From Paenibacillus algicola (GTDB taxonomy: Bacteria > Bacillota > Bacilli > Paenibacillales > Paenibacillaceae): 64,000 nt of DNA. The stretch covers positions 2,290,501-2,354,500 of the forward strand of contig NZ_CP040396.1 in NCBI RefSeq assembly GCF_005577435.1, given 5' to 3'. Each line of letters begins with the position of its first letter. The stretch's first letter is position 1. The translations under genes were made by a program, and so were the position numbers. Below, in pieces: positions 1-64,000 of this stretch. Below the pieces are notes generated by a model. That model searched no databases and had not been told where the DNA came from. It saw only the letters and a list, made by a program, of their open reading frames with translations.

Positions 1-72
1 TTGCGAGAATACGGAAAGCTTAAGAAAATGTACAGAGCCAGCCTGAATCAAAGGTGGGCACTGGGCGGGTGA
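1..72 (+). CDS. C-terminal end of an unidentified gene (partial)
   Basis: The first 24 codons of the window are open in frame 1 and close with TGA ten bases before the next start. The 23 visible residues are basic and polar (LREYGKLKKM..., ending WALGG). Too little is present to name a family. Tight spacing and shared strand put it in the same operon as the following glycosyltransferase, so a sugar-transfer or envelope role is plausible by context only. Confidence 0.5.
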   Translation: MREYGKLKKMYRASLNQRWALGG

Positions 73-82
73 GGAGAGAAAG

Positions 83-1306
83 ATGAGAATACTGCTGGCT
101 ACGATGTGGCTTGTGCCTCATGTTGGAGGGGTCTGGAACTTTATGCAGCAGCTGCATGACCGGCTCGTGATGATGGGGCATCAGGTAGACCTATTGGGCA
201 ATAGCCCGGACTACTCATCCTATTATCTTGTCAACCAAGGGCGGGAGCTGCCCAAGGAGCTCCTGCTGCCGATGCTGCGAACGAAACTGAATCTGGTGAC
301 AGCACCGATTGTGAACAGCGAAAGCTATCTAAAATACTACGAATTTGAACGTTATAGTCTGGAGCTGGCAGCAGCTTTTTTTGGACTGGATCACTACGAC
401 ATCATCCACACACAGGATATCTTCGCAGCCCGCGCACTGTATCGGGTGAAGCCCAAGCACATCCCGCTCATCTCACAGGTGCACGGGTCGGTTGCCCGGG
501 AGATGCATGAGCATTTTCGCAAGCGTCCTGAGCTGCAGGTAGCCAACGGCTCTCCAACCTGGAACTACTACCCGGAGATGGAATTTCAATCCGCGATGTC
601 CTCCGATCTGACAGTAACGGCGAATCAATGGAGCAAGAACATCCTCGTGAAAGAATACGGTGTAGCGTCAGAGCGGATTCAGGTATTGCCTTATGGCATT
701 GAAACTGAGGCGTTCTATGACAAAATGGCGCGAGGTACTCTGATCCAGCGGCCCCCTGGCAAAAAAGTGTTCATTTTTCCGGCCAGACTCGTTCCTGTCA
801 AAGGGATTGATGTGCTGCTTGCCGCGCTCGCCATCGTGGCTCGCCGAAGATCCGATTGGGTATGCTGGATCGTTGGTGACGGAGAGCTTATGGCGTCGCT
901 TCAGGCGTTGACGCAGCAGCTGGGCCTGCAGGAGTACGTTATATTTCACGGGGCACGAAATGACATCCCGGCTCTGCTGGGGCAATCGGATATTTTCGTT
1001 CATACCTGTGTGCAGGACAACCAGCCGTATTCCGTGATGGAGGCACAGCTGGCGGGCTTGCCATGCGTAGTGTCCAACGCGGGAGGGCTGCCGGAAATGG
1101 TGCAGGAGGGAGTCACCGGACTGATCAGTCAGGTGGGAGATGCCGGAGCCATTGCAGAGCAGCTGATACTGCTCTTGGCCAACGATGAGTATCGTCAAGC
1201 CCTGGGCAGAAATGGCCAGGCATATGCGAATGAGGTCTGGTCCATGGATCGAATGATGGAGCAGATGATTATGACCTATCATGAAGTTCTGGCACGAAAA
1301 ATATAA
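83..1306 (+). CDS. GT4-type glycosyltransferase
   Basis: A 407-residue GT-B fold glycosyltransferase, expected to move a sugar from a nucleotide donor to an unknown acceptor in the cytoplasm. The N-terminus (MRILLATMW...HVGGV) has the usual first strand and Gly-rich loop. The donor half begins near residue 230 with RLVPVKG (R235, K240), the conserved Arg/Lys pair. The donor-sugar loop follows at 312-320 as D-x7-E, a variant of the family E-x7-E motif. The ATG at 83 follows GAGGAGAG. It heads a run of closely spaced genes with a second glycosyltransferase at 1887, so the two may build one glycan. Donor and acceptor cannot be read from sequence. Confidence 0.9.
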   Translation: MRILLATMWLVPHVGGVWNFMQQLHDRLVMMGHQVDLLGNSPDYSSYYLVNQGRELPKELLLPMLRTKLNLVTAPIVNSESYLKYYEFERYSLELAAAFFGLDHYDIIHTQDIFAARALYRVKPKHIPLISQVHGSVAREMHEHFRKRPELQVANGSPTWNYYPEMEFQSAMSSDLTVTANQWSKNILVKEYGVASERIQVLPYGIETEAFYDKMARGTLIQRPPGKKVFIFPARLVPVKGIDVLLAALAIVARRRSDWVCWIVGDGELMASLQALTQQLGLQEYVIFHGARNDIPALLGQSDIFVHTCVQDNQPYSVMEAQLAGLPCVVSNAGGLPEMVQEGVTGLISQVGDAGAIAEQLILLLANDEYRQALGRNGQAYANEVWSMDRMMEQMIMTYHEVLARKI

Positions 1307-1324
1307 CGACAGGAGGGCTGTCAT

Positions 1325-1492
1325 ATGAATCCGGATGCCTATCAGGTCATCAGCGACCTCTATAATCGGTGGTTTGCCGTTCAGACCTCCAATCCCGAGC
1401 TCTTGGTGGATTATGTCGTATGGAATCAGATCGTCTCCGCTCTGCCCAAAGATTACGTACTGCCGGACCCGCTGATTTACAATATCGGCTAA
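1325..1492 (+). CDS. 55-residue hypothetical protein in glycosyltransferase cluster
   Basis: A short reading frame (MNPDAYQVISDLYNRW..., ending LIYNIG) preceded by a strong AGGAGGG at 1311 with good spacing. It lies 18 bases after the glycosyltransferase and 35 before the next gene, on the same strand. The product is acidic and aromatic, with no signal peptide or membrane segment. I recognise no family. The ribosome site and operon position are the evidence that it is real. It could be a small partner or substrate of the neighbouring glycosyltransferases. Confidence 0.7.
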   Translation: MNPDAYQVISDLYNRWFAVQTSNPELLVDYVVWNQIVSALPKDYVLPDPLIYNIG

Positions 1493-1527
1493 GCGAGGTT
1501 CTGGTCTGTACAAGGAGGTCATTCATC

Positions 1528-1866
1528 ATGTCGGTATTTCGCTTGGAAGCTGCACCCTTTAGCCCCATTGATGCCAGATACATTCAAAGCAGTGATCTAT
1601 ATATCAGTAACCATGGCAGTGAGCCTTTTGATGTGCTGGTTCACGGATATTATCCGGATGGGAGCATATTCTATGTCACCTTGGTCCACGCCGCTGCCGG
1701 AAGCACGGTCAGCCTTCCTGATATTTATAATCACCACCGGGCGTTTAGCCTGCTGCTAGTAACAAACATTAACACCTCTCTTACGACCGGCATTACTGTC
1801 TATGCCAAGGACCAGGGACAGTTGATCGCGGTGTTCTCCAATTCCCACTTCAGTGTGATGGAATAA
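1528..1866 (+). CDS. 112-residue hypothetical beta-rich protein in glycosyltransferase cluster
   Basis: The ATG at 1528 follows CAAGGAGG and is preferred over upstream in-frame starts that would overlap the 55-residue gene. The product (MSVFRLEAAPF..., ending SHFSVME) is rich in Ser, Thr, aromatic and beta-branched residues and looks like a small beta-sandwich. It has no signal peptide or transmembrane segment. It sits between the two glycosyltransferases in one operon. The Ser/Thr content and position make it a candidate acceptor, for example a spore- or cell-surface protein. That is inference; no family was recognised. Confidence 0.75.
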   Translation: MSVFRLEAAPFSPIDARYIQSSDLYISNHGSEPFDVLVHGYYPDGSIFYVTLVHAAAGSTVSLPDIYNHHRAFSLLLVTNINTSLTTGITVYAKDQGQLIAVFSNSHFSVME

Positions 1867-1886
1867 AGAAGGGAGGCCTGCTAAAG

Positions 1887-2948
1887 ATGAAGGTATTATT
1901 TGTTTATTATACTCCGAGCGGCGGGGTTGAGACCTTGAATCGGCAACGCTGCCGTGCGCTTCGATTAGCGGGCATTGAAGCGCACTGCTTGTATTATACT
2001 TGGGGGTCCGGCATGCAGAATCCCGTGGATTTCCCGATCTATGTGACCAGAAATGACATTGAAATCAAGCATTACCTGGATTTGCACCAGTATGCTGCCA
2101 TCATCGTCACGACAGACCATCTCAGCTTTCCCCGGCTGCGAATGCTGGGCTACACTGGCAAGCTGATCTTGGAAATTCAAGGGTATGGACCTAAGGATTA
2201 TGCGCGTACCCAATTAATATCGGCAGCACCTTATGTAAACGCACACGCATCAGCGCTTCTAAATCCATGCACGCCTCATATTTCCTCGTTGTTTAACGAG
2301 CTGTACCCATATATTCCGCAGTATAATTTCAATAATTGCTTTGATACTACAAGCTTTACCTACTATGCTGCTCCTGCACCGCAATCACCAGTCATTGCCT
2401 GGCTCGGCCGAATTGAGGATAATAAAAACTGGCGTGAGTTTTTGTGGATTGGATATCACTTGAGTCAATACGTCCCGGAACTGAACATGTGGATGTTCGA
2501 GGATCCTCAGCTAAGCATCCCTTCAGAACGAGAGCAGTTTTTGCAGCTCATTGCTGAGCTGAGTCTCGAAAAACGTCTGACCCTGTTCTCGAATGTCCCC
2601 AATGCCGATATGCCATATTACTATTCAGTGATCGGAGATTCGGGAGGGTTTCTGTGCTCCACCTCCAAGGTGGAAGGAGCCCCGTATGGGATCCTGGAGG
2701 CGATGAGCTGTCGCTGTCCGGTCTTAACGACAGATTCAGACGGCGTCTCCACTTCGGTATATCATAATTTTACCGGGAAATTTTACACGCTCGGGAATAT
2801 AGAGAATGCCGTCCATGAAGGGTTAGGGCTGATGCAGGATTCAGTTTTACGGGAGCAGATCCGGACCCAGGCGCAGGGCCATGTCCAACAAGCGTTTAAC
2901 CCCCACATCTATGCCGCGAATTTCGCGCAAATGCTGCACTCCGTATAA
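1887..2948 (+). CDS. GT4-type glycosyltransferase
   Basis: A 353-residue GT-B glycosyltransferase. A clear E-x7-E nucleotide-sugar motif lies at E263-E271 (EGAPYGILE), followed by the CRCPVLTTDSDG segment typical of GT4 C-terminal halves. The N-terminal half starts MKVLFVYYTPSGGVETLNR, the usual acceptor-side loop. The ATG follows AAGGGAGG and lies 20 bases after the 112-residue gene, so it is the last gene of the operon. A strong hairpin terminator follows at 2952. It is only distantly like the glycosyltransferase at 83, so the two probably make different linkages. Confidence 0.9.
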   Translation: MKVLFVYYTPSGGVETLNRQRCRALRLAGIEAHCLYYTWGSGMQNPVDFPIYVTRNDIEIKHYLDLHQYAAIIVTTDHLSFPRLRMLGYTGKLILEIQGYGPKDYARTQLISAAPYVNAHASALLNPCTPHISSLFNELYPYIPQYNFNNCFDTTSFTYYAAPAPQSPVIAWLGRIEDNKNWREFLWIGYHLSQYVPELNMWMFEDPQLSIPSEREQFLQLIAELSLEKRLTLFSNVPNADMPYYYSVIGDSGGFLCSTSKVEGAPYGILEAMSCRCPVLTTDSDGVSTSVYHNFTGKFYTLGNIENAVHEGLGLMQDSVLREQIRTQAQGHVQQAFNPHIYAANFAQMLHSV

Positions 2949-2951
2949 ATC

Positions 2952-2991
2952 AAGAGGTGGCACCCGGTTCATCCCGGGTGCCACCTCTTTT
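2952..2991. terminator. Bidirectional terminator
   Basis: A 16-bp perfect stem (arms 2952-2967 and 2974-2989, six-base loop) starts AAGAGG and ends CCTCTTTT. It separates the plus-strand glycosyltransferase operon from the convergent epimerase gene and can serve both. Confidence 0.9.
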
Positions 2992-3053
2992 GAAATGTTT
3001 GATAAGATTTCCCGCTCGCAGGATCACGGGGATACGCGAAGAACCTGCCCGGA

Positions 3054-3971
3054 TCAAGAGGAGAGACGCCAAGCCTTCACAGTCTCCGCCAGCCCTTGTT
3101 CCATATCATACTGAGCCTTCCAGTCGAGTACCTTCAGCGCCTTGGTGCTGGAGAGACAGCTATGATAAACGTCACCGGCTTTGACAGGATGATAGTGTGG
3201 GATAATGGTTCTGGCTAGGCGACTGGCAAGAAGATCAATTAAGCGGTTGATACTCGTAGACTGTCCTGTGCTTACATGCAAAATCTCGCCATGTCCCTTG
3301 TACATCGCGGCCAGATTGGCCCCTACAACATCCTGTACATAAATGAAATCACGGGTCTGATTACCATCTCCGTACACATTCAAAGGCAGCTCTTGGGCCA
3401 GCCGTTCGCCAAACACGGAAATAACACCGCCTTCTCCTTTCGGTGTCTGTCCCGGTCCGTAAACATTGCCATAGCGCAGGATGGTATAGTCGAGACCAAA
3501 GGTCTGACTGTACAGCTGGATATATCTCTCACCACACAGCTTGGACAAGGCGTAGAAGGAAATCGGAGCCACAGGGTCCCCCTCTGTAATGAGCGGCTGA
3601 TCCAGCGCGCCATAAACGCCGGAGGTGGAGGCAAATATGATTTTCCGTACACCTGTTGCTTTGGCGGCTTCCAGGAGCCTTAAGGTACCTGAAATATTCG
3701 TGTCTGCATCCAGCCAAGGATTGGCAATGGAGCTTTGTACATCAGCCTGGGCCGCCAGGTGGAAAATAAGCTCCGGCTTAATCTGTGCAAGACGGGAGGC
3801 AGCGTACTCACTTCGAACATCACAGACATGAAGGATCGCTTCATTATGAAGACGCCCGGCATCGCCGCTGGCCAGATTATCAAGTACATGCACCTCATAG
3901 CCGCTCATCACCAGACGGTTCACGAGATGCGAGCCAATGAATCCGGCACCTCCGGTAACTACTACTTTCAT
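3054..3971 (-). CDS. NAD-dependent nucleotide-sugar epimerase/dehydratase (extended SDR)
   Basis: A 305-residue extended short-chain dehydrogenase. The Rossmann motif TGGAGFIG is at residues 6-13 and the catalytic Y140-x3-K144 follows Ser/Thr 115-116. The start MKVVVTGG is the family's normal N-terminus, and GGAGG lies upstream, so the longer frame reaching 4070 is rejected. UDP-glucose 4-epimerase-like enzymes are the closest match in layout, but dTDP- or GDP-sugar enzymes share these motifs. It converges with the glycosyltransferase operon, so it may supply its sugar donor. Confidence 0.85.
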   Translation of the reverse strand: MKVVVTGGAGFIGSHLVNRLVMSGYEVHVLDNLASGDAGRLHNEAILHVCDVRSEYAASRLAQIKPELIFHLAAQADVQSSIANPWLDADTNISGTLRLLEAAKATGVRKIIFASTSGVYGALDQPLITEGDPVAPISFYALSKLCGERYIQLYSQTFGLDYTILRYGNVYGPGQTPKGEGGVISVFGERLAQELPLNVYGDGNQTRDFIYVQDVVGANLAAMYKGHGEILHVSTGQSTSINRLIDLLASRLARTIIPHYHPVKAGDVYHSCLSSTKALKVLDWKAQYDMEQGLAETVKAWRLSS

Positions 3972-4094
3972 GTTCGGGAACAACCTCCAGCCTTGGTTGG
4001 GATGCTCTATGATACGTGAAATGCTGGAGGTGCGCTTGTGGTGATGACCAGAGGAGTCTTGATTGGGCATTTCCAGGCTCTTCGGCTGCCGCTA

Positions 4095-4124
4095 TTGGTT
4101 TGGGTGTTATTTTGCTGATATAAT
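4095..4124 (+). promoter_or_regulatory. Sigma-A-type promoter for the LtaS-like gene
   Basis: TTGGTT, an 18-base spacer, then a consensus TATAAT at 4119. It lies about 65 bases before the start at 4190. The -10 is perfect and the -35 partial. Confidence 0.5.
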
Positions 4125-4189
4125 AATGACTATTGTAAAAATGAATACCGAAGTATGTAAAAATAACAATCATAAAGGAAGAGTACACG

Positions 4190-6109
4190 ATGAATACATC
4201 ACCAAGAACCGGATTGCTCTGGTATAGCGGCATGCTTGTCTTGCTGCTGCTCAAGCTGCTATTGTTCAGATGGTTTGTTTTTAAGGATATTGAATGGGGC
4301 AGGATCATCTGGGATGTGATCTCGGTTGCAGGCTTACTCGCATTGCTGGAGCTGTCGATCAGTGCTAAAGTCAGGCCGCTGGTCTACTGGATGTTTAATG
4401 GAATCATTTCAATCCTGTTGTTTGCTTCCGTCGTGTACGTCGCATATTTCGGCTCCGTCCCGACCTACACAGCGCTTTCCGGACTGGGTCAGGTCAATCA
4501 GGTAAAGGGCAGTGTCCATACGCTGCTGCGTCCGGAGCAGTTTCTATTCTTTATCGATCTGGCGGCGCTGCTGGTAGCTCGCGCAGCTCGAGCCGTGGCG
4601 GTTCGCAGAAGACATCGAAGTGCGCTTTCCTTTGGCACTCGTGAAGCAGGAAAGAGACCGTCAAAGCTCTGGAAGCTCTCGATGGCACTCATATTGATCT
4701 CATCCCTCGGATTGTCGGCAGTGGCGATGACCAGAAGCTGGACCATTGAGAACGAGAAGGTGCGCGCAGAACAGCTGGGGTTTGTGAGTTATCAGGTGGC
4801 CGAAGCTCTCCGGGATGCGCGGGACACCAAAGCGCTGGCAGATACCAGCTTGGAGGAGACGGCACAGAAGGTGCAGGAGCTCAAAGCATCCTATACGTAT
4901 CAGGATAAGACCGAAAGCAGAGCAGAGCCTGACTATTTCGGCAGCGGAGAGGGAATGAATCTGCTGATCGTACAGCTGGAGTCACTGCAGCGCTTTCCGC
5001 TGCATGCTTTTCTGGACGGACAGGAAATTACTCCGGTGATGAACACACTCGCTGATGAGGGACTGTACTTTCCGAATGTTTTTCAGCAGATTGGCCAAGG
5101 GAATACGTCGGATGCGGAATTTCTAACCAATACGTCCATCTATCCCGCAGGGTCGATTGCGATGTCCAAGGGGTTCGGCCATAAACAGCTGCCGAGTCTG
5201 CCCAAGCTCTTGGCGGAGCGGAATTATATCTCCAGTACCTTTCACGTTAATGATGCCGCCTTCTGGAATCGTGCACAGCTGTACCCGGCTCTAGGCTTTG
5301 ATCAATATTACGATAAGCCGAGCTTCAACAATGACCAGTTTAACGACTTTGGTGCTTCGGATGAGGAGATGTACAGAACCGGACTGCAAAAGCTGATCGA
5401 AGTGCAAGAAACCGGCAAGTCCTTCTATGGCCATTTTATTGCGGTATCCAGCCATTCTCCCTTTATCGTACCGGAGGACCGATCCAAGATTGACATCCCT
5501 GCTGAACTGCAAGGGACCCAGCTTGGACATTATCTGGATGCTGTGAACTACTCGGACTATGCGCTTGGCCTATTGGTTGACGCTTTGAAGCAGAAAGGGC
5601 TATGGGAAAATACGGTGCTTGTTGTGTATGGAGATCATTTTGGCATCAACCCCGCCGAAACCCCGGCGAGCCTCATTTCATCCACGCTAAATATTCCTTA
5701 CGAGGATGATGTCAGTCGGCTGAACGTGCCGCTTGTGATACGTATTCCGGGGCAGCAGGGCGGCAAGACCATCGAGCGCACCGGAGGGCAGATTGATATT
5801 CTCCCGACGGTGGCAAACATTATGGGGATTTCTTTGGAAAAAGAAGGCTTCACAGCCTTTGGTCAAGACCTGCTGAACATTGATCATAATGTGACGGGGA
5901 TGCGATACTACTTGCCAACGGGCTCTTTTCTGAACGATGAAATTCTGTTCATTCCCGGTAATGGATTTGAAGACGGCAGAGCAGTATCGCTGGATACCCT
6001 GGAGCCTGTAGAGGATTTCTCGGCTTACCGAAATGATTATGATTTTATATTGCAAATCATGAAGCTGTCTGATGAGTATGTCAATCTGCTTCCATCCCGT
6101 GCACCATGA
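4190..6109 (+). CDS. LtaS-family lipoteichoic-acid synthase-like membrane sulfatase
   Basis: A 639-residue protein with several N-terminal membrane helices (about 10-180) and an extracytoplasmic alkaline-phosphatase/sulfatase domain. LtaS enzymes polymerise glycerol-phosphate from phosphatidylglycerol on the outer membrane face. Visible catalytic features: metal-binding E264 in VQLES, the threonine nucleophile T306 in GQGNTSDAEF, and D482-H483 in YGDHFG. Length matches the family. It stands alone between its own promoter and a terminator. Bacilli carry several paralogues (LtaS, YfnI, YqgS, YvgJ) that differ as synthase or primase, and I cannot choose among them. Confidence 0.9.
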   Translation: MNTSPRTGLLWYSGMLVLLLLKLLLFRWFVFKDIEWGRIIWDVISVAGLLALLELSISAKVRPLVYWMFNGIISILLFASVVYVAYFGSVPTYTALSGLGQVNQVKGSVHTLLRPEQFLFFIDLAALLVARAARAVAVRRRHRSALSFGTREAGKRPSKLWKLSMALILISSLGLSAVAMTRSWTIENEKVRAEQLGFVSYQVAEALRDARDTKALADTSLEETAQKVQELKASYTYQDKTESRAEPDYFGSGEGMNLLIVQLESLQRFPLHAFLDGQEITPVMNTLADEGLYFPNVFQQIGQGNTSDAEFLTNTSIYPAGSIAMSKGFGHKQLPSLPKLLAERNYISSTFHVNDAAFWNRAQLYPALGFDQYYDKPSFNNDQFNDFGASDEEMYRTGLQKLIEVQETGKSFYGHFIAVSSHSPFIVPEDRSKIDIPAELQGTQLGHYLDAVNYSDYALGLLVDALKQKGLWENTVLVVYGDHFGINPAETPASLISSTLNIPYEDDVSRLNVPLVIRIPGQQGGKTIERTGGQIDILPTVANIMGISLEKEGFTAFGQDLLNIDHNVTGMRYYLPTGSFLNDEILFIPGNGFEDGRAVSLDTLEPVEDFSAYRNDYDFILQIMKLSDEYVNLLPSRAP

Positions 6110-6117
6110 GCCATAGG

Positions 6118-6158
6118 AGAAGCTGTCCGTGTCGAGAGATGCTGGCAGCTTCTTTTTT
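6118..6158 (+). terminator. Terminator after LtaS-like gene
   Basis: AGAAGCTG at 6118-6125 pairs with CAGCTTCT at 6146-6153, followed by a run of T. It begins nine bases after the stop codon. Confidence 0.75.
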
Positions 6159-6192
6159 ATATTCTCGTTCGCAAAAGCGCTTCATCCTAGTC

Positions 6193-6221
6193 TTGCCAGT
6201 CTATTGTTAACTTGATAATAT
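6193..6221 (+). promoter_or_regulatory. bioB promoter
   Basis: TTGCCA, a 17-base spacer and TAATAT. The BirA-type operator overlaps the spacer and -10, as expected for repression by holo-BirA. Confidence 0.55.
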
Positions 6222-6238
6222 GATATTTGAGTTAACAA
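6204..6238 (+). promoter_or_regulatory. BirA-type biotin operator
   Basis: A perfect inverted repeat, TTGTTAAC at 6204-6211 and GTTAACAA at 6231-6238, with 19 bases between. It has the form of biotin operators bound by the bifunctional biotin-protein ligase/repressor BirA. Its position over the bioB promoter supports biotin-dependent repression. The birA gene is not in this window. Confidence 0.8.
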
Positions 6239-6260
6239 TATAAGTAAGGGAGTACAACGG

Positions 6261-7256
6261 ATGATAACCTTAACCCAGAACCGCTGGCAGCACATGGCCG
6301 CTCAAGTGCTGCAGAAGCAAGACCTTCTACCCCAGGATGCCCTGGCTATTCTTCGATGTCCCGATGAGGAGCTGCTGTCCTTAATGCAGGCGGCTTATGA
6401 AGTTCGGCGTCATTATTTCGGAAACCGGGTCAAGCTGAACATGATTATTAACGCCAAATCCGGGTTATGTCCCGAGGACTGTGGATATTGCTCCCAGTCG
6501 ATCGTTTCGGAAGCACCCATAGACAAATATGCCTGGCTGACCAAGGAGAAGATCCTGGAGGGTGCGCAGGAGTCGATTCGCCGTAAAGCCGGTACCTACT
6601 GCATTGTCGCTTCCGGCCGACGTCCGACGGATAAGGAGGTGCGACATGTGGCAGAGGCTGTGAAGGAAATACGAGCCACCACCGACCTGAAAATTTGCTG
6701 CTGCCTGGGCTTCCTGAATGAGGATCAGGCAGGTCAGCTGGCTGAGGCCGGAGTGCATCGCTACAACCATAACCTGAATACGTCGAAGGACCATTTCAGC
6801 CGCATTACAACGACGCATCAGTATGAGGATCGGGTGGATACCGTGAATCAAGTGAAGGCCGCCGGCATTTCACCTTGCTCCGGAGTTATTTTTGGCATGG
6901 GTGAACGTGAAGAGGAAGCGGTAGAGATGGCATTTGCACTGCGTGAGCTGGGAGCTGAATCCATTCCTTGTAATTTTCTGAACTCGATTGAGGGCACACC
7001 GCTGCAAGGCGTCAAGGAGCTCACCCCTGTTCAGTGCCTGAAACGGCTTGCAATGATGCGAATGGTGAACCCCTCCGCAGAAATCCGGATTGCCGGAGGG
7101 CGCGAGATCAACCTAAGATCACTGCAGCCGCTGGGACTTTATGCAGCTAATTCGATCTTTGTCGGTGACTATTTGACCACAGATGGACAAGATCAGCAGT
7201 CTGATTGGTCGATGATTGAGGATCTCGGGTTTGAAATTGAGACATGCGCTCTTTGA
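6261..7256 (+). CDS. bioB: Biotin synthase
   Basis: A 331-residue radical-SAM enzyme that inserts sulfur into dethiobiotin to make biotin. The 4Fe-4S/SAM cysteines C70, C74 and C77 are in CPEDCGYC, and length is typical. The later NHNLNTS and AGGREINLR segments are also characteristic. The ATG at 6261 follows AAGGGAG. No other biotin gene is adjacent. The TGA stop overlaps the -35 element of the next promoter. Regulation by BirA is predicted from the operator upstream. Confidence 0.95.
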   Translation: MITLTQNRWQHMAAQVLQKQDLLPQDALAILRCPDEELLSLMQAAYEVRRHYFGNRVKLNMIINAKSGLCPEDCGYCSQSIVSEAPIDKYAWLTKEKILEGAQESIRRKAGTYCIVASGRRPTDKEVRHVAEAVKEIRATTDLKICCCLGFLNEDQAGQLAEAGVHRYNHNLNTSKDHFSRITTTHQYEDRVDTVNQVKAAGISPCSGVIFGMGEREEEAVEMAFALRELGAESIPCNFLNSIEGTPLQGVKELTPVQCLKRLAMMRMVNPSAEIRIAGGREINLRSLQPLGLYAANSIFVGDYLTTDGQDQQSDWSMIEDLGFEIETCAL

Positions 7257-7282
7257 CAATGATAATCTTTATCATTTACAAT
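7253..7282 (+). promoter_or_regulatory. hmoA promoter containing a Fur box
   Basis: TTGACA at 7253, an 18-base spacer, and TACAAT at 7277. The spacer holds a 19-base Fur-type palindrome at 7258-7276 whose 7-1-7 core TGATAATCTTTATCA differs from the Bacillus consensus (TGATAATnATTATCA) at one base. Fur with iron would block polymerase here. The -35 overlaps the bioB stop codon. Confidence 0.85.
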
Positions 7283-7354
7283 GAGGATATTCATATCTGA
7301 TCAGTGAGCGACTGGCTGTCAGGAGGACTATTTTCATACAAGGGAGTGCTGTTC

Positions 7355-7684
7355 ATGTTCGTAGAGGTCAAGACGATCGTAGTTACTGCTGGTCATTCAC
7401 ATCATGTGGTGGACAACTTCACCGGTCCCGGTGAGATTGAGAAGATTGAGGGCTTTATCGATCTCAGCGTTATGGTGAAGGAGAAGCGGCGCCAGGATGA
7501 AACGGAAGAAATTATGGTGGTCATCCGGTGGGAATCCAAAGAAGCATGGAAGCGCTGGGAAACAAGTGAAGCGCATATTCAAGGCCATAAGGCGAAGATT
7601 GGCAAGCCCAAGCCTGACTATCATGTCAGCAGCACCCACGGGGTGTATACTGTAGAGTCGTCCAAGGGACCCCGAGCCGATTGA
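7355..7684 (+). CDS. hmoA: Haem-degrading monooxygenase, HmoA/IsdG type
   Basis: A 109-residue ferredoxin-like-fold (ABM domain) protein close in length and sequence to Bacillus HmoA, which opens haem to release iron. Typical features are the start MFVEVKTI, the SGPG-like turn FTGPG, and the segment IRWESKEAWKRWETSEAHIQGH. The ATG at 7355 follows AAGGGAG; a longer frame from 7304 would start upstream of this site and is not favoured. Transcription is predicted to be iron-repressed through the Fur box inside its promoter, which fits iron scavenging from haem. A terminator follows. Confidence 0.88.
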   Translation: MFVEVKTIVVTAGHSHHVVDNFTGPGEIEKIEGFIDLSVMVKEKRRQDETEEIMVVIRWESKEAWKRWETSEAHIQGHKAKIGKPKPDYHVSSTHGVYTVESSKGPRAD

Positions 7685-7711
7685 GTATTTTGGAAAATAG
7701 ACGGGAATGTT

Positions 7712-7741
7712 AATGAGGCAGCTAGGTCTGCCTCATTTTTA
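7712..7741 (+). terminator. Terminator after hmoA
   Basis: A 10-bp stem AATGAGGCAG / CTGCCTCATT with a six-base loop, followed by TTTT. Confidence 0.85.
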
Positions 7742-7761
7742 ATTGTGAAGGAGCGTTCCTA

Positions 7762-9006
7762 TTGTTTCACTTATATAGCCACAATGATCTGGACGGGGTG
7801 AGCTGTGGAATTCTTGCCAGGCTGGCGTTCGGATCCAAGGTTGAGGTGCGGTATCATGCAGTTCATAGCTTAAATGCGCAGGTAGAACGGTATTTGCTTC
7901 AGCAGGCGGAGCAGAACCAGCCGGAGAATATGCTTCTGATTACGGATCTTGCTGTGAGTCCGGAGATTGAAGCGCGCATAAATAGGTTTGTCACGTCAGG
8001 CGGGAAGGTGATGCTGCTGGATCACCATAAGACCTCACTGCATCTGAACGCACACGAATGGGGGAGCGTGCACATTCATCATGAGGATGGACGTACTGCA
8101 TCTGCCACCTCCTTGCTTTATGAATATATGCAGTCCCGGGAGTGGCTGCAGCCTTCACCCTCACTAGATCAATTTGTAGAATGGGTTCGCTTATATGATA
8201 CATGGGAGTGGGAGAAAGCAGGTGAAATTGAGGCAAAGCGGCTGAATGATCTATTTTATCTGCTGTCTCCCGAGGAGTTTGAGACCCGCATGTTAAGCCG
8301 CCTTCAGGGCAGCAGTCACTTTGCCTTTGATGAGTTTGAGGAGAAGCTGCTGACGCTGGAAGAGGACAAGATTGAACGCTATATCCGCCGCAAGCGCCGG
8401 GAGATGACTCAGACCTTTATTGGTGAGGAGTGCGTGGGAATTGTGTACGCAGAGAGCTATCATTCCGAGCTGGCGAGTGAGCTGGGCAAGGGCAACCCTC
8501 ATCTTGATTATATTGCCATTCTGAACCTGGGTGGACGGCGCATGAGTCTGAGAACGATCCACGATCATATGGATGTAGCGGACATTGCCAAGCGCTATGG
8601 CGGAGGCGGGCATGCCAAGGCAGCGGGCTGTACGATGAACGAAGAGGTGTTCCGCTTATATGCGGCAGAGCCGTTTGAGCTGGACCCACTGCCGCTGGAT
8701 GCACCCCGAAACGCCTATAACGTAAAAGCTTCCGAGCACGGCGTGCTCTACGACACACCGGGGAAGAGCAACATCCTATTGTATCAATCCGGCTCCGGCA
8801 ACTGGACGGCGGAATGGGACAAGGAGGCGCTGCCGTTTGACTTCCCTTCCTTTGAAGACGCCGAGCGTCATATCAAACGACACTATGGGGCCTGGCTCTG
8901 CCGCGATGACCGATATGTTCAATTTCTGTCGGAGCACTGGCTTCGCAGCCGCCGCAGAGGGCTTAAGCCCGATTTGGATGAAGAAAAGATTATTGATGAT
9001 CTGTAA
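7762..9006 (+). CDS. nrnB: DHH/DHHA1 phosphoesterase, NrnB-like oligoribonuclease
   Basis: A 414-residue DHH-superfamily protein. The N-terminus (SHNDLDGVSCG) carries the first aspartates, the DHH triad is D87-H88-H89, and the DHHA1 glycine loop GGGGHAKAAG has H284. The layout and start match Bacillus NrnB (YngD), which degrades short RNA oligonucleotides to mononucleotides and can act on other small phosphodiesters. The start is TTG at 7762, nine bases after GAAGGAG. It is monocistronic, between two terminators. Cyclic-dinucleotide or pAp hydrolysis by a relative cannot be excluded. Confidence 0.85.
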   Translation: MFHLYSHNDLDGVSCGILARLAFGSKVEVRYHAVHSLNAQVERYLLQQAEQNQPENMLLITDLAVSPEIEARINRFVTSGGKVMLLDHHKTSLHLNAHEWGSVHIHHEDGRTASATSLLYEYMQSREWLQPSPSLDQFVEWVRLYDTWEWEKAGEIEAKRLNDLFYLLSPEEFETRMLSRLQGSSHFAFDEFEEKLLTLEEDKIERYIRRKRREMTQTFIGEECVGIVYAESYHSELASELGKGNPHLDYIAILNLGGRRMSLRTIHDHMDVADIAKRYGGGGHAKAAGCTMNEEVFRLYAAEPFELDPLPLDAPRNAYNVKASEHGVLYDTPGKSNILLYQSGSGNWTAEWDKEALPFDFPSFEDAERHIKRHYGAWLCRDDRYVQFLSEHWLRSRRRGLKPDLDEEKIIDDL

Positions 9007-9022
9007 TACCTTACGTAAGCAC

Positions 9023-9066
9023 AAAGAAGCTGCCTTGAAGATCTAATCTTCGAGGCAGCTTCTTTG
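9023..9066. terminator. Bidirectional terminator between nrnB and qoxABCD
   Basis: A long hairpin starting AAAGAAGCTGCC and ending GGCAGCTTCTTT, with flanking A and T tracts, lies between convergent genes and can serve both strands. Confidence 0.85.
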
Positions 9067-9095
9067 TGAGTATTTCTAACGATTGGCCTTCGAGC

Positions 9096-9383
9096 TTAAG
9101 CGTACCATCCCCACACGAAGATAAAGAGGGAGCCGAAGATGGTGACGAGGGCTACGAAGACGGCAAAGAATATATTGATATACAGCGATCTCTTGTCGTC
9201 CGATTCACCGATGTGCATGAACAGGACCAGCTGGAGCGTAGCCTGTAGAATGGCAGTGACCACCAGGATGGCCATTTTGACAGCTTCGGGCAGGTCCATC
9301 AATGCGACCAGTGCCAAAGCAGTCAGGCCGAGGGAGGCCACATAGCCAACGACGTGCTTGATGGGAAACAGCTGCTTCAACAT
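9096..9383 (-). CDS. qoxD: aa3 menaquinol oxidase subunit IV
   Basis: A 95-residue membrane protein with three helices (about 10-30, 38-60 and 70-93), the size and pattern of QoxD. It is the last of four co-oriented oxidase genes. Its ATG lies one base beyond the stop of qoxC, so translation is coupled, with AAAGGA inside the qoxC end. The subunit helps assemble and stabilise the oxidase. Confidence 0.9.
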   Translation of the reverse strand: MLKQLFPIKHVVGYVASLGLTALALVALMDLPEAVKMAILVVTAILQATLQLVLFMHIGESDDKRSLYINIFFAVFVALVTIFGSLFIFVWGWYA

Positions 9384-9384
9384 G

Positions 9385-9981
9385 TCACATCAGTCCTTTC
9401 AGATATACGAAGCTGAAAATGAAGATCCAAACGACGTCCAGGAAGTGCCAGTACAGCGAGAAGATAAACGATTTGTTCGCTGTGCTATGATCCAGTCCAT
9501 GCTTTCTCAGCTGGACCAGGATGGCAATCCCCCACAGCAAGCCGAAGGTGACGTGAGCACCGTGCGTTCCCAGCAGAGTGAACAAGCTGGACAAGAATGC
9601 ACTTGTAGTAATTGTAGCCCCTTCATGAACGTACGTGAAAAATTCGAAAATCTCAATACCCAGGAAGACCGCTCCCAATGCCAGCGTGATGATCATAAAC
9701 ATCATCATCTGCTTCTTCAGCCCCAGACGCATGGCGTGAACCGCCAGGCCGATCGTGAAGCTGGAGGTCAGGAGGATAAAGGTTTCGGCCAGAACGGGGC
9801 CGATCTCAAAGATCTCGGCGCCGTTCGGACCGGAAGCATACCGGTCAACCAGAACAAAGTATACGGTAAACAGTGTCGCGAACAGTGCAATCTCCGCGCC
9901 AAGGAACAACCAGAACCCAAAGATCTTATTGCGGTTCTCTTCCGTTCCATATTCCAGAGGCTGAGTGGCATCTATCTTCAT
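9385..9981 (-). CDS. qoxC: aa3 menaquinol oxidase subunit III
   Basis: A 198-residue haem-copper oxidase subunit III with five predicted helices and the family segments LFATLFTVYFVL and GTHGAHVTFGLLWG. It overlaps the end of qoxB by four bases (ATGA), showing coupled translation. It is a structural subunit of the terminal quinol oxidase and has no cofactor ligands. Confidence 0.93.
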   Translation of the reverse strand: MKIDATQPLEYGTEENRNKIFGFWLFLGAEIALFATLFTVYFVLVDRYASGPNGAEIFEIGPVLAETFILLTSSFTIGLAVHAMRLGLKKQMMMFMIITLALGAVFLGIEIFEFFTYVHEGATITTSAFLSSLFTLLGTHGAHVTFGLLWGIAILVQLRKHGLDHSTANKSFIFSLYWHFLDVVWIFIFSFVYLKGLM

Positions 9982-11921
9982 ACCGTATCACCCCGCAGTT
10001 TCTTTTCAGTTTGGGCGACTTCTTCCGCTGGAATGTAGTAGCCGTGGTCTCTGTCAAAGGACATGGTGGCCATGATGATCAGAACGGCCAGGCCGGCTGG
10101 GATCGCCAGGCTCCACCAGCTGAATACCACGAAGAATCCGAGGAAGAAGAACGCGATGCCAAGGACAAATGGCTTGCCCGAATTGCTTGGCATATGAATC
10201 TTCTCAATTTTCTTATCAAACAGGGAACGCTTCTCTTTCTTGGCAAACCAGTATTCATCCCGCTGCTTAATCTCCGGAACAACGGCGAAGTTATACACGG
10301 GAGCCGGACTTGGAATGGACCATTCCAGAGAGCGTCCGTCCCAAGGATCGCCGGTCTTATCACGCGGCTCGTAGCGGGTACTCCAGTAAATGTTGTACAC
10401 CAGCAGGATAAACCCGATGGTCAAGCCGATCGCACCTACCATCGACAGCATATTCAGCGGACCGAAGCCGGTCTCTTCCGAATACGTGTACATCCGGCGC
10501 GTCATGCCCTGCAGACCCAGGAAGAACAGTGGGAAGAAGGTCACGTTAAACGAGATAATAATGAACCAGAAAGCGGTTTTGCCTTTACGCTCGTTCAAGC
10601 GGAAGCCGAACACTTTCGGGAACCAGTAGTGGAAGCCGGCGATGACGGCAAACACGGTACCCGGGATGAGCACATAGTGGAAATGCGCCACCAGGAACAT
10701 CGTATTATGATACTGGTAGTCGGCACTGGCCATAGCCAGCATAACGCCGGTTACCCCGCCGATCGTAAAGATCGGAATGAAGGCCAGGGAATACAGCATA
10801 GGTGTCGTAAACTGGATTCGCCCTCGATGGAGCGTAAAGAGCCAGTTGAATATTTTAACCCCGGTCGGTACAGCAATCGCCATCGTGGTGATGGAGAAGA
10901 AGCCGTTGACCATAGCACCTTGACCCATCGTGTAGAAATGGTGTGCCCATACGATAAAGGACAAGGCAGAGATGACGAGCATACTGAGTACCATGGAGGT
11001 GTAGCCGTACAGATTTTTTCTGGCAAAGGTCGAGATGATCTCACTGAAAATCCCGAATGCCGGCAGTACGACAATGTAAACCTCAGGGTGTCCCCATACC
11101 CAGAACAGGTTGGCCCAGAGCATATCCATGCCGCCGTTCTGCATCGTAAAGAATTGGGTGCCGAACTGACGGTCCAGCATCATCAGCAGCAATGCAATCG
11201 TCAGGACAGGGAAGGCGAAGATGATGATCACGCTTGTGATCAGAACCGACCAGGTGAACATCGGCATCTTCATCAGCGTCATGCCCGGTGCACGCATCTT
11301 GAGGATGGTGACAATAAAGTTCACACCGGTCATCAGAGTACCAATCCCTGAAATCTGGATGGATAACGAGTAATAGTTGTTCCCCACATGCGGGCTCAGC
11401 TCAGGTCCGGCGAGCGGGAAGTATGCCGACCAGCCGGCATCCGGAGAGCCCCCGATCACAAACGAGATGTTAAAGAGCATCGCTCCGGCGAAGAAGAGCC
11501 AGAAGCTGATCGCATTCAGCCGAGGGAAAGCAACGTCGCGCGCCCCGATCTGGAGCGGGATGATAACGTTCATCAGGCCGAAGATAAATGGCATCGCCAT
11601 AAACAGGATCATAATAACCCCGTGTGTTGTAAAAATCTCATTGTAGTGCTGTCCGTCCAGGAATTTCATATCCGGCATGGACGTTTGCGCCCGCATCATA
11701 ATCGCATCGACGCCGCCGCGGAACAGCATGATGAGTGCAGCCAAAATGTACATGACCCCGATTTTTTTATGATCAACGGTTGTCAGCCATTCTTTCCACA
11801 GGTATCCCCATTTCTTGAAGTAGGTCAAGCCTACTACAATGGCCAGGGAAACGAGAACGATACTAACCATGGCGCCATAGATTAATGGTTCACCGGTAAC
11901 GAAAAATTCGTCCCATTTCAT
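9978..11921 (-). CDS. qoxB: aa3 menaquinol oxidase subunit I
   Basis: A 647-residue catalytic subunit that reduces oxygen to water with electrons from menaquinol and pumps protons. About 14-15 helices are visible. Characteristic segments include TTVDHKKIG, TTHGVIMILF with a haem-ligand His, WGHPEVY with the Cu-B His and cross-linked Tyr, WAHHFYTMG, and HFHYVLIPG with the haem ligands. The protein resembles Bacillus aa3-600 QoxB closely, including the C-terminal region ending with IHMPSNSGKPF and a GYYIPAEEV tail. GAAAGGAGA precedes the ATG at 11921. Confidence 0.95.
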   Translation of the reverse strand: MKWDEFFVTGEPLIYGAMVSIVLVSLAIVVGLTYFKKWGYLWKEWLTTVDHKKIGVMYILAALIMLFRGGVDAIMMRAQTSMPDMKFLDGQHYNEIFTTHGVIMILFMAMPFIFGLMNVIIPLQIGARDVAFPRLNAISFWLFFAGAMLFNISFVIGGSPDAGWSAYFPLAGPELSPHVGNNYYSLSIQISGIGTLMTGVNFIVTILKMRAPGMTLMKMPMFTWSVLITSVIIIFAFPVLTIALLLMMLDRQFGTQFFTMQNGGMDMLWANLFWVWGHPEVYIVVLPAFGIFSEIISTFARKNLYGYTSMVLSMLVISALSFIVWAHHFYTMGQGAMVNGFFSITTMAIAVPTGVKIFNWLFTLHRGRIQFTTPMLYSLAFIPIFTIGGVTGVMLAMASADYQYHNTMFLVAHFHYVLIPGTVFAVIAGFHYWFPKVFGFRLNERKGKTAFWFIIISFNVTFFPLFFLGLQGMTRRMYTYSEETGFGPLNMLSMVGAIGLTIGFILLVYNIYWSTRYEPRDKTGDPWDGRSLEWSIPSPAPVYNFAVVPEIKQRDEYWFAKKEKRSLFDKKIEKIHMPSNSGKPFVLGIAFFFLGFFVVFSWWSLAIPAGLAVLIIMATMSFDRDHGYYIPAEEVAQTEKKLRGDTV

Positions 11922-12005
11922 AAGGGCTTATCTCCTTTCAGGATGTACAGGGGAGAGGGGGCAGTATACGCAAATTTACGCCATCTGCCTCAGCCTCATC
12001 AGTCC

Positions 12006-12986
12006 CTAGTGACCTTCGTGGTTGTTGTGAGTAGAATCTTCATTAGAAGTGTCCGGCTCGACATTGGGCTCGCCATCGAACTCCACTTCCTCTTCAGAGG
12101 TTGCCGGCTCCGGGAACTTCTGCTTCTTATCCTGATGATCTGTATGACCATTGGAATGGTGGCCATCCTCCGGCGGAGGACTGAATTCGAGATGCGTACT
12201 GGAGAAGGACATTCTGCCAACATGAGGGGTCACCAGAAGGTCATCAAACTGCTCCTCGGTCAGATCCTTCTCATTCGCCTTCACGTCTTCTACCCACTCT
12301 TCAAATTCAGCAGCAGGCATCGCCAGCGCTTCAAAGTCCATATGGGCGAAGCCTTCACCACTAAAGTTTGCGTTCTTACCCATATATGAGCCCGGAACGT
12401 CTGCTACCATGTTAATCTTCGTAACCATGTCACTCATGGCATATTTCTGACCGGCAAGCTGTGGAATCCACAAGCTCGTAATCGGACCGTAAGAATACAT
12501 GCGGAACTCGATAGCACGGTTGGTCGGGAGGTTCACATAATTGACAGTCTCAATGCCTTGTTCCGGATAGCTGAAATGCCATTTCCAGTTGGAGGTGGAA
12601 GCGTAGATAACCAGCGGCTCCTGATCTTCATAGCCCTCCGGCACGTTCTCAACAGCTATGGTTGATTTGACTGTCACTACGGAAAGGATGATTACAATAA
12701 TGATCGGAATAATCGTCCATGTAATCTCCAGCAGCTTGCTGCCCTCATCGTGCGGCGGCTCGTAGCCTTCATTGGATTTTCTAGCGCGGTATTTGACCAG
12801 CATATAGATGTAAAGAACGTATACCACAGCCAGAATGCCGACCATCATGAAGATAGAAAATATGATTGTATCGGACAGGGTCCTTGCAGCCGGACCTTTC
12901 GGATCCAAGACGGTCAATGAACTACAGCCCGATAAAAGCAAGGTTATACTCATCAACAATGCAAATAACGGCCCTCGTTTTTTCAT
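12006..12986 (-). CDS. qoxA: aa3 menaquinol oxidase subunit II with His/acidic tail
   Basis: A 326-residue lipoprotein subunit II. The signal peptide ends in LLSGC (Cys21), and two membrane helices (about 45-65 and 90-110) precede an outer cupredoxin domain. The Cu-A cysteine/histidine cluster of cytochrome c oxidases is absent (the region reads SLWIPQLAGQKYAMSDM), so this is a quinol oxidase. The C-terminal part after about residue 275 is an extension rich in His, Glu and Asp (HHSNGH, HNNHEGH). This is the first gene of the minus-strand operon. A TTGCAA-N17-TACTAT promoter lies upstream at 13071-13043. Confidence 0.93.
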   Translation of the reverse strand: MKKRGPLFALLMSITLLLSGCSSLTVLDPKGPAARTLSDTIIFSIFMMVGILAVVYVLYIYMLVKYRARKSNEGYEPPHDEGSKLLEITWTIIPIIIVIILSVVTVKSTIAVENVPEGYEDQEPLVIYASTSNWKWHFSYPEQGIETVNYVNLPTNRAIEFRMYSYGPITSLWIPQLAGQKYAMSDMVTKINMVADVPGSYMGKNANFSGEGFAHMDFEALAMPAAEFEEWVEDVKANEKDLTEEQFDDLLVTPHVGRMSFSSTHLEFSPPPEDGHHSNGHTDHQDKKQKFPEPATSEEEVEFDGEPNVEPDTSNEDSTHNNHEGH

Positions 12987-13042
12987 GGTGTACCCCTTTC
13001 TGACATATTAAATCTCACATTCGCTTGTCACTTCATAATCCT

Positions 13043-13071
13043 ATAGTAATGACTATTTTCATTCGTTGCAA
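13043..13071 (-). promoter_or_regulatory. qoxABCD promoter
   Basis: Read on the minus strand: TTGCAA, a 17-base spacer and TACTAT, ending about 57 bases before the qoxA ATG. The rest of the 12987-13635 gap holds the mnt control region. Plus-strand frames inside the gap look non-coding. Confidence 0.55.
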
Positions 13072-13498
13072 AACCCATTACATTGTATATTTAACATTTT
13101 ATGGTTTAACTTTGACGAACACCGTAACGTTTTGTGATCAAATTGTTTCAAAAAGACTCTCAAGAAGAGCAAAACCCTGTCGTTATGCGGTTTTTAGTGA
13201 GTTCAAACTTTGTTCAAATATTCACGAGTGTTCCCAGATTCGTCACAAATCACCGCCTCCAAATACGCTGTAATGCCTGGTGGGTAAGGGTTATTTGCCC
13301 AAAATAGCCTTGAATAAATCAGTTTGATCCTAAAGCAAATAAGATATGTAGTCCACTGTGCAGGGCTGAAAGCACATCTCAGCCAAGCTGAGTAAAAAGC
13401 TCACATGCGTTATTTAAAGCATTCACCTTCTTTTGAATCGAAAGAGTCAGTATCTGGGTCTTTGCAACGCTCAGAATTAGTTAGCGCACACTATAAAT

Positions 13499-13516
13499 GT
13501 TTCCCTTGAGAAAAAT
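13499..13516 (-). promoter_or_regulatory. MntR-like box 1 upstream of mnt promoter
   Basis: Read on the minus strand this contains CAAGGGAAAC preceded by a T-rich half. It shares the nine-base core CAAGGGAAA with box 2, in inverted orientation, and abuts the mnt -35 element. Confidence 0.5.
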
Positions 13517-13518
13517 CG

Positions 13519-13547
13519 TTGACAAACCGCAAAAATCACGTTATTTT
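13519..13547 (+). promoter_or_regulatory. mntABCD promoter
   Basis: TTGACA at 13519-13524, a 17-base spacer and TATTTT at 13542-13547. It lies between the two MntR-like boxes. Confidence 0.6.
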
Positions 13548-13563
13548 GTTATCAAGCATATAT

Positions 13564-13578
13564 TTTGCCCAAGGGAAA
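13564..13578 (+). promoter_or_regulatory. MntR-like box 2 downstream of mnt promoter
   Basis: TTTGCCCAAGGGAAA is a near-palindrome close to remembered Bacillus MntR operators. It lies just past the predicted transcription start, where a bound Mn-MntR would block transcription. Confidence 0.6.
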
Positions 13579-13635
13579 TTTAATTGTTTCATCCCACACA
13601 ATAATGAATAATATGGTTAAGGGGGAAATTTGAAG

Positions 13636-14583
13636 ATGTTGTCTCACATGAAGAAGGTTTGGATTCCTGCAACGCTCATTCTGGTGCTGGCTTTGGCTGG
13701 CTGTGCCGGATCAAATGAGAAAAACGGCAGTACGGCTGAAGGCAAAATCAACATTGTTACCACGATCGCTCAAATTGCAGAGCCGGTTTCTGTCATCGGC
13801 GGTGACAAGGTGCAGGTGTCTAGTCTTATGGGTCCTGGTGTTGATCCTCATCTGTACAACGCTACTCAAGGTGACATCAGCAAACTCGACCAAGCAGATA
13901 TTGTGTTTTACAGCGGGCTGCATTTAGAAGGGAATATGACGGAAGTATTTGAGCAGATTGGCAAATCCAGACCTGTAGTTGCGATTAGTGAATCTGTATC
14001 CGAGGATCAGCTTCTGACCGATGAAACAGGCGCTATTGACCCTCATGTCTGGTTCGACCTCGAGTTATGGGAGGTTTCATTAACGGCAGCGGTCGAGGAG
14101 ATGAAGACATTTGCTCCGGAGCATGCAGAGGAATTTGAGAACAATAAGCTGAAATATTTCGAAGAACTGCAGGCGCTCAAGCAGGAAGCTCAGGAGAAGC
14201 TGGCTTCAATCCCCGAGAATCATCGCGTGATCGTAACGGCACATGATGCGTTCGGCTATTTCGGCAGAGCCTATGATATGGAGGTTGTTGGACTCCAGGG
14301 ACTAAGCACGGAGGATGAGATCAGCGTATCGGATATTGATCAAACGATTGATATTCTAATGCAGCATCAGGTTCCTGCCGTATTTGTAGAAAGCAGCATT
14401 AATTCCAAGTCCGTTGAAGCGGTAGTGGAGGGGGCGTCCAGTAAAGGGCTGGATGTAAAGCTGGGCGGTGAGCTGTTCTCTGATGCGATGGGCGATGAGG
14501 GAACCGCAGAAGGAACCTACCTGGGCATGTACAGACACAATGTTAACATCATCTATGAGGCGCTGGCCGGAAAGGGAGAGTAA
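13636..14583 (+). CDS. mntA: Manganese ABC transporter, metal-binding lipoprotein
   Basis: A 315-residue cluster-9 (TroA/PsaA-type) solute-binding lipoprotein. The lipobox is LALAGC (Cys23). Metal ligands are H72 in DPHLYN, H137 in DPHVWF and H203 in AHDAFGYF, with the fourth expected as Asp in the later LFSDAMG region. The His-His-His-Asp set occurs in both Zn and Mn binders. The GLQGLSTEDE segment, the gene order (lipoprotein, ATPase, two permeases) and the MntR-like boxes favour Mn. The ATG at 13636 has AAGGGGG ten bases upstream; an in-frame TTG at 13630 is the alternative. Confidence 0.85.
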   Translation: MLSHMKKVWIPATLILVLALAGCAGSNEKNGSTAEGKINIVTTIAQIAEPVSVIGGDKVQVSSLMGPGVDPHLYNATQGDISKLDQADIVFYSGLHLEGNMTEVFEQIGKSRPVVAISESVSEDQLLTDETGAIDPHVWFDLELWEVSLTAAVEEMKTFAPEHAEEFENNKLKYFEELQALKQEAQEKLASIPENHRVIVTAHDAFGYFGRAYDMEVVGLQGLSTEDEISVSDIDQTIDILMQHQVPAVFVESSINSKSVEAVVEGASSKGLDVKLGGELFSDAMGDEGTAEGTYLGMYRHNVNIIYEALAGKGE

Positions 14584-14586
14584 TGC

Positions 14587-15315
14587 ATGAGTGTGATTGA
14601 GGTTCAAGGCATAACCGCATCATACCGGAAGAATCAAGTACTTAAAGATGTGAATTTTACGGTTGAGCCTGGCACGCTGACGGCCATCATTGGACCTAAC
14701 GGTGCCGGGAAGTCAACTCTGCTCAAGGTGCTGCTGGAGCTTCATCCGAAGCTCTCCGGCTCCACCGCTTTCTTCGGCTCTTCTCTGCAGAAGATGAAGA
14801 AGCGGATCGGTTACGTTCCGCAGCGGGGCTCGGTGGATTGGGATTTTCCAACGAATGCATTAGATGTCGTCACCATGGGGCTCTATGGCCAAATAGGCTG
14901 GCTTCGACGTCCAAACCGCTCTCATCGTGAACGCGCTATGGCATGTCTGGAGCAAATGGGGATGGCCGACTACGCTAATCGGCAGATCAGTCAGCTGTCC
15001 GGCGGTCAGCAGCAGCGGGTGTTTCTGGCTCGGGCGCTGGTACAGGAAGCAGATCTGTATTTTATGGATGAACCGCTTGCCGGGGTTGACGCCGCAACCG
15101 AGAAAGCGATTATGCATACCTTAAAGGAGCTTAAAGATAGAGGCAAGACCGTGATGGTCGTGCATCATGACCTCCAGACGGTGGAGGATTATTTCGATCA
15201 TGTACTGCTGCTGAACCGCTCGGTATGGGCTCACGGACCCACGGAGGAAGTATTTACACAGGAGAATGTTTACCGTACCTACGGCGGAACATTGCGCTGG
15301 ATGAAGGAGGCGTAA
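14587..15315 (+). CDS. mntB: Manganese ABC transporter, ATP-binding protein
   Basis: A 242-residue ABC ATPase that powers metal import. Walker A is GPNGAGKST (36-44), the signature is LSGGQQQR, and Walker B reads LYFMDEP. The switch His is in MVVHHDL. It starts three bases after mntA stops, with AGGGAGAG inside the mntA end, so translation is likely coupled. Confidence 0.92.
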   Translation: MSVIEVQGITASYRKNQVLKDVNFTVEPGTLTAIIGPNGAGKSTLLKVLLELHPKLSGSTAFFGSSLQKMKKRIGYVPQRGSVDWDFPTNALDVVTMGLYGQIGWLRRPNRSHRERAMACLEQMGMADYANRQISQLSGGQQQRVFLARALVQEADLYFMDEPLAGVDAATEKAIMHTLKELKDRGKTVMVVHHDLQTVEDYFDHVLLLNRSVWAHGPTEEVFTQENVYRTYGGTLRWMKEA

Positions 15316-15318
15316 CGA

Positions 15319-16242
15319 ATGTTATCTTGGTTATCGCCGAATACACAGTGGGTCCTGCTCAGTACGTTGATCTTAGGCATGGCTGCGGGGATGATCGGCT
15401 GCCTGGCCTATTGGAAGAGACAGAGCCTCATGAGTGACGCATTGTCTCACGCCGCCCTGCCTGGCGTAGTTATTGCCTTTGCGCTCACTGGAGTCAAGAG
15501 CCTGCCCGTGCTGCTTATCGGTGCTGCAATCAGCTCTTTGCTGGGTGCGCTCATGATTCAGGGCATTCGTTCCTCCAGCAGGATTAAAGAGGATACTGCG
15601 ATGGGCATTATATTATCTGTGTTTTTCGGATTTGGCATCATGATGCTGACCCTGGTTAGTCGTTCTGCTGGCGGAAGCCAGAGCGGCCTTGACGGATTTA
15701 TATTCGGGCAGGCTGCATCGATGGTTCGGCAGGATGTGTATATTATGCTCGGCATGGCGGTGCTGGTCATCCTCGTGGTATTTATCGGCTTTAAAGAATG
15801 GAAGCTGTTTCTGTTCGATCCCGGCTTTGCGAAAGGGCTTGGCTTATCTGCGAGATGGATGAACAACATCTATTTATCGGTTCTCGTGCTCGTCATTGTC
15901 ATCGGCATCCAAGCCGTTGGTGTCATCTTGATGGCTGCGCTCCTCATTATTCCCGCGGTCAGTGCGAGATACTGGAGCCACTCGTTCAAGACGATGGTGG
16001 TCACCTCCGGATTGTTCGGGGGCATGGCCGGGATGAGCGGCAGCCTGCTGAGCTCGCTGGGCAGCGGCTGGCCCACAGGACCGTTTGTCGTGCTGACCTC
16101 ATCGGCCATTTTCCTCGTCTCCCTTGTATTTGGAGCTGAGAAAGGGCTTCTCGTTCAGGCGCTTCAGCTTCGCAGTCAGAAGAAACAATACCAGCATAGT
16201 ACCTGGCAGCACAAGACCGTTCACGTGAAGGAGGCAGACTAA
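15319..16242 (+). CDS. mntC: Manganese ABC transporter permease 1
   Basis: A 307-residue ABC-3-type permease with about eight membrane helices. It has the SDALSHAALPGVV motif that contacts the ATPase and a metal path. GAAGGAGG precedes the ATG, which lies four bases after mntB. It pairs with mntD as the heterodimeric channel. Confidence 0.9.
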   Translation: MLSWLSPNTQWVLLSTLILGMAAGMIGCLAYWKRQSLMSDALSHAALPGVVIAFALTGVKSLPVLLIGAAISSLLGALMIQGIRSSSRIKEDTAMGIILSVFFGFGIMMLTLVSRSAGGSQSGLDGFIFGQAASMVRQDVYIMLGMAVLVILVVFIGFKEWKLFLFDPGFAKGLGLSARWMNNIYLSVLVLVIVIGIQAVGVILMAALLIIPAVSARYWSHSFKTMVVTSGLFGGMAGMSGSLLSSLGSGWPTGPFVVLTSSAIFLVSLVFGAEKGLLVQALQLRSQKKQYQHSTWQHKTVHVKEAD

Positions 16243-16243
16243 C

Positions 16244-17128
16244 ATGACCTACGCCATGTGGATTCTCCTTACCGCCTCTCTAGTCGGCCTTTCCTGCGGG
16301 ATCATCGGGGCCCTGCTTATTCTGAGAAAAATGGCTATGATGGCCGATGCCATCAGCCACAGTGTGCTGCTAGGCATTGTGGTAGCTTATTTGATCACAC
16401 GAGAGCTGAGCGGCATTCATATGCTGATTGGCGCAGTGATTGCGGGCCTGTTGACAGCCGTTCTGGTGCAGTGGTTCCACGCCCGCGGTGTTCAGCAGGA
16501 TGCTTCGATCGGGGTTGTATTTACTACGATGTTCGCGATCGGTGTTGTATTGATCGCAACTCAGGTCGGGAATGCGCACCTGGATACCAAGCATGCGCTG
16601 ATGGGCGAAATCACCTTTATCCCATGGGACACGATTGCTGTTCCGGGACTCGGAGAGGTGCCGCGAGCGACGCTGACCTTATCCATCGTGCTTCTGCTGG
16701 TCATTGCGGTGATTGCGCTGTTCTACAAGGAGTGGAAGATTACATCCTTTGACCCCGCGCTGGCCGCGAGTCTTGGCATTCCGGTGGTGCTTATGCATTA
16801 TCTGTTTATGTCCATGGTTTCACTGACAACGGTGGCCGCCTTTGATGCGGTTGGAGCCATTATGGTTGTGGCCATGCTTATTACACCGGCAGCCTCCGCT
16901 TATCTATGGACAGATCGTCTGTCTGTAATGATCGGGCTTAGTGCCATGTTTGGTGTGATCTCGGCCATTACGGGCTACTATATCGCCGTCTGGCTGGACA
17001 CGTCCATCTCCGGCTCCATGGCCTTTGCTACGGGATTGGTGTTCTTGTTCAGCTTTCTGTGCTCGCCAAGACATGGTCTTGCCTCCCGCCTTCGTTATCG
17101 TCCGAACATGTCGGAGCAGAAGCTGTAG
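16244..17128 (+). CDS. mntD: Manganese ABC transporter permease 2
   Basis: A 294-residue ABC-3-type permease paralogous to mntC, with about eight helices and the ADAISHSVLLGIV motif. It starts two bases after mntC behind GAAGGAGG. It ends the operon, and a strong terminator follows at 17151. Confidence 0.9.
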   Translation: MTYAMWILLTASLVGLSCGIIGALLILRKMAMMADAISHSVLLGIVVAYLITRELSGIHMLIGAVIAGLLTAVLVQWFHARGVQQDASIGVVFTTMFAIGVVLIATQVGNAHLDTKHALMGEITFIPWDTIAVPGLGEVPRATLTLSIVLLLVIAVIALFYKEWKITSFDPALAASLGIPVVLMHYLFMSMVSLTTVAAFDAVGAIMVVAMLITPAASAYLWTDRLSVMIGLSAMFGVISAITGYYIAVWLDTSISGSMAFATGLVFLFSFLCSPRHGLASRLRYRPNMSEQKL

Positions 17129-17150
17129 CATCTGCATTCAATCATCACTT

Positions 17151-17186
17151 AAAATCCCCTGGGGATCTCGCTCCAGGGGATTTTCT
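17151..17186 (+). terminator. Terminator of mntABCD
   Basis: A 12-bp stem AAAATCCCCTGG / CCAGGGGATTTT with a ten-base loop and a short T run. Confidence 0.85.
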
Positions 17187-17349
17187 GTTGATCAGACAAG
17201 ATTCAAGGCAAGAATGTCAAATCGGTTACAGGCCGCTAGTGGACAGAACCACGCTCCTATTGTTATTGTTGTATATTAGGGGTCACCGGAAAGAACCCTG
17301 GAAAACAGCATTCTTTTCATTACATAGATAAAGGAAGAGGAATGAACAT

Positions 17350-18798
17350 ATGAGCTTGTCCAGCGGTATATTCGGGTTCATTATTTTGCTCAACATCACA
17401 TTTGCAATGGTTGTCATTTTTCAGGGCAGGCGGGACATTGGATCTACATGGGCCTGGCTGCTCGTTCTGCTGCTGATTCCGATTGCCGGCTTTATTCTGT
17501 ACCTGTTTCTCGCCCAAAATTTCAGACGCAAAAAGCTGTTCTATTGGGAAGAATATAAGAAAAGCGGCCTGGATCGAGGCCTGAAATCCCAGGTTTCCCA
17601 GTTTCGGTCCCAGCAGTTTGAGTTCCGCAACAGCATCTCGGAGGAGTATCAGGACCTGATTACCATGAACCTGCTGAACAATCAGGCTTTTCTGACTGAA
17701 GACAATAAGGTGGAGATTATTACAGACGGCCATCAAAAGTTTGAAACGCTGTTCCGGGACATTGAAGCGGCGACCGATTTCATTCACATTCAGTACTACA
17801 TCATGCGCAAGGACAAGCTGGGCAGGAAGCTCATGGATCTCTTGTCCAAGAAGGCGAGAGAAGGGGTTCGCGTCCGGGTTCTGTATGATGAGCTGGGCTC
17901 CAGAGGGATCGGCAAAAGATTTCTGAAGGAGCTGCGGGAATCTGGCGGCCAGGCTGAGGCTTTTTTTCCATCCAAGTTCAGATTGATCAACCTCCGGCTG
18001 AATTACCGGAACCACCGGAAGCTCGTTATCATTGATGGCAAGGTCGGCTATATCGGCGGCTTTAATGTCGGAGATGAATACCTGGGGCTGGATCCGAAGT
18101 TCGGATACTGGCGCGACACGCATTTAAGGCTGCAGGGGACCGCGGTGTATTCGATTCAGACCCGCTTCGTGCTCGACTGGAATCAGGCATCGCAGGAGCA
18201 TGACATCACGTATTTTCCCTCCTTATTTCCGGAGGTGCCTGAAGGCGGACTTGTTGGCATGCAAATCGTATCCAGCGGACCGGACAGCGAGTATGAGCAT
18301 ATTAAGAATGGTTATCTCAAAATGATTACCTCCGCCAGAGATTCCATCTTTATTCAAACGCCGTACTTCATACCCGATCCCAGTATGCTGGATGCTCTGC
18401 GGGTCGCATGCCTGTCCGGGGTTGAGGTCAATATTATGATTCCGGACAAGCCGGATCATATGTTCGTGTACTGGGCCACGCTCTCTTACATTGGAGAGCT
18501 CCTGAAGGCGGGAGCAAATGTTTATCAATATAATAACGGCTTTGTGCATGCCAAGACGCTGGTTGTCGATGATAAGGTGGCTTCGGTCGGCACGGCAAAT
18601 ATTGATTACCGAAGCTTTCGCTTGAATTTTGAGGTCAATGCCTTCATCTATGACGAAACGATTGCCTGCCGCCTTAATGATGAATTCCGTAAGGATCTGG
18701 AGGTTTCCACACTCTTGACTCTGGACAAATACCACGCTCTCTCCAAATGGGTACGGTTAAAGGAAGCGATCTCGCGACTGTTATCACCTATATTGTGA
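17350..18798 (+). CDS. cls: Cardiolipin synthase (phospholipase D family)
   Basis: A 482-residue membrane enzyme joining two phosphatidylglycerols into cardiolipin plus glycerol. Two N-terminal helices (about 5-22 and 34-55) precede two PLD domains, each with an HKD motif: H222-x-K224 in NHRKLVIIDG and H400-x-K402 in VHAKTLVVDD. Length and layout are typical. AAAGGAAGAGG precedes the ATG at 17350. It appears to be monocistronic. Confidence 0.93.
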   Translation: MSLSSGIFGFIILLNITFAMVVIFQGRRDIGSTWAWLLVLLLIPIAGFILYLFLAQNFRRKKLFYWEEYKKSGLDRGLKSQVSQFRSQQFEFRNSISEEYQDLITMNLLNNQAFLTEDNKVEIITDGHQKFETLFRDIEAATDFIHIQYYIMRKDKLGRKLMDLLSKKAREGVRVRVLYDELGSRGIGKRFLKELRESGGQAEAFFPSKFRLINLRLNYRNHRKLVIIDGKVGYIGGFNVGDEYLGLDPKFGYWRDTHLRLQGTAVYSIQTRFVLDWNQASQEHDITYFPSLFPEVPEGGLVGMQIVSSGPDSEYEHIKNGYLKMITSARDSIFIQTPYFIPDPSMLDALRVACLSGVEVNIMIPDKPDHMFVYWATLSYIGELLKAGANVYQYNNGFVHAKTLVVDDKVASVGTANIDYRSFRLNFEVNAFIYDETIACRLNDEFRKDLEVSTLLTLDKYHALSKWVRLKEAISRLLSPIL

Positions 18799-18892
18799 GG
18801 GAAAGAGCTGCTTAGAACGAATGTTCTTATTTAAGCTTGACGAGTCGTTTGAACTGGAGTATATTGGAATTCAATACGTTACTGCGGGAGAA

Positions 18893-18941
18893 GCACCTCG
18901 CTGAACGAGCTGATTGCAGCTTGTTTGGCGGGGTGTTTTTT
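18893..18941 (+). terminator. Two-stem terminator after cls
   Basis: An outer stem CACCTCGC / GCGGGGTG (one G-T pair) encloses an inner stem AGCTG / CAGCT and is followed by TTTTTT. It lies about 95 bases after cls and just before the next gene's ribosome site. Confidence 0.6.
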
Positions 18942-18973
18942 GTTGCGTAATGACAGTAGAAGGAGAGGATCAT

Positions 18974-19759
18974 ATGTTTATTCAAGGGCTGAAACGATGG
19001 GTGAAAGTGGGGGTAATGACCTTGCTCACGGTCGCCTTCATCGGCAGTACAGCGGGAGAAGGGAAGGCTTCGGCCTCGGCTTGGGACGCCGCCTTGCGAA
19101 GCGTTGAAGGGCTGTATGACGGATATGAGGCGGCTGAGCTGTCTTTAAAGGTCCTTAAGGGCGAGGTCAGTTACATCCGCAAGCAGAATAACGAACGCCT
19201 GGATCAGGTGAATGCGGCCGTGAAGCAGATTGACAAGAGCAAGCTGAATCAGCTGCAGACGGCCTATGAGAAGCTGAAAGAGAAGCATGACCCGCTCCTG
19301 AAGCAATATACGGAGCTTGGGAAGAAGGCGGCAGCAGCTCGAAAGGCTAAGGACAGCAAGGGCGCCCTTGTGTACGACCTCAAGCGTAATCAGATCAAGG
19401 AGCAAGCCGCGGCAGCGCGCCTTGAAATCAAGAAGAAGTATGACGAGCTGGATGCAGCTAAGAAGCAGACTGCAGCTAAAGCCAAGCTCGTGAAGGATGC
19501 GCTGCAGCCTGTATATGCCAATAAGACCAGAATTACCGCCGAGAACAAGACCATTGCTGAAATGAATAAACGCAAATCAGCTGCAGATCAACGATACAAA
19601 AGCTCAGTCAAACTGGGAGATGCGATCGGCGCCGCAATCGAGCTGAACCGGCTTCTCTCAGAGCTAAAGGGCATGTATCAGTCTCATCAGCATATTTATC
19701 AATGGGAGAAGGATATCAAGCAGCAGCTATTCCTCGCCGAAGCCAAGCTGCCCCGGTAA
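18974..19759 (+). CDS. Secreted coiled-coil protein of unknown function
   Basis: A 261-residue protein with a signal peptide (about residues 1-35, hydrophobic VGVMTLLTVAFIG) and a long, highly charged alpha-helical body full of Lys, Ala, Glu and Gln, typical of coiled coils. No catalytic motif is visible. The ATG at 18974 follows AGAAGGAGAGG; an upstream extension to 18914 would cross the terminator and is rejected. It has no obvious operon partner. It could be a cell-wall or spore-associated structural protein; the function is unknown. Confidence 0.75.
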   Translation: MFIQGLKRWVKVGVMTLLTVAFIGSTAGEGKASASAWDAALRSVEGLYDGYEAAELSLKVLKGEVSYIRKQNNERLDQVNAAVKQIDKSKLNQLQTAYEKLKEKHDPLLKQYTELGKKAAAARKAKDSKGALVYDLKRNQIKEQAAAARLEIKKKYDELDAAKKQTAAKAKLVKDALQPVYANKTRITAENKTIAEMNKRKSAADQRYKSSVKLGDAIGAAIELNRLLSELKGMYQSHQHIYQWEKDIKQQLFLAEAKLPR

Positions 19760-20080
19760 TACCAGGGCAAGAAGGCTGTGGCGCGCGGAACTCAATGTGG
19801 ATAGATGGTTTGAAATTCAACGCCGCAGGGTGGACCGTGAATAAAATTGCCACTGAAGAACACGACGAAAGTTCGATTCCTAATTCCGGATCGGGCTTTT
19901 GTCTTAGGAAGGTTTCATGAAGTATGTTGTTTCATGGACTCGATGGAAATGAATCAGCCCGTATTCAATCCAATATTATTCATCATTTTGAAACGGCTTC
20001 AATGTTCAGACGTAAGTTTGTTATACGTTGTAAAGATTAACAGTTCAGAGTCGAAGTCAAGGCAGTCGGGGGAAGCTTAC
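19760..20080 (+). other. Gap before the isoprenoid-synthase fusion gene
   Basis: 321 bases without a convincing gene. It holds an 11-codon frame at 19917-19952 (MKYVVSWTRWK) behind AGGAAGG, which could be a leader peptide but is too short to trust. I found no clear promoter or terminator. Confidence 0.3.
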
Positions 20081-22477
20081 ATGACACATCACAATGACAA
20101 TCAGGATAATGACAATCAGGCCGCAGGATGGTATGACAAGAAAGCAGCGCAGGCTTCACAATATTTTGAGCTGTTGTCAGCCTATGTTCATCGGCAAGAC
20201 TATGCAGAACACCTTATGGAGGAGGTAAAGGCATGGAAGCAGCAGCATCACAGGCCTTTACTTTCACGGCTCCTGCAAGTCCGCAAGGAGCCGCGACCAG
20301 CGGAAAACTTCACTTATCTGAAGTATCTTCAGTATAACGGGCGGCTGAACGACTACTTGAGTCGCAGCATCACTTATATTTATATGCGAGATCTTGGAGC
20401 TTCTCCTGAGAATCCGGCAATCCAGCAAAGGATACAGAACCTGACCGTAAAAATAGAACATCTACTTGAACAGCACGTTAACTCAAATCATGAAGCTGCA
20501 AACGGCAATTTGTTCAGCTTTAAGGATCTATACCGCTGGGGACAGAAGGAACAGATTGAGCCTGTCATCATCTGGCTCATTGAGAAGCTGAAGCAAGTGC
20601 GCGACCATATTCCGGAAGGCATTCATAAGGAGCATGCCCAAAGAAAGCTGATCAAACTGATCGCAGGCGTCGTTATGCACGCCCTGGAGGAGCTGGGAGA
20701 GGACGTTTCTGCCGAGGAGCGCAGCAGAAGACTGGGCGAAGCCATCAAGCTGGGTTATTCTTACGGATTGACCTATCCTTTTATCGATGATCTTCTGGAC
20801 TCCGATGTGCTCAGTCCAGAAGATAACCTGCAATATGCTCAAATGATCCGCCATGCTCTTGTCACAGGCATTGTTCCCGAACCGGGGGATTGGGCCCGGC
20901 AGCATGAGCAGCTGGCAGCATTTATTTATCGTGAGCTGAAATCAGCCTTTGAATATATACAGTCCATCCAGCGTGACGAAACGCGAAGTGCGTTCTTTGA
21001 ACAGACTTATGTGTTTTTTCATGCCCAGGAAATCGACCGGATCAAACGGCTGGATTACGCAGCGTACAGCAACGAAGAGCTTTATATTCCGATCATTCTG
21101 AAGTCTGCTGCTTCCCGGACTATTGTTCGTTCTGTTCTTGCAGCGGACGCGAGTGCAGACTATGAAGAGCGCACCTTTTATTTTGGGATTTACAACCAGC
21201 TGGCCGATGATTTCGCAGATCTGTATGAGGATCTGGAGCATCAGTCTGTAACGCCGTACACCTATTACTTGACCCACCGAGAAAACCGCCCGGATCTGAT
21301 CAATCCATTTGAATTGTACTGGGCTGTCGTTCATTATCTCATTCATCATTTGTATCAAGGTCATAAGCAGGTACAGGAGGCGATTCTAAGCAGAGCGATC
21401 AGCAGTCTGCACAGATGCCGGTCCCGGCTCGGCTATGATAAGTATAAGTTCTTGATGAAGGAGCTCGAACCAAGCCACACCCCGTTTGCGGTCCTGCTGC
21501 AGCAGCTGGTTCGTAACAGTAATCCTGTCCAATTCTTCGACAAACTGCTACGGGATCAGCTGATCAGCTCACTGCGCAGTCAGGAGGAAGAAAAGGCTCA
21601 GTTCCGACAAACCATGGAGAATGCGCGACAAGTCATACAAGCATCCCTTCCGGTAACCTTGCCGCAAGAAGACCAAGCCTTTACCGCTGACATCATTGCT
21701 GCTGCGAATTACAGCCTGCAGGGCGAGAGCAAGCTGCTGCGCCCTGTGATTGCTTATGTCATGGGAGTCCTGGAATACGGATTTGCGGAAACGGACCTCC
21801 TGCCTTTACTCCGATCCCTGGAGTATATGCACACAGCCTCGCTTATTTTTGATGACTTGCCCTCTCAGGATAATGCAGCTACCCGGCGAGGGCGGCCCAC
21901 GCTGCATGAGGTCTACGATAGTGCCTCCGCAGAGCTGGCCGGAGTCTACCTTATTCAGAAGGCGATGCAGGAGCAGGCTTCCTTGACCTCCTTTGATCCT
22001 TCCCGGGTGCAGTCTCTGATGAAATATTCCGCGGAGCGCGCGGGGGATATGTGCGCCGGCCAGATGAAGGATCTAAGCACAAGAGGCCAGACGCTGACGC
22101 TAGAGGAGCTGAATGCGATTTGCTACTACAAGACAGGTATTGCTTTTGAGGCAGCTTTGGTCATGCCTGCTATTCTTGCCGGGACACCGCCCGACGTCAT
22201 CGACAGCATCAAGAAATTTGCTTACCATGCAGGCATCGCGTTCCAGATCCAGGACGATGTCCTGGACACCGAAGGCCATGCACAGACCCTCGGTAAAGAT
22301 ACCCAGATGGATCGGCAGAACGGAAATTCTACCTTTGTGACCATTCTTGGCGTGGAGGGTGCCCGGCAAGCCATGTGGGATCATTATTGCTCTGCCATCG
22401 AGGCGGTAGAGAAGCTAAAATTAAAAACGGCTTTTTTTCAGCATTTTCTGGATTACATTATTCATCGCAGCCACTGA
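20081..22477 (+). CDS. Tandem isoprenoid-synthase fusion: terpene-synthase-like plus prenyl diphosphate synthase
   Basis: A 798-residue protein starting at the ATG at 20081 behind GGGGGA. The C-terminal part (about 520-798) is a trans-prenyl diphosphate synthase: KLLRP at 551, first Asp-rich motif DDLPSQD (D591, D592) followed by RRGRPTLH, and second motif QDDVLD (D725, D726, D729). The bulky N-terminal part (about 20-500) has its own DDLLD (D236, D237, D240) and DDFAD (D376, D377, D380). These are 140 residues apart, against 134 in the C-terminal domain. A KLIKLIAGVVMHAL segment at 189-202 lines up with KLLRPVIAYVMGVL at 551-564, but the Arg-Pro substrate residues are lost. I infer a second class I isoprenoid fold, perhaps a cyclase using the C-terminal domain's product. 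The C-terminal assignment is secure; the N-terminal role is inference. Confidence 0.8.
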   Translation: MTHHNDNQDNDNQAAGWYDKKAAQASQYFELLSAYVHRQDYAEHLMEEVKAWKQQHHRPLLSRLLQVRKEPRPAENFTYLKYLQYNGRLNDYLSRSITYIYMRDLGASPENPAIQQRIQNLTVKIEHLLEQHVNSNHEAANGNLFSFKDLYRWGQKEQIEPVIIWLIEKLKQVRDHIPEGIHKEHAQRKLIKLIAGVVMHALEELGEDVSAEERSRRLGEAIKLGYSYGLTYPFIDDLLDSDVLSPEDNLQYAQMIRHALVTGIVPEPGDWARQHEQLAAFIYRELKSAFEYIQSIQRDETRSAFFEQTYVFFHAQEIDRIKRLDYAAYSNEELYIPIILKSAASRTIVRSVLAADASADYEERTFYFGIYNQLADDFADLYEDLEHQSVTPYTYYLTHRENRPDLINPFELYWAVVHYLIHHLYQGHKQVQEAILSRAISSLHRCRSRLGYDKYKFLMKELEPSHTPFAVLLQQLVRNSNPVQFFDKLLRDQLISSLRSQEEEKAQFRQTMENARQVIQASLPVTLPQEDQAFTADIIAAANYSLQGESKLLRPVIAYVMGVLEYGFAETDLLPLLRSLEYMHTASLIFDDLPSQDNAATRRGRPTLHEVYDSASAELAGVYLIQKAMQEQASLTSFDPSRVQSLMKYSAERAGDMCAGQMKDLSTRGQTLTLEELNAICYYKTGIAFEAALVMPAILAGTPPDVIDSIKKFAYHAGIAFQIQDDVLDTEGHAQTLGKDTQMDRQNGNSTFVTILGVEGARQAMWDHYCSAIEAVEKLKLKTAFFQHFLDYIIHRSH

Positions 22478-22537
22478 AGCACAGGTTTTCCTGGATCATA
22501 CGCACATTCCTTCACACCTGTCCTGGAGCCGTTATAA

Positions 22538-22813
22538 ATGATAGTACCCAAATGCGGTGAGCCTTCATATGCTAAAGAAGATATATGTAACAGCTTAACC
22601 ATGGACAGCGATGACATTTTCTGCGTAAAGGCGGTGCTTATCATCAGCTATACCTTCAACACCTTGAACAGCAGTGAAAGCAGCCCTCAGCAGGATGCCA
22701 AGGATTTCTACATCATCCTGATCACCGCCATTGCGTTTTATCTTCTGTTTGTAGCTCCCCGTTCGACAGAGGAGGAAGGAGGGAACCCCGTTGGCAGGCA
22801 CGAGAACCTCTAA
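22538..22813 (+). CDS. Possible small single-helix membrane protein
   Basis: A 91-codon frame 60 bases after the isoprenoid-synthase gene, with GGAG nine bases before the ATG. A hydrophobic segment (FYIILITAIAFYLLFVA, near residues 58-74) would span the membrane. The end overlaps the next small gene by 23 bases, which suggests coupled translation. The N-terminal half looks less protein-like, so the true start may be internal. No family recognised. Confidence 0.35.
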   Translation: MIVPKCGEPSYAKEDICNSLTMDSDDIFCVKAVLIISYTFNTLNSSESSPQQDAKDFYIILITAIAFYLLFVAPRSTEEEGGNPVGRHENL

Positions 22814-22934
22814 AGCTCCAAACGATGAACAGCGAAGCATAAATCTGGTGTTATTTATTGTAATCTCACTCTCTTTCATTTACGGATTCGGGAAAGAATT
22901 GACGCCGGAGGCACCGGAAACAATCATTCCGTAA
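22791..22934 (+). CDS. 47-residue single-helix membrane protein
   Basis: A TTG start at 22791 follows a strong AAGGAGGG. The product begins MAGTRTSKAPNDEQRSIN, has one helix (LVLFIVISLSFIYGFG) and ends in a short acidic/proline tail. It lies between the isoprenoid-synthase region and a small basic protein on the same strand. The ribosome site and the clean helix support a real gene. The function is unknown. Confidence 0.6.
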   Translation: MAGTRTSKAPNDEQRSINLVLFIVISLSFIYGFGKELTPEAPETIIP

Positions 22935-22965
22935 CGGATGGATTCATGTGTAGTGGAGGCTAGCT

Positions 22966-23241
22966 ATGGCACAAGGAAAATCGGGAAAAGGAAGCCGCAG
23001 ACGTTCCAAGCCTAAGCAGGATCGGTCTCTGTTAAATAACCTAACGCCTCAGCAAATCGCGGTCATTGCCGGTTTACTTACCAATGCCTTGACCGTAGAC
23101 TCCTTACTCATTGACAAGGAGCAGCGACTGCAAATCGTTCTTGGAGGCTCGCTGAGAAGGAAAACCAGGCTGGATCAATTGATTAACGAGCTGCAGGATG
23201 CATCCCTGGATGAATTGCTGGATTCACTGTTGAATCGGTAA
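22966..23241 (+). CDS. 91-residue hypothetical protein with basic N-terminus
   Basis: An ATG behind TGGAGG, 31 bases after the 47-residue gene. Residues 1-22 are strongly basic (KSGKGSRRRSKPKQ). The remainder is helical with an Asp/Leu-rich end (LDELLDSLLNR). There is no signal peptide or membrane helix. The basic tail suggests binding to nucleic acid or anionic lipid. No family recognised. Confidence 0.7.
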   Translation: MAQGKSGKGSRRRSKPKQDRSLLNNLTPQQIAVIAGLLTNALTVDSLLIDKEQRLQIVLGGSLRRKTRLDQLINELQDASLDELLDSLLNR

Positions 23242-23357
23242 TCCAGCTGCGGAAAATGTCAGCTTCGAGCTTTTAGAAACTTAAAGGGCGGCCCTATAGT
23301 CAGGGCTTCATCACAACGATTCTGGAACAAGGCACATCAGCGAGAGATCGGACGAGC

Positions 23358-23501
23358 CTATTTTTGTGTCACCGGTTCCGGATTGATTTGATCGATCACA
23401 AATTCATTCTTTGAACTGTCAAACTTATACGTAACCAAGAATCTAGAAGTTAATTTTTCTGAGTGATCTTTGTTTTTATCTGTCCGCGAAGTATCCTCCC
23501 C
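23358..23501 (-). pseudogene. C-terminal remnant of an unidentified gene
   Basis: On the minus strand an open frame of 47 codons ends in TAG and reads as real protein (…FLVTYKFDSSKNEFVIDQINPEPV…), but it has no start codon and is closed upstream by TAA at 23502-23504. It lies just past the anti-sigma gene on the same strand. It is probably what remains of a third gene of that operon. Confidence 0.5.
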
Positions 23502-23528
23502 TTATCTTTATCAATCTAATAACCCAGT

Positions 23529-24179
23529 TCATTCATAGATTAACTTTCCTTTGTATATGATTTGATCTTCCGATTTGATCTCAATCTTAGTGCTACCGAT
23601 CTTTGTACTATCCTTGTAGGCGTTTATCTCAAGGATACTGTCAGTTGTCGCTGATTGAGAAGGGTCATCATTTACCAAAGGAGTCCAATAAATATTTTCA
23701 CCTGATTTAATGGTCGCTTTCTTTCCCTGCGGTATCACCTTAGAATCCTCTGGATTCCATAATAACAGTTGTCCCTCTGAGGTTTGTAATTCAATTTTTT
23801 CAGTACCTTCAGAAGCAATGGTTACAGGAAAGCCTGGCACACTGCTCATTAACATAGAGTATTCGCCAAGCGGGAATTCTACATCTGGTTTTACCACTAA
23901 TGGTGCTCCGTCTGCTGCATAAGCAGTAACCACGAACCCGCTAAATAATGTAGATGGATTAGCTTGATCCCCATTGCGAAGAACAAGCGGTCCTCCAATG
24001 GCCAGAAGAAGGATAATCAAGCAGGAAACGGTAATCGTAGCGACCGTTTTGCGAAATTCCCGAGCTGCGGTATGAGGAGCATTGGCACTCGATTTGGCTT
24101 TGCGGATGATTAATTGTTTGAGATCATCATCCGCCTTTACTTCGTTCATACCGTTCACATACTTACTTCTCATCATCAT
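23529..24179 (-). CDS. Probable membrane-anchored anti-sigma factor
   Basis: A 216-residue protein with a charged N-terminal cytoplasmic part (about 1-45), one helix (about 46-66, ATITVSCLIILLLAIGG) and an outer beta-rich domain. This is the layout of anti-sigma factors that hold ECF sigma factors at the membrane. It overlaps the 3' end of the ECF sigma gene by 17 bases. The ATG at 24179 lies seven bases after a GGGGGG; an in-frame TTG at 24185 is possible. There is no zinc-binding HxxxCxxC motif. The signal sensed is unknown. Confidence 0.65.
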   Translation of the reverse strand: MMMRSKYVNGMNEVKADDDLKQLIIRKAKSSANAPHTAAREFRKTVATITVSCLIILLLAIGGPLVLRNGDQANPSTLFSGFVVTAYAADGAPLVVKPDVEFPLGEYSMLMSSVPGFPVTIASEGTEKIELQTSEGQLLLWNPEDSKVIPQGKKATIKSGENIYWTPLVNDDPSQSATTDSILEINAYKDSTKIGSTKIEIKSEDQIIYKGKLIYE

Positions 24180-24666
24180 CGTCAAATCCCCCCGTTATCT
24201 TCATCTTCAGAAGTTCTTTAGCTCGTTTTAGTTGTGTCCGAATCGTACTCTCTTTTATATTTAAAAGCTCGGCGATCTCGGCTGTTTTGTAGCCTTCATA
24301 ATAGTAGAGATGTATGACTATCCGGTATTTCCGAGGAAGCATAAGAATAAGGGACACGACCTCCATGTTCTCTGTATGATTATTTGGCAGGGGTACCTCC
24401 TCGGATGGTGAGAACCATTTCTTCCACGGACTTCTGATCACGTCCTTACACGCATTTATCGTTACTCGTATGATCCATGCCTTTTCATGCTCAGTGTCGT
24501 TAAAGGAACGTTGGTGCTTAAAGAACTTGATATAGACCTCCTGGCACACATCTTGCGCATCTGCTAAATTGCCGAGGTGGGCTAGTGCCAGCCGTAGTAT
24601 CATATCGGCGTATTTGTTCACTATACTTGTGATGTACTCATGTTTGTCTAGCTCGTTAACTCCCAA
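24163..24666 (-). CDS. ECF-type RNA polymerase sigma factor
   Basis: A 167-residue sigma-70 family protein with region 2 (about 15-75, including DAQDVCQEVYIKFF) and region 4 (about 105-155, helix-turn-helix TAEIAELLNIKESTIRTQLKRAKELL). No region 1 or 3 is present, so this is an ECF sigma factor. The start is TTG at 24666, eight bases after AAAGGAGG; upstream starts lie before this site. A matching ECF promoter upstream (24717-24690) suggests that it drives its own operon together with the anti-sigma gene. Confidence 0.88.
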   Translation of the reverse strand: MGVNELDKHEYITSIVNKYADMILRLALAHLGNLADAQDVCQEVYIKFFKHQRSFNDTEHEKAWIIRVTINACKDVIRSPWKKWFSPSEEVPLPNNHTENMEVVSLILMLPRKYRIVIHLYYYEGYKTAEIAELLNIKESTIRTQLKRAKELLKMKITGGFDDDDEK

Positions 24667-24689
24667 TTGCTCTCCTCCTTTCACCCCTA

Positions 24690-24717
24690 ACACGTTGGTA
24701 AATGGGGAAATGTTTCA
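24690..24717 (-). promoter_or_regulatory. ECF-type promoter, likely autoregulated
   Basis: Read on the minus strand: TGAAAC, 16 bases, then ACGTG. This is the form of Bacillus ECF promoters (-35 GAAAC, -10 CGT-type). It ends about 24 bases before the sigma-factor start. Confidence 0.55.
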
Positions 24718-24759
24718 TCCCTCAAAAAAATAACTGCGTAGTTAAGCAGCATGATTTAA

Positions 24760-25143
24760 GTCAGTAGTAGCCATCAGGCACTAGGCAACGCACTAGGTGG
24801 GAAGCTAGCGACTATTGTACTTACAGCTGACATTTCAGAGGTAAACAGTCTTGTTCCTAAAATTGAGAAATGGATCACAGAGTTTAATGATTCCGATGGT
24901 GTTGGAATTTCTTAATATGAGCTGACCATTGATGATAAAAGTGATAACGAGACGACTTTATTATATTTGACAACAGATTTAGTGTATCGTGATTTCTATT
25001 GGTGGCAGTCCCCAGCTTTAGGCGATGAAGTGTGGACAAAAACCAAACCATAGGGTCAGGAGTCTGCTGCTAGTAAAGACATTACAACTGGGCCATCTGA
25101 AGTAGATAACAAAGGATATGAGGGGCCACAATTTAAACAGTAA
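24760..25143 (+). pseudogene. Gene remnant with two in-frame stops
   Basis: One continuous frame of 128 codons reads as natural protein (…LGNALGGKLATIVLTADISEVN…, later …VYRDFYWWQSPALGDEVWTK…) but is cut by TAA at 24913 and TAG at 25051 and lacks a start. A good terminator follows at 25184. The family was not recognised. It lies divergently beside the ECF sigma gene, so it may be a decayed regulon member. Confidence 0.6.
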
Positions 25144-25183
25144 TAAGGGAATTCATCTCCCCTGAGTTCTCGATTTTGAAAAC

Positions 25184-25222
25184 AAAGAAGAAGCATCCCG
25201 AATTCGGGGCGCTTCTTCTTTA
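25184..25222 (+). terminator. Terminator after gene remnant
   Basis: AAAGAAGAAGC / GCTTCTTCTTT enclosing an inner CCCGAATTCGGG, followed by T-rich sequence. The terminator outlived the gene it served. Confidence 0.8.
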
Positions 25223-25398
25223 TCTATAAATGTGAAGTGAATATGCTGAATGGAAATAGGAAATTTTTATTCAGAGGGTGTATATCTCCCCAATGTATAC
25301 TCACTCTTCACATATGCAATCAAGTTGCATGAACTAAAGCAGGAGAAGAGTTGGTTTAAGTAAGGATATTATCCATAATATTAGCTATTTAATAACAT

Positions 25399-25476
25399 CT
25401 ACTTTGCGGATGGTATCAGCTTCGCTGGTACTACAACAACACTTGCTAGCAAAAATACTCCAATTCCTTTTTTCAA
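25399..25476 (-). CDS. Possible 25-residue secreted or membrane peptide
   Basis: On the minus strand a TTG start follows AAAGGTGG. The product (MKKGIGVFLLASVVVVPAKL…, 25 residues) has a positively charged start and one hydrophobic run, like a bare signal peptide or a small exported peptide. It lies in a 490-base AT-rich stretch with no other gene; an imperfect hairpin before a T run lies at about 25590-25620. It is too short for certainty. Confidence 0.35.
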   Translation of the reverse strand: MKKGIGVFLLASVVVVPAKLIPSAK

Positions 25477-25624
25477 TTTTTCCGCCACCTTTCTTCTTAT
25501 GAATCTTATTTATTATAAAAGAGAATATTTTTCTTTAATTTACAATATTATTACAATTATTGGAAGACTTTGAGAAACATACATAAAGAAAAGGTGCTGC
25601 AATAAAAGCTGCGGCTTTTTTGAT

Positions 25625-25654
25625 TTGATTTATCAGATTAGATTATGCTAATAT
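25625..25654 (+). promoter_or_regulatory. Promoter of the metal-resistance operon
   Basis: TTGATT, an 18-base spacer and TAATAT, placed just upstream of the palindromic operator. Confidence 0.45.
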
Positions 25655-25667
25655 GTTTTCAACCTAA

Positions 25668-25689
25668 CATATGCGTTTAAACTAATATG
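25668..25689 (+). promoter_or_regulatory. ArsR-family operator
   Basis: A 22-base palindrome with CATAT/ATATG outer arms and a perfect GTTTAAAC centre, mismatched at two base pairs. It lies between the promoter and the regulator start, as expected for a self-repressing SmtB/ArsR metal sensor released by metal. Confidence 0.65.
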
Positions 25690-25711
25690 ATTGAGGAGGA
25701 GAGTGACTCAC

Positions 25712-26035
25712 GTGCATACAATAGATCTGGATCTCAAAACAAAGTTTATCCGCGGCTTCTCCGATAAGACGCGTCTGCAAATCGTGAATATATTGAAAAG
25801 CGGAGAGAAGACGGTATCTCAGATTGTAGAGGCTGTGCAAGGCAATCAGTCCAACATCTCCCAACATCTGGCATGCTTGAAGGGCTGTGGCATTATTGTC
25901 GGCAGGCAAGAAGGCAAGTATATCTACTATGCCCTGCGTAACGAGCAGATTTTGTCTCTCATCCAGCTGCTGGATGAGGTATATGAGCAGGTTCAGAACG
26001 AAATGATGGCTTGCGATAACCCGATAATGGAGTGA
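25712..26035 (+). CDS. ArsR/SmtB-family metal-responsive repressor
   Basis: A 107-residue winged-helix repressor. The helix-turn-helix spans about residues 30-65 (KTVSQIVEAVQGNQSNISQHLACLKGCGIIVGRQEGKYIYY). A CadC/CzrA-type role is inferred from the adjacent Cd/Zn ATPase. It lacks the N-terminal Cys-x-Cys region of longer CadC proteins; a C-terminal Cys near residue 100 is present. The GTG at 25712 is chosen because GAGGAGG lies at a workable distance upstream. Its stop lies just before the ATPase start. Confidence 0.85.
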   Translation: MHTIDLDLKTKFIRGFSDKTRLQIVNILKSGEKTVSQIVEAVQGNQSNISQHLACLKGCGIIVGRQEGKYIYYALRNEQILSLIQLLDEVYEQVQNEMMACDNPIME

Positions 26036-26040
26036 TGAGC

Positions 26041-28338
26041 ATGAATGAGGAGAAGAAAGAGACGGGCTGCTGTCAGGATTCTTCTTGTACCACGAAGGAA
26101 ACGGTACAGCCTAAACATCAGATCAAGGTTGACCTTCGGCCAAAGGTGCAGGTCAGTGAACGTGCTGACGCTTGTCAGGATGATTGCTGCACAGCAGCAC
26201 CTGCAAAGGCTGTTGAGAGCATTACACCGGCTGCACACATGAATGCTTCCTCGAAGATCAGAACCTATGCTATAGAGGGCATGGATTGCGGTGCATGTGC
26301 TGCAACGATTGAGAAGCAATTCAGGGGCGATCCGGCGGTGCAAAGCGTCAGCGTTAACTTTTCCACCGGTAAAATGCAAATGGAGCACGATCATCCGGTA
26401 GAGGAAATTATCAAGCGGGTGTCCAAGGCCGGGTTTCAAGCCACCCTGTTGACCAAGAAGCAGCAGAAGGCACCGGCGGCACCTACTGCCAAGCCATATC
26501 CCCTGATCCTTTCCGGCGTGCTGCTAGCCTTAGGCTTGATCAGCTCATTTACTGGCTTCTCTGCTGCATGGAGTACATTTGCTTATGTCTTGTCGATACT
26601 CACCGGCGGCTACAAGCCGGCTAAAAGCGCATATTACGCCCTCAAAAGCAGAGCTTTAGATATGAATGTGCTGATGACGGCTGCCGTCGTTGGCGCGGCC
26701 CTGATTGGAGAATGGCTAGAAGGAGCCACGGTCGTCTGGCTGTTCGCCCTTGGCAACATGCTCCAGACCGCATCAATTGAAAGAACTCGTCAATCCATCC
26801 GGAACCTGCTGGACCTCGCGCCGCCTGAAGCATGGGTTAAGGAGCAGGATAAGCTTGTCAAGGTGCCGGTCGAGGAGATGAGGTTGGGACAGATTATTGT
26901 AATCAAGCCCGGGGATCGTATTCCGCTGGATGGCAGGGTCGTGGTGGGAGAGTCCAGTGTTAACCAGGCTCCTATTACAGGTGAGTCCATTCCGGTCGAT
27001 AAAGAGATCGGGGATGCTGTCTACGCAGGAACGATTAACGAGCAGGGTACGCTGGAAGTAGAGGTTACTGCTCTAGCGGAGGATACAACGATCTCCAAGA
27101 TCATCCATCTCGTAGAAGAAGCACAGGAGAAGAAAGCGCCGACACAGGCTTTTGTCGATCGCTTTGCTCAAATATATACGCCTATTGTGTTTGCAGCAGC
27201 CTTGCTCACCATGGTGCTGCCTCCGGTAATCGGGCTGGGAAGCTGGGGAGAGTGGTTTTATAAAGGGCTGGAGCTGCTCGTGGTAGCCTGTCCTTGCGCG
27301 TTGGTTATTTCTACGCCGGTTGCCATTGTTTCCGCCATCGGAAACGCTGCGAAGCATGGGGTGCTCATCAAGGGTGGCGCATTTTTGGAAACGGCTGGCC
27401 GCATTAGTGCCATTGCTTTTGACAAAACAGGCACCTTGACGGAAGGCAAGCCCTCCGTATCTCACCTGGAGGCCTGGAAGGTCAGCGAATACGAGCTGCT
27501 CTCCATTGCGTACACACTTGAAGAGTACTCAACGCATCCGATCGCTAAAGCGATCACGGCCTATGCTCAAAGCAAAGGCGTCGTCAAACAGAAGGGAACC
27601 GGATTTAATAACAAGGTAGGACGCGGTGTCGAGGCTGAAATGAACGGAACCACGTATTGGGCCGGGAATATGAAGCTGTTTCAGCACCTGCATATGCCTG
27701 ACTCCATACAATCCAAAGTGCAGAAGCTGGAGCAGGAAGGGAACACCTTAGTATTGATCGGCACAGCGGATCGGCTGCTAGGGCTGATTGCGGTGTCGGA
27801 TCGCCTTCGGCAGGTGACCGTAGATGCACTGCAAGGCATTCGGCAGACGGGAGTGCAGGAGCTGGTCATGCTGACCGGGGATAATGAAGGAACCGCAAAG
27901 CATGTGGCTGCGAACTCCGGGGTATCCCGGTATTTTGCCGAGCTGATGCCAGAGCAGAAGGTAAGTGCTATTGAGAAGCTGCAGCACGAAGGCCACCGCG
28001 TAGCGATGGTCGGCGATGGAATAAATGATGCTCCTGCTCTGGCTGCTGCGGATCTCGGCATCGCCATGGGCGGCGCCGGGACGGACACCGCTATGGAAAC
28101 CGCAGACATTGTGCTGATGGCCGACAATCTGCAGAAGCTGCCCCATACGATCAAGCTCAGCCGTAAAGCGCTCGGCATCATCAAGCAGAATATTTGGTTC
28201 TCGCTGATCATCAAGGCTGCTGCGCTGGTCCTAATCTTTCCTGATATATTGACACTATGGATCGCCGTGTTAAGCGACACGGGGGCCGCACTGCTCGTAA
28301 TCTTGAACAGTATGAGACTGCTGCGAGTGAAGGGATAG
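26041..28338 (+). CDS. cadA: Cd/Zn/Pb-exporting P1B-type ATPase
   Basis: A 765-residue heavy-metal pump. Two cysteine clusters (GCCQDSSC near residue 10, CQDDCC near 46) precede one HMA domain with GMDCGAC (C83, C86). Next come the metal-channel C417-P-C419, phosphorylation site D461 in DKTGTLTEG, HP in STHPIAKAI, and GDGINDAPAL. The last helices have Lys in LIIKAAAL and Asp in LSDTGAAL, as in the ZntA/CadA class that exports divalent Cd, Zn and Pb. The ATG at 26041 follows GGAG; an earlier ATG at 26035 overlaps the repressor stop. The extra N-terminal cysteine pairs may be added metal sites. Confidence 0.92.
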   Translation: MNEEKKETGCCQDSSCTTKETVQPKHQIKVDLRPKVQVSERADACQDDCCTAAPAKAVESITPAAHMNASSKIRTYAIEGMDCGACAATIEKQFRGDPAVQSVSVNFSTGKMQMEHDHPVEEIIKRVSKAGFQATLLTKKQQKAPAAPTAKPYPLILSGVLLALGLISSFTGFSAAWSTFAYVLSILTGGYKPAKSAYYALKSRALDMNVLMTAAVVGAALIGEWLEGATVVWLFALGNMLQTASIERTRQSIRNLLDLAPPEAWVKEQDKLVKVPVEEMRLGQIIVIKPGDRIPLDGRVVVGESSVNQAPITGESIPVDKEIGDAVYAGTINEQGTLEVEVTALAEDTTISKIIHLVEEAQEKKAPTQAFVDRFAQIYTPIVFAAALLTMVLPPVIGLGSWGEWFYKGLELLVVACPCALVISTPVAIVSAIGNAAKHGVLIKGGAFLETAGRISAIAFDKTGTLTEGKPSVSHLEAWKVSEYELLSIAYTLEEYSTHPIAKAITAYAQSKGVVKQKGTGFNNKVGRGVEAEMNGTTYWAGNMKLFQHLHMPDSIQSKVQKLEQEGNTLVLIGTADRLLGLIAVSDRLRQVTVDALQGIRQTGVQELVMLTGDNEGTAKHVAANSGVSRYFAELMPEQKVSAIEKLQHEGHRVAMVGDGINDAPALAAADLGIAMGGAGTDTAMETADIVLMADNLQKLPHTIKLSRKALGIIKQNIWFSLIIKAAALVLIFPDILTLWIAVLSDTGAALLVILNSMRLLRVKG

Positions 28339-28356
28339 AGCCATCTATCCCTTTTT
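28331..28356 (+). terminator. Terminator after cadA
   Basis: GGGATAG / CTATCCC stem followed by TTTTT. The first arm includes the cadA stop codon. Confidence 0.8.
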
Positions 28357-28369
28357 GGTGTATCTGTAT

Positions 28370-29536
28370 TTAGGGTAAATCACTAGTTCTCCATTTAAAC
28401 AGCTCTCTACTAAGAAGCAGTCCCGCACTACATGCCAACAGCAAATACGGGAAAAAGGAGAACGAAATAAAGCTCAGCAGCTGACCCATACCGGGAGCGA
28501 CAAGTGTCGTTCCCGTATAAGCACAAGCCATCTGAGCTCCCATGGCTGCCGGTGCGTGTTGACCGTAATACTGCGGCGTCTGATGCAGCATCGAAGGGAA
28601 GATTGGAGCCAGGCCACTGCCCACCAAGATGAATGACGTCAGCGTGAATGGGGTGGGCAAGGGCAGGAGCATGACGATAAAACCCAAAAGCGTCAGTACA
28701 CTTCCGAAACGGATTAAGGTCTCGTTGCTCCAGCGGCTGGAAATCCATCCGCTTAGCATCCGCCCGGCCGTCATGCCGAGAAAGAATAACGATACCCAAC
28801 CAGCTGCACTTTCCGGCGAAACCTGCTCCTGCTTCACCAAGTACGTCGAGCCCCACAGCATCATGGATGCTTCGATCGAAGCTACCAGAAAAAAAGATAG
28901 CAATCCCCACAGGGCACCTCTGCGGCTTAAAGTACTCAGCAGCGCCGGTTGCCTTTTGTCCTCGGCTTCTCCATGAATGGAAATGGGTGAGGCTTCAACC
29001 CTCTTCCACACTGGAAGTGAGAATACCAGCAATATTACTATAGCCATTTGCAGCGAGGAGATGGTCAAGTATCCGCCTCTCCACGTATTTCCCTCGAACA
29101 GAAGTACAGACATGAGCAGGGGAGCCAGCATGGCTCCCACTCCCCAGAATGCATGAAGCCAGTTCATGTGCTTGGCCTCGTAATGCTCAGCTACAAATTT
29201 ATTCAGCCCTGCATCAACGGCCCCAGCGCCTAAGCCTAGCGGTATTGAGCATAACAGCAGCCACAAAAATGAGTGGGAGAAAGAGAAGCCAAGCAGCGCA
29301 ATGGCGGTCATGAACACACTTGTCAGCGTTATTTTCCCTGTACCCCATAACGAGATCAGGGAATGAGAGAAAAGACTGGAGAGAATCGTTCCCGAAGTGA
29401 TTATGAACGAAACAAGACCTGCACTACCGGTAGAGACCCCCAAATCTGAATTCATTAGCGGCCAGGATGAGCCAAGCAGCGAGTCTGGTAATCCAAGACT
29501 AATAAACGTCAGATAGATCAGAATTAGAAATAACAT
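28370..29536 (-). CDS. MFS transporter
   Basis: A 388-residue major-facilitator protein with about 12 helices. The N-terminal segment LGLPDSLLGSSWPLM and the LGAGAVDAGLN segment resemble the FucP/YfkF-like sugar or efflux subgroup. The substrate cannot be read. It begins 12 bases after the helicase gene on the same strand, so the two are probably co-transcribed. The ATG at 29536 follows GGAAGA. Confidence 0.85.
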   Translation of the reverse strand: MLFLILIYLTFISLGLPDSLLGSSWPLMNSDLGVSTGSAGLVSFIITSGTILSSLFSHSLISLWGTGKITLTSVFMTAIALLGFSFSHSFLWLLLCSIPLGLGAGAVDAGLNKFVAEHYEAKHMNWLHAFWGVGAMLAPLLMSVLLFEGNTWRGGYLTISSLQMAIVILLVFSLPVWKRVEASPISIHGEAEDKRQPALLSTLSRRGALWGLLSFFLVASIEASMMLWGSTYLVKQEQVSPESAAGWVSLFFLGMTAGRMLSGWISSRWSNETLIRFGSVLTLLGFIVMLLPLPTPFTLTSFILVGSGLAPIFPSMLHQTPQYYGQHAPAAMGAQMACAYTGTTLVAPGMGQLLSFISFSFFPYLLLACSAGLLLSRELFKWRTSDLP

Positions 29537-29548
29537 ATGCTTCTTCCG

Positions 29549-31537
29549 CTAGCTATAGCTCAACAAAGCTTCAATCTCAAGAGCCGCTCCCGGCGGCAAT
29601 ACGGCTTCGATGCGTTCGCGGACACCATGGTCCAGCACCACCTCTGCGTCGAGCATGGCTGCAATGCCTTGATCGGTCGAGGTACGAATCAGCCTTCCCA
29701 AGCCTTGACGCAAGCGGAGCAGCATATAGGGAAGGTCAACCTCCTCAACAGCTGAAGCAGCAGCCTTCCGTTTTGCGGTAAATACGGGGTCCTGCGGCGG
29801 GTAGGGCAGTGACCAGATGATGACGTTAGATAATGAAGGCCCCGGTACATCAAGGCCCTCCCACAGGCTCGCTGCACAGAGCACGCTCTGTTCCTGCTGC
29901 TGAAATTGTGTAATCAGGCTGCTGATCTCCCGGTCCCCCTCATACAGCATGGTATAGGCTGTGAGCTTTGGATGACGCATTGACGCATGCTTGAATGCCT
30001 TGAGCTCGTCCATGGTTTTGAATAACAATAGAGCTCGTCCGCCGGTCCGCTCAATCAGCTTGGCTGCCAGCTCCAGCTTCTGCATCAGCTTCTCTTCCTC
30101 CGTCATAGAATCGTTGTGCATAAGCTCCCGCGGCGCAAGCAGCTTCATCTGCTTCTCGTAATCATAAGGAGAGGCTACCGAGAAGGAGATATAATCCGTT
30201 ATACCAAGGCTCTCGGCCACATAGTCAAAAGATCCATCCACTGACATCGTGGCGGACGAGAAGACAATCGGCATTTTCAGTCCGAACACGCGCTCCTTCA
30301 GCACCTCTTTGACCGTCTGGGGCATCATGGCCAGCGTAGCCTCGCCATTCTGATTCATTTCCGCCCAGCAGATGAATCGGTCACGCTTCTGAAACAGCTG
30401 CAGCGCAATCTGGATCATCTCCAGGTGCTCCTCTACAATGCGCAGCTTATACTCATCCAGGGTATGCAGTCCACTCTCAAACACCAGCTCCTCATCGATT
30501 TGCTCAATCGTGCTCCGCCAGCGATTCAGTTCAGAAATCAGCTTCTCATCCACGTCAATTTCATAACGGTCGGATCCCGGAATGGCTTTGGCCTGCTTGG
30601 CAATGAGGTCAAACACCAGCTGACTCTGATCCAACGAAGCTTCAATGGACTCGGCCAGTGTCTCCCGAATCTCGCCATCCAGAAGCCGGGTGATAATCTC
30701 CTCATAAGCACTATGCTTCAGCTTGTAGCTGAGGGCTTGCTGCGCCGCGGATTCCAGCAAATGGCCCTCATCAAAGACAACAGAGCTGTGCTCCGGTAAC
30801 AGAGGGAGCTGGCCTTCACGCTTGCGCCCCTCATACGTCCATACATGCTCCATGTAATAATCATGGGAACAAATAATGAGGTCGGTCGATTTGCGATAAT
30901 GATCCCGGGATAAGGTCATGCCGCAGCGATGCCTTTTTTCACATACAAAACAGTCCTGGAATGAGTCCCAGTTTATCTTCTGCCACTGCTCATTACTCAA
31001 ATGAGGATATTGCTTTCGGTCACCATAAGGATAGAAGGCCTGCATCGTACCGGGAGCATGAACAAAGTCAGGGAGGCTTTCGTGCACCTCTTCAATGAAT
31101 GCTGCATCCTCATCCTGAAGACGAGCACCGTCTATTTTACGGAGACACAGATATTGATCGGGTGATTTACCAAGCCTTGCGTCAATCTGCAGATCCAGGT
31201 AAGAAGCCAGCTTCGCCAGATCTCCTTCCTGCTTCACCAGCTGCTCGATCAGCGATTCATCCGCGCAGGCAATGACAGCCGGCTTGCGGGTATACCTCGC
31301 ATAATTGATGGCATAAAGCAGATACACCAGGGTTTTCCCTGTACCTACACCGGCTTCAGCAAAAATGGTCTGTTGCTCTGCATAGGCACGCTCCAGCTGG
31401 TAGGCCATATAAATTTGTTCATCCCGGATCTCGAACCCATGCTCCGGCAGCACATCATAAAAAACATCCGCCACCCAATCGCCAACCTGCTTGACGAACG
31501 GTTCTGACGGATTATAGGAAAAAGGATATCGCTCCAC
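29549..31537 (-). CDS. DinG/YoaA-family ATP-dependent DNA helicase
   Basis: A 662-residue XPD-like superfamily 2 helicase, expected to unwind DNA 5'-3' and remove structures such as R-loops. Walker A is EAGVGTGKT (near 65-72) and the DEAH-box variant is VVFDEGH. Four cysteines suited to an Fe-S cluster are visible: one in YLCLRK and three in CFVCEKRHRC. The C-terminal GRALLLFKT and LRQGLGRLIR motifs complete the helicase. There is no exonuclease domain, unlike Bacillus DinG. A start at the second GTG (31537) is chosen because GGAGG lies seven bases upstream; an in-frame GTG at 31543 is too close to it. Confidence 0.88.
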   Translation of the reverse strand: MERYPFSYNPSEPFVKQVGDWVADVFYDVLPEHGFEIRDEQIYMAYQLERAYAEQQTIFAEAGVGTGKTLVYLLYAINYARYTRKPAVIACADESLIEQLVKQEGDLAKLASYLDLQIDARLGKSPDQYLCLRKIDGARLQDEDAAFIEEVHESLPDFVHAPGTMQAFYPYGDRKQYPHLSNEQWQKINWDSFQDCFVCEKRHRCGMTLSRDHYRKSTDLIICSHDYYMEHVWTYEGRKREGQLPLLPEHSSVVFDEGHLLESAAQQALSYKLKHSAYEEIITRLLDGEIRETLAESIEASLDQSQLVFDLIAKQAKAIPGSDRYEIDVDEKLISELNRWRSTIEQIDEELVFESGLHTLDEYKLRIVEEHLEMIQIALQLFQKRDRFICWAEMNQNGEATLAMMPQTVKEVLKERVFGLKMPIVFSSATMSVDGSFDYVAESLGITDYISFSVASPYDYEKQMKLLAPRELMHNDSMTEEEKLMQKLELAAKLIERTGGRALLLFKTMDELKAFKHASMRHPKLTAYTMLYEGDREISSLITQFQQQEQSVLCAASLWEGLDVPGPSLSNVIIWSLPYPPQDPVFTAKRKAAASAVEEVDLPYMLLRLRQGLGRLIRTSTDQGIAAMLDAEVVLDHGVRERIEAVLPPGAALEIEALLSYS

Positions 31538-31680
31538 GCTCACGCCTCCGACACAATGTAATATCGTTTAATGTAAACATCAATCTCATTACGATTTGGA
31601 AAACATCAATTATCTCATGGAGTAACAGGTTTAGCAAGATAAAGTTGAATGAACTACACATCCTACGCTTTGCAAAATGG

Positions 31681-31710
31681 TTGACAACGGCAAAACAAAT
31701 TGCATATACT
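31681..31710 (+). promoter_or_regulatory. Promoter of the AAA-ATPase gene
   Basis: TTGACA at 31681, an 18-base spacer and TATACT at 31705. The predicted transcription start falls inside the Zur-like box that follows. Confidence 0.65.
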
Positions 31711-31718
31711 TCATTTAT

Positions 31719-31733
31719 TCGTAATCATTACAA
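31719..31733 (+). promoter_or_regulatory. Zur-like zinc operator
   Basis: TCGTAATCATTACAA differs from the remembered Bacillus Zur core TCGTAATnATTACGA by one base. It fits Fur and PerR cores less well. It lies at about +3 to +17, where a bound repressor would block transcription of the ATPase gene. Confidence 0.55.
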
Positions 31734-31776
31734 TTAAATGAATGTCATCATTATGATGGACAAGGGAGAATGAAGC

Positions 31777-32580
31777 ATGGGCAAAACGTCATCCAATCAA
31801 CGGCTGCCACGGGCCAAAGGCATCGACATGGCTGCTTATTATACGGTTAAAGAATGTGAGAGCAGGGTAAAGCGTATTGTGCTGCCGGATCGAAACCGGC
31901 AGATTGTGGAGGAGTTCATTACCATTTTGGGCATGAAGGAAAGGTTTAAGGAGCATGATGTTCCGATTCCCAATAAGATTGTGATGTTCGGGCCTCCCGG
32001 GACAGGCAAGACGCTGACCGCGTTCTATGTAGCGACCCGGCTGGAGCTGCCTCTGCTGCTGGTGCGTCTGGATGCTGTTATTCATAGTCATTTGGGAGAG
32101 ACCGCGAGCAATGTACGTAAAATTTTTGAATATGCGAAGGCCACACCTTGTGTCCTGTTTCTGGATGAATTCGACGCCATCGCGAGAACGCGAGAGAACA
32201 ACGATGAGGTTAAAGAAATGTCCCGGGTGGTTAATACGCTTTTGCAATGTCTGGATGAGTTTGAGGGCGACAGCATCTTTATGGCGGCAACCAATCTGGA
32301 AACCGAGCTGGATCACGCAATCTGGCGGCGGTTTGACACCAAGATGGCCTACAGCCTGCCGGATGAGAAGGAACGGGATCAATATATTTCGCTCCTGATC
32401 GGAGGTTTCGGCCAAGAGGATCACCTCCAGTCGATCGCTGCATCCATTCTTCAAGGATCAAGCTACGCAGAGATGGAGCAAATTGTTCTGAAGGCGAAGC
32501 GAAAGGCAATCATCGAGGATAGCCTGCTGCGCGCAGATCATATTGAAGAAGCTTTTGCGGAGTACCAGCCCAAGCGTTAA
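31777..32580 (+). CDS. AAA-family ATPase, stand-alone
   Basis: A 267-residue protein with one AAA module of the FtsH/spastin-like type: Walker A GPPGTGKT (72-79), Walker B LFLDEFDA (D130, E131), sensor-1 N173, and an arginine pair R184-R185 that could be the trans-acting finger. About 65 residues precede the module, with no membrane segment, protease motif or recognised adaptor domain. AAGGGAGAATGAAGC precedes the ATG. The partner is unknown. The next gene lies 157 bases away and may be in the same transcript. The Zur-like box predicts expression under zinc shortage. Confidence 0.8.
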   Translation: MGKTSSNQRLPRAKGIDMAAYYTVKECESRVKRIVLPDRNRQIVEEFITILGMKERFKEHDVPIPNKIVMFGPPGTGKTLTAFYVATRLELPLLLVRLDAVIHSHLGETASNVRKIFEYAKATPCVLFLDEFDAIARTRENNDEVKEMSRVVNTLLQCLDEFEGDSIFMAATNLETELDHAIWRRFDTKMAYSLPDEKERDQYISLLIGGFGQEDHLQSIAASILQGSSYAEMEQIVLKAKRKAIIEDSLLRADHIEEAFAEYQPKR

Positions 32581-32737
32581 CCTTTAATGGAAGAAGATCT
32601 GAAAATCATCGGCTTCCTGATCCTGACCGTCATATCAAACTTGAAATATCCAGGAACTGCGCATAAACTAAAATGCAGAACATGTGAGCTTTGATGCAAA
32701 GTGAGATGGACAAGTACATAAAGGATAAGGAGCAGAC

Positions 32738-33970
32738 ATGAAAACATACGATTTTCTACCCATCATCCTAGGAAGCGATGAAAACGCATATGGCAATGCC
32801 CGGCTGATTCATGAAGCCTATCAGATCAAGCCTTTACTGCTGTGCACCCGGCTGCTCATTCCAACGATGAACAGTCAGTTGTTTCACCTTGTGCAGATCG
32901 ACAGATTTGACCATGACGAGGTCTTTCCCGGAGCGCTCTTATCCATTCTGGAGAAGCACGCTGCCGACAATCAAAAAATAGTGGTCATTCCATGCTCAGA
33001 CTATTATGCCAGCCTGCTGACCCGTCATTATTCCAAATTCAAAGGGCTGATTGCAAATCACTTTATTTCTGAGGAGCTGCTGGATACCTTTGATACAAAG
33101 GATAAATTCTATCAGCTGTGTGAGCGCCATGGATTGGACTATCCCAAGACGATTGTATGTCAACCGCATGAACGCGAAACCGCTTTGGATAAGATGAGCT
33201 TTGACTTTCCGATCGTAGTAAAGCCGGAGAACAGCAATGCCTATGACTACCTGCATAGTGATTTTGAAGGCAAGAAGAAGGTGTTCTTTTTCCATGATAA
33301 GAATGAATATCTCAAGATGGTCACAAGCCTGAATCGTTCAGACTATCAAGGAAAATTAATTATTCAGGAGTTCATTCCCGGCGGGGATGACGCCATGCGA
33401 GTCATGAACAGCTATTCGGATGAGAACGGCAAGGTCAAGCTGATGAGTCTGGGACAGCCCGTCCTGGAGGAATACGCTCCCAAAACACTCGGTAATTATG
33501 CCGCCATTATTGCTCGCTCCGACATGAAGCTGTACCAGCAGATCAAGACCTTTCTGGAAGAGATCGGTTATGTGGGCTTCTCGAATATCGATATGAAATA
33601 CGATAGCCGAACCGGAAAGTATATGATGTTTGAAATCAATCCGAGAATGGGAAGAAGCAGTCTTTTTGTCAGAGCGGCGGGCCTGAATATGATCAAGGTG
33701 CTGATCGACAATGTCGTCTATGGCAAGGAAGAGGAATGTGTCTACGGGAATCAGACAGGAATGTGGACCAATGTTCCTAAGAGCGTACTGAACAGATACG
33801 TATCGAACTCGAAGCTGCTTCAAGAAATCCATGAGCTGTATAAACAAAAAAAGGTTCTAAAATCGCTCTGGTATCCCCCGGATTTGAACCTCAAACGAAT
33901 CATTCGAATTGCAAGATACAATAATGGACATGTGAAAAATTTCCGCGAGCATTATTTTGAGAAGCAATAG
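32738..33970 (+). CDS. ATP-grasp ligase resembling D-aspartate ligase
   Basis: A 410-residue ATP-grasp enzyme. The start (DFLPIILGSDENAYGNARLIHEAY) and the central LDYPKTIVCQPHE, FPIVVKPENS and IIQEFIPGGDDAMRVMNSY segments resemble remembered D-aspartate ligase (Aslfm), which adds D-Asp to the lysine of peptidoglycan precursors. The FEINPRMGRSS segment holds the metal-binding Glu and Asn. ATP-grasp ligases on other acceptors share this layout, so the substrate is uncertain. AAGGAGCAGAC precedes the ATG. No aspartate racemase gene lies nearby. A terminator follows at 34015. Confidence 0.75.
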   Translation: MKTYDFLPIILGSDENAYGNARLIHEAYQIKPLLLCTRLLIPTMNSQLFHLVQIDRFDHDEVFPGALLSILEKHAADNQKIVVIPCSDYYASLLTRHYSKFKGLIANHFISEELLDTFDTKDKFYQLCERHGLDYPKTIVCQPHERETALDKMSFDFPIVVKPENSNAYDYLHSDFEGKKKVFFFHDKNEYLKMVTSLNRSDYQGKLIIQEFIPGGDDAMRVMNSYSDENGKVKLMSLGQPVLEEYAPKTLGNYAAIIARSDMKLYQQIKTFLEEIGYVGFSNIDMKYDSRTGKYMMFEINPRMGRSSLFVRAAGLNMIKVLIDNVVYGKEEECVYGNQTGMWTNVPKSVLNRYVSNSKLLQEIHELYKQKKVLKSLWYPPDLNLKRIIRIARYNNGHVKNFREHYFEKQ

Positions 33971-34014
33971 GAACATTGAACATCACAGCACTCCGTAGTC
34001 ATAGGGTTTACGAT

Positions 34015-34056
34015 CAAACAGCAGCTTGGGCTAGGTCCAGGCTGCTGTTTTTTTTT
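34015..34056 (+). terminator. Terminator after ATP-grasp gene
   Basis: AACAGCAGC / GCTGCTGTT stem followed by nine T. Confidence 0.88.
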
Positions 34057-34200
34057 GGGGAATATAGCGGATCTATACGGCAGACTTCACTCGAAAATAT
34101 TGAAATTGTAGCATCTACCTTAAATTGTTGGTATGTCCTGTTGACTGAAACCCAAGTACAATTTACATAGTATGAGATTATGATCATCGGAGGGAATGCT

Positions 34201-36984
34201 TTGCCAAAGAATATGAACCAGAAACCATCACAGGCCTTTGCAGACTTCAGCCGCAAAGCCGCAACAGAAGGAGCCGTACTGCTCCAAAATCACGAACAAG
34301 GTCTGCCGATTGGACAAGGGAAGGTTGTTTCGGTGTTCGGACGCTCCCAGATTGACTATTATCGCAGCGGTACCGGCTCTGGCGGCAGCGTCAATGTAGC
34401 CTATACAACGAATTTGTTAGACGGTTTGCGCAGCAAGCCGCAGGTTAAAGTCAACGAGGCTCTGGCAGGTATTTACGAGGAGTGGATCAAGGAGCATCCG
34501 TTTGATAACGGCGGCGGCGCTTGGGCGGCAGAGCCTTGGCATCAGCAGGAAATGCCTTTAAGCGATGACATCGTGCAACATGCCCGCAGCCTCTCGGATC
34601 AAGCTATCGTTGTTATTGGCCGGACCGCTGGCGAGGATCAGGATAACGCACATGCTCCTGGCAGCTATCTGTTAACGACTGCGGAGCAGGAAATGCTCAC
34701 CTTGGTCAGTAGTCATTTTGAGCGTACTGTGGTTGTTTTGAACGTGCCCAATATTATAGATATGAGCTGGCTAAAGGACAGCGGGCACAAGCATCCTATT
34801 TTGAGTGTGATTTATGCCTGGCAGGGTGGTATGGAAGGCGGCAATGCCATTGCGGATCTGCTGGCGGGGGATGCTGTGCCGAGCGGCAAGCTGACCGATA
34901 CCATTGCTTATACGCTGGAGGATTATCCGTCAAGCGCTAACTATGGCAGTGATACGAAAAACCTGTACCAGGAAGACATTTATGTCGGCTATCGGTATTT
35001 CGAGACCTTTTGCCCGGAGAAGGTCCAATATCCCTTCGGCTATGGTCTGTCTTACACCACGTTTAGCATCGAAGGTGTACAAGGAACTGTAGTGCGTGAG
35101 AATGGTGAGGACATCATTCAGGTTGAAGCCACCGTGACCAATACCGGAGCTGTTTATGAAGGAAAAGAAGTGTTCCAGGTGTATGTGGAGGCTCCGCAAG
35201 GCAAGCTGGGTAAGCCTGCTCGCGTGCTTGCCGGTTTTATCAAGACCGGATTGCTGAAGCCCGGATCATCCGAACAAGTGACGGTGCGAATACATGCTCA
35301 TGCGCTGGCGTCCTACGATGACAGCGGTGTCACCGGACATCGGTCGGCATATGTGCTGGAAGCGGGGCATTATCGCTTCCATGCGGGATGCAGTGTACGT
35401 GAGACCGTGCCAGTCCAGCTGGATGGATTGGAGGGCTATGAGGTGAAGTCGCTGCAGGTGGTCAAGCAGCTGCAAGAGGCAATGGCACCCACTGAAGGCT
35501 TCACCCGCATCGTGCCGGGAGAGCGGAAGCAGGACGGAACCTACGAGCTGACCTATGCAGAGGTGCCTACGCGTCAGGTCGATATGGCCAAACGTATAGA
35601 AGCTGGACTTCCGGCAGAAATGACACCGACAGGGGATCAGGGATTTAAGCTGCAGGACGTGCAGGCGGGCCGCGTGACATTGGAGACGTTTATTGCTCAG
35701 CTGAGTGATGAAGATCTCGCTGCGCTTGTCAGAGGCGAAGGCATGAGCAGTCCGCTCGTTACACCCGGGACTGCTTCAGCCTTTGGCGGAGTAACCGAGC
35801 AGCTGCTTCACTATGGACTGCCCGTCGCCTGTACGGCAGACGGCCCATCCGGCATCCGAATGGATAGCGGACATCTGGCCACCCAGGTTCCGATCGGTAC
35901 GCTGCTTGCTGCCAGCTGGAATACAGAGCTGGTGGAGGCGCTGTATGTATGGGAAGGACAGGAGCTGCTGGATTACCAGATTGACGCTCTGCTCGGACCG
36001 GGGATGAACATCCGCCGGCATCCGCTGAATGGACGTAACTTTGAATACTTCTCGGAGGACCCACTTCTAACTGGTGTTATGGCCAGTGCATCAGTGCGGG
36101 GAATTCGAAAGGGCGGCGCTCATGCGACGCTGAAGCATTTTGCTTGTAACAACCAGGAGCATCAGCGTCATTTCGTCAATGCCGTAGTGTCTGAGCGCGC
36201 AATCCGGGAAATTTACCTGAAAGGCTTCGAAATCGCCGTGAAGGATGGCGGCGCGACCTGCATCATGACTGCTTATAATCCGGTGAACGGATATTGGTCT
36301 GCATCCAGCTATGATCTGAACACCACCATCCTGCGGGGCGAGTGGGGCTTTACCGGGATTGTGATGACGGACTGGTGGGCCAAGATGAATGACCCCGTCC
36401 TGGGCGGAGCGTATGATGAGAAGAACACGGCCGCCATGGTCCGGGCACAGAACGATCTGTACATGGTTGTACAGAACTACGGAGCTCAATTCAACGTCAT
36501 GAACGACAACACGATACAAGGCCTAGCAGATGGGCTCGTTACACGGGCTGAGCTGCAGCGGGCGGCCAGCAACATCTGCCGTTTCCTGATGAATGCTCCG
36601 GTATTTGCACGTGAACCTCAAGCGGAGCCGCCTGTCGCAAGAATGGCTGCGGCAGAAGCTTCTGCTTCAGCAGTACAGGTGCTAGAAGGCGAAGGGCAGA
36701 TCATTCCTAACGAAACCGAGTCCATCACATTCCGCGTAGAAGAGGCCGGAATCTACCGACTTGTCGTTAAGCTGAAATCGGATGCTGTACGCTGGGCACA
36801 GTGTGCCTGTAACGTGTACTTGAATGAGGAGCTGTTAACGACCGTGCAAACCAGCGGTACAGAGGGAAGCTGGCTGCAGCAGCGTCTCGGCAAGGTGGAG
36901 CTGGAGCAGGGGTATTATGAGATGAGGCTGGACTTTGTGAAGCCAGGAATCGAGCTGGGCTGGATTGCATTCAAGAAAGAATAA
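34201..36984 (+). CDS. GH3 beta-glycosidase with reversed domain order
   Basis: A 927-residue glycoside hydrolase family 3 protein. The usual C-terminal GH3 domain comes first (about 15-290: AATEGAVLLQN, then GSGTGSGGSV), followed by a fibronectin-III-like domain (about 300-400). The catalytic TIM barrel comes last (about 505-800), with DGPSGIR, GRNFEYFSEDP, KHFACNNQE and the nucleophile D724 in MTDWW. A beta-sandwich of about 100 residues, perhaps carbohydrate-binding, ends the protein. There is no signal peptide, so it acts on imported oligosaccharides. The start is TTG at 34201, six bases after GGAGGG; an ATG at 34180 lies upstream of that site. Confidence 0.9.
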   Translation: MPKNMNQKPSQAFADFSRKAATEGAVLLQNHEQGLPIGQGKVVSVFGRSQIDYYRSGTGSGGSVNVAYTTNLLDGLRSKPQVKVNEALAGIYEEWIKEHPFDNGGGAWAAEPWHQQEMPLSDDIVQHARSLSDQAIVVIGRTAGEDQDNAHAPGSYLLTTAEQEMLTLVSSHFERTVVVLNVPNIIDMSWLKDSGHKHPILSVIYAWQGGMEGGNAIADLLAGDAVPSGKLTDTIAYTLEDYPSSANYGSDTKNLYQEDIYVGYRYFETFCPEKVQYPFGYGLSYTTFSIEGVQGTVVRENGEDIIQVEATVTNTGAVYEGKEVFQVYVEAPQGKLGKPARVLAGFIKTGLLKPGSSEQVTVRIHAHALASYDDSGVTGHRSAYVLEAGHYRFHAGCSVRETVPVQLDGLEGYEVKSLQVVKQLQEAMAPTEGFTRIVPGERKQDGTYELTYAEVPTRQVDMAKRIEAGLPAEMTPTGDQGFKLQDVQAGRVTLETFIAQLSDEDLAALVRGEGMSSPLVTPGTASAFGGVTEQLLHYGLPVACTADGPSGIRMDSGHLATQVPIGTLLAASWNTELVEALYVWEGQELLDYQIDALLGPGMNIRRHPLNGRNFEYFSEDPLLTGVMASASVRGIRKGGAHATLKHFACNNQEHQRHFVNAVVSERAIREIYLKGFEIAVKDGGATCIMTAYNPVNGYWSASSYDLNTTILRGEWGFTGIVMTDWWAKMNDPVLGGAYDEKNTAAMVRAQNDLYMVVQNYGAQFNVMNDNTIQGLADGLVTRAELQRAASNICRFLMNAPVFAREPQAEPPVARMAAAEASASAVQVLEGEGQIIPNETESITFRVEEAGIYRLVVKLKSDAVRWAQCACNVYLNEELLTTVQTSGTEGSWLQQRLGKVELEQGYYEMRLDFVKPGIELGWIAFKKE

Positions 36985-37027
36985 TTGAGAACGCCATAAT
37001 GATCATTGAGCATCATTAACTAGATTG

Positions 37028-37072
37028 AGGAGCTTATGACAGTCTTGGAGACTGCTATAAGCTCCTTTTTTG
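37028..37072 (+). terminator. Terminator after GH3 gene
   Basis: AGGAGCTTAT / ATAAGCTCCT arms with extended pairing inside, followed by TTTTTT. Confidence 0.88.
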
Positions 37073-37180
37073 CGCAAATGTACCTTCGATGACATGGCAT
37101 TAGAATAATAGGCATTTTATTAAAGATTATCATCGAAGTCATATTATTCCATTAACTAGTTCAATTTGGTATTATATAAG

Positions 37181-37693
37181 ATGAATGATTTATCATTGGA
37201 TGATAGAAAGTTGGGTTTGACCATGCAGGAACAATTAAGAAAGAAATCTAAACTGAAAAGTCGTTATTGGCATATAAGTCATTGGATTCAAAAGGTGAAT
37301 TATATATTTATCTTATTGCTCCTCGTATTGACCAGCGTGGCTTATATTTTGTTTTCGGATAACAACGATGAAAGAAATCTGTTTATTTCTAACCAGAGCG
37401 ACATACAGTCCATGACCATTTATAAGAATGTCTATATGTCCAATCAAAGCAGCCAGACGATTACGGATCTGCAAACGATTCATAGAATTGTCAACCAGAT
37501 AAATAGCGCTGAACGAGTAAAAGCCACAGAAATAGTGTTTGAAAAGGGCCCTGAAGGTTTGCTTGTCTTCAAATTTATGAATGACGCTTCATTACATATT
37601 CCTTTTTTTCAAAATAGCGGGGATGTGCTGTATAAAGAAACTCTCATTGATGCAGATCTGGTGAAATGGATATCAGCCGCTCAAATGCGATAA
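37181..37693 (+). CDS. Single-helix membrane protein of unknown function
   Basis: About 170 residues: a basic cytoplasmic N-terminus (residues 10-35), one helix (about 40-60, VNYIFILLLLVLTSVAYILF) and an outer domain of about 105 residues. No ribosome site is clear. The ATG at 37181, a TTG at 37166 or the ATG at 37223 are all possible starts. It opens the AT-richer accessory stretch. No family recognised. Confidence 0.6.
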   Translation: MNDLSLDDRKLGLTMQEQLRKKSKLKSRYWHISHWIQKVNYIFILLLLVLTSVAYILFSDNNDERNLFISNQSDIQSMTIYKNVYMSNQSSQTITDLQTIHRIVNQINSAERVKATEIVFEKGPEGLLVFKFMNDASLHIPFFQNSGDVLYKETLIDADLVKWISAAQMR

Positions 37694-37728
37694 AGCACAA
37701 ATCATATAGGTAAAGGGTGAAGGTGCAG

Positions 37729-38646
37729 ATGAAATGTTTGAATGACGGAAACGTCCAGGTCAAGCAAGAGAAGGACGGCGAAGATCTTCGGGCAGATTGT
37801 GATCATTGTTTTGGGCTATGCTGTGTCTCTCTATGTTTCTCAGCTTCTGAAGGTTTCCCCATTGATAAAGAAGCAGGTCAACCGTGTATCCAACTGCAGC
37901 ATGACTTTCGGTGCAATATTCACAAAAGCCTGAGTGCCCGTGGTCTTAAAGGGTGTTTGGCATTTGACTGTTTCGGAGCGGGGCAGAAGGTTTCTCAGAT
38001 TACGTTCCGCGGGCAAGACTGGCGCCAGTTTCCGGACACAGCTAAGTCAATGTTCAACGCATTCCTGGTTATGCTGCAGCTTCATGAATTGATGTGGTAT
38101 TTGACAGAGGTAATGACGCTTCAAGCGGGAAAGCCTGTACATGACGAGATTCGCAGCTTGCTGGAGATGACAGAACGATGGAGTCTGCTCCCAGCTAACG
38201 AGCTCCTGGAATTAGACATGATTGAACACCGTGCACACGTAAATACACTGCTTATTAAAACCAGTGAACTAGTGCGTGCGGAGGCTCGAAGTAAGCAAAA
38301 ACATGGAACGAGGCCGAAAAAAGGGGGTTCCGCTCGTAAAGTGAAGATGGGTAGAGGGGCCGACCTCATTGCCGCCGATCTGAGAAAAGTGGACCTGAAA
38401 GGAGCTTATTTGAGAGGAGCGTATCTCATTGCTGCTGACCTGAGAGGAGTGAATCTGAGGGGGGCAGATCTCATCGGTGCAGATTTTCGTGATGCCGATA
38501 TTAGAGGAGCTGACCTCTCCAAGAGCATTTTTCTAACTCAATCTCAGATCAATGCGGCTAAAGGCGATGATCATACACGATTACCTTTGGCACTCACACG
38601 TCCACAGCACTGGGACGATCCTTTTGTGGACGGAGCTTTCAGGTGA
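37729..38646 (+). CDS. Cys-rich pentapeptide-repeat protein
   Basis: A 305-residue protein. The N-terminal quarter is cysteine-rich (CDHCFGLCCVSLC near 23-36, then further Cys at about 53, 62, 76 and 81), enough to bind zinc or an iron-sulfur cluster. A helical middle follows. Residues from about 210 to 265 form at least nine A(D/N)L-type pentapeptide repeats, which fold as a right-handed beta-helix. Related proteins protect topoisomerases or act in signalling, but the role here is unknown. The ATG at 37729 follows an AAGG-rich stretch. Confidence 0.75.
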   Translation: MKCLNDGNVQVKQEKDGEDLRADCDHCFGLCCVSLCFSASEGFPIDKEAGQPCIQLQHDFRCNIHKSLSARGLKGCLAFDCFGAGQKVSQITFRGQDWRQFPDTAKSMFNAFLVMLQLHELMWYLTEVMTLQAGKPVHDEIRSLLEMTERWSLLPANELLELDMIEHRAHVNTLLIKTSELVRAEARSKQKHGTRPKKGGSARKVKMGRGADLIAADLRKVDLKGAYLRGAYLIAADLRGVNLRGADLIGADFRDADIRGADLSKSIFLTQSQINAAKGDDHTRLPLALTRPQHWDDPFVDGAFR

Positions 38647-38714
38647 AATTACGAATACTCAGCCCATCGAGCCGCTGGTTAAACACTAACCAATATGTCT
38701 GGAGGTTTGTACCT

Positions 38715-40700
38715 TTGAAGGGGATTAAATACATCATTTGTTTCTTTGTTTTTTGTTTTGCGATGGTGATTGTGGCTGAAAGTCAGATTTTTCGTCTGGA
38801 TCAGTTTCACAGCCCATACCGGTACACCTCTTTGTATCTTCAATATGGTCAGGACGAGAAGGAAATGGTTCAAGATATTCTCCGGGCTGCAGACAGAAAT
38901 AACGTGAAGGTGTTTACCTATATCAAAACTCCGACTGGCAATTACGATTCCATAAAGCTATATGGAACGCCAAATTACCAGCAGCACCTTAAATTTGAGC
39001 TCAGTATATATGATAAGCATTATAAAAGCTTATTTGTGGGCGACATACATTTCAGCTTTCATTCGCTTGAAGAAATCCAAGGTTTTAAAGATGTCCATGA
39101 TTTTTATATTATAGGGGGTAAAGATGAAGCCGATCAATTTAAGTCTGAGCTAATAAATACGTATGCCGGTAATTTTCCCCGGGAAGGCTATCAGAACCGA
39201 GATGCACAGTTTACCGTGTTTGCAATTTGGGGGTTAGTAGCAGGCATTGTTCTCTTGCTCACGTACTATGATGTACTTCGTCAAAGAAAGGAAAATCTGA
39301 TTCGCATTTCGATGGGCGAAAGAGTAAGCACGATCTTGATTAAAAATATCGTTAGCGACACCCTAGTTTTTGCGCTTATGTTTAGTATTATATTCATAGG
39401 ATTAAATCGCCTCACGTCTATTACACATCAATTCACGGAGTCACTCTTATGTATAGCTGTTCTTCTTTTCTTGAATGGATCGGTTTATTTAAGTCTTCGT
39501 ACCACGCACATCAAACAAGCCTTCTCAAATACTAGCAGCAATACGAGGAGACTTCTCACGCTTAATTATGTCTTCAAGGCCTTTACCGTTATAGTAACTA
39601 TAGCTATTATTTCCAGTAATCTTGTTATGATTCATGATTCCTATCAGCTATATAAACAAAAGCCATTTTTCGAAAAGCATGCTCAATTTTCTTATATTTA
39701 CATACAATATAGACCGTATGTTGATCAAAACGGTACAGCTCATGCAATGTTTGAAGAAAGCGAGCTATTACAATCCTAATTCTATTCTGAACACTTCAAT
39801 TCAACTAAGGCTACATTAATTTCGGTGGTTTACAGCCCTTTGTCCACATCGCATCCAGCCGTTATGGCCAATCGAAATACATGGAGCTATTTGTCAGATC
39901 AAATGGACCCGCTGAAAAGCGAGCCCTTGGAGCATGATTATTACTTTATACTTCCAGCAGATCTGTTGAATGATTCCCGCATTATAGAAGAATTAAAGCA
40001 AGAATATTTATTTTTCGAGAATAAAGGCATCCAAGAAAATCAATACAAAGTTATTTATTATGATAAAAAGGCTTATGTTACAGCAATCAATGAAAACAAC
40101 AACTACGGAAGTGAGCGTCTGGAGAATCCCGTTATTATGTACGATAATACGGTACCTGAGTCGCAGCCTCTTCATGTTAGTCCCCATCGAGCCAATTACA
40201 TCAGAGAAGTGATGTATGATATTACAGACGAGGCGTTCGATCAATTTCTTGTGAAGCATCAGCTTACTGAATCGAATGCCATACTATCTAAAACCAATGT
40301 GATGGACAAGTTCAATAACCAGTGGAATGCTGCCAAGAAAATTCTTTATATAAACCTTGTCTTTAGTTTACTAGTGCTCATATTAGAATTCATGATTATC
40401 CTCTCTTTAATCAAATTAGAATATGAAGCAAACGCAATCGAACTTTCAGTGAAAAAAGTACTCGGCTTCAGCGTTTGGGAGAAACATAGAAAGATGATTC
40501 TCATTACACTCATTACAACGATTCTAGGTACGGCCTCTGCTGCAGCGATTACCATGTTGATGAACTATCATCTTGTCGGTTATTTGGCAGCTGCTGGCGC
40601 AGTAATAATGATGTTAGAGTTGATTGTTATTTTCAGCAACATTAAGCGTATTGAAAAAGCTAACATACAACGAATCTTGAAAGGGGGGAATGTGACATGA
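38715..40700 (+). pseudogene. Bacteriocin-associated ABC permease (DUF1430 type), interrupted by one TAA
   Basis: One frame of 662 codons encodes a permease with an N-terminal helix, a large outer domain, helices around residues 170-300, a second outer domain, and C-terminal helices. It resembles the YxeA/DUF1430-type proteins linked to lactococcin-972-type export or immunity. It is cut by a single in-frame TAA at 39777-39779. The frame stays open and protein-like on both sides (…ESELLQS, stop, FYSEHFNSTK…). The TTG at 38715 follows GGAGG by nine bases. Its ATPase is the next gene. Either the gene is inactivated, or two half-proteins are made, or the base is a sequence error. Confidence 0.75.
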
Positions 40701-41317
40701 TATCCATTCGAAACCTCAATAAGTCTTTTGGCGGCAAGACATTATTCTCCAATTTTAATATGGAGATACAAGCTCAAGATTTTGTGATCATTTCGGGTCC
40801 CAGCGGTTGTGGTAAGACCACTCTTCTGAATATGATCGGTGCAATAGAGTCTGTTGAGTCTGGCATCATCGAGGTAGATGGCGTTGATATCAGCAAGAAG
40901 AACAATCAACTTCAATATTTTCGCACCAAAGTAGGTTTTTTATTCCAGAATTTTGCATTGGTAGATCACAAAACAGTGCGTAACAATTTACTAATGATTC
41001 GAAAAAATTCAAGATCAAATCTTTCCATAGAGGAAGCCTTGCAAAAGGTGGGCCTCGAAGATAAATTAAATTCCAAAGTGTACACTCTTTCAGGAGGTGA
41101 ACAACAACGGGTAGCACTTGCTCGTTTGATGCTTAAGAAATGCGATGTTATTCTGGCCGATGAGCCCACGGGCTCACTAGATCATAATAACGCAAAGACT
41201 GTTCTTGCTATTCTCAAAGAGTTCAATCAGCAGGGCAAGACCATTGTACTTGTCACACACGATGAGAAAATCATACATCAAGGGAACAAAGTGGTTTCTT
41301 TGAGCGAAAATAAATAG
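40697..41317 (+). CDS. ABC transporter ATP-binding protein, bacteriocin-export type
   Basis: A 206-residue ABC ATPase: Walker A GPSGCGKTT (34-42), signature LSGGEQQR, Walker B ILADEPTGSLD, and switch His in LVTHDE. The size and motifs match MacB/LolD-like ATPases that work with two-domain permeases. Its ATG overlaps the permease stop (ATGA), behind AAAGGGGGG. With the permease interrupted upstream, its function is in doubt. Confidence 0.88.
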   Translation: MISIRNLNKSFGGKTLFSNFNMEIQAQDFVIISGPSGCGKTTLLNMIGAIESVESGIIEVDGVDISKKNNQLQYFRTKVGFLFQNFALVDHKTVRNNLLMIRKNSRSNLSIEEALQKVGLEDKLNSKVYTLSGGEQQRVALARLMLKKCDVILADEPTGSLDHNNAKTVLAILKEFNQQGKTIVLVTHDEKIIHQGNKVVSLSENK

Positions 41318-41336
41318 AAAGCTTGGTGTCCTTCCC

Positions 41337-41855
41337 ATGACCCGAATGATGCATCTCCAAGCCCTCAAGCACCCCAACCGTCCTCATTACGAATGGAGCG
41401 GGGAGCGGCTTGAACAGAACGACGAATATGTTATGGTCTTGTGCCAACCGGGCCGCAAGCTGATTCACCATACCAAGAAAAGTGTATTCATCATGGATAA
41501 TACTTCACTGGAGCTGTTTTTTTAAAAAGAATGGTTCACCGTGGCTATCGGCATCGAGGATGGAAAGGCGGTCTCGTACTACTGCAATGTAGCGATGCCG
41601 TCGATCGTTACAGAAACAGGGATCTCTTTCGTAGATCTCGATCTGGATTTAATCAAGCAGCCTGGCGATGATTGGAAGGTGGTTGACGAGGACGAGTTTG
41701 CTTCTAATAGCATCATCCTCAATTATTCAGCAGAGCTGCAGACCAGTGCCAGAGCGGCACTGGCACGCTTGCTGGAGCGTGCGGTCAATGGAATATTTCC
41801 ATTTGACGAACATGTACTCGGGCAGCTGCCTGCCGGCTATAACCATCAACAATGA
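41337..41855 (+). pseudogene. DUF402 protein interrupted by one TAA
   Basis: A frame of 173 codons resembles DUF402 proteins, a family that includes nucleoside-phosphate phosphatases. Typical segments are HYEWSGE, CQPGRKLIHHTKK, SYYCNVAMPS and FVDLDLDLIK. A TAA at 41523-41525 falls between LELFF and KEWFTVAIG, where relatives as I remember them have a Leu-type residue (TTA to TAA would be one change). The rest is intact. No good ribosome site precedes the ATG. Confidence 0.75.
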
Positions 41856-41966
41856 CAAGCCCCTGGAATTTAAACTCTGGTCTTTACCGTTGCTCTAGGC
41901 TTTATGGAGAACGAAGCCAGGTTACACAACTTCAAACACGGATCAGAGCCTACAATAAAGGAGAGA

Positions 41967-42125
41967 ATGATGTTAAAATTGGGTGGCAATGAAGTAAAAA
42001 TATCTGTACCTGAGTCAACGTTTAGCTTAGTTGAAACGAATAAAACCTATTTCATAACATACCATCATAATTTCTTCAGAGGTAACTATATAAAAAATCT
42101 CAATCTATCTGATCCACCCAAGTAA
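41967..42125 (+). CDS. 52-residue hypothetical protein
   Basis: A start at ATG 41967 or 41970 behind AAAGGAGAG. The product (MLKLGGNEVKISVPES…NLSDPPK) is beta-rich with an aromatic run (YFITYHHNFFRGNY) and no membrane segment. It resembles the C-terminal part of a small SH3-like domain, so it may be a fragment. Function unknown. Confidence 0.5.
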   Translation: MMLKLGGNEVKISVPESTFSLVETNKTYFITYHHNFFRGNYIKNLNLSDPPK

Positions 42126-42224
42126 TACATTAAATGCAGCGAAGATCGTGAGCAGAAACATTTATATTTTGAATCGATCTCAATCTACTTATAGAAAGTC
42201 GCTAATATTCTCAAGAACAGGCGC

Positions 42225-42605
42225 TTATGCGACATTCCTATTTTGATAAATGAGCATGTATAAAGTATACAGAGGAAAGGCGATAAAGAGAAAGAAGTAG
42301 TAATTACTACCAATAATAAAATACATTGTTACTAGTAATACTATACCTGCTAAATTAAGAATAACGATCCGGTACATGGTTTGAACGAGGACGTACTTAC
42401 CTATGAGAAAACTCAAACTGCTTGCAACAAAATTGAATAAGTAAGCAAACATACTTAAGAACAAAAATGATAAAAACCACTGACCACGATCACGATGTAG
42501 AGAGGAATTCATTTCTGAAGTTGCCATTAGGGCGCCAATAAGAATGCTTATTAAAAATGAAATAAGAGTTACACCAACAACAAATTCCTTTTTTAATTTC
42601 TCCAT
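42225..42605 (-). CDS. Four-helix membrane protein of unknown function
   Basis: A 126-residue, strongly hydrophobic protein with about four helices (10-28, 43-66, 75-95 and 98-118). AAGGAG lies at good distance before the ATG. The region is AT-rich. No family recognised. It is oriented against its neighbours and stands alone. Confidence 0.65.
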   Translation of the reverse strand: MEKLKKEFVVGVTLISFLISILIGALMATSEMNSSLHRDRGQWFLSFLFLSMFAYLFNFVASSLSFLIGKYVLVQTMYRIVILNLAGIVLLVTMYFIIGSNYYFFLFIAFPLYTLYMLIYQNRNVA

Positions 42606-42792
42606 AATACACTCCTTAAATATGTAATTTATCTTTTATAATAATATATACATACTAAAATACCAAGGATTACATATTATACTATATATGACACTAAATA
42701 ATAATAAAATCAATGAATTATGAAACTTTTACTATAGCATGGGTGTTATTATAGCTGAACGGATTATTTAATCGGTTATAGGAGAAATTTAT

Positions 42793-43863
42793 TTGAAAAA
42801 AACTCAGATCTCAATTTGGTTATTGTGTATTGCAATGTTACTGGTTTCATGTTTTTCTTCTAAAGAATCAAGTTCCGAAACATCAAATACAGACTCCCGT
42901 GCTCCTGCCGCTAGTCCAGAGAAGCAATCACCGGCCCCTACAGCAGATTACATTACATTGACTTATTCAGAATATGCGACTACAGATGAGAATGGAGCCA
43001 TAAAGACACAAATACTAAGCTATGATACGGATACAAAGAAAATAAAAACAGTCTTTCAATTCGATTATACAGCTCAATATCCATTGGGCTTCTATGATAA
43101 ACCAAATCAATTAGTATACTATACTCAAAGGGTAGGAACAGACAAGGATCATGGAGATCAAATCTTTGTCAAAGATTTATTGAGTGAAAAAAACACTCAA
43201 CTTACAGATAACTTATTTGCAGTCAACTATATTATTCCCTCAGGGGATCAATTGTTTTTTGTGGCTAATGTTAAAGGTGAGCAAGCCATACGATTAGGAG
43301 CTGTTGATCTAAACTCCATGGAGATGACACTATGGGGTGATGATGACATATTGGTAGAAGCTATTACATTAGATCAAAATAACAAAAAAATATATGCTTC
43401 TGCGTACTCTTTGAAGGAAAGGCAATATAATCTGGCACATCAAGATGGACCCGTGGGACAGAATAATTTCAAAATGCCAACGTATACGATATACGAAACG
43501 GATTACAATTTAAAAGAAAAAACAAAGCTATTTAGTAACAATTATTGGATTCGAATGCTCATGAATAAAGAAGGTCATGTTATTGCATTTGGTGATAAGA
43601 AATATAACCAGGGGCAAGTACCCTCTATGGTTGTTGATTACGATACTGGAAACAAGACTATTAGTTTGAGTAAGTGGGGAACTACAAGATTACAAAGGGG
43701 AGAGGCTAATTACTCTTATGACGGCAGCAAAATATATGCGATAGCAGTCGTTAAAAATGAACGTGGATTATTTGAATATGATGTGAAAAGCAATCAATTC
43801 ACTGCTCTATTTACACCTACGGCTGGGTTCATTAATAATATTCAGGTTGTAAGAGGATTCTAA
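42793..43863 (+). CDS. Lipoprotein with beta-propeller-like domain
   Basis: A 356-residue lipoprotein: signal peptide ending LLVSC (Cys20), a Ser/Pro-rich linker (about 21-50), then a repetitive beta-strand domain of the WD/TolB-propeller kind (repeats such as ILSYDTDTKKIKTVFQF and YEYDVKS-like turns). It is anchored on the outer membrane face. The start is TTG at 42793 behind GGAG. The next gene, 24 bases away, is also membrane-attached; the two may form a pair. No specific family recognised. Confidence 0.75.
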   Translation: MKKTQISIWLLCIAMLLVSCFSSKESSSETSNTDSRAPAASPEKQSPAPTADYITLTYSEYATTDENGAIKTQILSYDTDTKKIKTVFQFDYTAQYPLGFYDKPNQLVYYTQRVGTDKDHGDQIFVKDLLSEKNTQLTDNLFAVNYIIPSGDQLFFVANVKGEQAIRLGAVDLNSMEMTLWGDDDILVEAITLDQNNKKIYASAYSLKERQYNLAHQDGPVGQNNFKMPTYTIYETDYNLKEKTKLFSNNYWIRMLMNKEGHVIAFGDKKYNQGQVPSMVVDYDTGNKTISLSKWGTTRLQRGEANYSYDGSKIYAIAVVKNERGLFEYDVKSNQFTALFTPTAGFINNIQVVRGF

Positions 43864-43886
43864 TACAAAGTATAACGGTAGAGATC

Positions 43887-44693
43887 GTGGACTGGATATG
43901 GGAGCTGGTGCTCCGGCGCCATTTTACCCATGAAATAAAGGAGGCGGATTCATATGATCCAAATGAACCTCAATGGTCGAGCCAAATGCAATTGATAAAA
44001 GAAGAGGTGGCTAATGTGAGAAAACAACGATGGTTTTGGAAGACATCTGCAGCAGCGGCAGGTATTACTTTAATTGGATTTATCGTATTTGCTTGGTTTT
44101 TCCCGATGAATCTGACAAATCCGGCTGCTGACCCCGCTATTGATCAGACTTTAAGTCAGGTCATCACAGAAAGGTATCGCACCCTAAACGTATCGGGTTT
44201 CGACTTAGATGAAATCGTACATAAAGAATGGACCGACAATGGTGTACTTGTATTTTATACAAAAGATTACGGTCAAAATGATGATGAAGACGTGGATTTG
44301 AACTTGGAATATTGGAAGAAGACACTTACGGGCTGGAAATGGGTAACAGGAGGCAGTTATCAGTTCAGCAGCCTGAAAAATTTGAAGCAGGATGAGAGCC
44401 TGATCTTTGAATATGTAACAGGAACTGAACCGGACGGATCGGGAGAACCGCCGCTACCGATCGTCTATGGGGAATCGTTTAAACCGGATGTAGTTAATAT
44501 TGAATTGACTGATAAACAGAATCAATATAAGCAGGTTGCGAAAATGATTTATATTCAAGACGACCGCACGATCTGGTTTGCCCGTTTTCCAATTTCCATG
44601 GGTATGAACATCGAAATTCAAGGCCTAGATGAGTCCGGAAAAGCCGTGGTAATAAAAAACATGGATATTCCGGCTACGCCTATTGAGAAGTGA
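43887..44693 (+). CDS. Membrane-anchored protein of unknown function
   Basis: 268 residues from a GTG at 43887: an N-terminal cytoplasmic part (about 1-50), one helix (about 54-73, AAAAGITLIGFIVFAWFF), and an outer domain with many acidic residues. The ribosome site is weak. The layout resembles anti-sigma-like or sensor proteins, but no sigma gene is adjacent. It is probably co-transcribed with the lipoprotein upstream. Confidence 0.65.
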   Translation: MDWIWELVLRRHFTHEIKEADSYDPNEPQWSSQMQLIKEEVANVRKQRWFWKTSAAAAGITLIGFIVFAWFFPMNLTNPAADPAIDQTLSQVITERYRTLNVSGFDLDEIVHKEWTDNGVLVFYTKDYGQNDDEDVDLNLEYWKKTLTGWKWVTGGSYQFSSLKNLKQDESLIFEYVTGTEPDGSGEPPLPIVYGESFKPDVVNIELTDKQNQYKQVAKMIYIQDDRTIWFARFPISMGMNIEIQGLDESGKAVVIKNMDIPATPIEK

Positions 44694-44868
44694 ATTAGAA
44701 ATCAAAAAATACTTATCCCTTCTCCCGTTAATGCAAAGATTTTTGAAAACAAGTGGCTATACAGCACTTTGTTTTGATATAGAGGGAGCACTACATGCCC
44801 AGTGGGCTGAGTTCGAAGAATTAAGCAATGCTCTATGAGTTTTTCAGGTAGAGGGTTAAGGGGAAAAT

Positions 44869-45297
44869 ATGATGAAAATAAAATTATTTCATATCTTAAT
44901 ATGCGCTTCATTGTTGGTCTTGATTCTAAGTAGCTGCCAAACTTCTAATCAGTCCGATATGGTAGGAGTAAGCAAGGAATCAAAAGAACTAGAGACCTTC
45001 TATCCTAGCGACATTACACTGCTTGATTCTATTGAAATAATGAGTGGCGATAATGGTACAAAAAAAACAACTACAGATCAAATACTAATTCAGGAATGGA
45101 TCGAAAAGGTGCGCCACTTGAAAATCATACTTGATCCAGACCGAGAAGATTCATCAGGGGTTTTGTTCCATGTCACTATGTTAGAGCAAGGTGAAAAAAA
45201 GTTGTATATGACGCCAATCAATATTAATCATTACCGGATGGAGACGCAATCGGAATTAGCAGACCGAATGACAGAGCTTTACGATTCTATAAAATAA
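44869..45297 (+). CDS. Small lipoprotein of unknown function
   Basis: A 142-residue lipoprotein with a signal peptide ending LSSC (Cys23) and a short outer domain. AAGGGG precedes the ATG. The domain has a beta/alpha pattern seen in small Bacillales lipoproteins without known function. A terminator follows. Confidence 0.7.
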   Translation: MMKIKLFHILICASLLVLILSSCQTSNQSDMVGVSKESKELETFYPSDITLLDSIEIMSGDNGTKKTTTDQILIQEWIEKVRHLKIILDPDREDSSGVLFHVTMLEQGEKKLYMTPININHYRMETQSELADRMTELYDSIK

Positions 45298-45347
45298 GGT
45301 GATAATACCACTAAAGTCATGTGTCGGGTGACAAAACATAGTAATAT

Positions 45348-45374
45348 AAAAAGCCGCTGATATTGCGGCTTTTT
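45348..45374 (+). terminator. Terminator after small lipoprotein
   Basis: AAAAGCCGC / GCGGCTTTT stem followed by T-rich sequence. Confidence 0.85.
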
Positions 45375-45438
45375 ATATTTATGTTATCAAGTTCTTGTCA
45401 AAACACAATGATTTTATAAGCGAGCAGTCCCGAGCCAA

Positions 45439-45493
45439 GGACAAGAACTTGTACCGATTGCCGAAAAGGACAAGAACATGTTCCGATTACCGA
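45439..45493. repeat. Two tandem 26-base repeats, period 29
   Basis: GGACAAGAACTTGTACCGAT and its near-copy starting at 45468 both end in CCGA; they differ at three positions over 26 bases. The nonamer GACAAGAAC also occurs inverted as GTTCTTGTC at 45391-45399. Confidence 0.6.
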
Positions 45494-45674
45494 TTAGTTC
45501 TAATTCATTAAGGTAACAGGCAGGATAATCCAAAGATTTCGCGAATACTTTTTTCTTGTGATTATTAGCGAAGTTCGTAGATAGGACGTTAGTAATAAGT
45601 TATCGGAGCTGTGGGAAGAGAAACAAAACAAGAACAACATATGTACAAAATACGAGTTTTGTGTATTAGTAGTA

Positions 45675-45995
45675 CTAAGCAAAATCTTCTGTCTCTTTTA
45701 CCATTGTTTTCAGAAGCCTAAGAAACACTTTCCGGCGAATACTCGGCGTAATACCATATTTAAGCATACCGACTGGACGGATCATCCCCTCCCTCTCTAT
45801 TCCTATAAGCCACGCATAGATGATACCACAACAAAGAGCCCTCTCAGTATATAAATAAAGAGAGCATCCGGTCCCATTGCTTACGAAATACAAGAATTTT
45901 CCTTCCATATTCTTTGCAAACCGTATTTGATGAAGTACCAGCCTATTATCATTGACTCCTACAGCCTCAGAACAAGTTACATAGTGAATTAACAC
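45675..45995 (-). CDS. Doubtful 106-codon frame
   Basis: A minus-strand frame from a GTG with a weak ribosome site. The C-terminal end (SIRRKVFLRLLKTMVKETEDFA) looks protein-like, the rest less so. No family recognised. It lies in the 45298-46090 gap, which otherwise holds a terminator and the repeats above. It may be a remnant. Confidence 0.2.
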   Translation of the reverse strand: MLIHYVTCSEAVGVNDNRLVLHQIRFAKNMEGKFLYFVSNGTGCSLYLYTERALCCGIIYAWLIGIEREGMIRPVGMLKYGITPSIRRKVFLRLLKTMVKETEDFA

Positions 45996-46090
45996 TGCGT
46001 AAAGAACCTTACAACTTTATACGGGTAATAAGCGTTAATACCTATAATTAGTCAGTCATGTACAAAATTAAGGATAGGAGTGAAAATGTC

Positions 46091-46381
46091 ATGAAAAAAA
46101 AGAACCTGGTGTACATCTCTATTGGAGGTACACTTACCTTAATTATTTTGCTTTTTGTAATGATTTGGTCTCCTTGGATCAATACAAATGTTGCTCATGC
46201 TAAAGCAATTTCTAGCTTCCAAAGAGCATGGGAAAATTCTGCTGACAGCTGTTCTTTGGAATGTGAAGAATGTGGAGTAGTTTCTGTTAAAAAGGTACCC
46301 TTTGGCCAGTTAGTTACCTTACAGTCCAAATGCGGCTGGGAAGGCGATGTTATCAGCTTGAAAAAAATGATGTTTTCGTGA
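46091..46381 (+). CDS. Small membrane or secreted protein with Cys motif
   Basis: A 96-residue protein with an N-terminal helix (about 6-28) after MKKKN, which could be a signal or an anchor. A cysteine cluster CSLECEEC lies at about 58-65, with a further Cys at 83. AGGAGTG precedes the ATG at 46091; a longer start at 46058 is possible. Function unknown. The cysteines could form disulfides outside the cell or bind a metal. Confidence 0.55.
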   Translation: MKKKNLVYISIGGTLTLIILLFVMIWSPWINTNVAHAKAISSFQRAWENSADSCSLECEECGVVSVKKVPFGQLVTLQSKCGWEGDVISLKKMMFS

Positions 46382-46458
46382 ATTTTCTAGGCAGCTCCAA
46401 ATTTAGAAAATAATAAATTTCAAGTAATTTAATATCTAATTTTATTCACTTTCACTGG

Positions 46459-46498
46459 TAAAAAATCCGCCTTCTCTCATAAATATGAAAGAAGACGG
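46459..46498 (-). terminator. Terminator after SRPBCC gene
   Basis: On the minus strand a 14-bp stem (46467-46480 with 46485-46498), using two G-U pairs, ends in TTTTTT. Confidence 0.7.
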
Positions 46499-46600
46499 TT
46501 AATATACAACTTAGAATAGTACTAGCTCATCAATTATAATTAATTGAATTTTGCGAGATACTGTATAAACTTACAATCCCCGCTCCCTCGTCATTGTCAC

Positions 46601-47062
46601 TCATATTCGAGCATCTGGCGCTTTATCTGAAATCAAATTTAATTCAACATTATGCTCCAACAATGCTTTCAACCCACATAACACCATTGTAAATCCACCG
46701 ACAGAGTCCATACACTGACGAATAATTTCATCATCGCTGCCTGTAAATCCATAGTTTTCAATTGTAACGAACGTCTCGTGATCTGCTCTTGATGTAAAAA
46801 CCCAATCAATGGTAGTACCATCGGACGATTCGACAATAATTCGTTTATGCTTGTCAAGCTGTTTCACGAGTATTTCATCCCACACACCATACATTTCCCA
46901 ATCCCACCGAACGCTTTTACCCACCTCTAATCTTCCGCTACTTTTGGTAAACCAAAATTTGGTAGTTACCTCCGGGTTAATAAAGGCTTCAAATACTAAT
47001 TCTACAGATTTTCTGATCAGCATTTCTGCTTTTGCAACAGGCCCCTGATTATAAATTACCAT
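46601..47062 (-). CDS. SRPBCC/AHSA1-family protein
   Basis: A 153-residue START/Bet v1-like domain of the AHSA1 type (FEAFINPEVTTKFWFTKSSGRLEVG, then WDWEMYGVWDEI). Such proteins bind hydrophobic small molecules or partner proteins; some act in stress or antibiotic resistance. The role here is unknown. The start MVIYNQG at 47062 is preferred to an upstream ATG at 47104. A MerR-type dyad lies about 100 bases upstream. Confidence 0.8.
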   Translation of the reverse strand: MVIYNQGPVAKAEMLIRKSVELVFEAFINPEVTTKFWFTKSSGRLEVGKSVRWDWEMYGVWDEILVKQLDKHKRIIVESSDGTTIDWVFTSRADHETFVTIENYGFTGSDDEIIRQCMDSVGGFTMVLCGLKALLEHNVELNLISDKAPDARI

Positions 47063-47159
47063 CTTGATTCCCCGCTCCCTTGGATTCGATAATGATTCCT
47101 TCACTTACTTTCTCGGAAGAATAGCCTGCTTATTCTCGAAGTTGTTTAGCCTCAGCTTT

Positions 47160-47194
47160 CGTCACCTCTACGGTGACGTTAGGGTGGGAGTCAA
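47160..47194 (-). promoter_or_regulatory. MerR-type dyad before SRPBCC gene
   Basis: A perfect palindrome CGTCACC-N5-GGTGACG (47160-47178) overlaps an imperfect dyad beginning ACCCTAACG. On the minus strand TTGACT (47194-47189) would be the -35. MerR-family regulators bind such dyads inside long spacers. The -10 is poor and no merR gene is near. Confidence 0.3.
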
Positions 47195-47201
47195 GCGATG
47201 A

Positions 47202-47327
47202 TCAATGATACCCTACTTGAGCGGCAGACGGATTAACGTAAATCTGCTCTTCCGGATCGTCATGGGTTCCTTGTAGAATTCGCCATTGAGAATCAAAGTC
47301 CCTCTTCGCTGTCCAACATTTCCTAAT
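47202..47327 (-). pseudogene. C-terminal remnant of an unidentified gene
   Basis: On the minus strand an open frame of 41 codons before TGA reads as natural protein (WTAKRDFDSQWRILQGTHD… then QIYVNPSAAQVGYH) but is closed upstream by TAG and has no start. Family unknown. Confidence 0.4.
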
Positions 47328-47357
47328 CTACATTTTGTCTCTACCATTCAAAATATG

Positions 47358-47392
47358 AATGATTCCTGTGTAACACGGGAGTCATTTTTATT
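47358..47392 (+). terminator. Orphan terminator-like hairpin
   Basis: A 13-bp stem (47358-47370 with 47374-47386, two G-T pairs) is followed by a T-rich run. No plus-strand gene precedes it closely, so it may belong to lost sequence or a small RNA. Confidence 0.5.
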
Positions 47393-47550
47393 TTTCACTC
47401 GAGAAGAATCCGTATCAAGGTAATGTTGTCTGACATCCTCTCATCCATCTGCCCCATATTGTTTCGGGCAGTGATTCTCTTTATACTATAACTAATAAAA
47501 AGTCCTTTTTTTGCTAGCAGCGCATCCAGCTTTTATGCAAATTTGCACAT

Positions 47551-47578
47551 TTTACATTGGCTTTACTTTGCTTTTACA
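47551..47578 (+). promoter_or_regulatory. Pho box (three PhoP repeats)
   Basis: TTTACA at 47551, TTTACT at 47562 and TTTACA at 47573 are spaced exactly 11 bases apart, as in Bacillus PhoP-activated promoters (TTAACA-like repeats). A TATACA -10 candidate follows at 47602. Predicts induction of ppk under phosphate limitation. Confidence 0.75.
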
Positions 47579-47659
47579 TTCTTCTGATGAATGATGTTTT
47601 CTATACACGTACAATAAGCATAAGGTCAAGTCTGGATCTTAACGGAGGTTGCTAATGTT

Positions 47660-49741
47660 ATGTTACAAGAAATCATAAAGCAAGGAGAAAAGGGCGTGTC
47701 GAACCGCTACTTGAACCGCGATCTGAGCTGGATCGAATTTAATCGAAGAGTGCTGGAGGAAGCTCAGGATGCTGCAACTCCCCTGCTCGAACGCGCCAAA
47801 TTCCTGGCGATTGTAGGCAGTAATCTGGACGAATTTATGGCGGTCCGGGTCGCCGAAACGAAAGAGAAGACAAAGGCAGGCTTCACTCATAAAGATTTTA
47901 CCGGCTATTCCCCTGCCGGCTTATTTCGTCGTCTGCGAAAAAGAACGACCGCTATGGTCACCGAGCAATACCGCGCTTATCGGGATCTGTCCCGTCAGCT
48001 GGTCAAGAAAGGGATTGTGATGCTGGGCTATCACGATCTCAATGCCACCCAGCAAAAAGCAATGGATACATACTATCATGATATTGTATTTCCGGTTCTT
48101 ACCCCCATGGCCGTGGATCAGAGCCGTCCTTTTCCACTCGTTCACAATAAATATGTGTATTTGGCCGTTGTATTGCGTCAGCATCATAGTGATCTGGAGG
48201 ATGAACGCTTCTTCGCCATTGTGCAGGTGCCCTCCAATATACCAAGGGTGATTCCGGTCCCCCACCGCTCCAACAGCAAGAAGCGGTCCTTTATTCTTAT
48301 TGAGGAGCTGATCAAGCATCACATCCAGTCGCTGTTTGGCGGTTACTGGCCTGAGGCAGTCCACGGCTTCCGGCTCACCCGGAATGCGGATCTTACAATT
48401 AATGAAGAAGAAGCCGAAGATTTACTGGAGGAAATTGAGAAAGAGTTACGACGCCGACGCCGAGGTGCCCCGGTCAGGCTGGAGGTGGAGAAAGGCATTC
48501 ATCCGTTTGCGCTGGAGCATCTGCAGGAGGAGTTCGGTTTGGCTGATCATGTGTTTGAGGTCGACGGACCACTGGATCTCAGCTTTCTGATCTCGTTCGC
48601 GGACAGTATCGAAGGCATGTCTCATCTCCGTTACCCGCCGATCAAGCCGGTATACCCGCAGGAGCTTCACACCGAGCAGGATATGTTCAGCTTGCTGCGT
48701 GCACAGGACCGCTTGATGTACCACCCTTATGAGTCCTTTGATGCGGTCACTGACTTTATTATTGAGGCAGCAGAGGACCCGCAGGTCATGGCGATCAAAA
48801 TGACGCTGTACCGCGTCAACGGTGACTCCCGCCTGATCCCGGCACTCGCCCGGGCTGCGGAATCCGGTAAACAGGTCACGGTTGTTGTGGAGCTCAAGGC
48901 GAGATTTGATGAAGAGCGGAATATCGCCTGGGCCCGCACATTGGAAAAAGCCGGCTGCCACGTGGTCTACGGGCTCGTCGGCTTAAAAACTCATGCTAAG
49001 ATCATTCTCGTCGTACGGCGCGAGAATCAGGTGCTGAACCGGTATGTGCATGTAGGAACCGGCAATTACAATGAAACAACAGCAAGAATCTATACGGACA
49101 TCGGATTGCTGACCTCCAATCCAATCATCGGCGAGGATGCATCTGCGCTGTTCAACGAGATTACAGGCTATGCCGCTCAACGAGAGCTGCAAGCCTTCAG
49201 CATGGCTCCCACAGGCATGAAGGACAACCTCTTCTCGCTCATTCGCCGGGAAGCGGAGCATGCCGCCGCCGGAAGGCCGGCAAGAATCATTGCCAAGATC
49301 AATTCCTTATCCAACCAGGAAATGATTGATGAATTGTATGCCGCCTCCCAGGCCGGAGTGCATATTGATCTGATCGTGCGGGGAGTCTGCTGTCTTCGCC
49401 CCGGCATTCAGGGCCTGAGCGAGAATATTCGGGTTCTTAGTATTGTGGACCGCTTCCTGGAGCATTCCCGAATCTTTTACTTCCAAAATGCCGGTACGCC
49501 GGATGTATTCCTCTCCAGTGCGGACTGGATGACGCGGAATCTGACACGGAGAATCGAGCTTATGTGCCCCGTGTTCGATCCCAAGCTCAAAGATATTATA
49601 TGGAGCATCCTGGACCTTTCCTTGCGGGATAACGTGAAGGCCAGAATGCTCCTCCCTAACGGAAGCTATACCCGCGTGAGCAGTGATAGCCAGCTTATAC
49701 GCAGTCAATTCGAGGCGATGAATATTGCCTCATGGAAGTAA
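47660..49741 (+). CDS. ppk: Polyphosphate kinase 1
   Basis: A 693-residue enzyme that reversibly builds inorganic polyphosphate from ATP. The N-terminal domain starts NRYLNRDLSWIEFNRRVLEEA. The two catalytic histidines are H445 (THAKIIL, the phosphorylated one) and H602 (LEHSRIFYF). The GTGNYNETTARIYTDIGLLT segment is typical. The ATG at 47660 follows GGAGG at somewhat long spacing; a GTG at 47696 behind AAGGAG is an alternative start. Its 3' end overlaps that of ppx by 12 bases on the opposite strand. A Pho box lies upstream. Confidence 0.95.
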   Translation: MLQEIIKQGEKGVSNRYLNRDLSWIEFNRRVLEEAQDAATPLLERAKFLAIVGSNLDEFMAVRVAETKEKTKAGFTHKDFTGYSPAGLFRRLRKRTTAMVTEQYRAYRDLSRQLVKKGIVMLGYHDLNATQQKAMDTYYHDIVFPVLTPMAVDQSRPFPLVHNKYVYLAVVLRQHHSDLEDERFFAIVQVPSNIPRVIPVPHRSNSKKRSFILIEELIKHHIQSLFGGYWPEAVHGFRLTRNADLTINEEEAEDLLEEIEKELRRRRRGAPVRLEVEKGIHPFALEHLQEEFGLADHVFEVDGPLDLSFLISFADSIEGMSHLRYPPIKPVYPQELHTEQDMFSLLRAQDRLMYHPYESFDAVTDFIIEAAEDPQVMAIKMTLYRVNGDSRLIPALARAAESGKQVTVVVELKARFDEERNIAWARTLEKAGCHVVYGLVGLKTHAKIILVVRRENQVLNRYVHVGTGNYNETTARIYTDIGLLTSNPIIGEDASALFNEITGYAAQRELQAFSMAPTGMKDNLFSLIRREAEHAAAGRPARIIAKINSLSNQEMIDELYAASQAGVHIDLIVRGVCCLRPGIQGLSENIRVLSIVDRFLEHSRIFYFQNAGTPDVFLSSADWMTRNLTRRIELMCPVFDPKLKDIIWSILDLSLRDNVKARMLLPNGSYTRVSSDSQLIRSQFEAMNIASWK

Positions 49742-51247
49742 ATGAACGGACCAGGATAGGTTGACGTCCCAGGCCTTCTGCACATCCTTCGCAGCGGCCT
49801 CCAGCTCGCCCATCTCCAGAACCGGTTCTGTTTTGCAGCTTAGCTGCAAATGCACAGAGCCGGTTTTTGTTTGCGCCGTCACCTCGGTGATACTTCCCAG
49901 TTCACTGCGGTCCAGTGCAGCAGCCAGCTTAACCAGTGAGCCCAGGCGGTAAATTCGCATATCATCAGCATCGTGAAGGATGTCTTTGAATTCTTGGATC
50001 TGCTCAGGCGTCCTTGCCTTGGGATGATAATCGGCAATCAGGGCCGTGAGCACAGCCTCCCGGTGCGTCATTCCCCGAAGCCCGGTGTTAAGGAGCCAAT
50101 AATACGTATGCCGGCTGTATTGATAATAGTTAAGCGCAGCTCCGGTTTTGTATAGCCTGCTGGACACCTGGAGCAGCTTCTGATCAAGCTCTAATGGAGC
50201 CGGCTCTAGAGCGGCGTAGAGCTGCCGGGCGTGAGCGGATACCCGCTCCAGATGCTCAGGCGGCACGGGCGTGTTAAAGGCAAGAATGTTCTGCAGACTG
50301 ATCTCCAGCGGATCCGGTACGATCGGATGCTCCGGAGTGATCAGCTCCTGAAATAATCCATCCCGCAGGCCCGAGCCGCAGATCATCCACTCTGAGGCCT
50401 GAGCGGTGCGGTAGATGGTCTGCATGATAATGACGCCAGGGATAATAATATCGGCGCGGCTTTTGGAGAGACCCGGAATTTTCTTGCGCTGAAGAACCGT
50501 CATGCTAGGCAGGCTGTGATAGAGCTCCTCTACATCCTCACCGCGCATCTGATAATGATGCGTGACCGGCAGAGAATAGCGGTGCTTCTTCTGATTCATC
50601 TTGCCCACCGTACGGATGGTTCCGCCCAGGCCGATAATTGGCAGACCCGGATTCGAGGCAATCCATTCATGCTGCAGCAGCTGCTCCCGGATATATTGCT
50701 CCAGAGCTTGAGTGTGCTTGGCTTCCCACTGACCGTCTCCACTGAACCGAACATTCATGTTCACCGCTCCAAAAGGAAAGGAGTACGTGTGAATCAGCTG
50801 CCGGGACCGGAACAGCGTGACCTCTGTGCTGCCCCCTCCGATATCGATAATAATCCCGTCCTGAGCGTTCATCGTGTTCACAACTCCAAGAAAGCCTGCG
50901 GCCCCCTCCTGCTCCCCGGAAAGAACCTCAATGGCCACGCCTGTGTCCTGATAGAGCCATTCAATAATCTGGCTGGAATTCTCGGCATTCCGAATTGCCG
51001 CGGTAGCGGCCGCACGCAGATGAGTCACCTTGTATAAATCACAGATGCTTTTGAATTGGCGGATGATGGGTACGATCTTATCCACCGCTTGACGGCTCAT
51101 GTACCCCTGCTGATCGATTTTCTCGCTGAGTCGGGCGGATTCCTTGCACTCCTGGATGACCCGATAGTGGCCTTGCTCTGTGACCTCATAGATCACTAAT
51201 CGAATGGAATTGGATCCAATATCCATAATCCCGGCTCTGATGTTCAT
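49730..51247 (-). CDS. ppx: Exopolyphosphatase (Ppx/GppA family)
   Basis: A 505-residue actin-like-fold phosphatase that removes phosphate from polyphosphate ends, or hydrolyses pppGpp. The start IRAGIMDIGSNSIRLVIYEV and the central GIIIDIGGGSTEVTLF are the two phosphate-binding loops. A C-terminal HD-like helical domain follows (from about 320). AAGGAG precedes the ATG at 51247. It converges on ppk, opposing it in function, with 3' ends overlapping by 12 bases; antisense interference is possible. Confidence 0.93.
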   Translation of the reverse strand: MNIRAGIMDIGSNSIRLVIYEVTEQGHYRVIQECKESARLSEKIDQQGYMSRQAVDKIVPIIRQFKSICDLYKVTHLRAAATAAIRNAENSSQIIEWLYQDTGVAIEVLSGEQEGAAGFLGVVNTMNAQDGIIIDIGGGSTEVTLFRSRQLIHTYSFPFGAVNMNVRFSGDGQWEAKHTQALEQYIREQLLQHEWIASNPGLPIIGLGGTIRTVGKMNQKKHRYSLPVTHHYQMRGEDVEELYHSLPSMTVLQRKKIPGLSKSRADIIIPGVIIMQTIYRTAQASEWMICGSGLRDGLFQELITPEHPIVPDPLEISLQNILAFNTPVPPEHLERVSAHARQLYAALEPAPLELDQKLLQVSSRLYKTGAALNYYQYSRHTYYWLLNTGLRGMTHREAVLTALIADYHPKARTPEQIQEFKDILHDADDMRIYRLGSLVKLAAALDRSELGSITEVTAQTKTGSVHLQLSCKTEPVLEMGELEAAAKDVQKAWDVNLSWSVHLLP

Positions 51248-51355
51248 CGTTCATACTCCTTATCTGTGTCATTGGCAGCTTAGCCATGGGTTGGAATCGC
51301 TATTGATATTGTATCAACCAAGCTGCAAATGAACAAATCAGGAGGCAAAAGATCG

Positions 51356-52216
51356 TTACAGCCTGCTCCGGACCACCCGAAAGCCCTGATCCGGACCGAA
51401 GCCACTGGGTTCGAATTTCCCTCTGAATTCAATGGAATGACTGCCGAGATCACCGATCCACCCGCCACCTTTGACGATGCGGTATACTCCCTGCGGGGTC
51501 CCCTCATCGGCCATCCAGTCCTGGACCCATTCCCGCACATTCCCCGACATATCATAAATGCCCAGCTCGTTCGGGAGCTTGCTCCCTACAGGCCGGGTCT
51601 GACTGTTATTATTCTCGATGAGAGGCCAGCTCCAGTCTCCGGTCAGGTAGCGGGTACCTGAATTCCGCCAATACCAGGCTACCTCATCGAGATTATGACT
51701 GCCGCTATACCTGAATCCCAGGCTTCCAGCTCCTCCGCTAGCCGCATATTCCCACTCCAATACAGTAGGCAAGCGATAACCATTCGCCTCAGGTTGAATT
51801 GTGACGCTCCATTGGAGGGGATCATTGGGGTTGTAATTTTCAGAATCCTGATCTTGAGGATGGATGACATAATACGGCTCCAGGCCCTCCAGCAGGCTTC
51901 TTTTATTACAGTATTCAACCGCAGCATACCAGCTCACTCCCTCCACAGGCAGCCCTTTCCCGCGAAAGGCAGATGGGTTATCCTCATAAACCTCATTCCA
52001 CTCCTCCTGCGTAACTTCATAAGCGCCAATATAAAAAGAAGGCACCTCCACCCCTCGCTCCAGCCCAGGTCCGGATTGGGAAAACGAGGGATGCTGGAAT
52101 GTTCCTCCCGGTACAAATATCATAAAGTGCTCCTCGGCCGCCCCCATACGATCCTCCGTAAATGAGGTCACCAGGAGCATACTTAACACACACACCATGC
52201 CTATGATCCGATTCAT
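51356..52216 (-). CDS. Secreted formylglycine-enzyme-fold protein lacking catalytic cysteines
   Basis: A 286-residue protein with a signal peptide (about 1-26) and a full FGE-sulfatase (SUMF1) domain: MIFVPGGTF, YEVTQEEWNEV, LPVEGVSWYAAVEYCNKRS, YRLPTVLEWEYAASGG, MSGNVREWVQDW, IVKGGGW and QGFRVVRS. The cysteine pair of true formylglycine-generating enzymes near the C-terminus is missing (the region reads GGGWIGDLGSHSIEFRGKF). It is therefore unlikely to oxidise sulfatase cysteines. Such relatives may bind ligands or do other oxidations. It appears to be monocistronic. Confidence 0.85.
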   Translation of the reverse strand: MNRIIGMVCVLSMLLVTSFTEDRMGAAEEHFMIFVPGGTFQHPSFSQSGPGLERGVEVPSFYIGAYEVTQEEWNEVYEDNPSAFRGKGLPVEGVSWYAAVEYCNKRSLLEGLEPYYVIHPQDQDSENYNPNDPLQWSVTIQPEANGYRLPTVLEWEYAASGGAGSLGFRYSGSHNLDEVAWYWRNSGTRYLTGDWSWPLIENNNSQTRPVGSKLPNELGIYDMSGNVREWVQDWMADEGTPQGVYRIVKGGGWIGDLGSHSIEFRGKFEPSGFGPDQGFRVVRSRL

Positions 52217-52258
52217 AGGACGCTCCTTTCTCCACTCTATTGATGCATTCTTCTCTTT

Positions 52259-52298
52259 CTAAAAAAAAGAAGACCGTCGATCCTGCCAACGGCCTTCC
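52259..52298 (-). terminator. Terminator of xylanase pseudogene
   Basis: On the minus strand GAAGGCCGT pairs with ACGGTCTTC (one G-U) and is followed by eight T. Confidence 0.8.
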
Positions 52299-52322
52299 GT
52301 CTATAATGCAGCTATTCCGGCA

Positions 52323-52954
52323 TCACCATACGGTGACATTAGAGCTGCCGCTGCTCTGATAGCCTTCGGTGGCCATGACCTGATAGGACCAGCTCGTTCC
52401 GAGATTCATGCCTTTACTCTTCCAAGCATTCACGTGATTGCTGAACGTAATGGCCGCATTGTTACCGGTAGGACGCTTCGATTGACGGACACTCCAGTAT
52501 TGCTGAAAGGTTTGTGTGCCATCAATGGAAGGAGCATTGTACCGCATGGTCGAGTAAATATCATAGGTGCCGCCATCGCTGGTGACAGTTCCTTTATAAG
52601 TGCCTGTCGGTCTGTAGGTGCCCCAGCTGTCCACGACGTATTATTCAATCAAGGAGTTTCGGGTCCAGCCGTACAAGGTAAGATAGCCGTTACCCGATGC
52701 GCCCAGACCCCGGCATTATAATTCACGACACGATTGGCTGTGCCCGTCTTCCAGCCTTTGCCGACGACAAAGTTCCCAGTGTTTGTCCATTGAACACTAT
52801 AATTTCCGCCAGCGCCGTTCGTTGCATTGACGGTACCGCCTCCATCTGTCCAGTTCTGCCAGTAATCTGTAGCCGCATAGGTCGTATGACCGAATACCAC
52901 CAGGCTCATAGCGGCGGCCAGCATGACGGTGACCCATCGTTTGCCTTTTTTCAT
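52323..52954 (-). pseudogene. GH11 endo-1,4-beta-xylanase, frameshifted and with a nonsense codon
   Basis: A secreted family-11 xylanase of about 210 residues. It has a signal peptide (ending TTYAA), then [14 protein letters not shown] and [18 protein letters not shown], and after the break [36 protein letters not shown] and a [13 protein letters not shown] end. A one-base loss near 52697-52702 (GCGCATCGGG where a Pro-Ser codon pair is expected) shifts the frame after YNAGVWA. In the restored frame a TAA at 52641-52643 replaces a Tyr codon in the IEYYVVD region, which bears the first half of the active site. Two independent lesions make loss of function convincing. AAGGGA precedes the ATG at 52954. 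Confidence 0.88.
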
Positions 52955-53121
52955 AACATTCATTCCCTTCATCTTTAATTGGAGTGTGTTATGGACTGCT
53001 CGATGCAGTCCGGATTCTTAGCCGCCTCCCTCCTTTCATAATCATTGTAAAATGATAGCGTATTCATAAATAGTTCCAAATTAAAGCTCCTACCTGAGAA
53101 ATCTCAGCATTTCATCGCAAA

Positions 53122-53148
53122 GACTGCCGCATTCACCATGCGGCAGTC
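53122..53148 (-). terminator. Hairpin after 39-residue gene
   Basis: A 10-bp perfect stem GACTGCCGCA / TGCGGCAGTC. On the minus strand only three T follow, so termination may be weak. Confidence 0.5.
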
Positions 53149-53165
53149 CTCATCGGTCACGAATT

Positions 53166-53285
53166 CTAATCCATCTTTTCCGCTTCGGAAGCCAGCTCCT
53201 TCAGCGATTTGATCTTGCCGTGGGGATGCTGATCCCGCTTTCGTGATTTCCAGGCAGCCTCTGCTCTTCTCTTTTGTTGAGACAT
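53166..53285 (-). CDS. 39-residue basic hypothetical protein
   Basis: A short gene starting at ATG 53285 behind AAGGAGGG at good spacing. The product (MSQQKRRAEAAWKSRKR… ending ASEAEKMD) is charged and helical with no membrane part. The strong ribosome site and a hairpin after the stop support a real gene. The function is unknown; small basic proteins of this kind are common in Paenibacillus spore or stress genes, which is only a suggestion. Confidence 0.65.
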   Translation of the reverse strand: MSQQKRRAEAAWKSRKRDQHPHGKIKSLKELASEAEKMD

Positions 53286-53454
53286 CACAGTACCCTCCTT
53301 GATGGATTCAAATGAAATGACCTCCATTAGCATTCCACCCCGATTACATTTTCATGCCATCCCTTCTTGCCGGAATCCATGGTTTGTGTCTCTGTCAAGC
53401 GTGTAATACTAAGCATATACCTATACATCTACATGGAAGGGAATGAGCTATAGC

Positions 53455-53940
53455 ATGAGTATGACGAAACATCCGGAGGATATTCAAAAGGTCGCTAAGC
53501 TGATCAAGGACATCGACACGGCGATGCTGACAACGATTTCTGAAAACGGACTCGTGTCCCGCCCTATGAAAACGCAAGAATTAGAGTTTGACGGAGATCT
53601 GTGGTTCCTGACCAAAAAGGATACTAGCAAGTTTCATGAAATCCTGCATAACAAGCAGGTCAATGTAGCGTATGCTGACAAATCCTATGTCTCGGTGCGT
53701 GGCAATGCCGAGCTGATCGACAGCCCGGAGAAGATCAAGGAGTTCTGGAATAAGGCCTATGAAGAAATTTTGGACTGCAGCTATGATGATCCGAGCCTGG
53801 TTCTGATCAAGGTGCATGCAGAGACGGCGGAGTACTGGGATTCCGGCAATAAATTTAAGATGATGACGTATATGCTGCGCCGTGCTGTTGGCCAAGATGT
53901 AAAGGCTTCGGATATGAATGAGGAAGTAAACCTGAAATAA
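53455..53940 (+). CDS. Pyridoxamine-phosphate-oxidase-fold stress protein (GsP26-like)
   Basis: A 161-residue split-barrel FMN-binding protein of the general-stress-protein-26 type (DIDTAMLTTISENGLVSRPM, then LWFLTKKDTSKFHEI). It probably binds FMN, F420 or haem; the substrate is unknown. Starts at ATG 53443 and 53455 are both possible; GGAAGGG is badly placed for the first, so the second is chosen. A bidirectional terminator follows. Confidence 0.85.
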   Translation: MSMTKHPEDIQKVAKLIKDIDTAMLTTISENGLVSRPMKTQELEFDGDLWFLTKKDTSKFHEILHNKQVNVAYADKSYVSVRGNAELIDSPEKIKEFWNKAYEEILDCSYDDPSLVLIKVHAETAEYWDSGNKFKMMTYMLRRAVGQDVKASDMNEEVNLK

Positions 53941-53976
53941 CGCGTTGCCTGAAGAATCAATCTCAAAGATGAAAAG

Positions 53977-54017
53977 AAACCCCAAGAGCGGCAAAACATT
54001 GCAGCTCTTGGGGTTTT
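53977..54017. terminator. Bidirectional terminator
   Basis: A 13-bp stem AAACCCCAAGAGC / GCTCTTGGGGTTT between convergent genes, with A and T tracts on either side. Confidence 0.88.
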
Positions 54018-54027
54018 GATGCTCACA

Positions 54028-55164
54028 CTAGTTTATGGACTTGAACTTCAGCTCCACGGTGAACGTGGTTCCTGCATCGACTTCACTTTCGACGTGAATC
54101 TGTCCTCCCATTAACTCTGCGAGCTCTTTGCAAATGTTCAGGCCCAGGCCGCTGCCGCCAAAGCGGCGGGAGTGGGAAATGTCCGCCTGGACAAAGGTCC
54201 CAAACAGACTCTTCATCTTGGACTTCGGTATGCCGATCCCTGTATCCTGCACGATAAATGTGATCTCCGCAGACTCGTTATGCTGCTTGACCAGCCTGGC
54301 CTGCAGCTGAACACGTCCAGACTGTGTAAATTTAATCGCATTGCTCAGCAGGTTGTCCAGAATCTGCCTTAACCGAAGCGGATCCCCGATCAACACCTCC
54401 GGCAGGCTAGGATCAATATCTGTGGACAGCTCCACCTGCTTAAGCCTTGCTGCCGGCTGATGGATCTTGAATAGCTGCTGCAGCAGCTGATCGGGCCTGA
54501 ATTCGACCTCTTCCACCTTCATTTTTCCCATGCCAAGCTTGGCCATATCCATACTGTTATTTACAAAGCTCAGGAGAACCTCCGCAGATTGCTGTGCAAG
54601 CTCCAGATATTCCTCCTGCTCCTGCGGGGAAGCATCCATCCCGGCGAGCTCAATCATATTCATGATGCCGTTAAGCGGCGTTCTGATCTCATGGCTAAGC
54701 TTGCCAATGAACTCCATGTGCTGTCTGGCATTGTACTCCGCCATTTGTATTGCTAATTGCAGCTGCTGCTCGGCGAATTTACGCTCACTGATATCATATT
54801 GAATACCAACGAAATACAAACACTCTCCAGCTTCGTTAAAAATAGGGTCGATGTTCAGCTCGTTCCAGAATTTACGGCCGGCTTTAGTGTAGTTTAAAAT
54901 CTCGACCTTCGTAGCCTTCTGCTGCTGAATGGCCTGCTTGATCTTGTCCACGGTCTCGCGATCCGTCTCAGGTCCTTGCAGGAAGCGGCAGTTGCTGCCT
55001 ACGGATTCCTCTACCGAATAGCCGGTCAGCTCCGTGAAATGCTCATTGACATAAATTAAAGGCAGTATCGGATCCCTTGCATCCACTACCGTAACCGAAT
55101 ATTGCAGTCTGGCGATCAGGTATTCCCACGGGATCAACGTGTTTTGCGATTGGGCTTGCTTCAT
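54028..55164 (-). CDS. LOV-domain histidine kinase (blue-light receptor)
   Basis: A 378-residue soluble sensor kinase. A LOV domain spans about 15-125 with the flavin-adduct cysteine C59 in SNCRFLQG and the flavin-contacting N91, N101 and Q122. HisKA follows with phospho-acceptor H158 in LSHEIRTPLNG, then HATPase with N-box DNLLSNAIKF, DTGIGIP and GGSGLGL. In the LOV family, blue light forms a flavin-Cys bond that switches kinase activity. GGAGG precedes the second ATG (55164). It has no receiver domain or response regulator of its own; the adjacent hybrid kinase is a possible partner. Confidence 0.92.
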   Translation of the reverse strand: MKQAQSQNTLIPWEYLIARLQYSVTVVDARDPILPLIYVNEHFTELTGYSVEESVGSNCRFLQGPETDRETVDKIKQAIQQQKATKVEILNYTKAGRKFWNELNIDPIFNEAGECLYFVGIQYDISERKFAEQQLQLAIQMAEYNARQHMEFIGKLSHEIRTPLNGIMNMIELAGMDASPQEQEEYLELAQQSAEVLLSFVNNSMDMAKLGMGKMKVEEVEFRPDQLLQQLFKIHQPAARLKQVELSTDIDPSLPEVLIGDPLRLRQILDNLLSNAIKFTQSGRVQLQARLVKQHNESAEITFIVQDTGIGIPKSKMKSLFGTFVQADISHSRRFGGSGLGLNICKELAELMGGQIHVESEVDAGTTFTVELKFKSIN

Positions 55165-55247
55165 CATGGACCTCCTGTATACTGGCCTCTAGAAACCCTA
55201 TCATAACATTGAACCTGCAAGCTTTCCACATGGATCTTGGAAAAACG

Positions 55248-55288
55248 ACAAAAAAAGCCAATTCCTGTACGGCTCAGGAATTGGCTTG
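55248..55288 (-). terminator. Terminator after hybrid kinase gene
   Basis: A 13-bp stem AAGCCAATTCCTG / CAGGAATTGGCTT, followed on the minus strand by a T run (A at 55250-55256 on plus). Confidence 0.85.
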
Positions 55289-55292
55289 GTGT

Positions 55293-57197
55293 TTACATCA
55301 GGTGCTTCTGCTTCACGAATTGTAGTGCCTTTTGAATCGCGTCGCGGGACACAGGCTTGCTAATATACTCGTTCATTCCTGCCTCCAGGCAATGCTCCCG
55401 GTCCCCTTTGAGCGCATTGGCCGTGACAGCAACAATGTACGGCTGCCTATCCTCGGGAATAGATTTACGGATTTCCTGGGTTGCAGTCAAGCCGTCCATC
55501 ACAGGCATATGAATGTCCATGAATACAATATCGTACGGATGACGGGTTAGTGCTTGCAGCGCCTCTTGTCCGTTCGTAGCCACCGAGACACGGTGGCCCA
55601 TCTTCTCCACCATTTTGCTAAGCACAAGTCTGTTAATCTCATGGTCCTCGACTATAAGTATTCTAGCAGGCTCCAGGTCTTGGTCATAACCTTCCTCCTG
55701 AGTCTTGGCGACTTTCATCTTCCCTTCCTTTAGAGGAAACGTAAAATGAAAGCGTGAGCCGCTCTTGCCATCACTATCCGCACAAATCTGTCCGCCCATC
55801 ATCTCCACGATCCGCTGACAGATGGAGAGTCCGAGTCCGGTTCCCTCATGCCGCTTCATCATGAAGCTGTCAATCTGTGAGAAGGGCTCAAAGATTACCT
55901 TCAGCTTATCCGGAGGAATACCAATGCCAGTATCCGCTACCGTGAACAAGAGCATGTCGTCATCGCCACGGCGAGCCTTGGAGACCGCTACCGAGATTTC
56001 CCCGCTCCCGGTGAATTTCACCGCGTTACCGAGCAGATTCAGCAGCACCTGCTTTAGACGATCCGCATCACCGAGCAAATGCTCGGGCACATCGTGCTGG
56101 ATGGAGTATGACAGCCTGAGCTTCTTCACTTCGGCCTTAGCCGACACAATGGAAAGGCATTCCTTCACGATCCGCTGGACATCGAAGATTTGCTCATGCA
56201 GCTCGCTTTTTCCCGCTTCAATCTTCGATAAATCCAGAATGTTATTAATAATGGAGAGCAGCGATTCCCCGCTCTGGCGAATGATGCGCAGGTACTCTTT
56301 GTGCTCCTCCTCCAGATCAGAATCCAGCAAAATATCCGTCATCCCGATGACACCATTCATCGGTGTCCGAATTTCATGACTCATCATCGCCAGAAACTCA
56401 CTCTTGGCCTTATTGGTGGCTTCTGCGGTCTCTTTGGCCATAATCAGCTGCTTCTGCTCCGACATGTCCTTGCAGATCATATAGAACCCGATATTCTGCT
56501 CATTCACAAAAATCGGCGCAATACTTGTAAGCACTTCCACAAAGTGACCTTCCTTGGTCACCAGGGTATCAATTTCCTGCTCGACGGAGCTGTCATGCAA
56601 GGATTCCGTTAAAATGCGGTACACATGGCTCGGACCAATCAGATTGGCAAGCTCCATCCCGATCAGCTCGGTAGACACGTTGTACCCGGTCAGCTTCTCC
56701 GCCATAATATTCGCATTGATGATGTTGCCCTTCAAGTCAAAGGATACTACAGCGTCGTGATTGTATTTTTTTAGAGAGGTGTAACGCTCTACCGATTCCT
56801 GCAGTCGCTGCTCCGATTCTTTTTGCTTCGAAATATCAATCATCTGTGCGATATAGTACATCGGGACTCCTTGATCATCACTAAACAATCGCACAGAAAA
56901 CAAGCCCCATATCAAATGGCCGTTACGGTGGATAAATCGCTTCTCAACCTGCAGCTCTGTCTCTGTGCTTCCGGTGAGCCCGAGAATTTGGTTCATAAGT
57001 GGAAGAGGTTCTTCCGGGTATGTAAACTCGGCAAGATGCTTGCCGTCCATTTCATGCTGCTGGTATCCAAACATACGTTCGAAGGCCGGGTTAACTGATA
57101 ATATCAGCCCTTTATGATCCATCAGTGCAATTCCGAATGAGGCGAATTCAAATACTTGGCTATTCAGCGTTGGCTTATCCAGGTTAACACGGTGCAT
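55293..57197 (-). CDS. PAS-PAS hybrid histidine kinase with receiver domain
   Basis: A 634-residue soluble kinase: PAS 1 (about 10-125), PAS 2 (about 135-245), HisKA with H274 in MSHEIRTPMNG, HATPase (about 370-490, with NLLGNAVKF, DTGIGIP and GTGLGL), and a C-terminal receiver with phospho-acceptor D561 in VFMDIHMPVMDG. No membrane segment or DNA-binding output is present. The ATG at 57197 lies seven bases after GGAGG; the longer frame to 57230 is rejected. It precedes the LOV kinase on the same strand, separated by a terminator, so the two are co-oriented but probably separately transcribed. Confidence 0.92.
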   Translation of the reverse strand: MHRVNLDKPTLNSQVFEFASFGIALMDHKGLILSVNPAFERMFGYQQHEMDGKHLAEFTYPEEPLPLMNQILGLTGSTETELQVEKRFIHRNGHLIWGLFSVRLFSDDQGVPMYYIAQMIDISKQKESEQRLQESVERYTSLKKYNHDAVVSFDLKGNIINANIMAEKLTGYNVSTELIGMELANLIGPSHVYRILTESLHDSSVEQEIDTLVTKEGHFVEVLTSIAPIFVNEQNIGFYMICKDMSEQKQLIMAKETAEATNKAKSEFLAMMSHEIRTPMNGVIGMTDILLDSDLEEEHKEYLRIIRQSGESLLSIINNILDLSKIEAGKSELHEQIFDVQRIVKECLSIVSAKAEVKKLRLSYSIQHDVPEHLLGDADRLKQVLLNLLGNAVKFTGSGEISVAVSKARRGDDDMLLFTVADTGIGIPPDKLKVIFEPFSQIDSFMMKRHEGTGLGLSICQRIVEMMGGQICADSDGKSGSRFHFTFPLKEGKMKVAKTQEEGYDQDLEPARILIVEDHEINRLVLSKMVEKMGHRVSVATNGQEALQALTRHPYDIVFMDIHMPVMDGLTATQEIRKSIPEDRQPYIVAVTANALKGDREHCLEAGMNEYISKPVSRDAIQKALQFVKQKHLM

Positions 57198-57347
57198 ATG
57201 TGACCTCCACATGATCAGTGTCTCTCGCATGGTAGAAATAATAGGCTATATACCCAACAATCCGAGGGCTGAAACAGTCCTTTCAATCTACCTGTCTCAT
57301 AGGATTGTAAGGGACTCTGTGATATTATGCAATCATGGAGGTTTAAG

Positions 57348-58511
57348 ATGATAAACATACAGCGTTGGATGAGTCGACAGTATTTAAGCTTTTTTGTAAC
57401 CTGGGGAGTGTTTCTTCCCTTCTGGACCGGGTGGCTGATGGAAGCCAAGGGCTTGAGTGTAGCCGAAGCCAGCCTGATTATGAGTCTGGGTCTAGCCATG
57501 AGAGGGCTGTCCACTCTGTTTTTGTTTCCCTGGCTGTCGGCCAGATACAGCAGTAATACCCTGCGGATCGCGATGTCGATCGCGACGCTGCTGGCTATTC
57601 TCACCTATATTCCGGCAGAATCCTTTATAGAGCTCATTCTTGCGACGGTGCTGGTGCATATGTTCTACCCGACCATTATGCCGGCGCTCGACAGTGCGGC
57701 AGGAATCCTGATTCAGCGCAAGCTGCTGAACAACTATGGACGAAGCCGATCCTTTGGCTCGGCAGGCTTTGTGATGGCGGGTGTGGTGCTTACCTTTTTT
57801 ACAGGAACGTACGGTGACGGCGTGGTCTTATGGGCACTTATCCTCGGGATGTTTGTATTTGCCGTGCTAAGTCTGCTGCCTGCCCCTGAAGCTCTGCAGG
57901 AAGGAGCCTCGCTGCACCGCTCCCGTAACGGCATGCTGCAGCTGTTCCGTGTTCGTCATTTCGGAATCGTGCTGGCTGCCGTCGTTCTGCTGCAGGCGGC
58001 CCATGCCTCGTATTACAGCTATGGCTATATTTATTTGCAGCATATTGAGGTCCCTACCTACTGGATCGGGATCATCATAAACATTGCAGTGGTTGCCGAG
58101 ATTATTTTTTTCGTGGTAGCCGACCGTTATTTTCAGAGCTTCTCTGCCGGGTCTCTGTTGAGTCTTGCGGCGATGGGCTCTACCGTGCGGTGGCTGCTCG
58201 TGTTCGCTTTTCCGAATGTGGTGGTGTTCTCGATCTCCCAAGCCCTGCACGCCTTCTCGTTCGCCATGGGTCATTATGCATTTATGCGATTCATCACGCA
58301 CCATATTCCTCAGTCGCAAATTCCGAATGCTCAAGGGATGTACGGTGCGCTGGCATTAAGCTGGAGTACGGCGATATTAACGCTGTTCGGCGGGTTTCTA
58401 TATGAAATTCAGCCCGGGTTTGCGTTTCTCGGTATGATTGTGTGTACACTGCCCTCCTTGCTCCTGGCCCTGATATATCGATCTCAAGAACGCAGAGCTG
58501 CTCTAATATAA
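57348..58511 (+). CDS. MFS transporter, HcaT/PPP-like
   Basis: A 387-residue 12-helix major-facilitator protein. The FGSAGFVMAGV and GNYGRSRSFGS-type segments (here NNYGRSRSFGS) and the MGHYAFMRFITHHIP region resemble the HcaT/YcaD-like group annotated as aromatic-acid or maltose-type permeases. The substrate is unknown. The ATG at 57348 follows TGGAGG at eight bases. Confidence 0.85.
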   Translation: MINIQRWMSRQYLSFFVTWGVFLPFWTGWLMEAKGLSVAEASLIMSLGLAMRGLSTLFLFPWLSARYSSNTLRIAMSIATLLAILTYIPAESFIELILATVLVHMFYPTIMPALDSAAGILIQRKLLNNYGRSRSFGSAGFVMAGVVLTFFTGTYGDGVVLWALILGMFVFAVLSLLPAPEALQEGASLHRSRNGMLQLFRVRHFGIVLAAVVLLQAAHASYYSYGYIYLQHIEVPTYWIGIIINIAVVAEIIFFVVADRYFQSFSAGSLLSLAAMGSTVRWLLVFAFPNVVVFSISQALHAFSFAMGHYAFMRFITHHIPQSQIPNAQGMYGALALSWSTAILTLFGGFLYEIQPGFAFLGMIVCTLPSLLLALIYRSQERRAALI

Positions 58512-58567
58512 AGTAATGCCCTCATCAGCAGAAGCTGTCCCCCAAAAAAAATGAGGTCATAAACTCA

Positions 58568-58626
58568 AATAAAGACATGGTAGAGTCTGGGAGGTTAGCC
58601 CAGCACCGCCATGTCTTTATTTTTGG
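58568..58626. terminator. Terminator between MFS gene and uppP
   Basis: A 14-bp stem AAATAAAGACATGG / CCATGTCTTTATTT enclosing an inner CTGGG/CCCAG hairpin, followed by TTTTGG. It lies between convergent genes. Confidence 0.8.
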
Positions 58627-58678
58627 TTTCATTTTCACTCAAGGAGCAAGAAGCTGACCCTTAAGAGGTTCTCTTGCT

Positions 58679-59488
58679 TTATAAGATAAACAATAGCAAA
58701 ATTCCGACCGCAAAGCAGTAATAGGCGAAATACTTCAGGTTTCCTTTAGCCATCACGTTCATCAGCCATTTCATGGAAAAATAGGTCGTTACCAATGAAG
58801 CTGCAAAGGCGAGTACATAAGGGACCGCCATTGAGGCTCGTTCCGGGTTCTGGGTCAAATCGGAAACACTGAGAATGATCCCGCCGACACTGATCGGAAT
58901 ATAGAGCATGAATGAGAAGCGCAGGGCCGTCTCCTGCTTCATCCCTACCGCCATAGACGAAATGACCGTAGCGCCGGAGCGGCTGATGCCTGGAATCAAA
59001 GCAACCGCCTGGGCCAGACCCACAAGCAAGGCGTCACGGACGGAAAGGTCACCGTCTCTTTTTCGTCCCCGTAAATTTCGGATCAGCCATAAGGCGACCC
59101 CTGTAACAAGGAGTGAAATGCTAACCGTATGTATAGAAGAGAAGAATTGCTCGATCTGACTCTTGAGCAGGACTGCGGCCAGCGCCGCCGGAATCGTCCC
59201 GATCACCACATACAGGCTGAACATGAAATCGGACCGGTACTCCTTCTCCCGCGTAAGGATGAACTTCACAGTGGAAGAGATCAGGCGCGCAATGTCCTGC
59301 CTGTAAATGACAGCAATCGCAAACAAGGATGCCGTATTCGTCAGCACTTCAAAAAACAGGCCTTCTTGCTTAAGGCCCATCAGCTCCTGCACAATGACCA
59401 GATGACCACTGGAGGATACCGGGATGGGCTCGGTAATGCCCTGTACCATTCCTAGAAATAAATACTTTAACCATAACAATACATCCAT
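58679..59488 (-). CDS. uppP: Undecaprenyl-diphosphatase
   Basis: A 269-residue integral membrane phosphatase (UppP/BacA) that recycles undecaprenyl diphosphate to the monophosphate carrier used for wall polymers; it can confer bacitracin tolerance. Conserved motifs are QGITEPIPVSSSGHL (16-30, with E20) and PGISRSGAT (166-174, with R170). About eight helices. GGAGG precedes the ATG. It is monocistronic. Confidence 0.95.
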   Translation of the reverse strand: MDVLLWLKYLFLGMVQGITEPIPVSSSGHLVIVQELMGLKQEGLFFEVLTNTASLFAIAVIYRQDIARLISSTVKFILTREKEYRSDFMFSLYVVIGTIPAALAAVLLKSQIEQFFSSIHTVSISLLVTGVALWLIRNLRGRKRDGDLSVRDALLVGLAQAVALIPGISRSGATVISSMAVGMKQETALRFSFMLYIPISVGGIILSVSDLTQNPERASMAVPYVLAFAASLVTTYFSMKWLMNVMAKGNLKYFAYYCFAVGILLLFIL

Positions 59489-59596
59489 TGAACACTCTGC
59501 CTCCTGCTTCGTCTTATCGACAATAATGATTCTCTCATTCTACATGAGACAGAGTTAGGACTTCAAATGGTCCGTTCAATGGGGGCTTCCTGAAGA

Positions 59597-59824
59597 CTAT
59601 ACAGTAATAAACAAGCTGAATTCCTGACCCTGCTTCTCGGGCTCCTGAGCCATCGTATAGCCATGCTTCACGGCTTCCTCCGGCACGTTACGAAATGCCG
59701 ACGGACAATCCGAGATCACCTGCAGTGTCTGGCCCTTCTTCATTCCCTGCAGCGCCTCTAAGGTATAGATAACGGGATACGGACAGGATTCGCCGCGTAA
59801 ATCCAGTGTGAAATCAACGGACAT
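59597..59824 (-). CDS. TusA-family sulfur-carrier protein
   Basis: A 75-residue TusA/SirA-like protein with the persulfide cysteine C14 in RGESCPYPV. AAAGGAGG precedes the ATG at 59824; a longer frame to 59905 is not favoured. It overlaps the end of the YeeE-type transporter by 11 bases. In known thiosulfate-uptake pairs (TsuA/TsuB) the small protein takes sulfur from the transporter. That role is inferred here from the pairing. Confidence 0.88.
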   Translation of the reverse strand: MSVDFTLDLRGESCPYPVIYTLEALQGMKKGQTLQVISDCPSAFRNVPEEAVKHGYTMAQEPEKQGQEFSLFITV

Positions 59825-61022
59825 GGGTTGCACCTCCTTTCGTAAAGCCTTTTCCGAAGCGGTAATGCCGCTGCCATACGGCTGCAATAGCGTAGAAGAC
59901 ACCAAGGACTAGCAGAGTCAGGAGCAGTGCCGCCGCCGGACCCATCACTGAAATCAGATTGACAGGGGCTCCGCTTTCACCCAGATAGCGATAGACTCCC
60001 AAGTGATCCCAGGAATAAGCAAGCGCCGTGGCGCCCAGAATATTTCCGATAAAGACGGGAACAAAGACGATCTGTCCCTCCATCATCCGGTACATCATCC
60101 CGGTTTCACAGCCCCCGGCCATGACGATGCCAAGACCGAACAGCAATCCCCCCACCAGCGTGCTGGGTGCCGCCAGCTTCGTGACCGGGTCCAAGCCTGC
60201 CACTAAGATGATAATCAAGGTGGCAATCGCGCTGACGGCCATACCAAGCGTGATCGCCTTGGTCATGGTCGCCCGGCCGCTAATCCACAGATCGCGAAAT
60301 GCTGAGGTAAAGCAGATCTGACCGCGCTCGATCAGAATGCCAAAAACGGCGCCGAACAGCGCGGCTGTGCCCAGCATAAATTGATTGCTGGCGTAGAAAT
60401 AAATGATGAGACCAAGATATAAAAAGCCCAGCACCGTCCCCCCTATGGGCTGACGTGATTTTTGCTGTCCGGTTGGCTGAGCCGTACCGCCAGCGCGCAG
60501 GACCGGCTTGCCTTTCCACCATTTCATATTCACAAGCTTCGCACCCAGGTAAGTGCCTCCGGCGGTAGCGACAATGAACAGCCAGGCGTGCAGAGAAAAC
60601 TGCGGTACGCCAGTAAAAAATGCAGCCAGGTTGCAGCCCAGCGCCATCCGCGCACCGAAGCCGGCAATGATGCCGCCGGCGAGTGCCTGCACGTACCGTC
60701 TTTTTTGACGAGGAAAGCGGATCTTGAAATTGCTGCTCAGAAGCACGCTGATGAGCGCACCGATGAACATCCCCCAGACGATCCACCCGTCAGTCCGGCT
60801 CCAGGTAGAGCCGTCCAGCTTCACGAGACCGAAATAAGCCCAATCCGAAACATCCACACCGAAGAGCTCCAGAATATGACCTCCGAAGCGGGTAAACTCC
60901 CCGGTCACGGCCCACACCGTATGCGTAATGCCGAAGTACAGCGCACTGAAGATTCCTGCCAGCGCCATTACCAGATATGGACTCCAGTAATGTTTAAATC
61001 CGAAATAATACCATTTGTTCAC
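59814..61022 (-). CDS. YeeE/YedE-family thiosulfate transporter
   Basis: A 402-residue membrane protein with about ten helices, of the TsuA (YeeE) family that moves thiosulfate into the cell. Three conserved cysteines line the expected path: C130 in LGCNLAAFFTG, C237 in GQICFTSAFRD and C305 in GGCETGMMYR. The start is GTG at 61022 behind AGGGAG. It overlaps the TusA-like gene, so the two are coupled. It may feed cysteine or Fe-S synthesis. Selenium-related import by YedE relatives is an alternative. Confidence 0.85.
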   Translation of the reverse strand: MNKWYYFGFKHYWSPYLVMALAGIFSALYFGITHTVWAVTGEFTRFGGHILELFGVDVSDWAYFGLVKLDGSTWSRTDGWIVWGMFIGALISVLLSSNFKIRFPRQKRRYVQALAGGIIAGFGARMALGCNLAAFFTGVPQFSLHAWLFIVATAGGTYLGAKLVNMKWWKGKPVLRAGGTAQPTGQQKSRQPIGGTVLGFLYLGLIIYFYASNQFMLGTAALFGAVFGILIERGQICFTSAFRDLWISGRATMTKAITLGMAVSAIATLIIILVAGLDPVTKLAAPSTLVGGLLFGLGIVMAGGCETGMMYRMMEGQIVFVPVFIGNILGATALAYSWDHLGVYRYLGESGAPVNLISVMGPAAALLLTLLVLGVFYAIAAVWQRHYRFGKGFTKGGATHVR

Positions 61023-61122
61023 GTTGCTGCTTCTCCCTCTCTCCTTATAAATGCTTCATCAGAAATTCATTTTACTATATTTTCGGAGAAGAGGTTGAGA
61101 TTTTTTTCCATGCAGGACAAAT

Positions 61123-61153
61123 CAAAAAAAGCCGCTTCCTTTACGGAAACGAC
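61123..61153 (-). terminator. Terminator after mtlD
   Basis: On the minus strand GTCGTTTCC pairs with GGAAGCGGC (two G-U pairs) and is followed by seven T. It lies just past the mtlD stop. Confidence 0.75.
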
Positions 61154-61166
61154 CTCTGATCCTAAA

Positions 61167-62315
61167 TTATAAACGATGATATTGATTCACAATTTCCTGA
61201 TGGACGGGATGGTCCTCAAGGATTCCCGTAATCTCGGTGATTGTCGGAGTCAAGCCACGCAGTCTCAGGCTTTGCTGAATTTGAACCGCCTCTTCGTCCT
61301 CGGCTGCGTTAAAGCGGAGTGCTGCTGCCATGGACTTGGCTAGTCCTTGATACGGTAAACCGCGCTCAAAGGCCTGTAAAGCGGGAGAGACGAGACGGTC
61401 ATTAGGGGAAAGCTTCCGAATTGGAGATCTGCCAATCCGCACAATGTCATCCTGCAGCGCCGGATTCCGAAAACGCTCCAGAATCTTCTGGATGTAGCTA
61501 TCATGCTCCTTGGGGTCAAAGCCGTGCTTCGCTACCAGCACGGCTCCCGACTCCTGCAGGACCTGAACCAGCTCGTCTTTAATGTCCTGATGGGCCATCG
61601 CCTGCTGAATCGTGTCCAGCCCCTTCAAGTATCCTCGGTATGCGGCAGAGCAGTGGCCCGTGTTCACGGTGAAGAGCTTGCGCTCAATATACGGTGAAAG
61701 CTCCTTTACATACAGCACGCCTTCTACAGGTATGTAGCCTGGCAGCATGCCGGAAGCATCCACGACCCACTCATAAAATGGCTCCACCTCTACCATCAGC
61801 GGATTTTCATGCTGCTGCAAAGGGACAATACGATCTACAGCCGCGTTCGGGAAGGCGACAAGACCTTCAGCCTTCTGAATGATTTCACGAGCCAGCAATG
61901 GCTCTACGTGCTCTTTCAGCTGCGTACTGCCGCCGATCGCATTTTCACAGGCAATAATATGAAGCGGCTTCGGTGAAGGCTCAGCCAGCCGCTGCGATAT
62001 GGCTGCCGCAATCGTCGGTGCAATATGCTTCAGCACGTTGACGCCGACCGCGGTTGTAATCAGGTCCGCTTCCGCCGCGGCTGCAATCGCTTCAAAGGGC
62101 TCCATGGCGCTGTTAATTCCGCTAACCCCGCGGACGATGATTTGCTGCGGCTGATCATCTGCCAGGACGACCGGATACTCTCCCTCCTTTTTCAGGGCAC
62201 CCACTAGCGTGTCATTCACATCGACAAATGTAACCTGATACCCGGCCTGGGATAGCAGCAGACCGATAAAGCCCCTGCCGATATTCCCCGCCCCAAAGTG
62301 GACGGCCTTCTTCAT
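61167..62315 (-). CDS. mtlD: Mannitol-1-phosphate 5-dehydrogenase
   Basis: A 382-residue NAD-dependent enzyme that converts mannitol-1-phosphate to fructose-6-phosphate. The Rossmann start MKKAVHFGAGNIGRGFIG is diagnostic. The NTGHCSAAYRG segment (with the catalytic Lys region upstream, VLYVKELSPYIERKLF) is typical. The ATG overlaps the mtlF stop by four bases. A terminator follows. Confidence 0.95.
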   Translation of the reverse strand: MKKAVHFGAGNIGRGFIGLLLSQAGYQVTFVDVNDTLVGALKKEGEYPVVLADDQPQQIIVRGVSGINSAMEPFEAIAAAAEADLITTAVGVNVLKHIAPTIAAAISQRLAEPSPKPLHIIACENAIGGSTQLKEHVEPLLAREIIQKAEGLVAFPNAAVDRIVPLQQHENPLMVEVEPFYEWVVDASGMLPGYIPVEGVLYVKELSPYIERKLFTVNTGHCSAAYRGYLKGLDTIQQAMAHQDIKDELVQVLQESGAVLVAKHGFDPKEHDSYIQKILERFRNPALQDDIVRIGRSPIRKLSPNDRLVSPALQAFERGLPYQGLAKSMAAALRFNAAEDEEAVQIQQSLRLRGLTPTITEITGILEDHPVHQEIVNQYHRL

Positions 62316-62749
62316 CCCTCCAAGCCTCCTTCAAAGATTGAAATGATCTCATCAGCCGTTGCTGCATTCATAATATGCTCCAGGCTCTCCTCTTCGCTGA
62401 AGATCATCGCGACATTGGTCAAGATTTGCATATGGTCTCCACCTGCACCTGCAATACCGATCACGACAAATGCCGGCTCATCTCCACCAAAGTCCACGCC
62501 TTCCGGAAAGCGTACTACAGAAAGACCCGTAGAATGAATGAGCGCCTTGCCTTCCTTCGTCCCGTGCGGAATCGCCAGGCCGCTGCCCATGTAGGTGGAG
62601 GCGATGTCTTCACGCTCGACCATCCGATCAACGTACTCCGGATCAACATGACCGGCTTGAACCAGCAGCTGTCCGGCCATGCGAATCGCTTCATATTTAT
62701 CATTGGCTTTGGCGTCAAGCACTACTTTATCTGCGGAAAGAATACTCAT
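62312..62749 (-). CDS. mtlF: Mannitol PTS enzyme IIA
   Basis: A 145-residue phosphotransferase IIA protein. The phosphorylated His is in SGLAIPHGTKE, and EDIASTYMGSG is also typical. It passes phosphate from HPr to the mannitol IIB. AAAGGTG lies before the ATG at 62749; an upstream in-frame GTG at 62758 is less likely. It is flanked tightly by mtlR (16 bases) and mtlD (overlap). The membrane component mtlA is not in the window. Confidence 0.92.
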   Translation of the reverse strand: MSILSADKVVLDAKANDKYEAIRMAGQLLVQAGHVDPEYVDRMVEREDIASTYMGSGLAIPHGTKEGKALIHSTGLSVVRFPEGVDFGGDEPAFVVIGIAGAGGDHMQILTNVAMIFSEEESLEHIMNAATADEIISIFEGGLEG

Positions 62750-62765
62750 TATGAACACACCTTTA

Positions 62766-64000
62766 TCATTTATTTTTGAAAAAGCTCAGCAGCTCCGTGG
62801 ACAGAAACAGCTTGATTTCCTGCTCACTTCCTTGCTCCATTAAAGTGACAAGCTCTGGCCGGAGCAGCATGGCACTAATCTCGCTCAGCACCTCCAGCGC
62901 TTCCTTCGGCAGCTCCTTCGGTGCCAGCATTAGCAGCATCACACGCATATGGTGTCCGTCCCCCATCGGTAAAGGCGCTTGGAAACGGAATAGAGCTACA
63001 ACAGGCTCCTGGATATGATGACTGCGCGTATGAAAGAGGGCCAGAGAGCTGTCCGGGATGAGCAGACTGCCCTGCCGCTCCCGCTCCAGCAGTAAATCGG
63101 TGACGGCAGCGGGATCCTCCAGCAGCTGCGCTTCCCACAGCTTGGCACAAGCGGAGATCAATACCTCTCGCAGCTCATGGCTCTGTGAATCCAGACTGTA
63201 GCTGTGAAATCGCTCCAATAGCAGCACCATTTCCTGCAGCGTATGCTGCAAGGAAATCATTTCATCCATGGGCTGTACCGTAAAGATCTGCTCTTTTCTA
63301 TTACCCGGGTTCGTACCCGCAATATTCATCTGGTGCAGCGTCGTGGTTCTGATATACTCCATCAGCTGCTCCAGATCTTCCCGGCTCAGCAACGGACTTA
63401 AGCGAATATAGCGCTCTTTAGGAAGCGGCAGGTCTATCGTAGAAATGATCAGATCATATTCTTCCTCCGGAATTCGGGCCGCTTCATACCAGGAGCTGTT
63501 ACGTATAATCTGGATTTGAGGAATTTCCTTCTCCAGCCTCGTGGCGAGCAGCTGAGTCGAGCCAATGCCGCTGCTGCATACAAGAATGGCCCGTACCTCC
63601 TGCTGGAGCTTCTGCAGACGCTCTAAGGATGCACCAAAATGCATCGTCAAAAATCCGATTTCCTCCTCCGGTACGTCCAAATCCCACTGCAGTCCTGCTA
63701 CCGCCTCCTTCACGGTGAGAAACAGGTCTCCATAATCCTTGCGAATCGAGCCCAGCAGCGGATTACGGATGCTTGCACCTTCACGAATCCGTTTCAGCGC
63801 GGGATCAATATGCTGCAGTAATCCCTCGCGCAGCGATTTGTCGCCTTGCAGCGGATAGCCTGTCATCTGTGCGACCCTGTTAATGAGCTGATGAATTTGT
63901 TCCAGCAGATGCAGATCGGTATACATAAAATAAGGCGATGCCCCTTCTAGCTGCAGGGTGTGAAGCAAATATGCGATATGCTCTACCTCTGCCGAGCTGA
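62766..64000 (-). CDS. mtlR: MtlR-type PRD transcriptional activator (partial, C-terminal part)
   Basis: 411 codons of a longer gene; the frame is open to the window edge, so the DNA-binding and first regulatory domains lie outside. Visible: a PTS regulation domain (His in LLQHIDPAL and LTMHFGAS), an EIIB-like domain with its Cys in ILVCSSGIGSTQ (codon at 63576-63578), and a C-terminal EIIA-like domain with His in LALFHTRS. Phosphorylation of these sites by PTS proteins tells the activator whether mannitol is present and preferred sugars absent. It lies directly before mtlF-mtlD. Confidence 0.9.
   Translation of the reverse strand, partial: SSAEVEHIAYLLHTLQLEGASPYFMYTDLHLLEQIHQLINRVAQMTGYPLQGDKSLREGLLQHIDPALKRIREGASIRNPLLGSIRKDYGDLFLTVKEAVAGLQWDLDVPEEEIGFLTMHFGASLERLQKLQQEVRAILVCSSGIGSTQLLATRLEKEIPQIQIIRNSSWYEAARIPEEEYDLIISTIDLPLPKERYIRLSPLLSREDLEQLMEYIRTTTLHQMNIAGTNPGNRKEQIFTVQPMDEMISLQHTLQEMVLLLERFHSYSLDSQSHELREVLISACAKLWEAQLLEDPAAVTDLLLERERQGSLLIPDSSLALFHTRSHHIQEPVVALFRFQAPLPMGDGHHMRVMLLMLAPKELPKEALEVLSEISAMLLRPELVTLMEQGSEQEIKLFLSTELLSFFKNK

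Follow-up and report, generated by a model that had tools for sequence, protein, structure and literature searches.

The gene at 20081-22477 raises the question whether one bacterial protein can carry two isoprenoid synthase folds in tandem, and what the two would do together. The initial annotation of the window, by which we mean the whole analyzed stretch of 64,000 nucleotides from Paenibacillus algicola, proposed that the C-terminal domain makes a prenyl diphosphate and that the N-terminal domain uses it. The tandem arrangement was confirmed, since the frame is open over 798 aa and contains the motifs of both modules (Table 1), while the proposed division of labor is partly supported. The frame extends open upstream as far as a TTG at 19847. 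Among the 120 matches listed homologues are 788-842 aa long, mostly 791-800 aa, and databases give the fusion proteins names such as 'polyprenyl synthetase family protein' or 'geranyl transferase'. Among open-licence PMC papers we recognized none on a bacterial fusion with a TS-like plus PT layout. In one record, of Paenibacillus rigui (L116), the frame stops at 649 aa and the second Asp motif of the C-domain is absent, reflecting either a broken gene or a sequencing error in the record.

Table 1. Position of the fusion gene, its modules, motifs and promoter in the window.
Feature	Coordinates	Strand	Basis
Two-module isoprenoid synthase gene	20081..22477	+	open frame, 798 aa, ATG start
Sigma-W-type (ECF) promoter TGAAAC-N16-CGTA	19989..20014	+	sole match in window
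N-terminal module, residues 1-512, terpene-synthase-like all-alpha domain	20081..21616	+	predicted structure matches, profile
R188-K-L-I-K192 (invariant R188, K189, K192)	20642..20656	+	alignment
N-domain first Asp motif DDLLD (236-240)	20786..20800	+	alignment, profile
Invariant K341	21101..21103	+	alignment; near K-GG of clostridial family in profile alignment
N-domain second Asp motif DDFADLYED (376-384)	21206..21232	+	alignment, profile
C-terminal module, trans-prenyl diphosphate synthase, residues 513-798	21617..22474	+	Pfam/NCBIfam, structure match, tree
A586, fifth residue before first Asp motif, predicted chain-length gate	21836..21838	+	alignment
C-domain first Asp motif DDLPSQD (591-597)	21851..21871	+	alignment
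C-domain second Asp motif DDVLD (725-729)	22253..22267	+	alignment

The C-terminal 280 or so residues had been called a prenyl diphosphate synthase, and PF00348 indeed covers residues 540-770 (E 5.1e-49, 167 bits against a curated cut-off of 27). The NCBIfam model FPPsyn scores 199.9 bits on residues 513-798, under its own 275-bit cut-off. D591 and D725 lie 134 residues apart, as described before. The two Asp-rich motifs, the RR following the first, the Lys of KTG and K-x-x-R-P are invariant in 54/54 aligned sequences; in a 17-row set the Pro of K-x-x-R-P is replaced by Ser in one distant copy. A structural search with the predicted full-length model, whose match list was taken up by the C-domain, returned the prenyl synthase fold for this part. 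In a tree with 8 C-domains, where types were assigned by motif except for the own genome's two, assigned by NCBIfam, the C-domains fall in the IspA half as one clade (support 100/100), separate from the long-chain type. The window's copy has the longest terminal branch of the 8, and at residue 552 (21734-21736) its IPP-binding segment reads KLLRP where 51 of the 54 aligned sequences have K-R-x-R-P. The domain thus resembles IspA-type FPP synthases in motifs, fold and nearest tree group, but differs in being fused, in carrying Phe (Tyr in L048) where those enzymes have His ahead of the first Asp, and in the residue at the -5 position relative to the first Asp motif. The C-domain is presumably active in chain elongation.

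Small residues at the -5 position of the Bacillus stearothermophilus FPP synthase lead to longer chains. Tyr occupies this position in all 9 FPP synthases that we compared, while the 12 long-chain types have Ala (11) or Ser (1). The fusion shows Ala in all 54 aligned sequences and in 80/80 loci (the best 80 of 437), with Ser in its most divergent copy (L051/L208). Because the fusion carries Ala as in the long-chain types and not Tyr, the product of the C-domain is predicted to be longer than C15, most likely C20 to C30. A passage of PMC10563020 describes that residues of the B. stearothermophilus enzyme control the split between C10, C15 and C20. In each of 10 genomes searched the fusion is accompanied by two or more further PF00348 genes; all ten yielded a long-chain type, and nine an FPP type, with L198 standing outside the latter count.

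For the N-terminal module a DDxxD pair spaced 140 residues apart had been noted, together with a KLLRP-like segment lacking Arg-Pro. We found both, the former as D236-D237-x-x-D240 and D376-D377-x-x-D380-x-x-x-D384, the latter as R188-K-L-I-K192. Placed by eye, R188-K192 occupies the position of the IPP-binding K-x-x-R-P of prenyl synthases, and K341 may be equivalent to the Lys of their KTG. All seven Asp residues are invariant in 54/54 sequences including that of the window, as are R188, K189, K192, K341 and R346, and the Asp residues, R188, K189, K192 and K341 are also invariant in a 57-row alignment (A5). Of 437 loci, the best 80 all retain both DDxxD motifs; stricter motif patterns missed 8 and 2 of these 80, in all of which the Asp residues are kept. 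Conservation in these alignments exceeds chance. The invariant residues cluster on the helices bearing the Asp motifs, K341 and R188-K192 as well as on helices 89-103 and 409-424.

The predicted model of the N-domain alone matched class I terpene and prenyl synthases, and a fold other than the isoprenoid one did not emerge. The order of the helices and the placement of the invariant residues would fit both Asp motifs facing one cavity. Structural Z-values are moderate, and residues ~1-92 were left almost uncovered by the matches. The first four Foldseek matches are GGPP, solanesyl and octaprenyl synthases; the class IB structures 5yo8 and 6loo matched with TMt 0.49 and 0.52 (E 0.01-0.03). The N-domain would share the general isoprenoid fold with the class IB or large terpene synthases (YtpB, DUF2600), and a family missing from the structural matches may still be related. 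The proposed domain search yielded no curated family above threshold for the window's N-domain; a profile comparison ties it to a stand-alone family. PF00348 reaches 13.9-14 bits on the window's N-domain, short of the cut-off of 27, and is found at E <= 10 in 24/57 N-domains (best 3e-4). Neither PF10776 nor PF00494 matched the window's N-domain at E <= 10, in searches where HMMER filters drop most weak matches. When the N-domain profile was compared directly with those of the C-domain and of YtpB, no significant similarity emerged, in a test that lacks power, since YtpB against the C-domain was equally non-significant. Against PDB sequences the N-domain profile gave weak matches, to chains without relation to it and to a single heptaprenyl synthase (E 2.1). 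A resemblance to phytoene synthase motifs was dropped.

The stand-alone family was reached through one distant match among 398 genomes of the phylum (E 1.5e-4, 24% identity, residues 226-396), a frame of 399 aa interrupted by the contig end (L214:6-1199, minus strand). No Pfam model fits its protein, and the family to which it belongs counts 2340 database proteins at E <= 1e-3. Among the 120 matches listed (P0242-P0361) these are stand-alone proteins of 402-466 aa which, in contrast to the fusion, have no prenyl synthase domain; named members are clostridial, NCBI calls two of them 'class 1 isoprenoid biosynthesis enzyme', and the other names shown are hypothetical or uncharacterized. Comparison of the profiles of 57 N-domains and 55 family members gave a probability of 93.6 and P 2.1e-7 over residues 226-395, with 150/505 columns aligned and both Asp motifs in register. 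The same family met the C-domain with P 0.0026 and probability 11.6, through K-x-G and the second motif, and its best PDB sequence was an octaprenyl synthase (E 0.041).

These results bear on a reading in which the N-domain is a second prenyl-chain partner, paired with the C-domain as an internal heterodimer like the two subunits of heptaprenyl or geranyl diphosphate synthase, which elongates or sets the length, the end product being a long prenyl diphosphate. The weak PF00348 matches, the four leading Foldseek matches and the invariant K189, K192 and K341, which by our placement lie about where prenyl synthases bind diphosphate, favor it; we nevertheless consider it unlikely.

Of 398 sampled Bacilli genomes 43 encode the N-domain, each time within a frame that stays open for 776-878 aa. 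The own family accounts for 34 of them (out of 37 genomes) and the remainder of the sample for 9 (out of 361). The fusion layout is common in Paenibacillus and present in other Bacillales. A scan of genome contigs confirmed the fusion at 437 places, the best 80 of which belong to Paenibacillus, Neobacillus, Sporosarcina, Psychrobacillus, Robertmurraya, Mesobacillus, Fredinandcohnia, Cohnella, Brevibacillus, uncultured Paenibacillaceae and unassigned Bacillus. A core query, sized so that full-length fusions drop out, returned 130 proteins; the 120 listed show 43-59% identity, measure 225-728 aa, and look like pieces or shortened calls of the fusion rather than a separate family. In the phylum sample 9/398 genomes matched, namely the distant one (L214), seven of the own family and one outside the class (G518; L215, contig 1, 488000-502000), whose fusion has a frame of 810 aa and 46% identity in the N-domain and was perhaps acquired by transfer. 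A role of the fusion as replacement of YtpB was rejected, since 40 of the 43 fusion genomes also hold PF10776.

No conserved neighbor gene was found across 20 other loci and the window, and a gene cluster was rejected on these loci. The commonest neighbor cluster, probably ABC-type ATPases judging from the first residues, occurs in 9/21 loci at variable position. Within the window the region is flanked by a zinc/manganese-type ABC uptake operon (13630-17128) and by a heavy-metal P-type ATPase together with an ArsR-type regulator (25691-28338), all recognized by eye. GC content is 38-40% over 40001-48000, compared to about 50% around it; FtsX-type permease-like and ABC ATPase genes were seen by eye here and at 38643-41317, and the low-GC stretch was possibly acquired. 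At G000:C1:2111604-2118673 (L156, L157) a squalene/phytoene-type synthase (PF00494) has a desaturase-like gene, identified by eye, a few kb away. Close to the own genome's PF00494 gene lies a gene for a small glycine-rich protein with a sigma-W-type site upstream.

Upstream of the fusion gene the site at 19989-20014 fits exactly the B. subtilis sigma-W consensus TGAAAC-N16,17-CGTA given in a section of PMC2375139. Taken alone this is weak, as 0.14 such sites are expected by chance in the window and 14 of 100 shuffles contain one. We therefore looked at the upstream regions of other fusions, where sites were spotted by eye and then counted, so that all patterns are post hoc. The widened pattern [TC]G[ACT]AAC-N15-17-CGTA occurs in 60/99 distinct regions (of 101; some genomes may be present twice), 56 of the 60 with N16, compared to a mean of 0.33 and a maximum of 3 in 100 mononucleotide shuffles and none on the other strand; before widening, the exact pattern gave 2 against 0.33 by shuffle. 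A narrower pattern in an earlier set was present in 44/87 fusion upstreams and in 1/233 control upstreams of the same loci, the controls being machine-called ORFs rather than curated genes. The site is mainly a Paenibacillus feature: 31/37 named Paenibacillus loci read carry it, 13 more stand outside this count, and a GCAAC variant is found in five of the seven made up by the remaining six and one uncultured Paenibacillaceae. It was also present in a genome of another family (L049), but in none of 27 named loci, which we take to be Bacillaceae or Planococcaceae, nor in the Cohnella locus. In 88 regions, sites of the sigma E, F, G or K type were no more frequent than chance predicts, and a loose sigma-H pattern was found 6 times in these (shuffle mean 1.6, largest 4).

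Searching the own genome for TGAAAC-N15,16-CGTAWR gave five sites, compared to 2 for the reversed pattern. Three precede the fusion gene, a flotillin-containing gene pair (second gene PF15975, PF01145) and the small glycine-rich protein gene, the fourth separates an ECF sigma gene from a zf-HC2 anti-sigma-like gene with cdaA after it, and the fifth falls inside a frame; a 6-kb stretch with the own ytpB contains none. In six relatives GTAACC-N15,16-CGTATA showed no excess (12 sites, three of them the fusion's own, against 14 reversed). Since genome-wide searches show little or no excess, the case for the promoter rests on its conservation at the fusion gene, and sigma-W is assigned from the B. 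subtilis consensus together with a handful of sites in a single genome. From the conserved site we predict sigma-W-dependent transcription in the cell. The B. subtilis genes floA and floT are controlled by sigma-W and the ytpAB operon by sigma-M, as stated in part of PMC8144471, which gives an isoprenoid enzyme in an ECF regulon a precedent.

Somewhat less likely still than a prenyl-chain partner is an N-domain that moves or cleaves a prenyl group, as a transferase like ComQ, a head-to-head synthase, or a phosphatase which like YisP releases farnesol, the alcohol affecting membrane order together with flotillin under sigma-W. The sigma-W-type site before the own flotillin-containing pair would fit, as would the finding, reported in an excerpt of PMC8144471, that farnesol, the YisP product, complements the yisP biofilm defect and apparently stabilizes membrane microdomains in B. 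subtilis. The lack of a conserved adjoining partner in 21 loci and of a PF00494 match at E <= 10, with weak matches filtered by HMMER, argues against it, and the ComQ-like version was discarded as no ComX-like short gene was recognized by eye beside the fusion in the ORF list.

NG86 dN/dS lies at 0.06-0.19 for the N-domain and 0.02-0.14 for the C-domain in 14/18 eligible pairs, which share species. Together with the invariant residues this range indicates that the sites of both domains are maintained. A catalytically dead N-domain, attached to an otherwise ordinary GGPP-type synthase for structural or regulatory purposes, would agree with the absence of a curated family above threshold for the window's copy, but is improbable given invariant metal-binding Asp and basic residues and purifying selection of the same order as in the C-domain.

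The closest known layout is that of the chimeric PT-TS enzymes (PTTS), with which the fusion shares an N-terminal class I fold and a C-terminal prenyl synthase in one chain, according to the predicted models, and a DDxxD/E first motif at D236-D240. PTTS-type terpene synthases carry a canonical NSE/DTE consensus as second motif, which the fusion lacks: DDFADLYED has Asp at the Ser/Thr and Glu positions. The fusion further differs in being bacterial (Bacillales), in its extra N-terminal helices, and as a stand-alone gene with a stress-type promoter. As the NSE triad and fungal origin are absent and activity is deduced, we do not class it as PTTS. The domain order, TS-like then PT, is the same, and a passage of PMC8307374 states that such enzymes, e.g. 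PaFS, are unique to fungi; certain fungal members cyclize C30 HexPP, as described in part of PMC10563020. YtpB resembles what is predicted for the fusion in that ytpAB belongs to an ECF regulon, that of sigma-M, and its substrate is the C35 chain made by HepST (both from a portion of PMC8144471). It is however encoded by a separate gene, and PF10776 is not found in the fusion's N-domain (E <= 10).

We consider it probable that the fusion is a bifunctional class I isoprenoid synthase making a terpene under envelope-stress control. The C-terminal module would join IPP to DMAPP or FPP, yielding an all-trans prenyl diphosphate that exceeds C15. The N-terminal module, metal-dependent and terpene-synthase-like, would ionize a prenyl diphosphate, most simply the product of its neighbor, may act as a cyclase on it, and would release a cyclized or linear terpene. 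The simplest mechanism would then be the one of fungal PTTS, a C20-C30 diphosphate made by the C-domain and ionized by the N-domain. A sigma-W-like ECF factor would transcribe the stand-alone gene under envelope stress. Because the gene stands alone and its predicted transcription is of the sigma-W-like envelope-stress type, a terpenoid that acts on the membrane is the likeliest product, and the promoter type suggests that it may be an unfamiliar membrane lipid. A wider joint reading is tentative and in our view falls somewhat short of an even chance: bacterial chimeric synthases may have arisen independently of fungi and from another cyclase lineage, the clostridial class 1 family, giving a near-core enzyme of the Paenibacillus family under sigma-W-type control. 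It would turn IPP and DMAPP directly into a novel membrane terpenoid, whose place in bacteria would correspond to that of hopanoids, or of farnesol in flotillin domains.

If this holds true, Paenibacillus and part of Bacillales would possess a terpenoid pathway that has stayed hidden because no gene cluster marks it, and chimeric PT-TS enzymes would no longer be confined to fungi as has been stated. The family of over two thousand database proteins would gain its first functional anchor, and the question which isoprenoid lipids serve the envelope-stress response would become testable in one gene.
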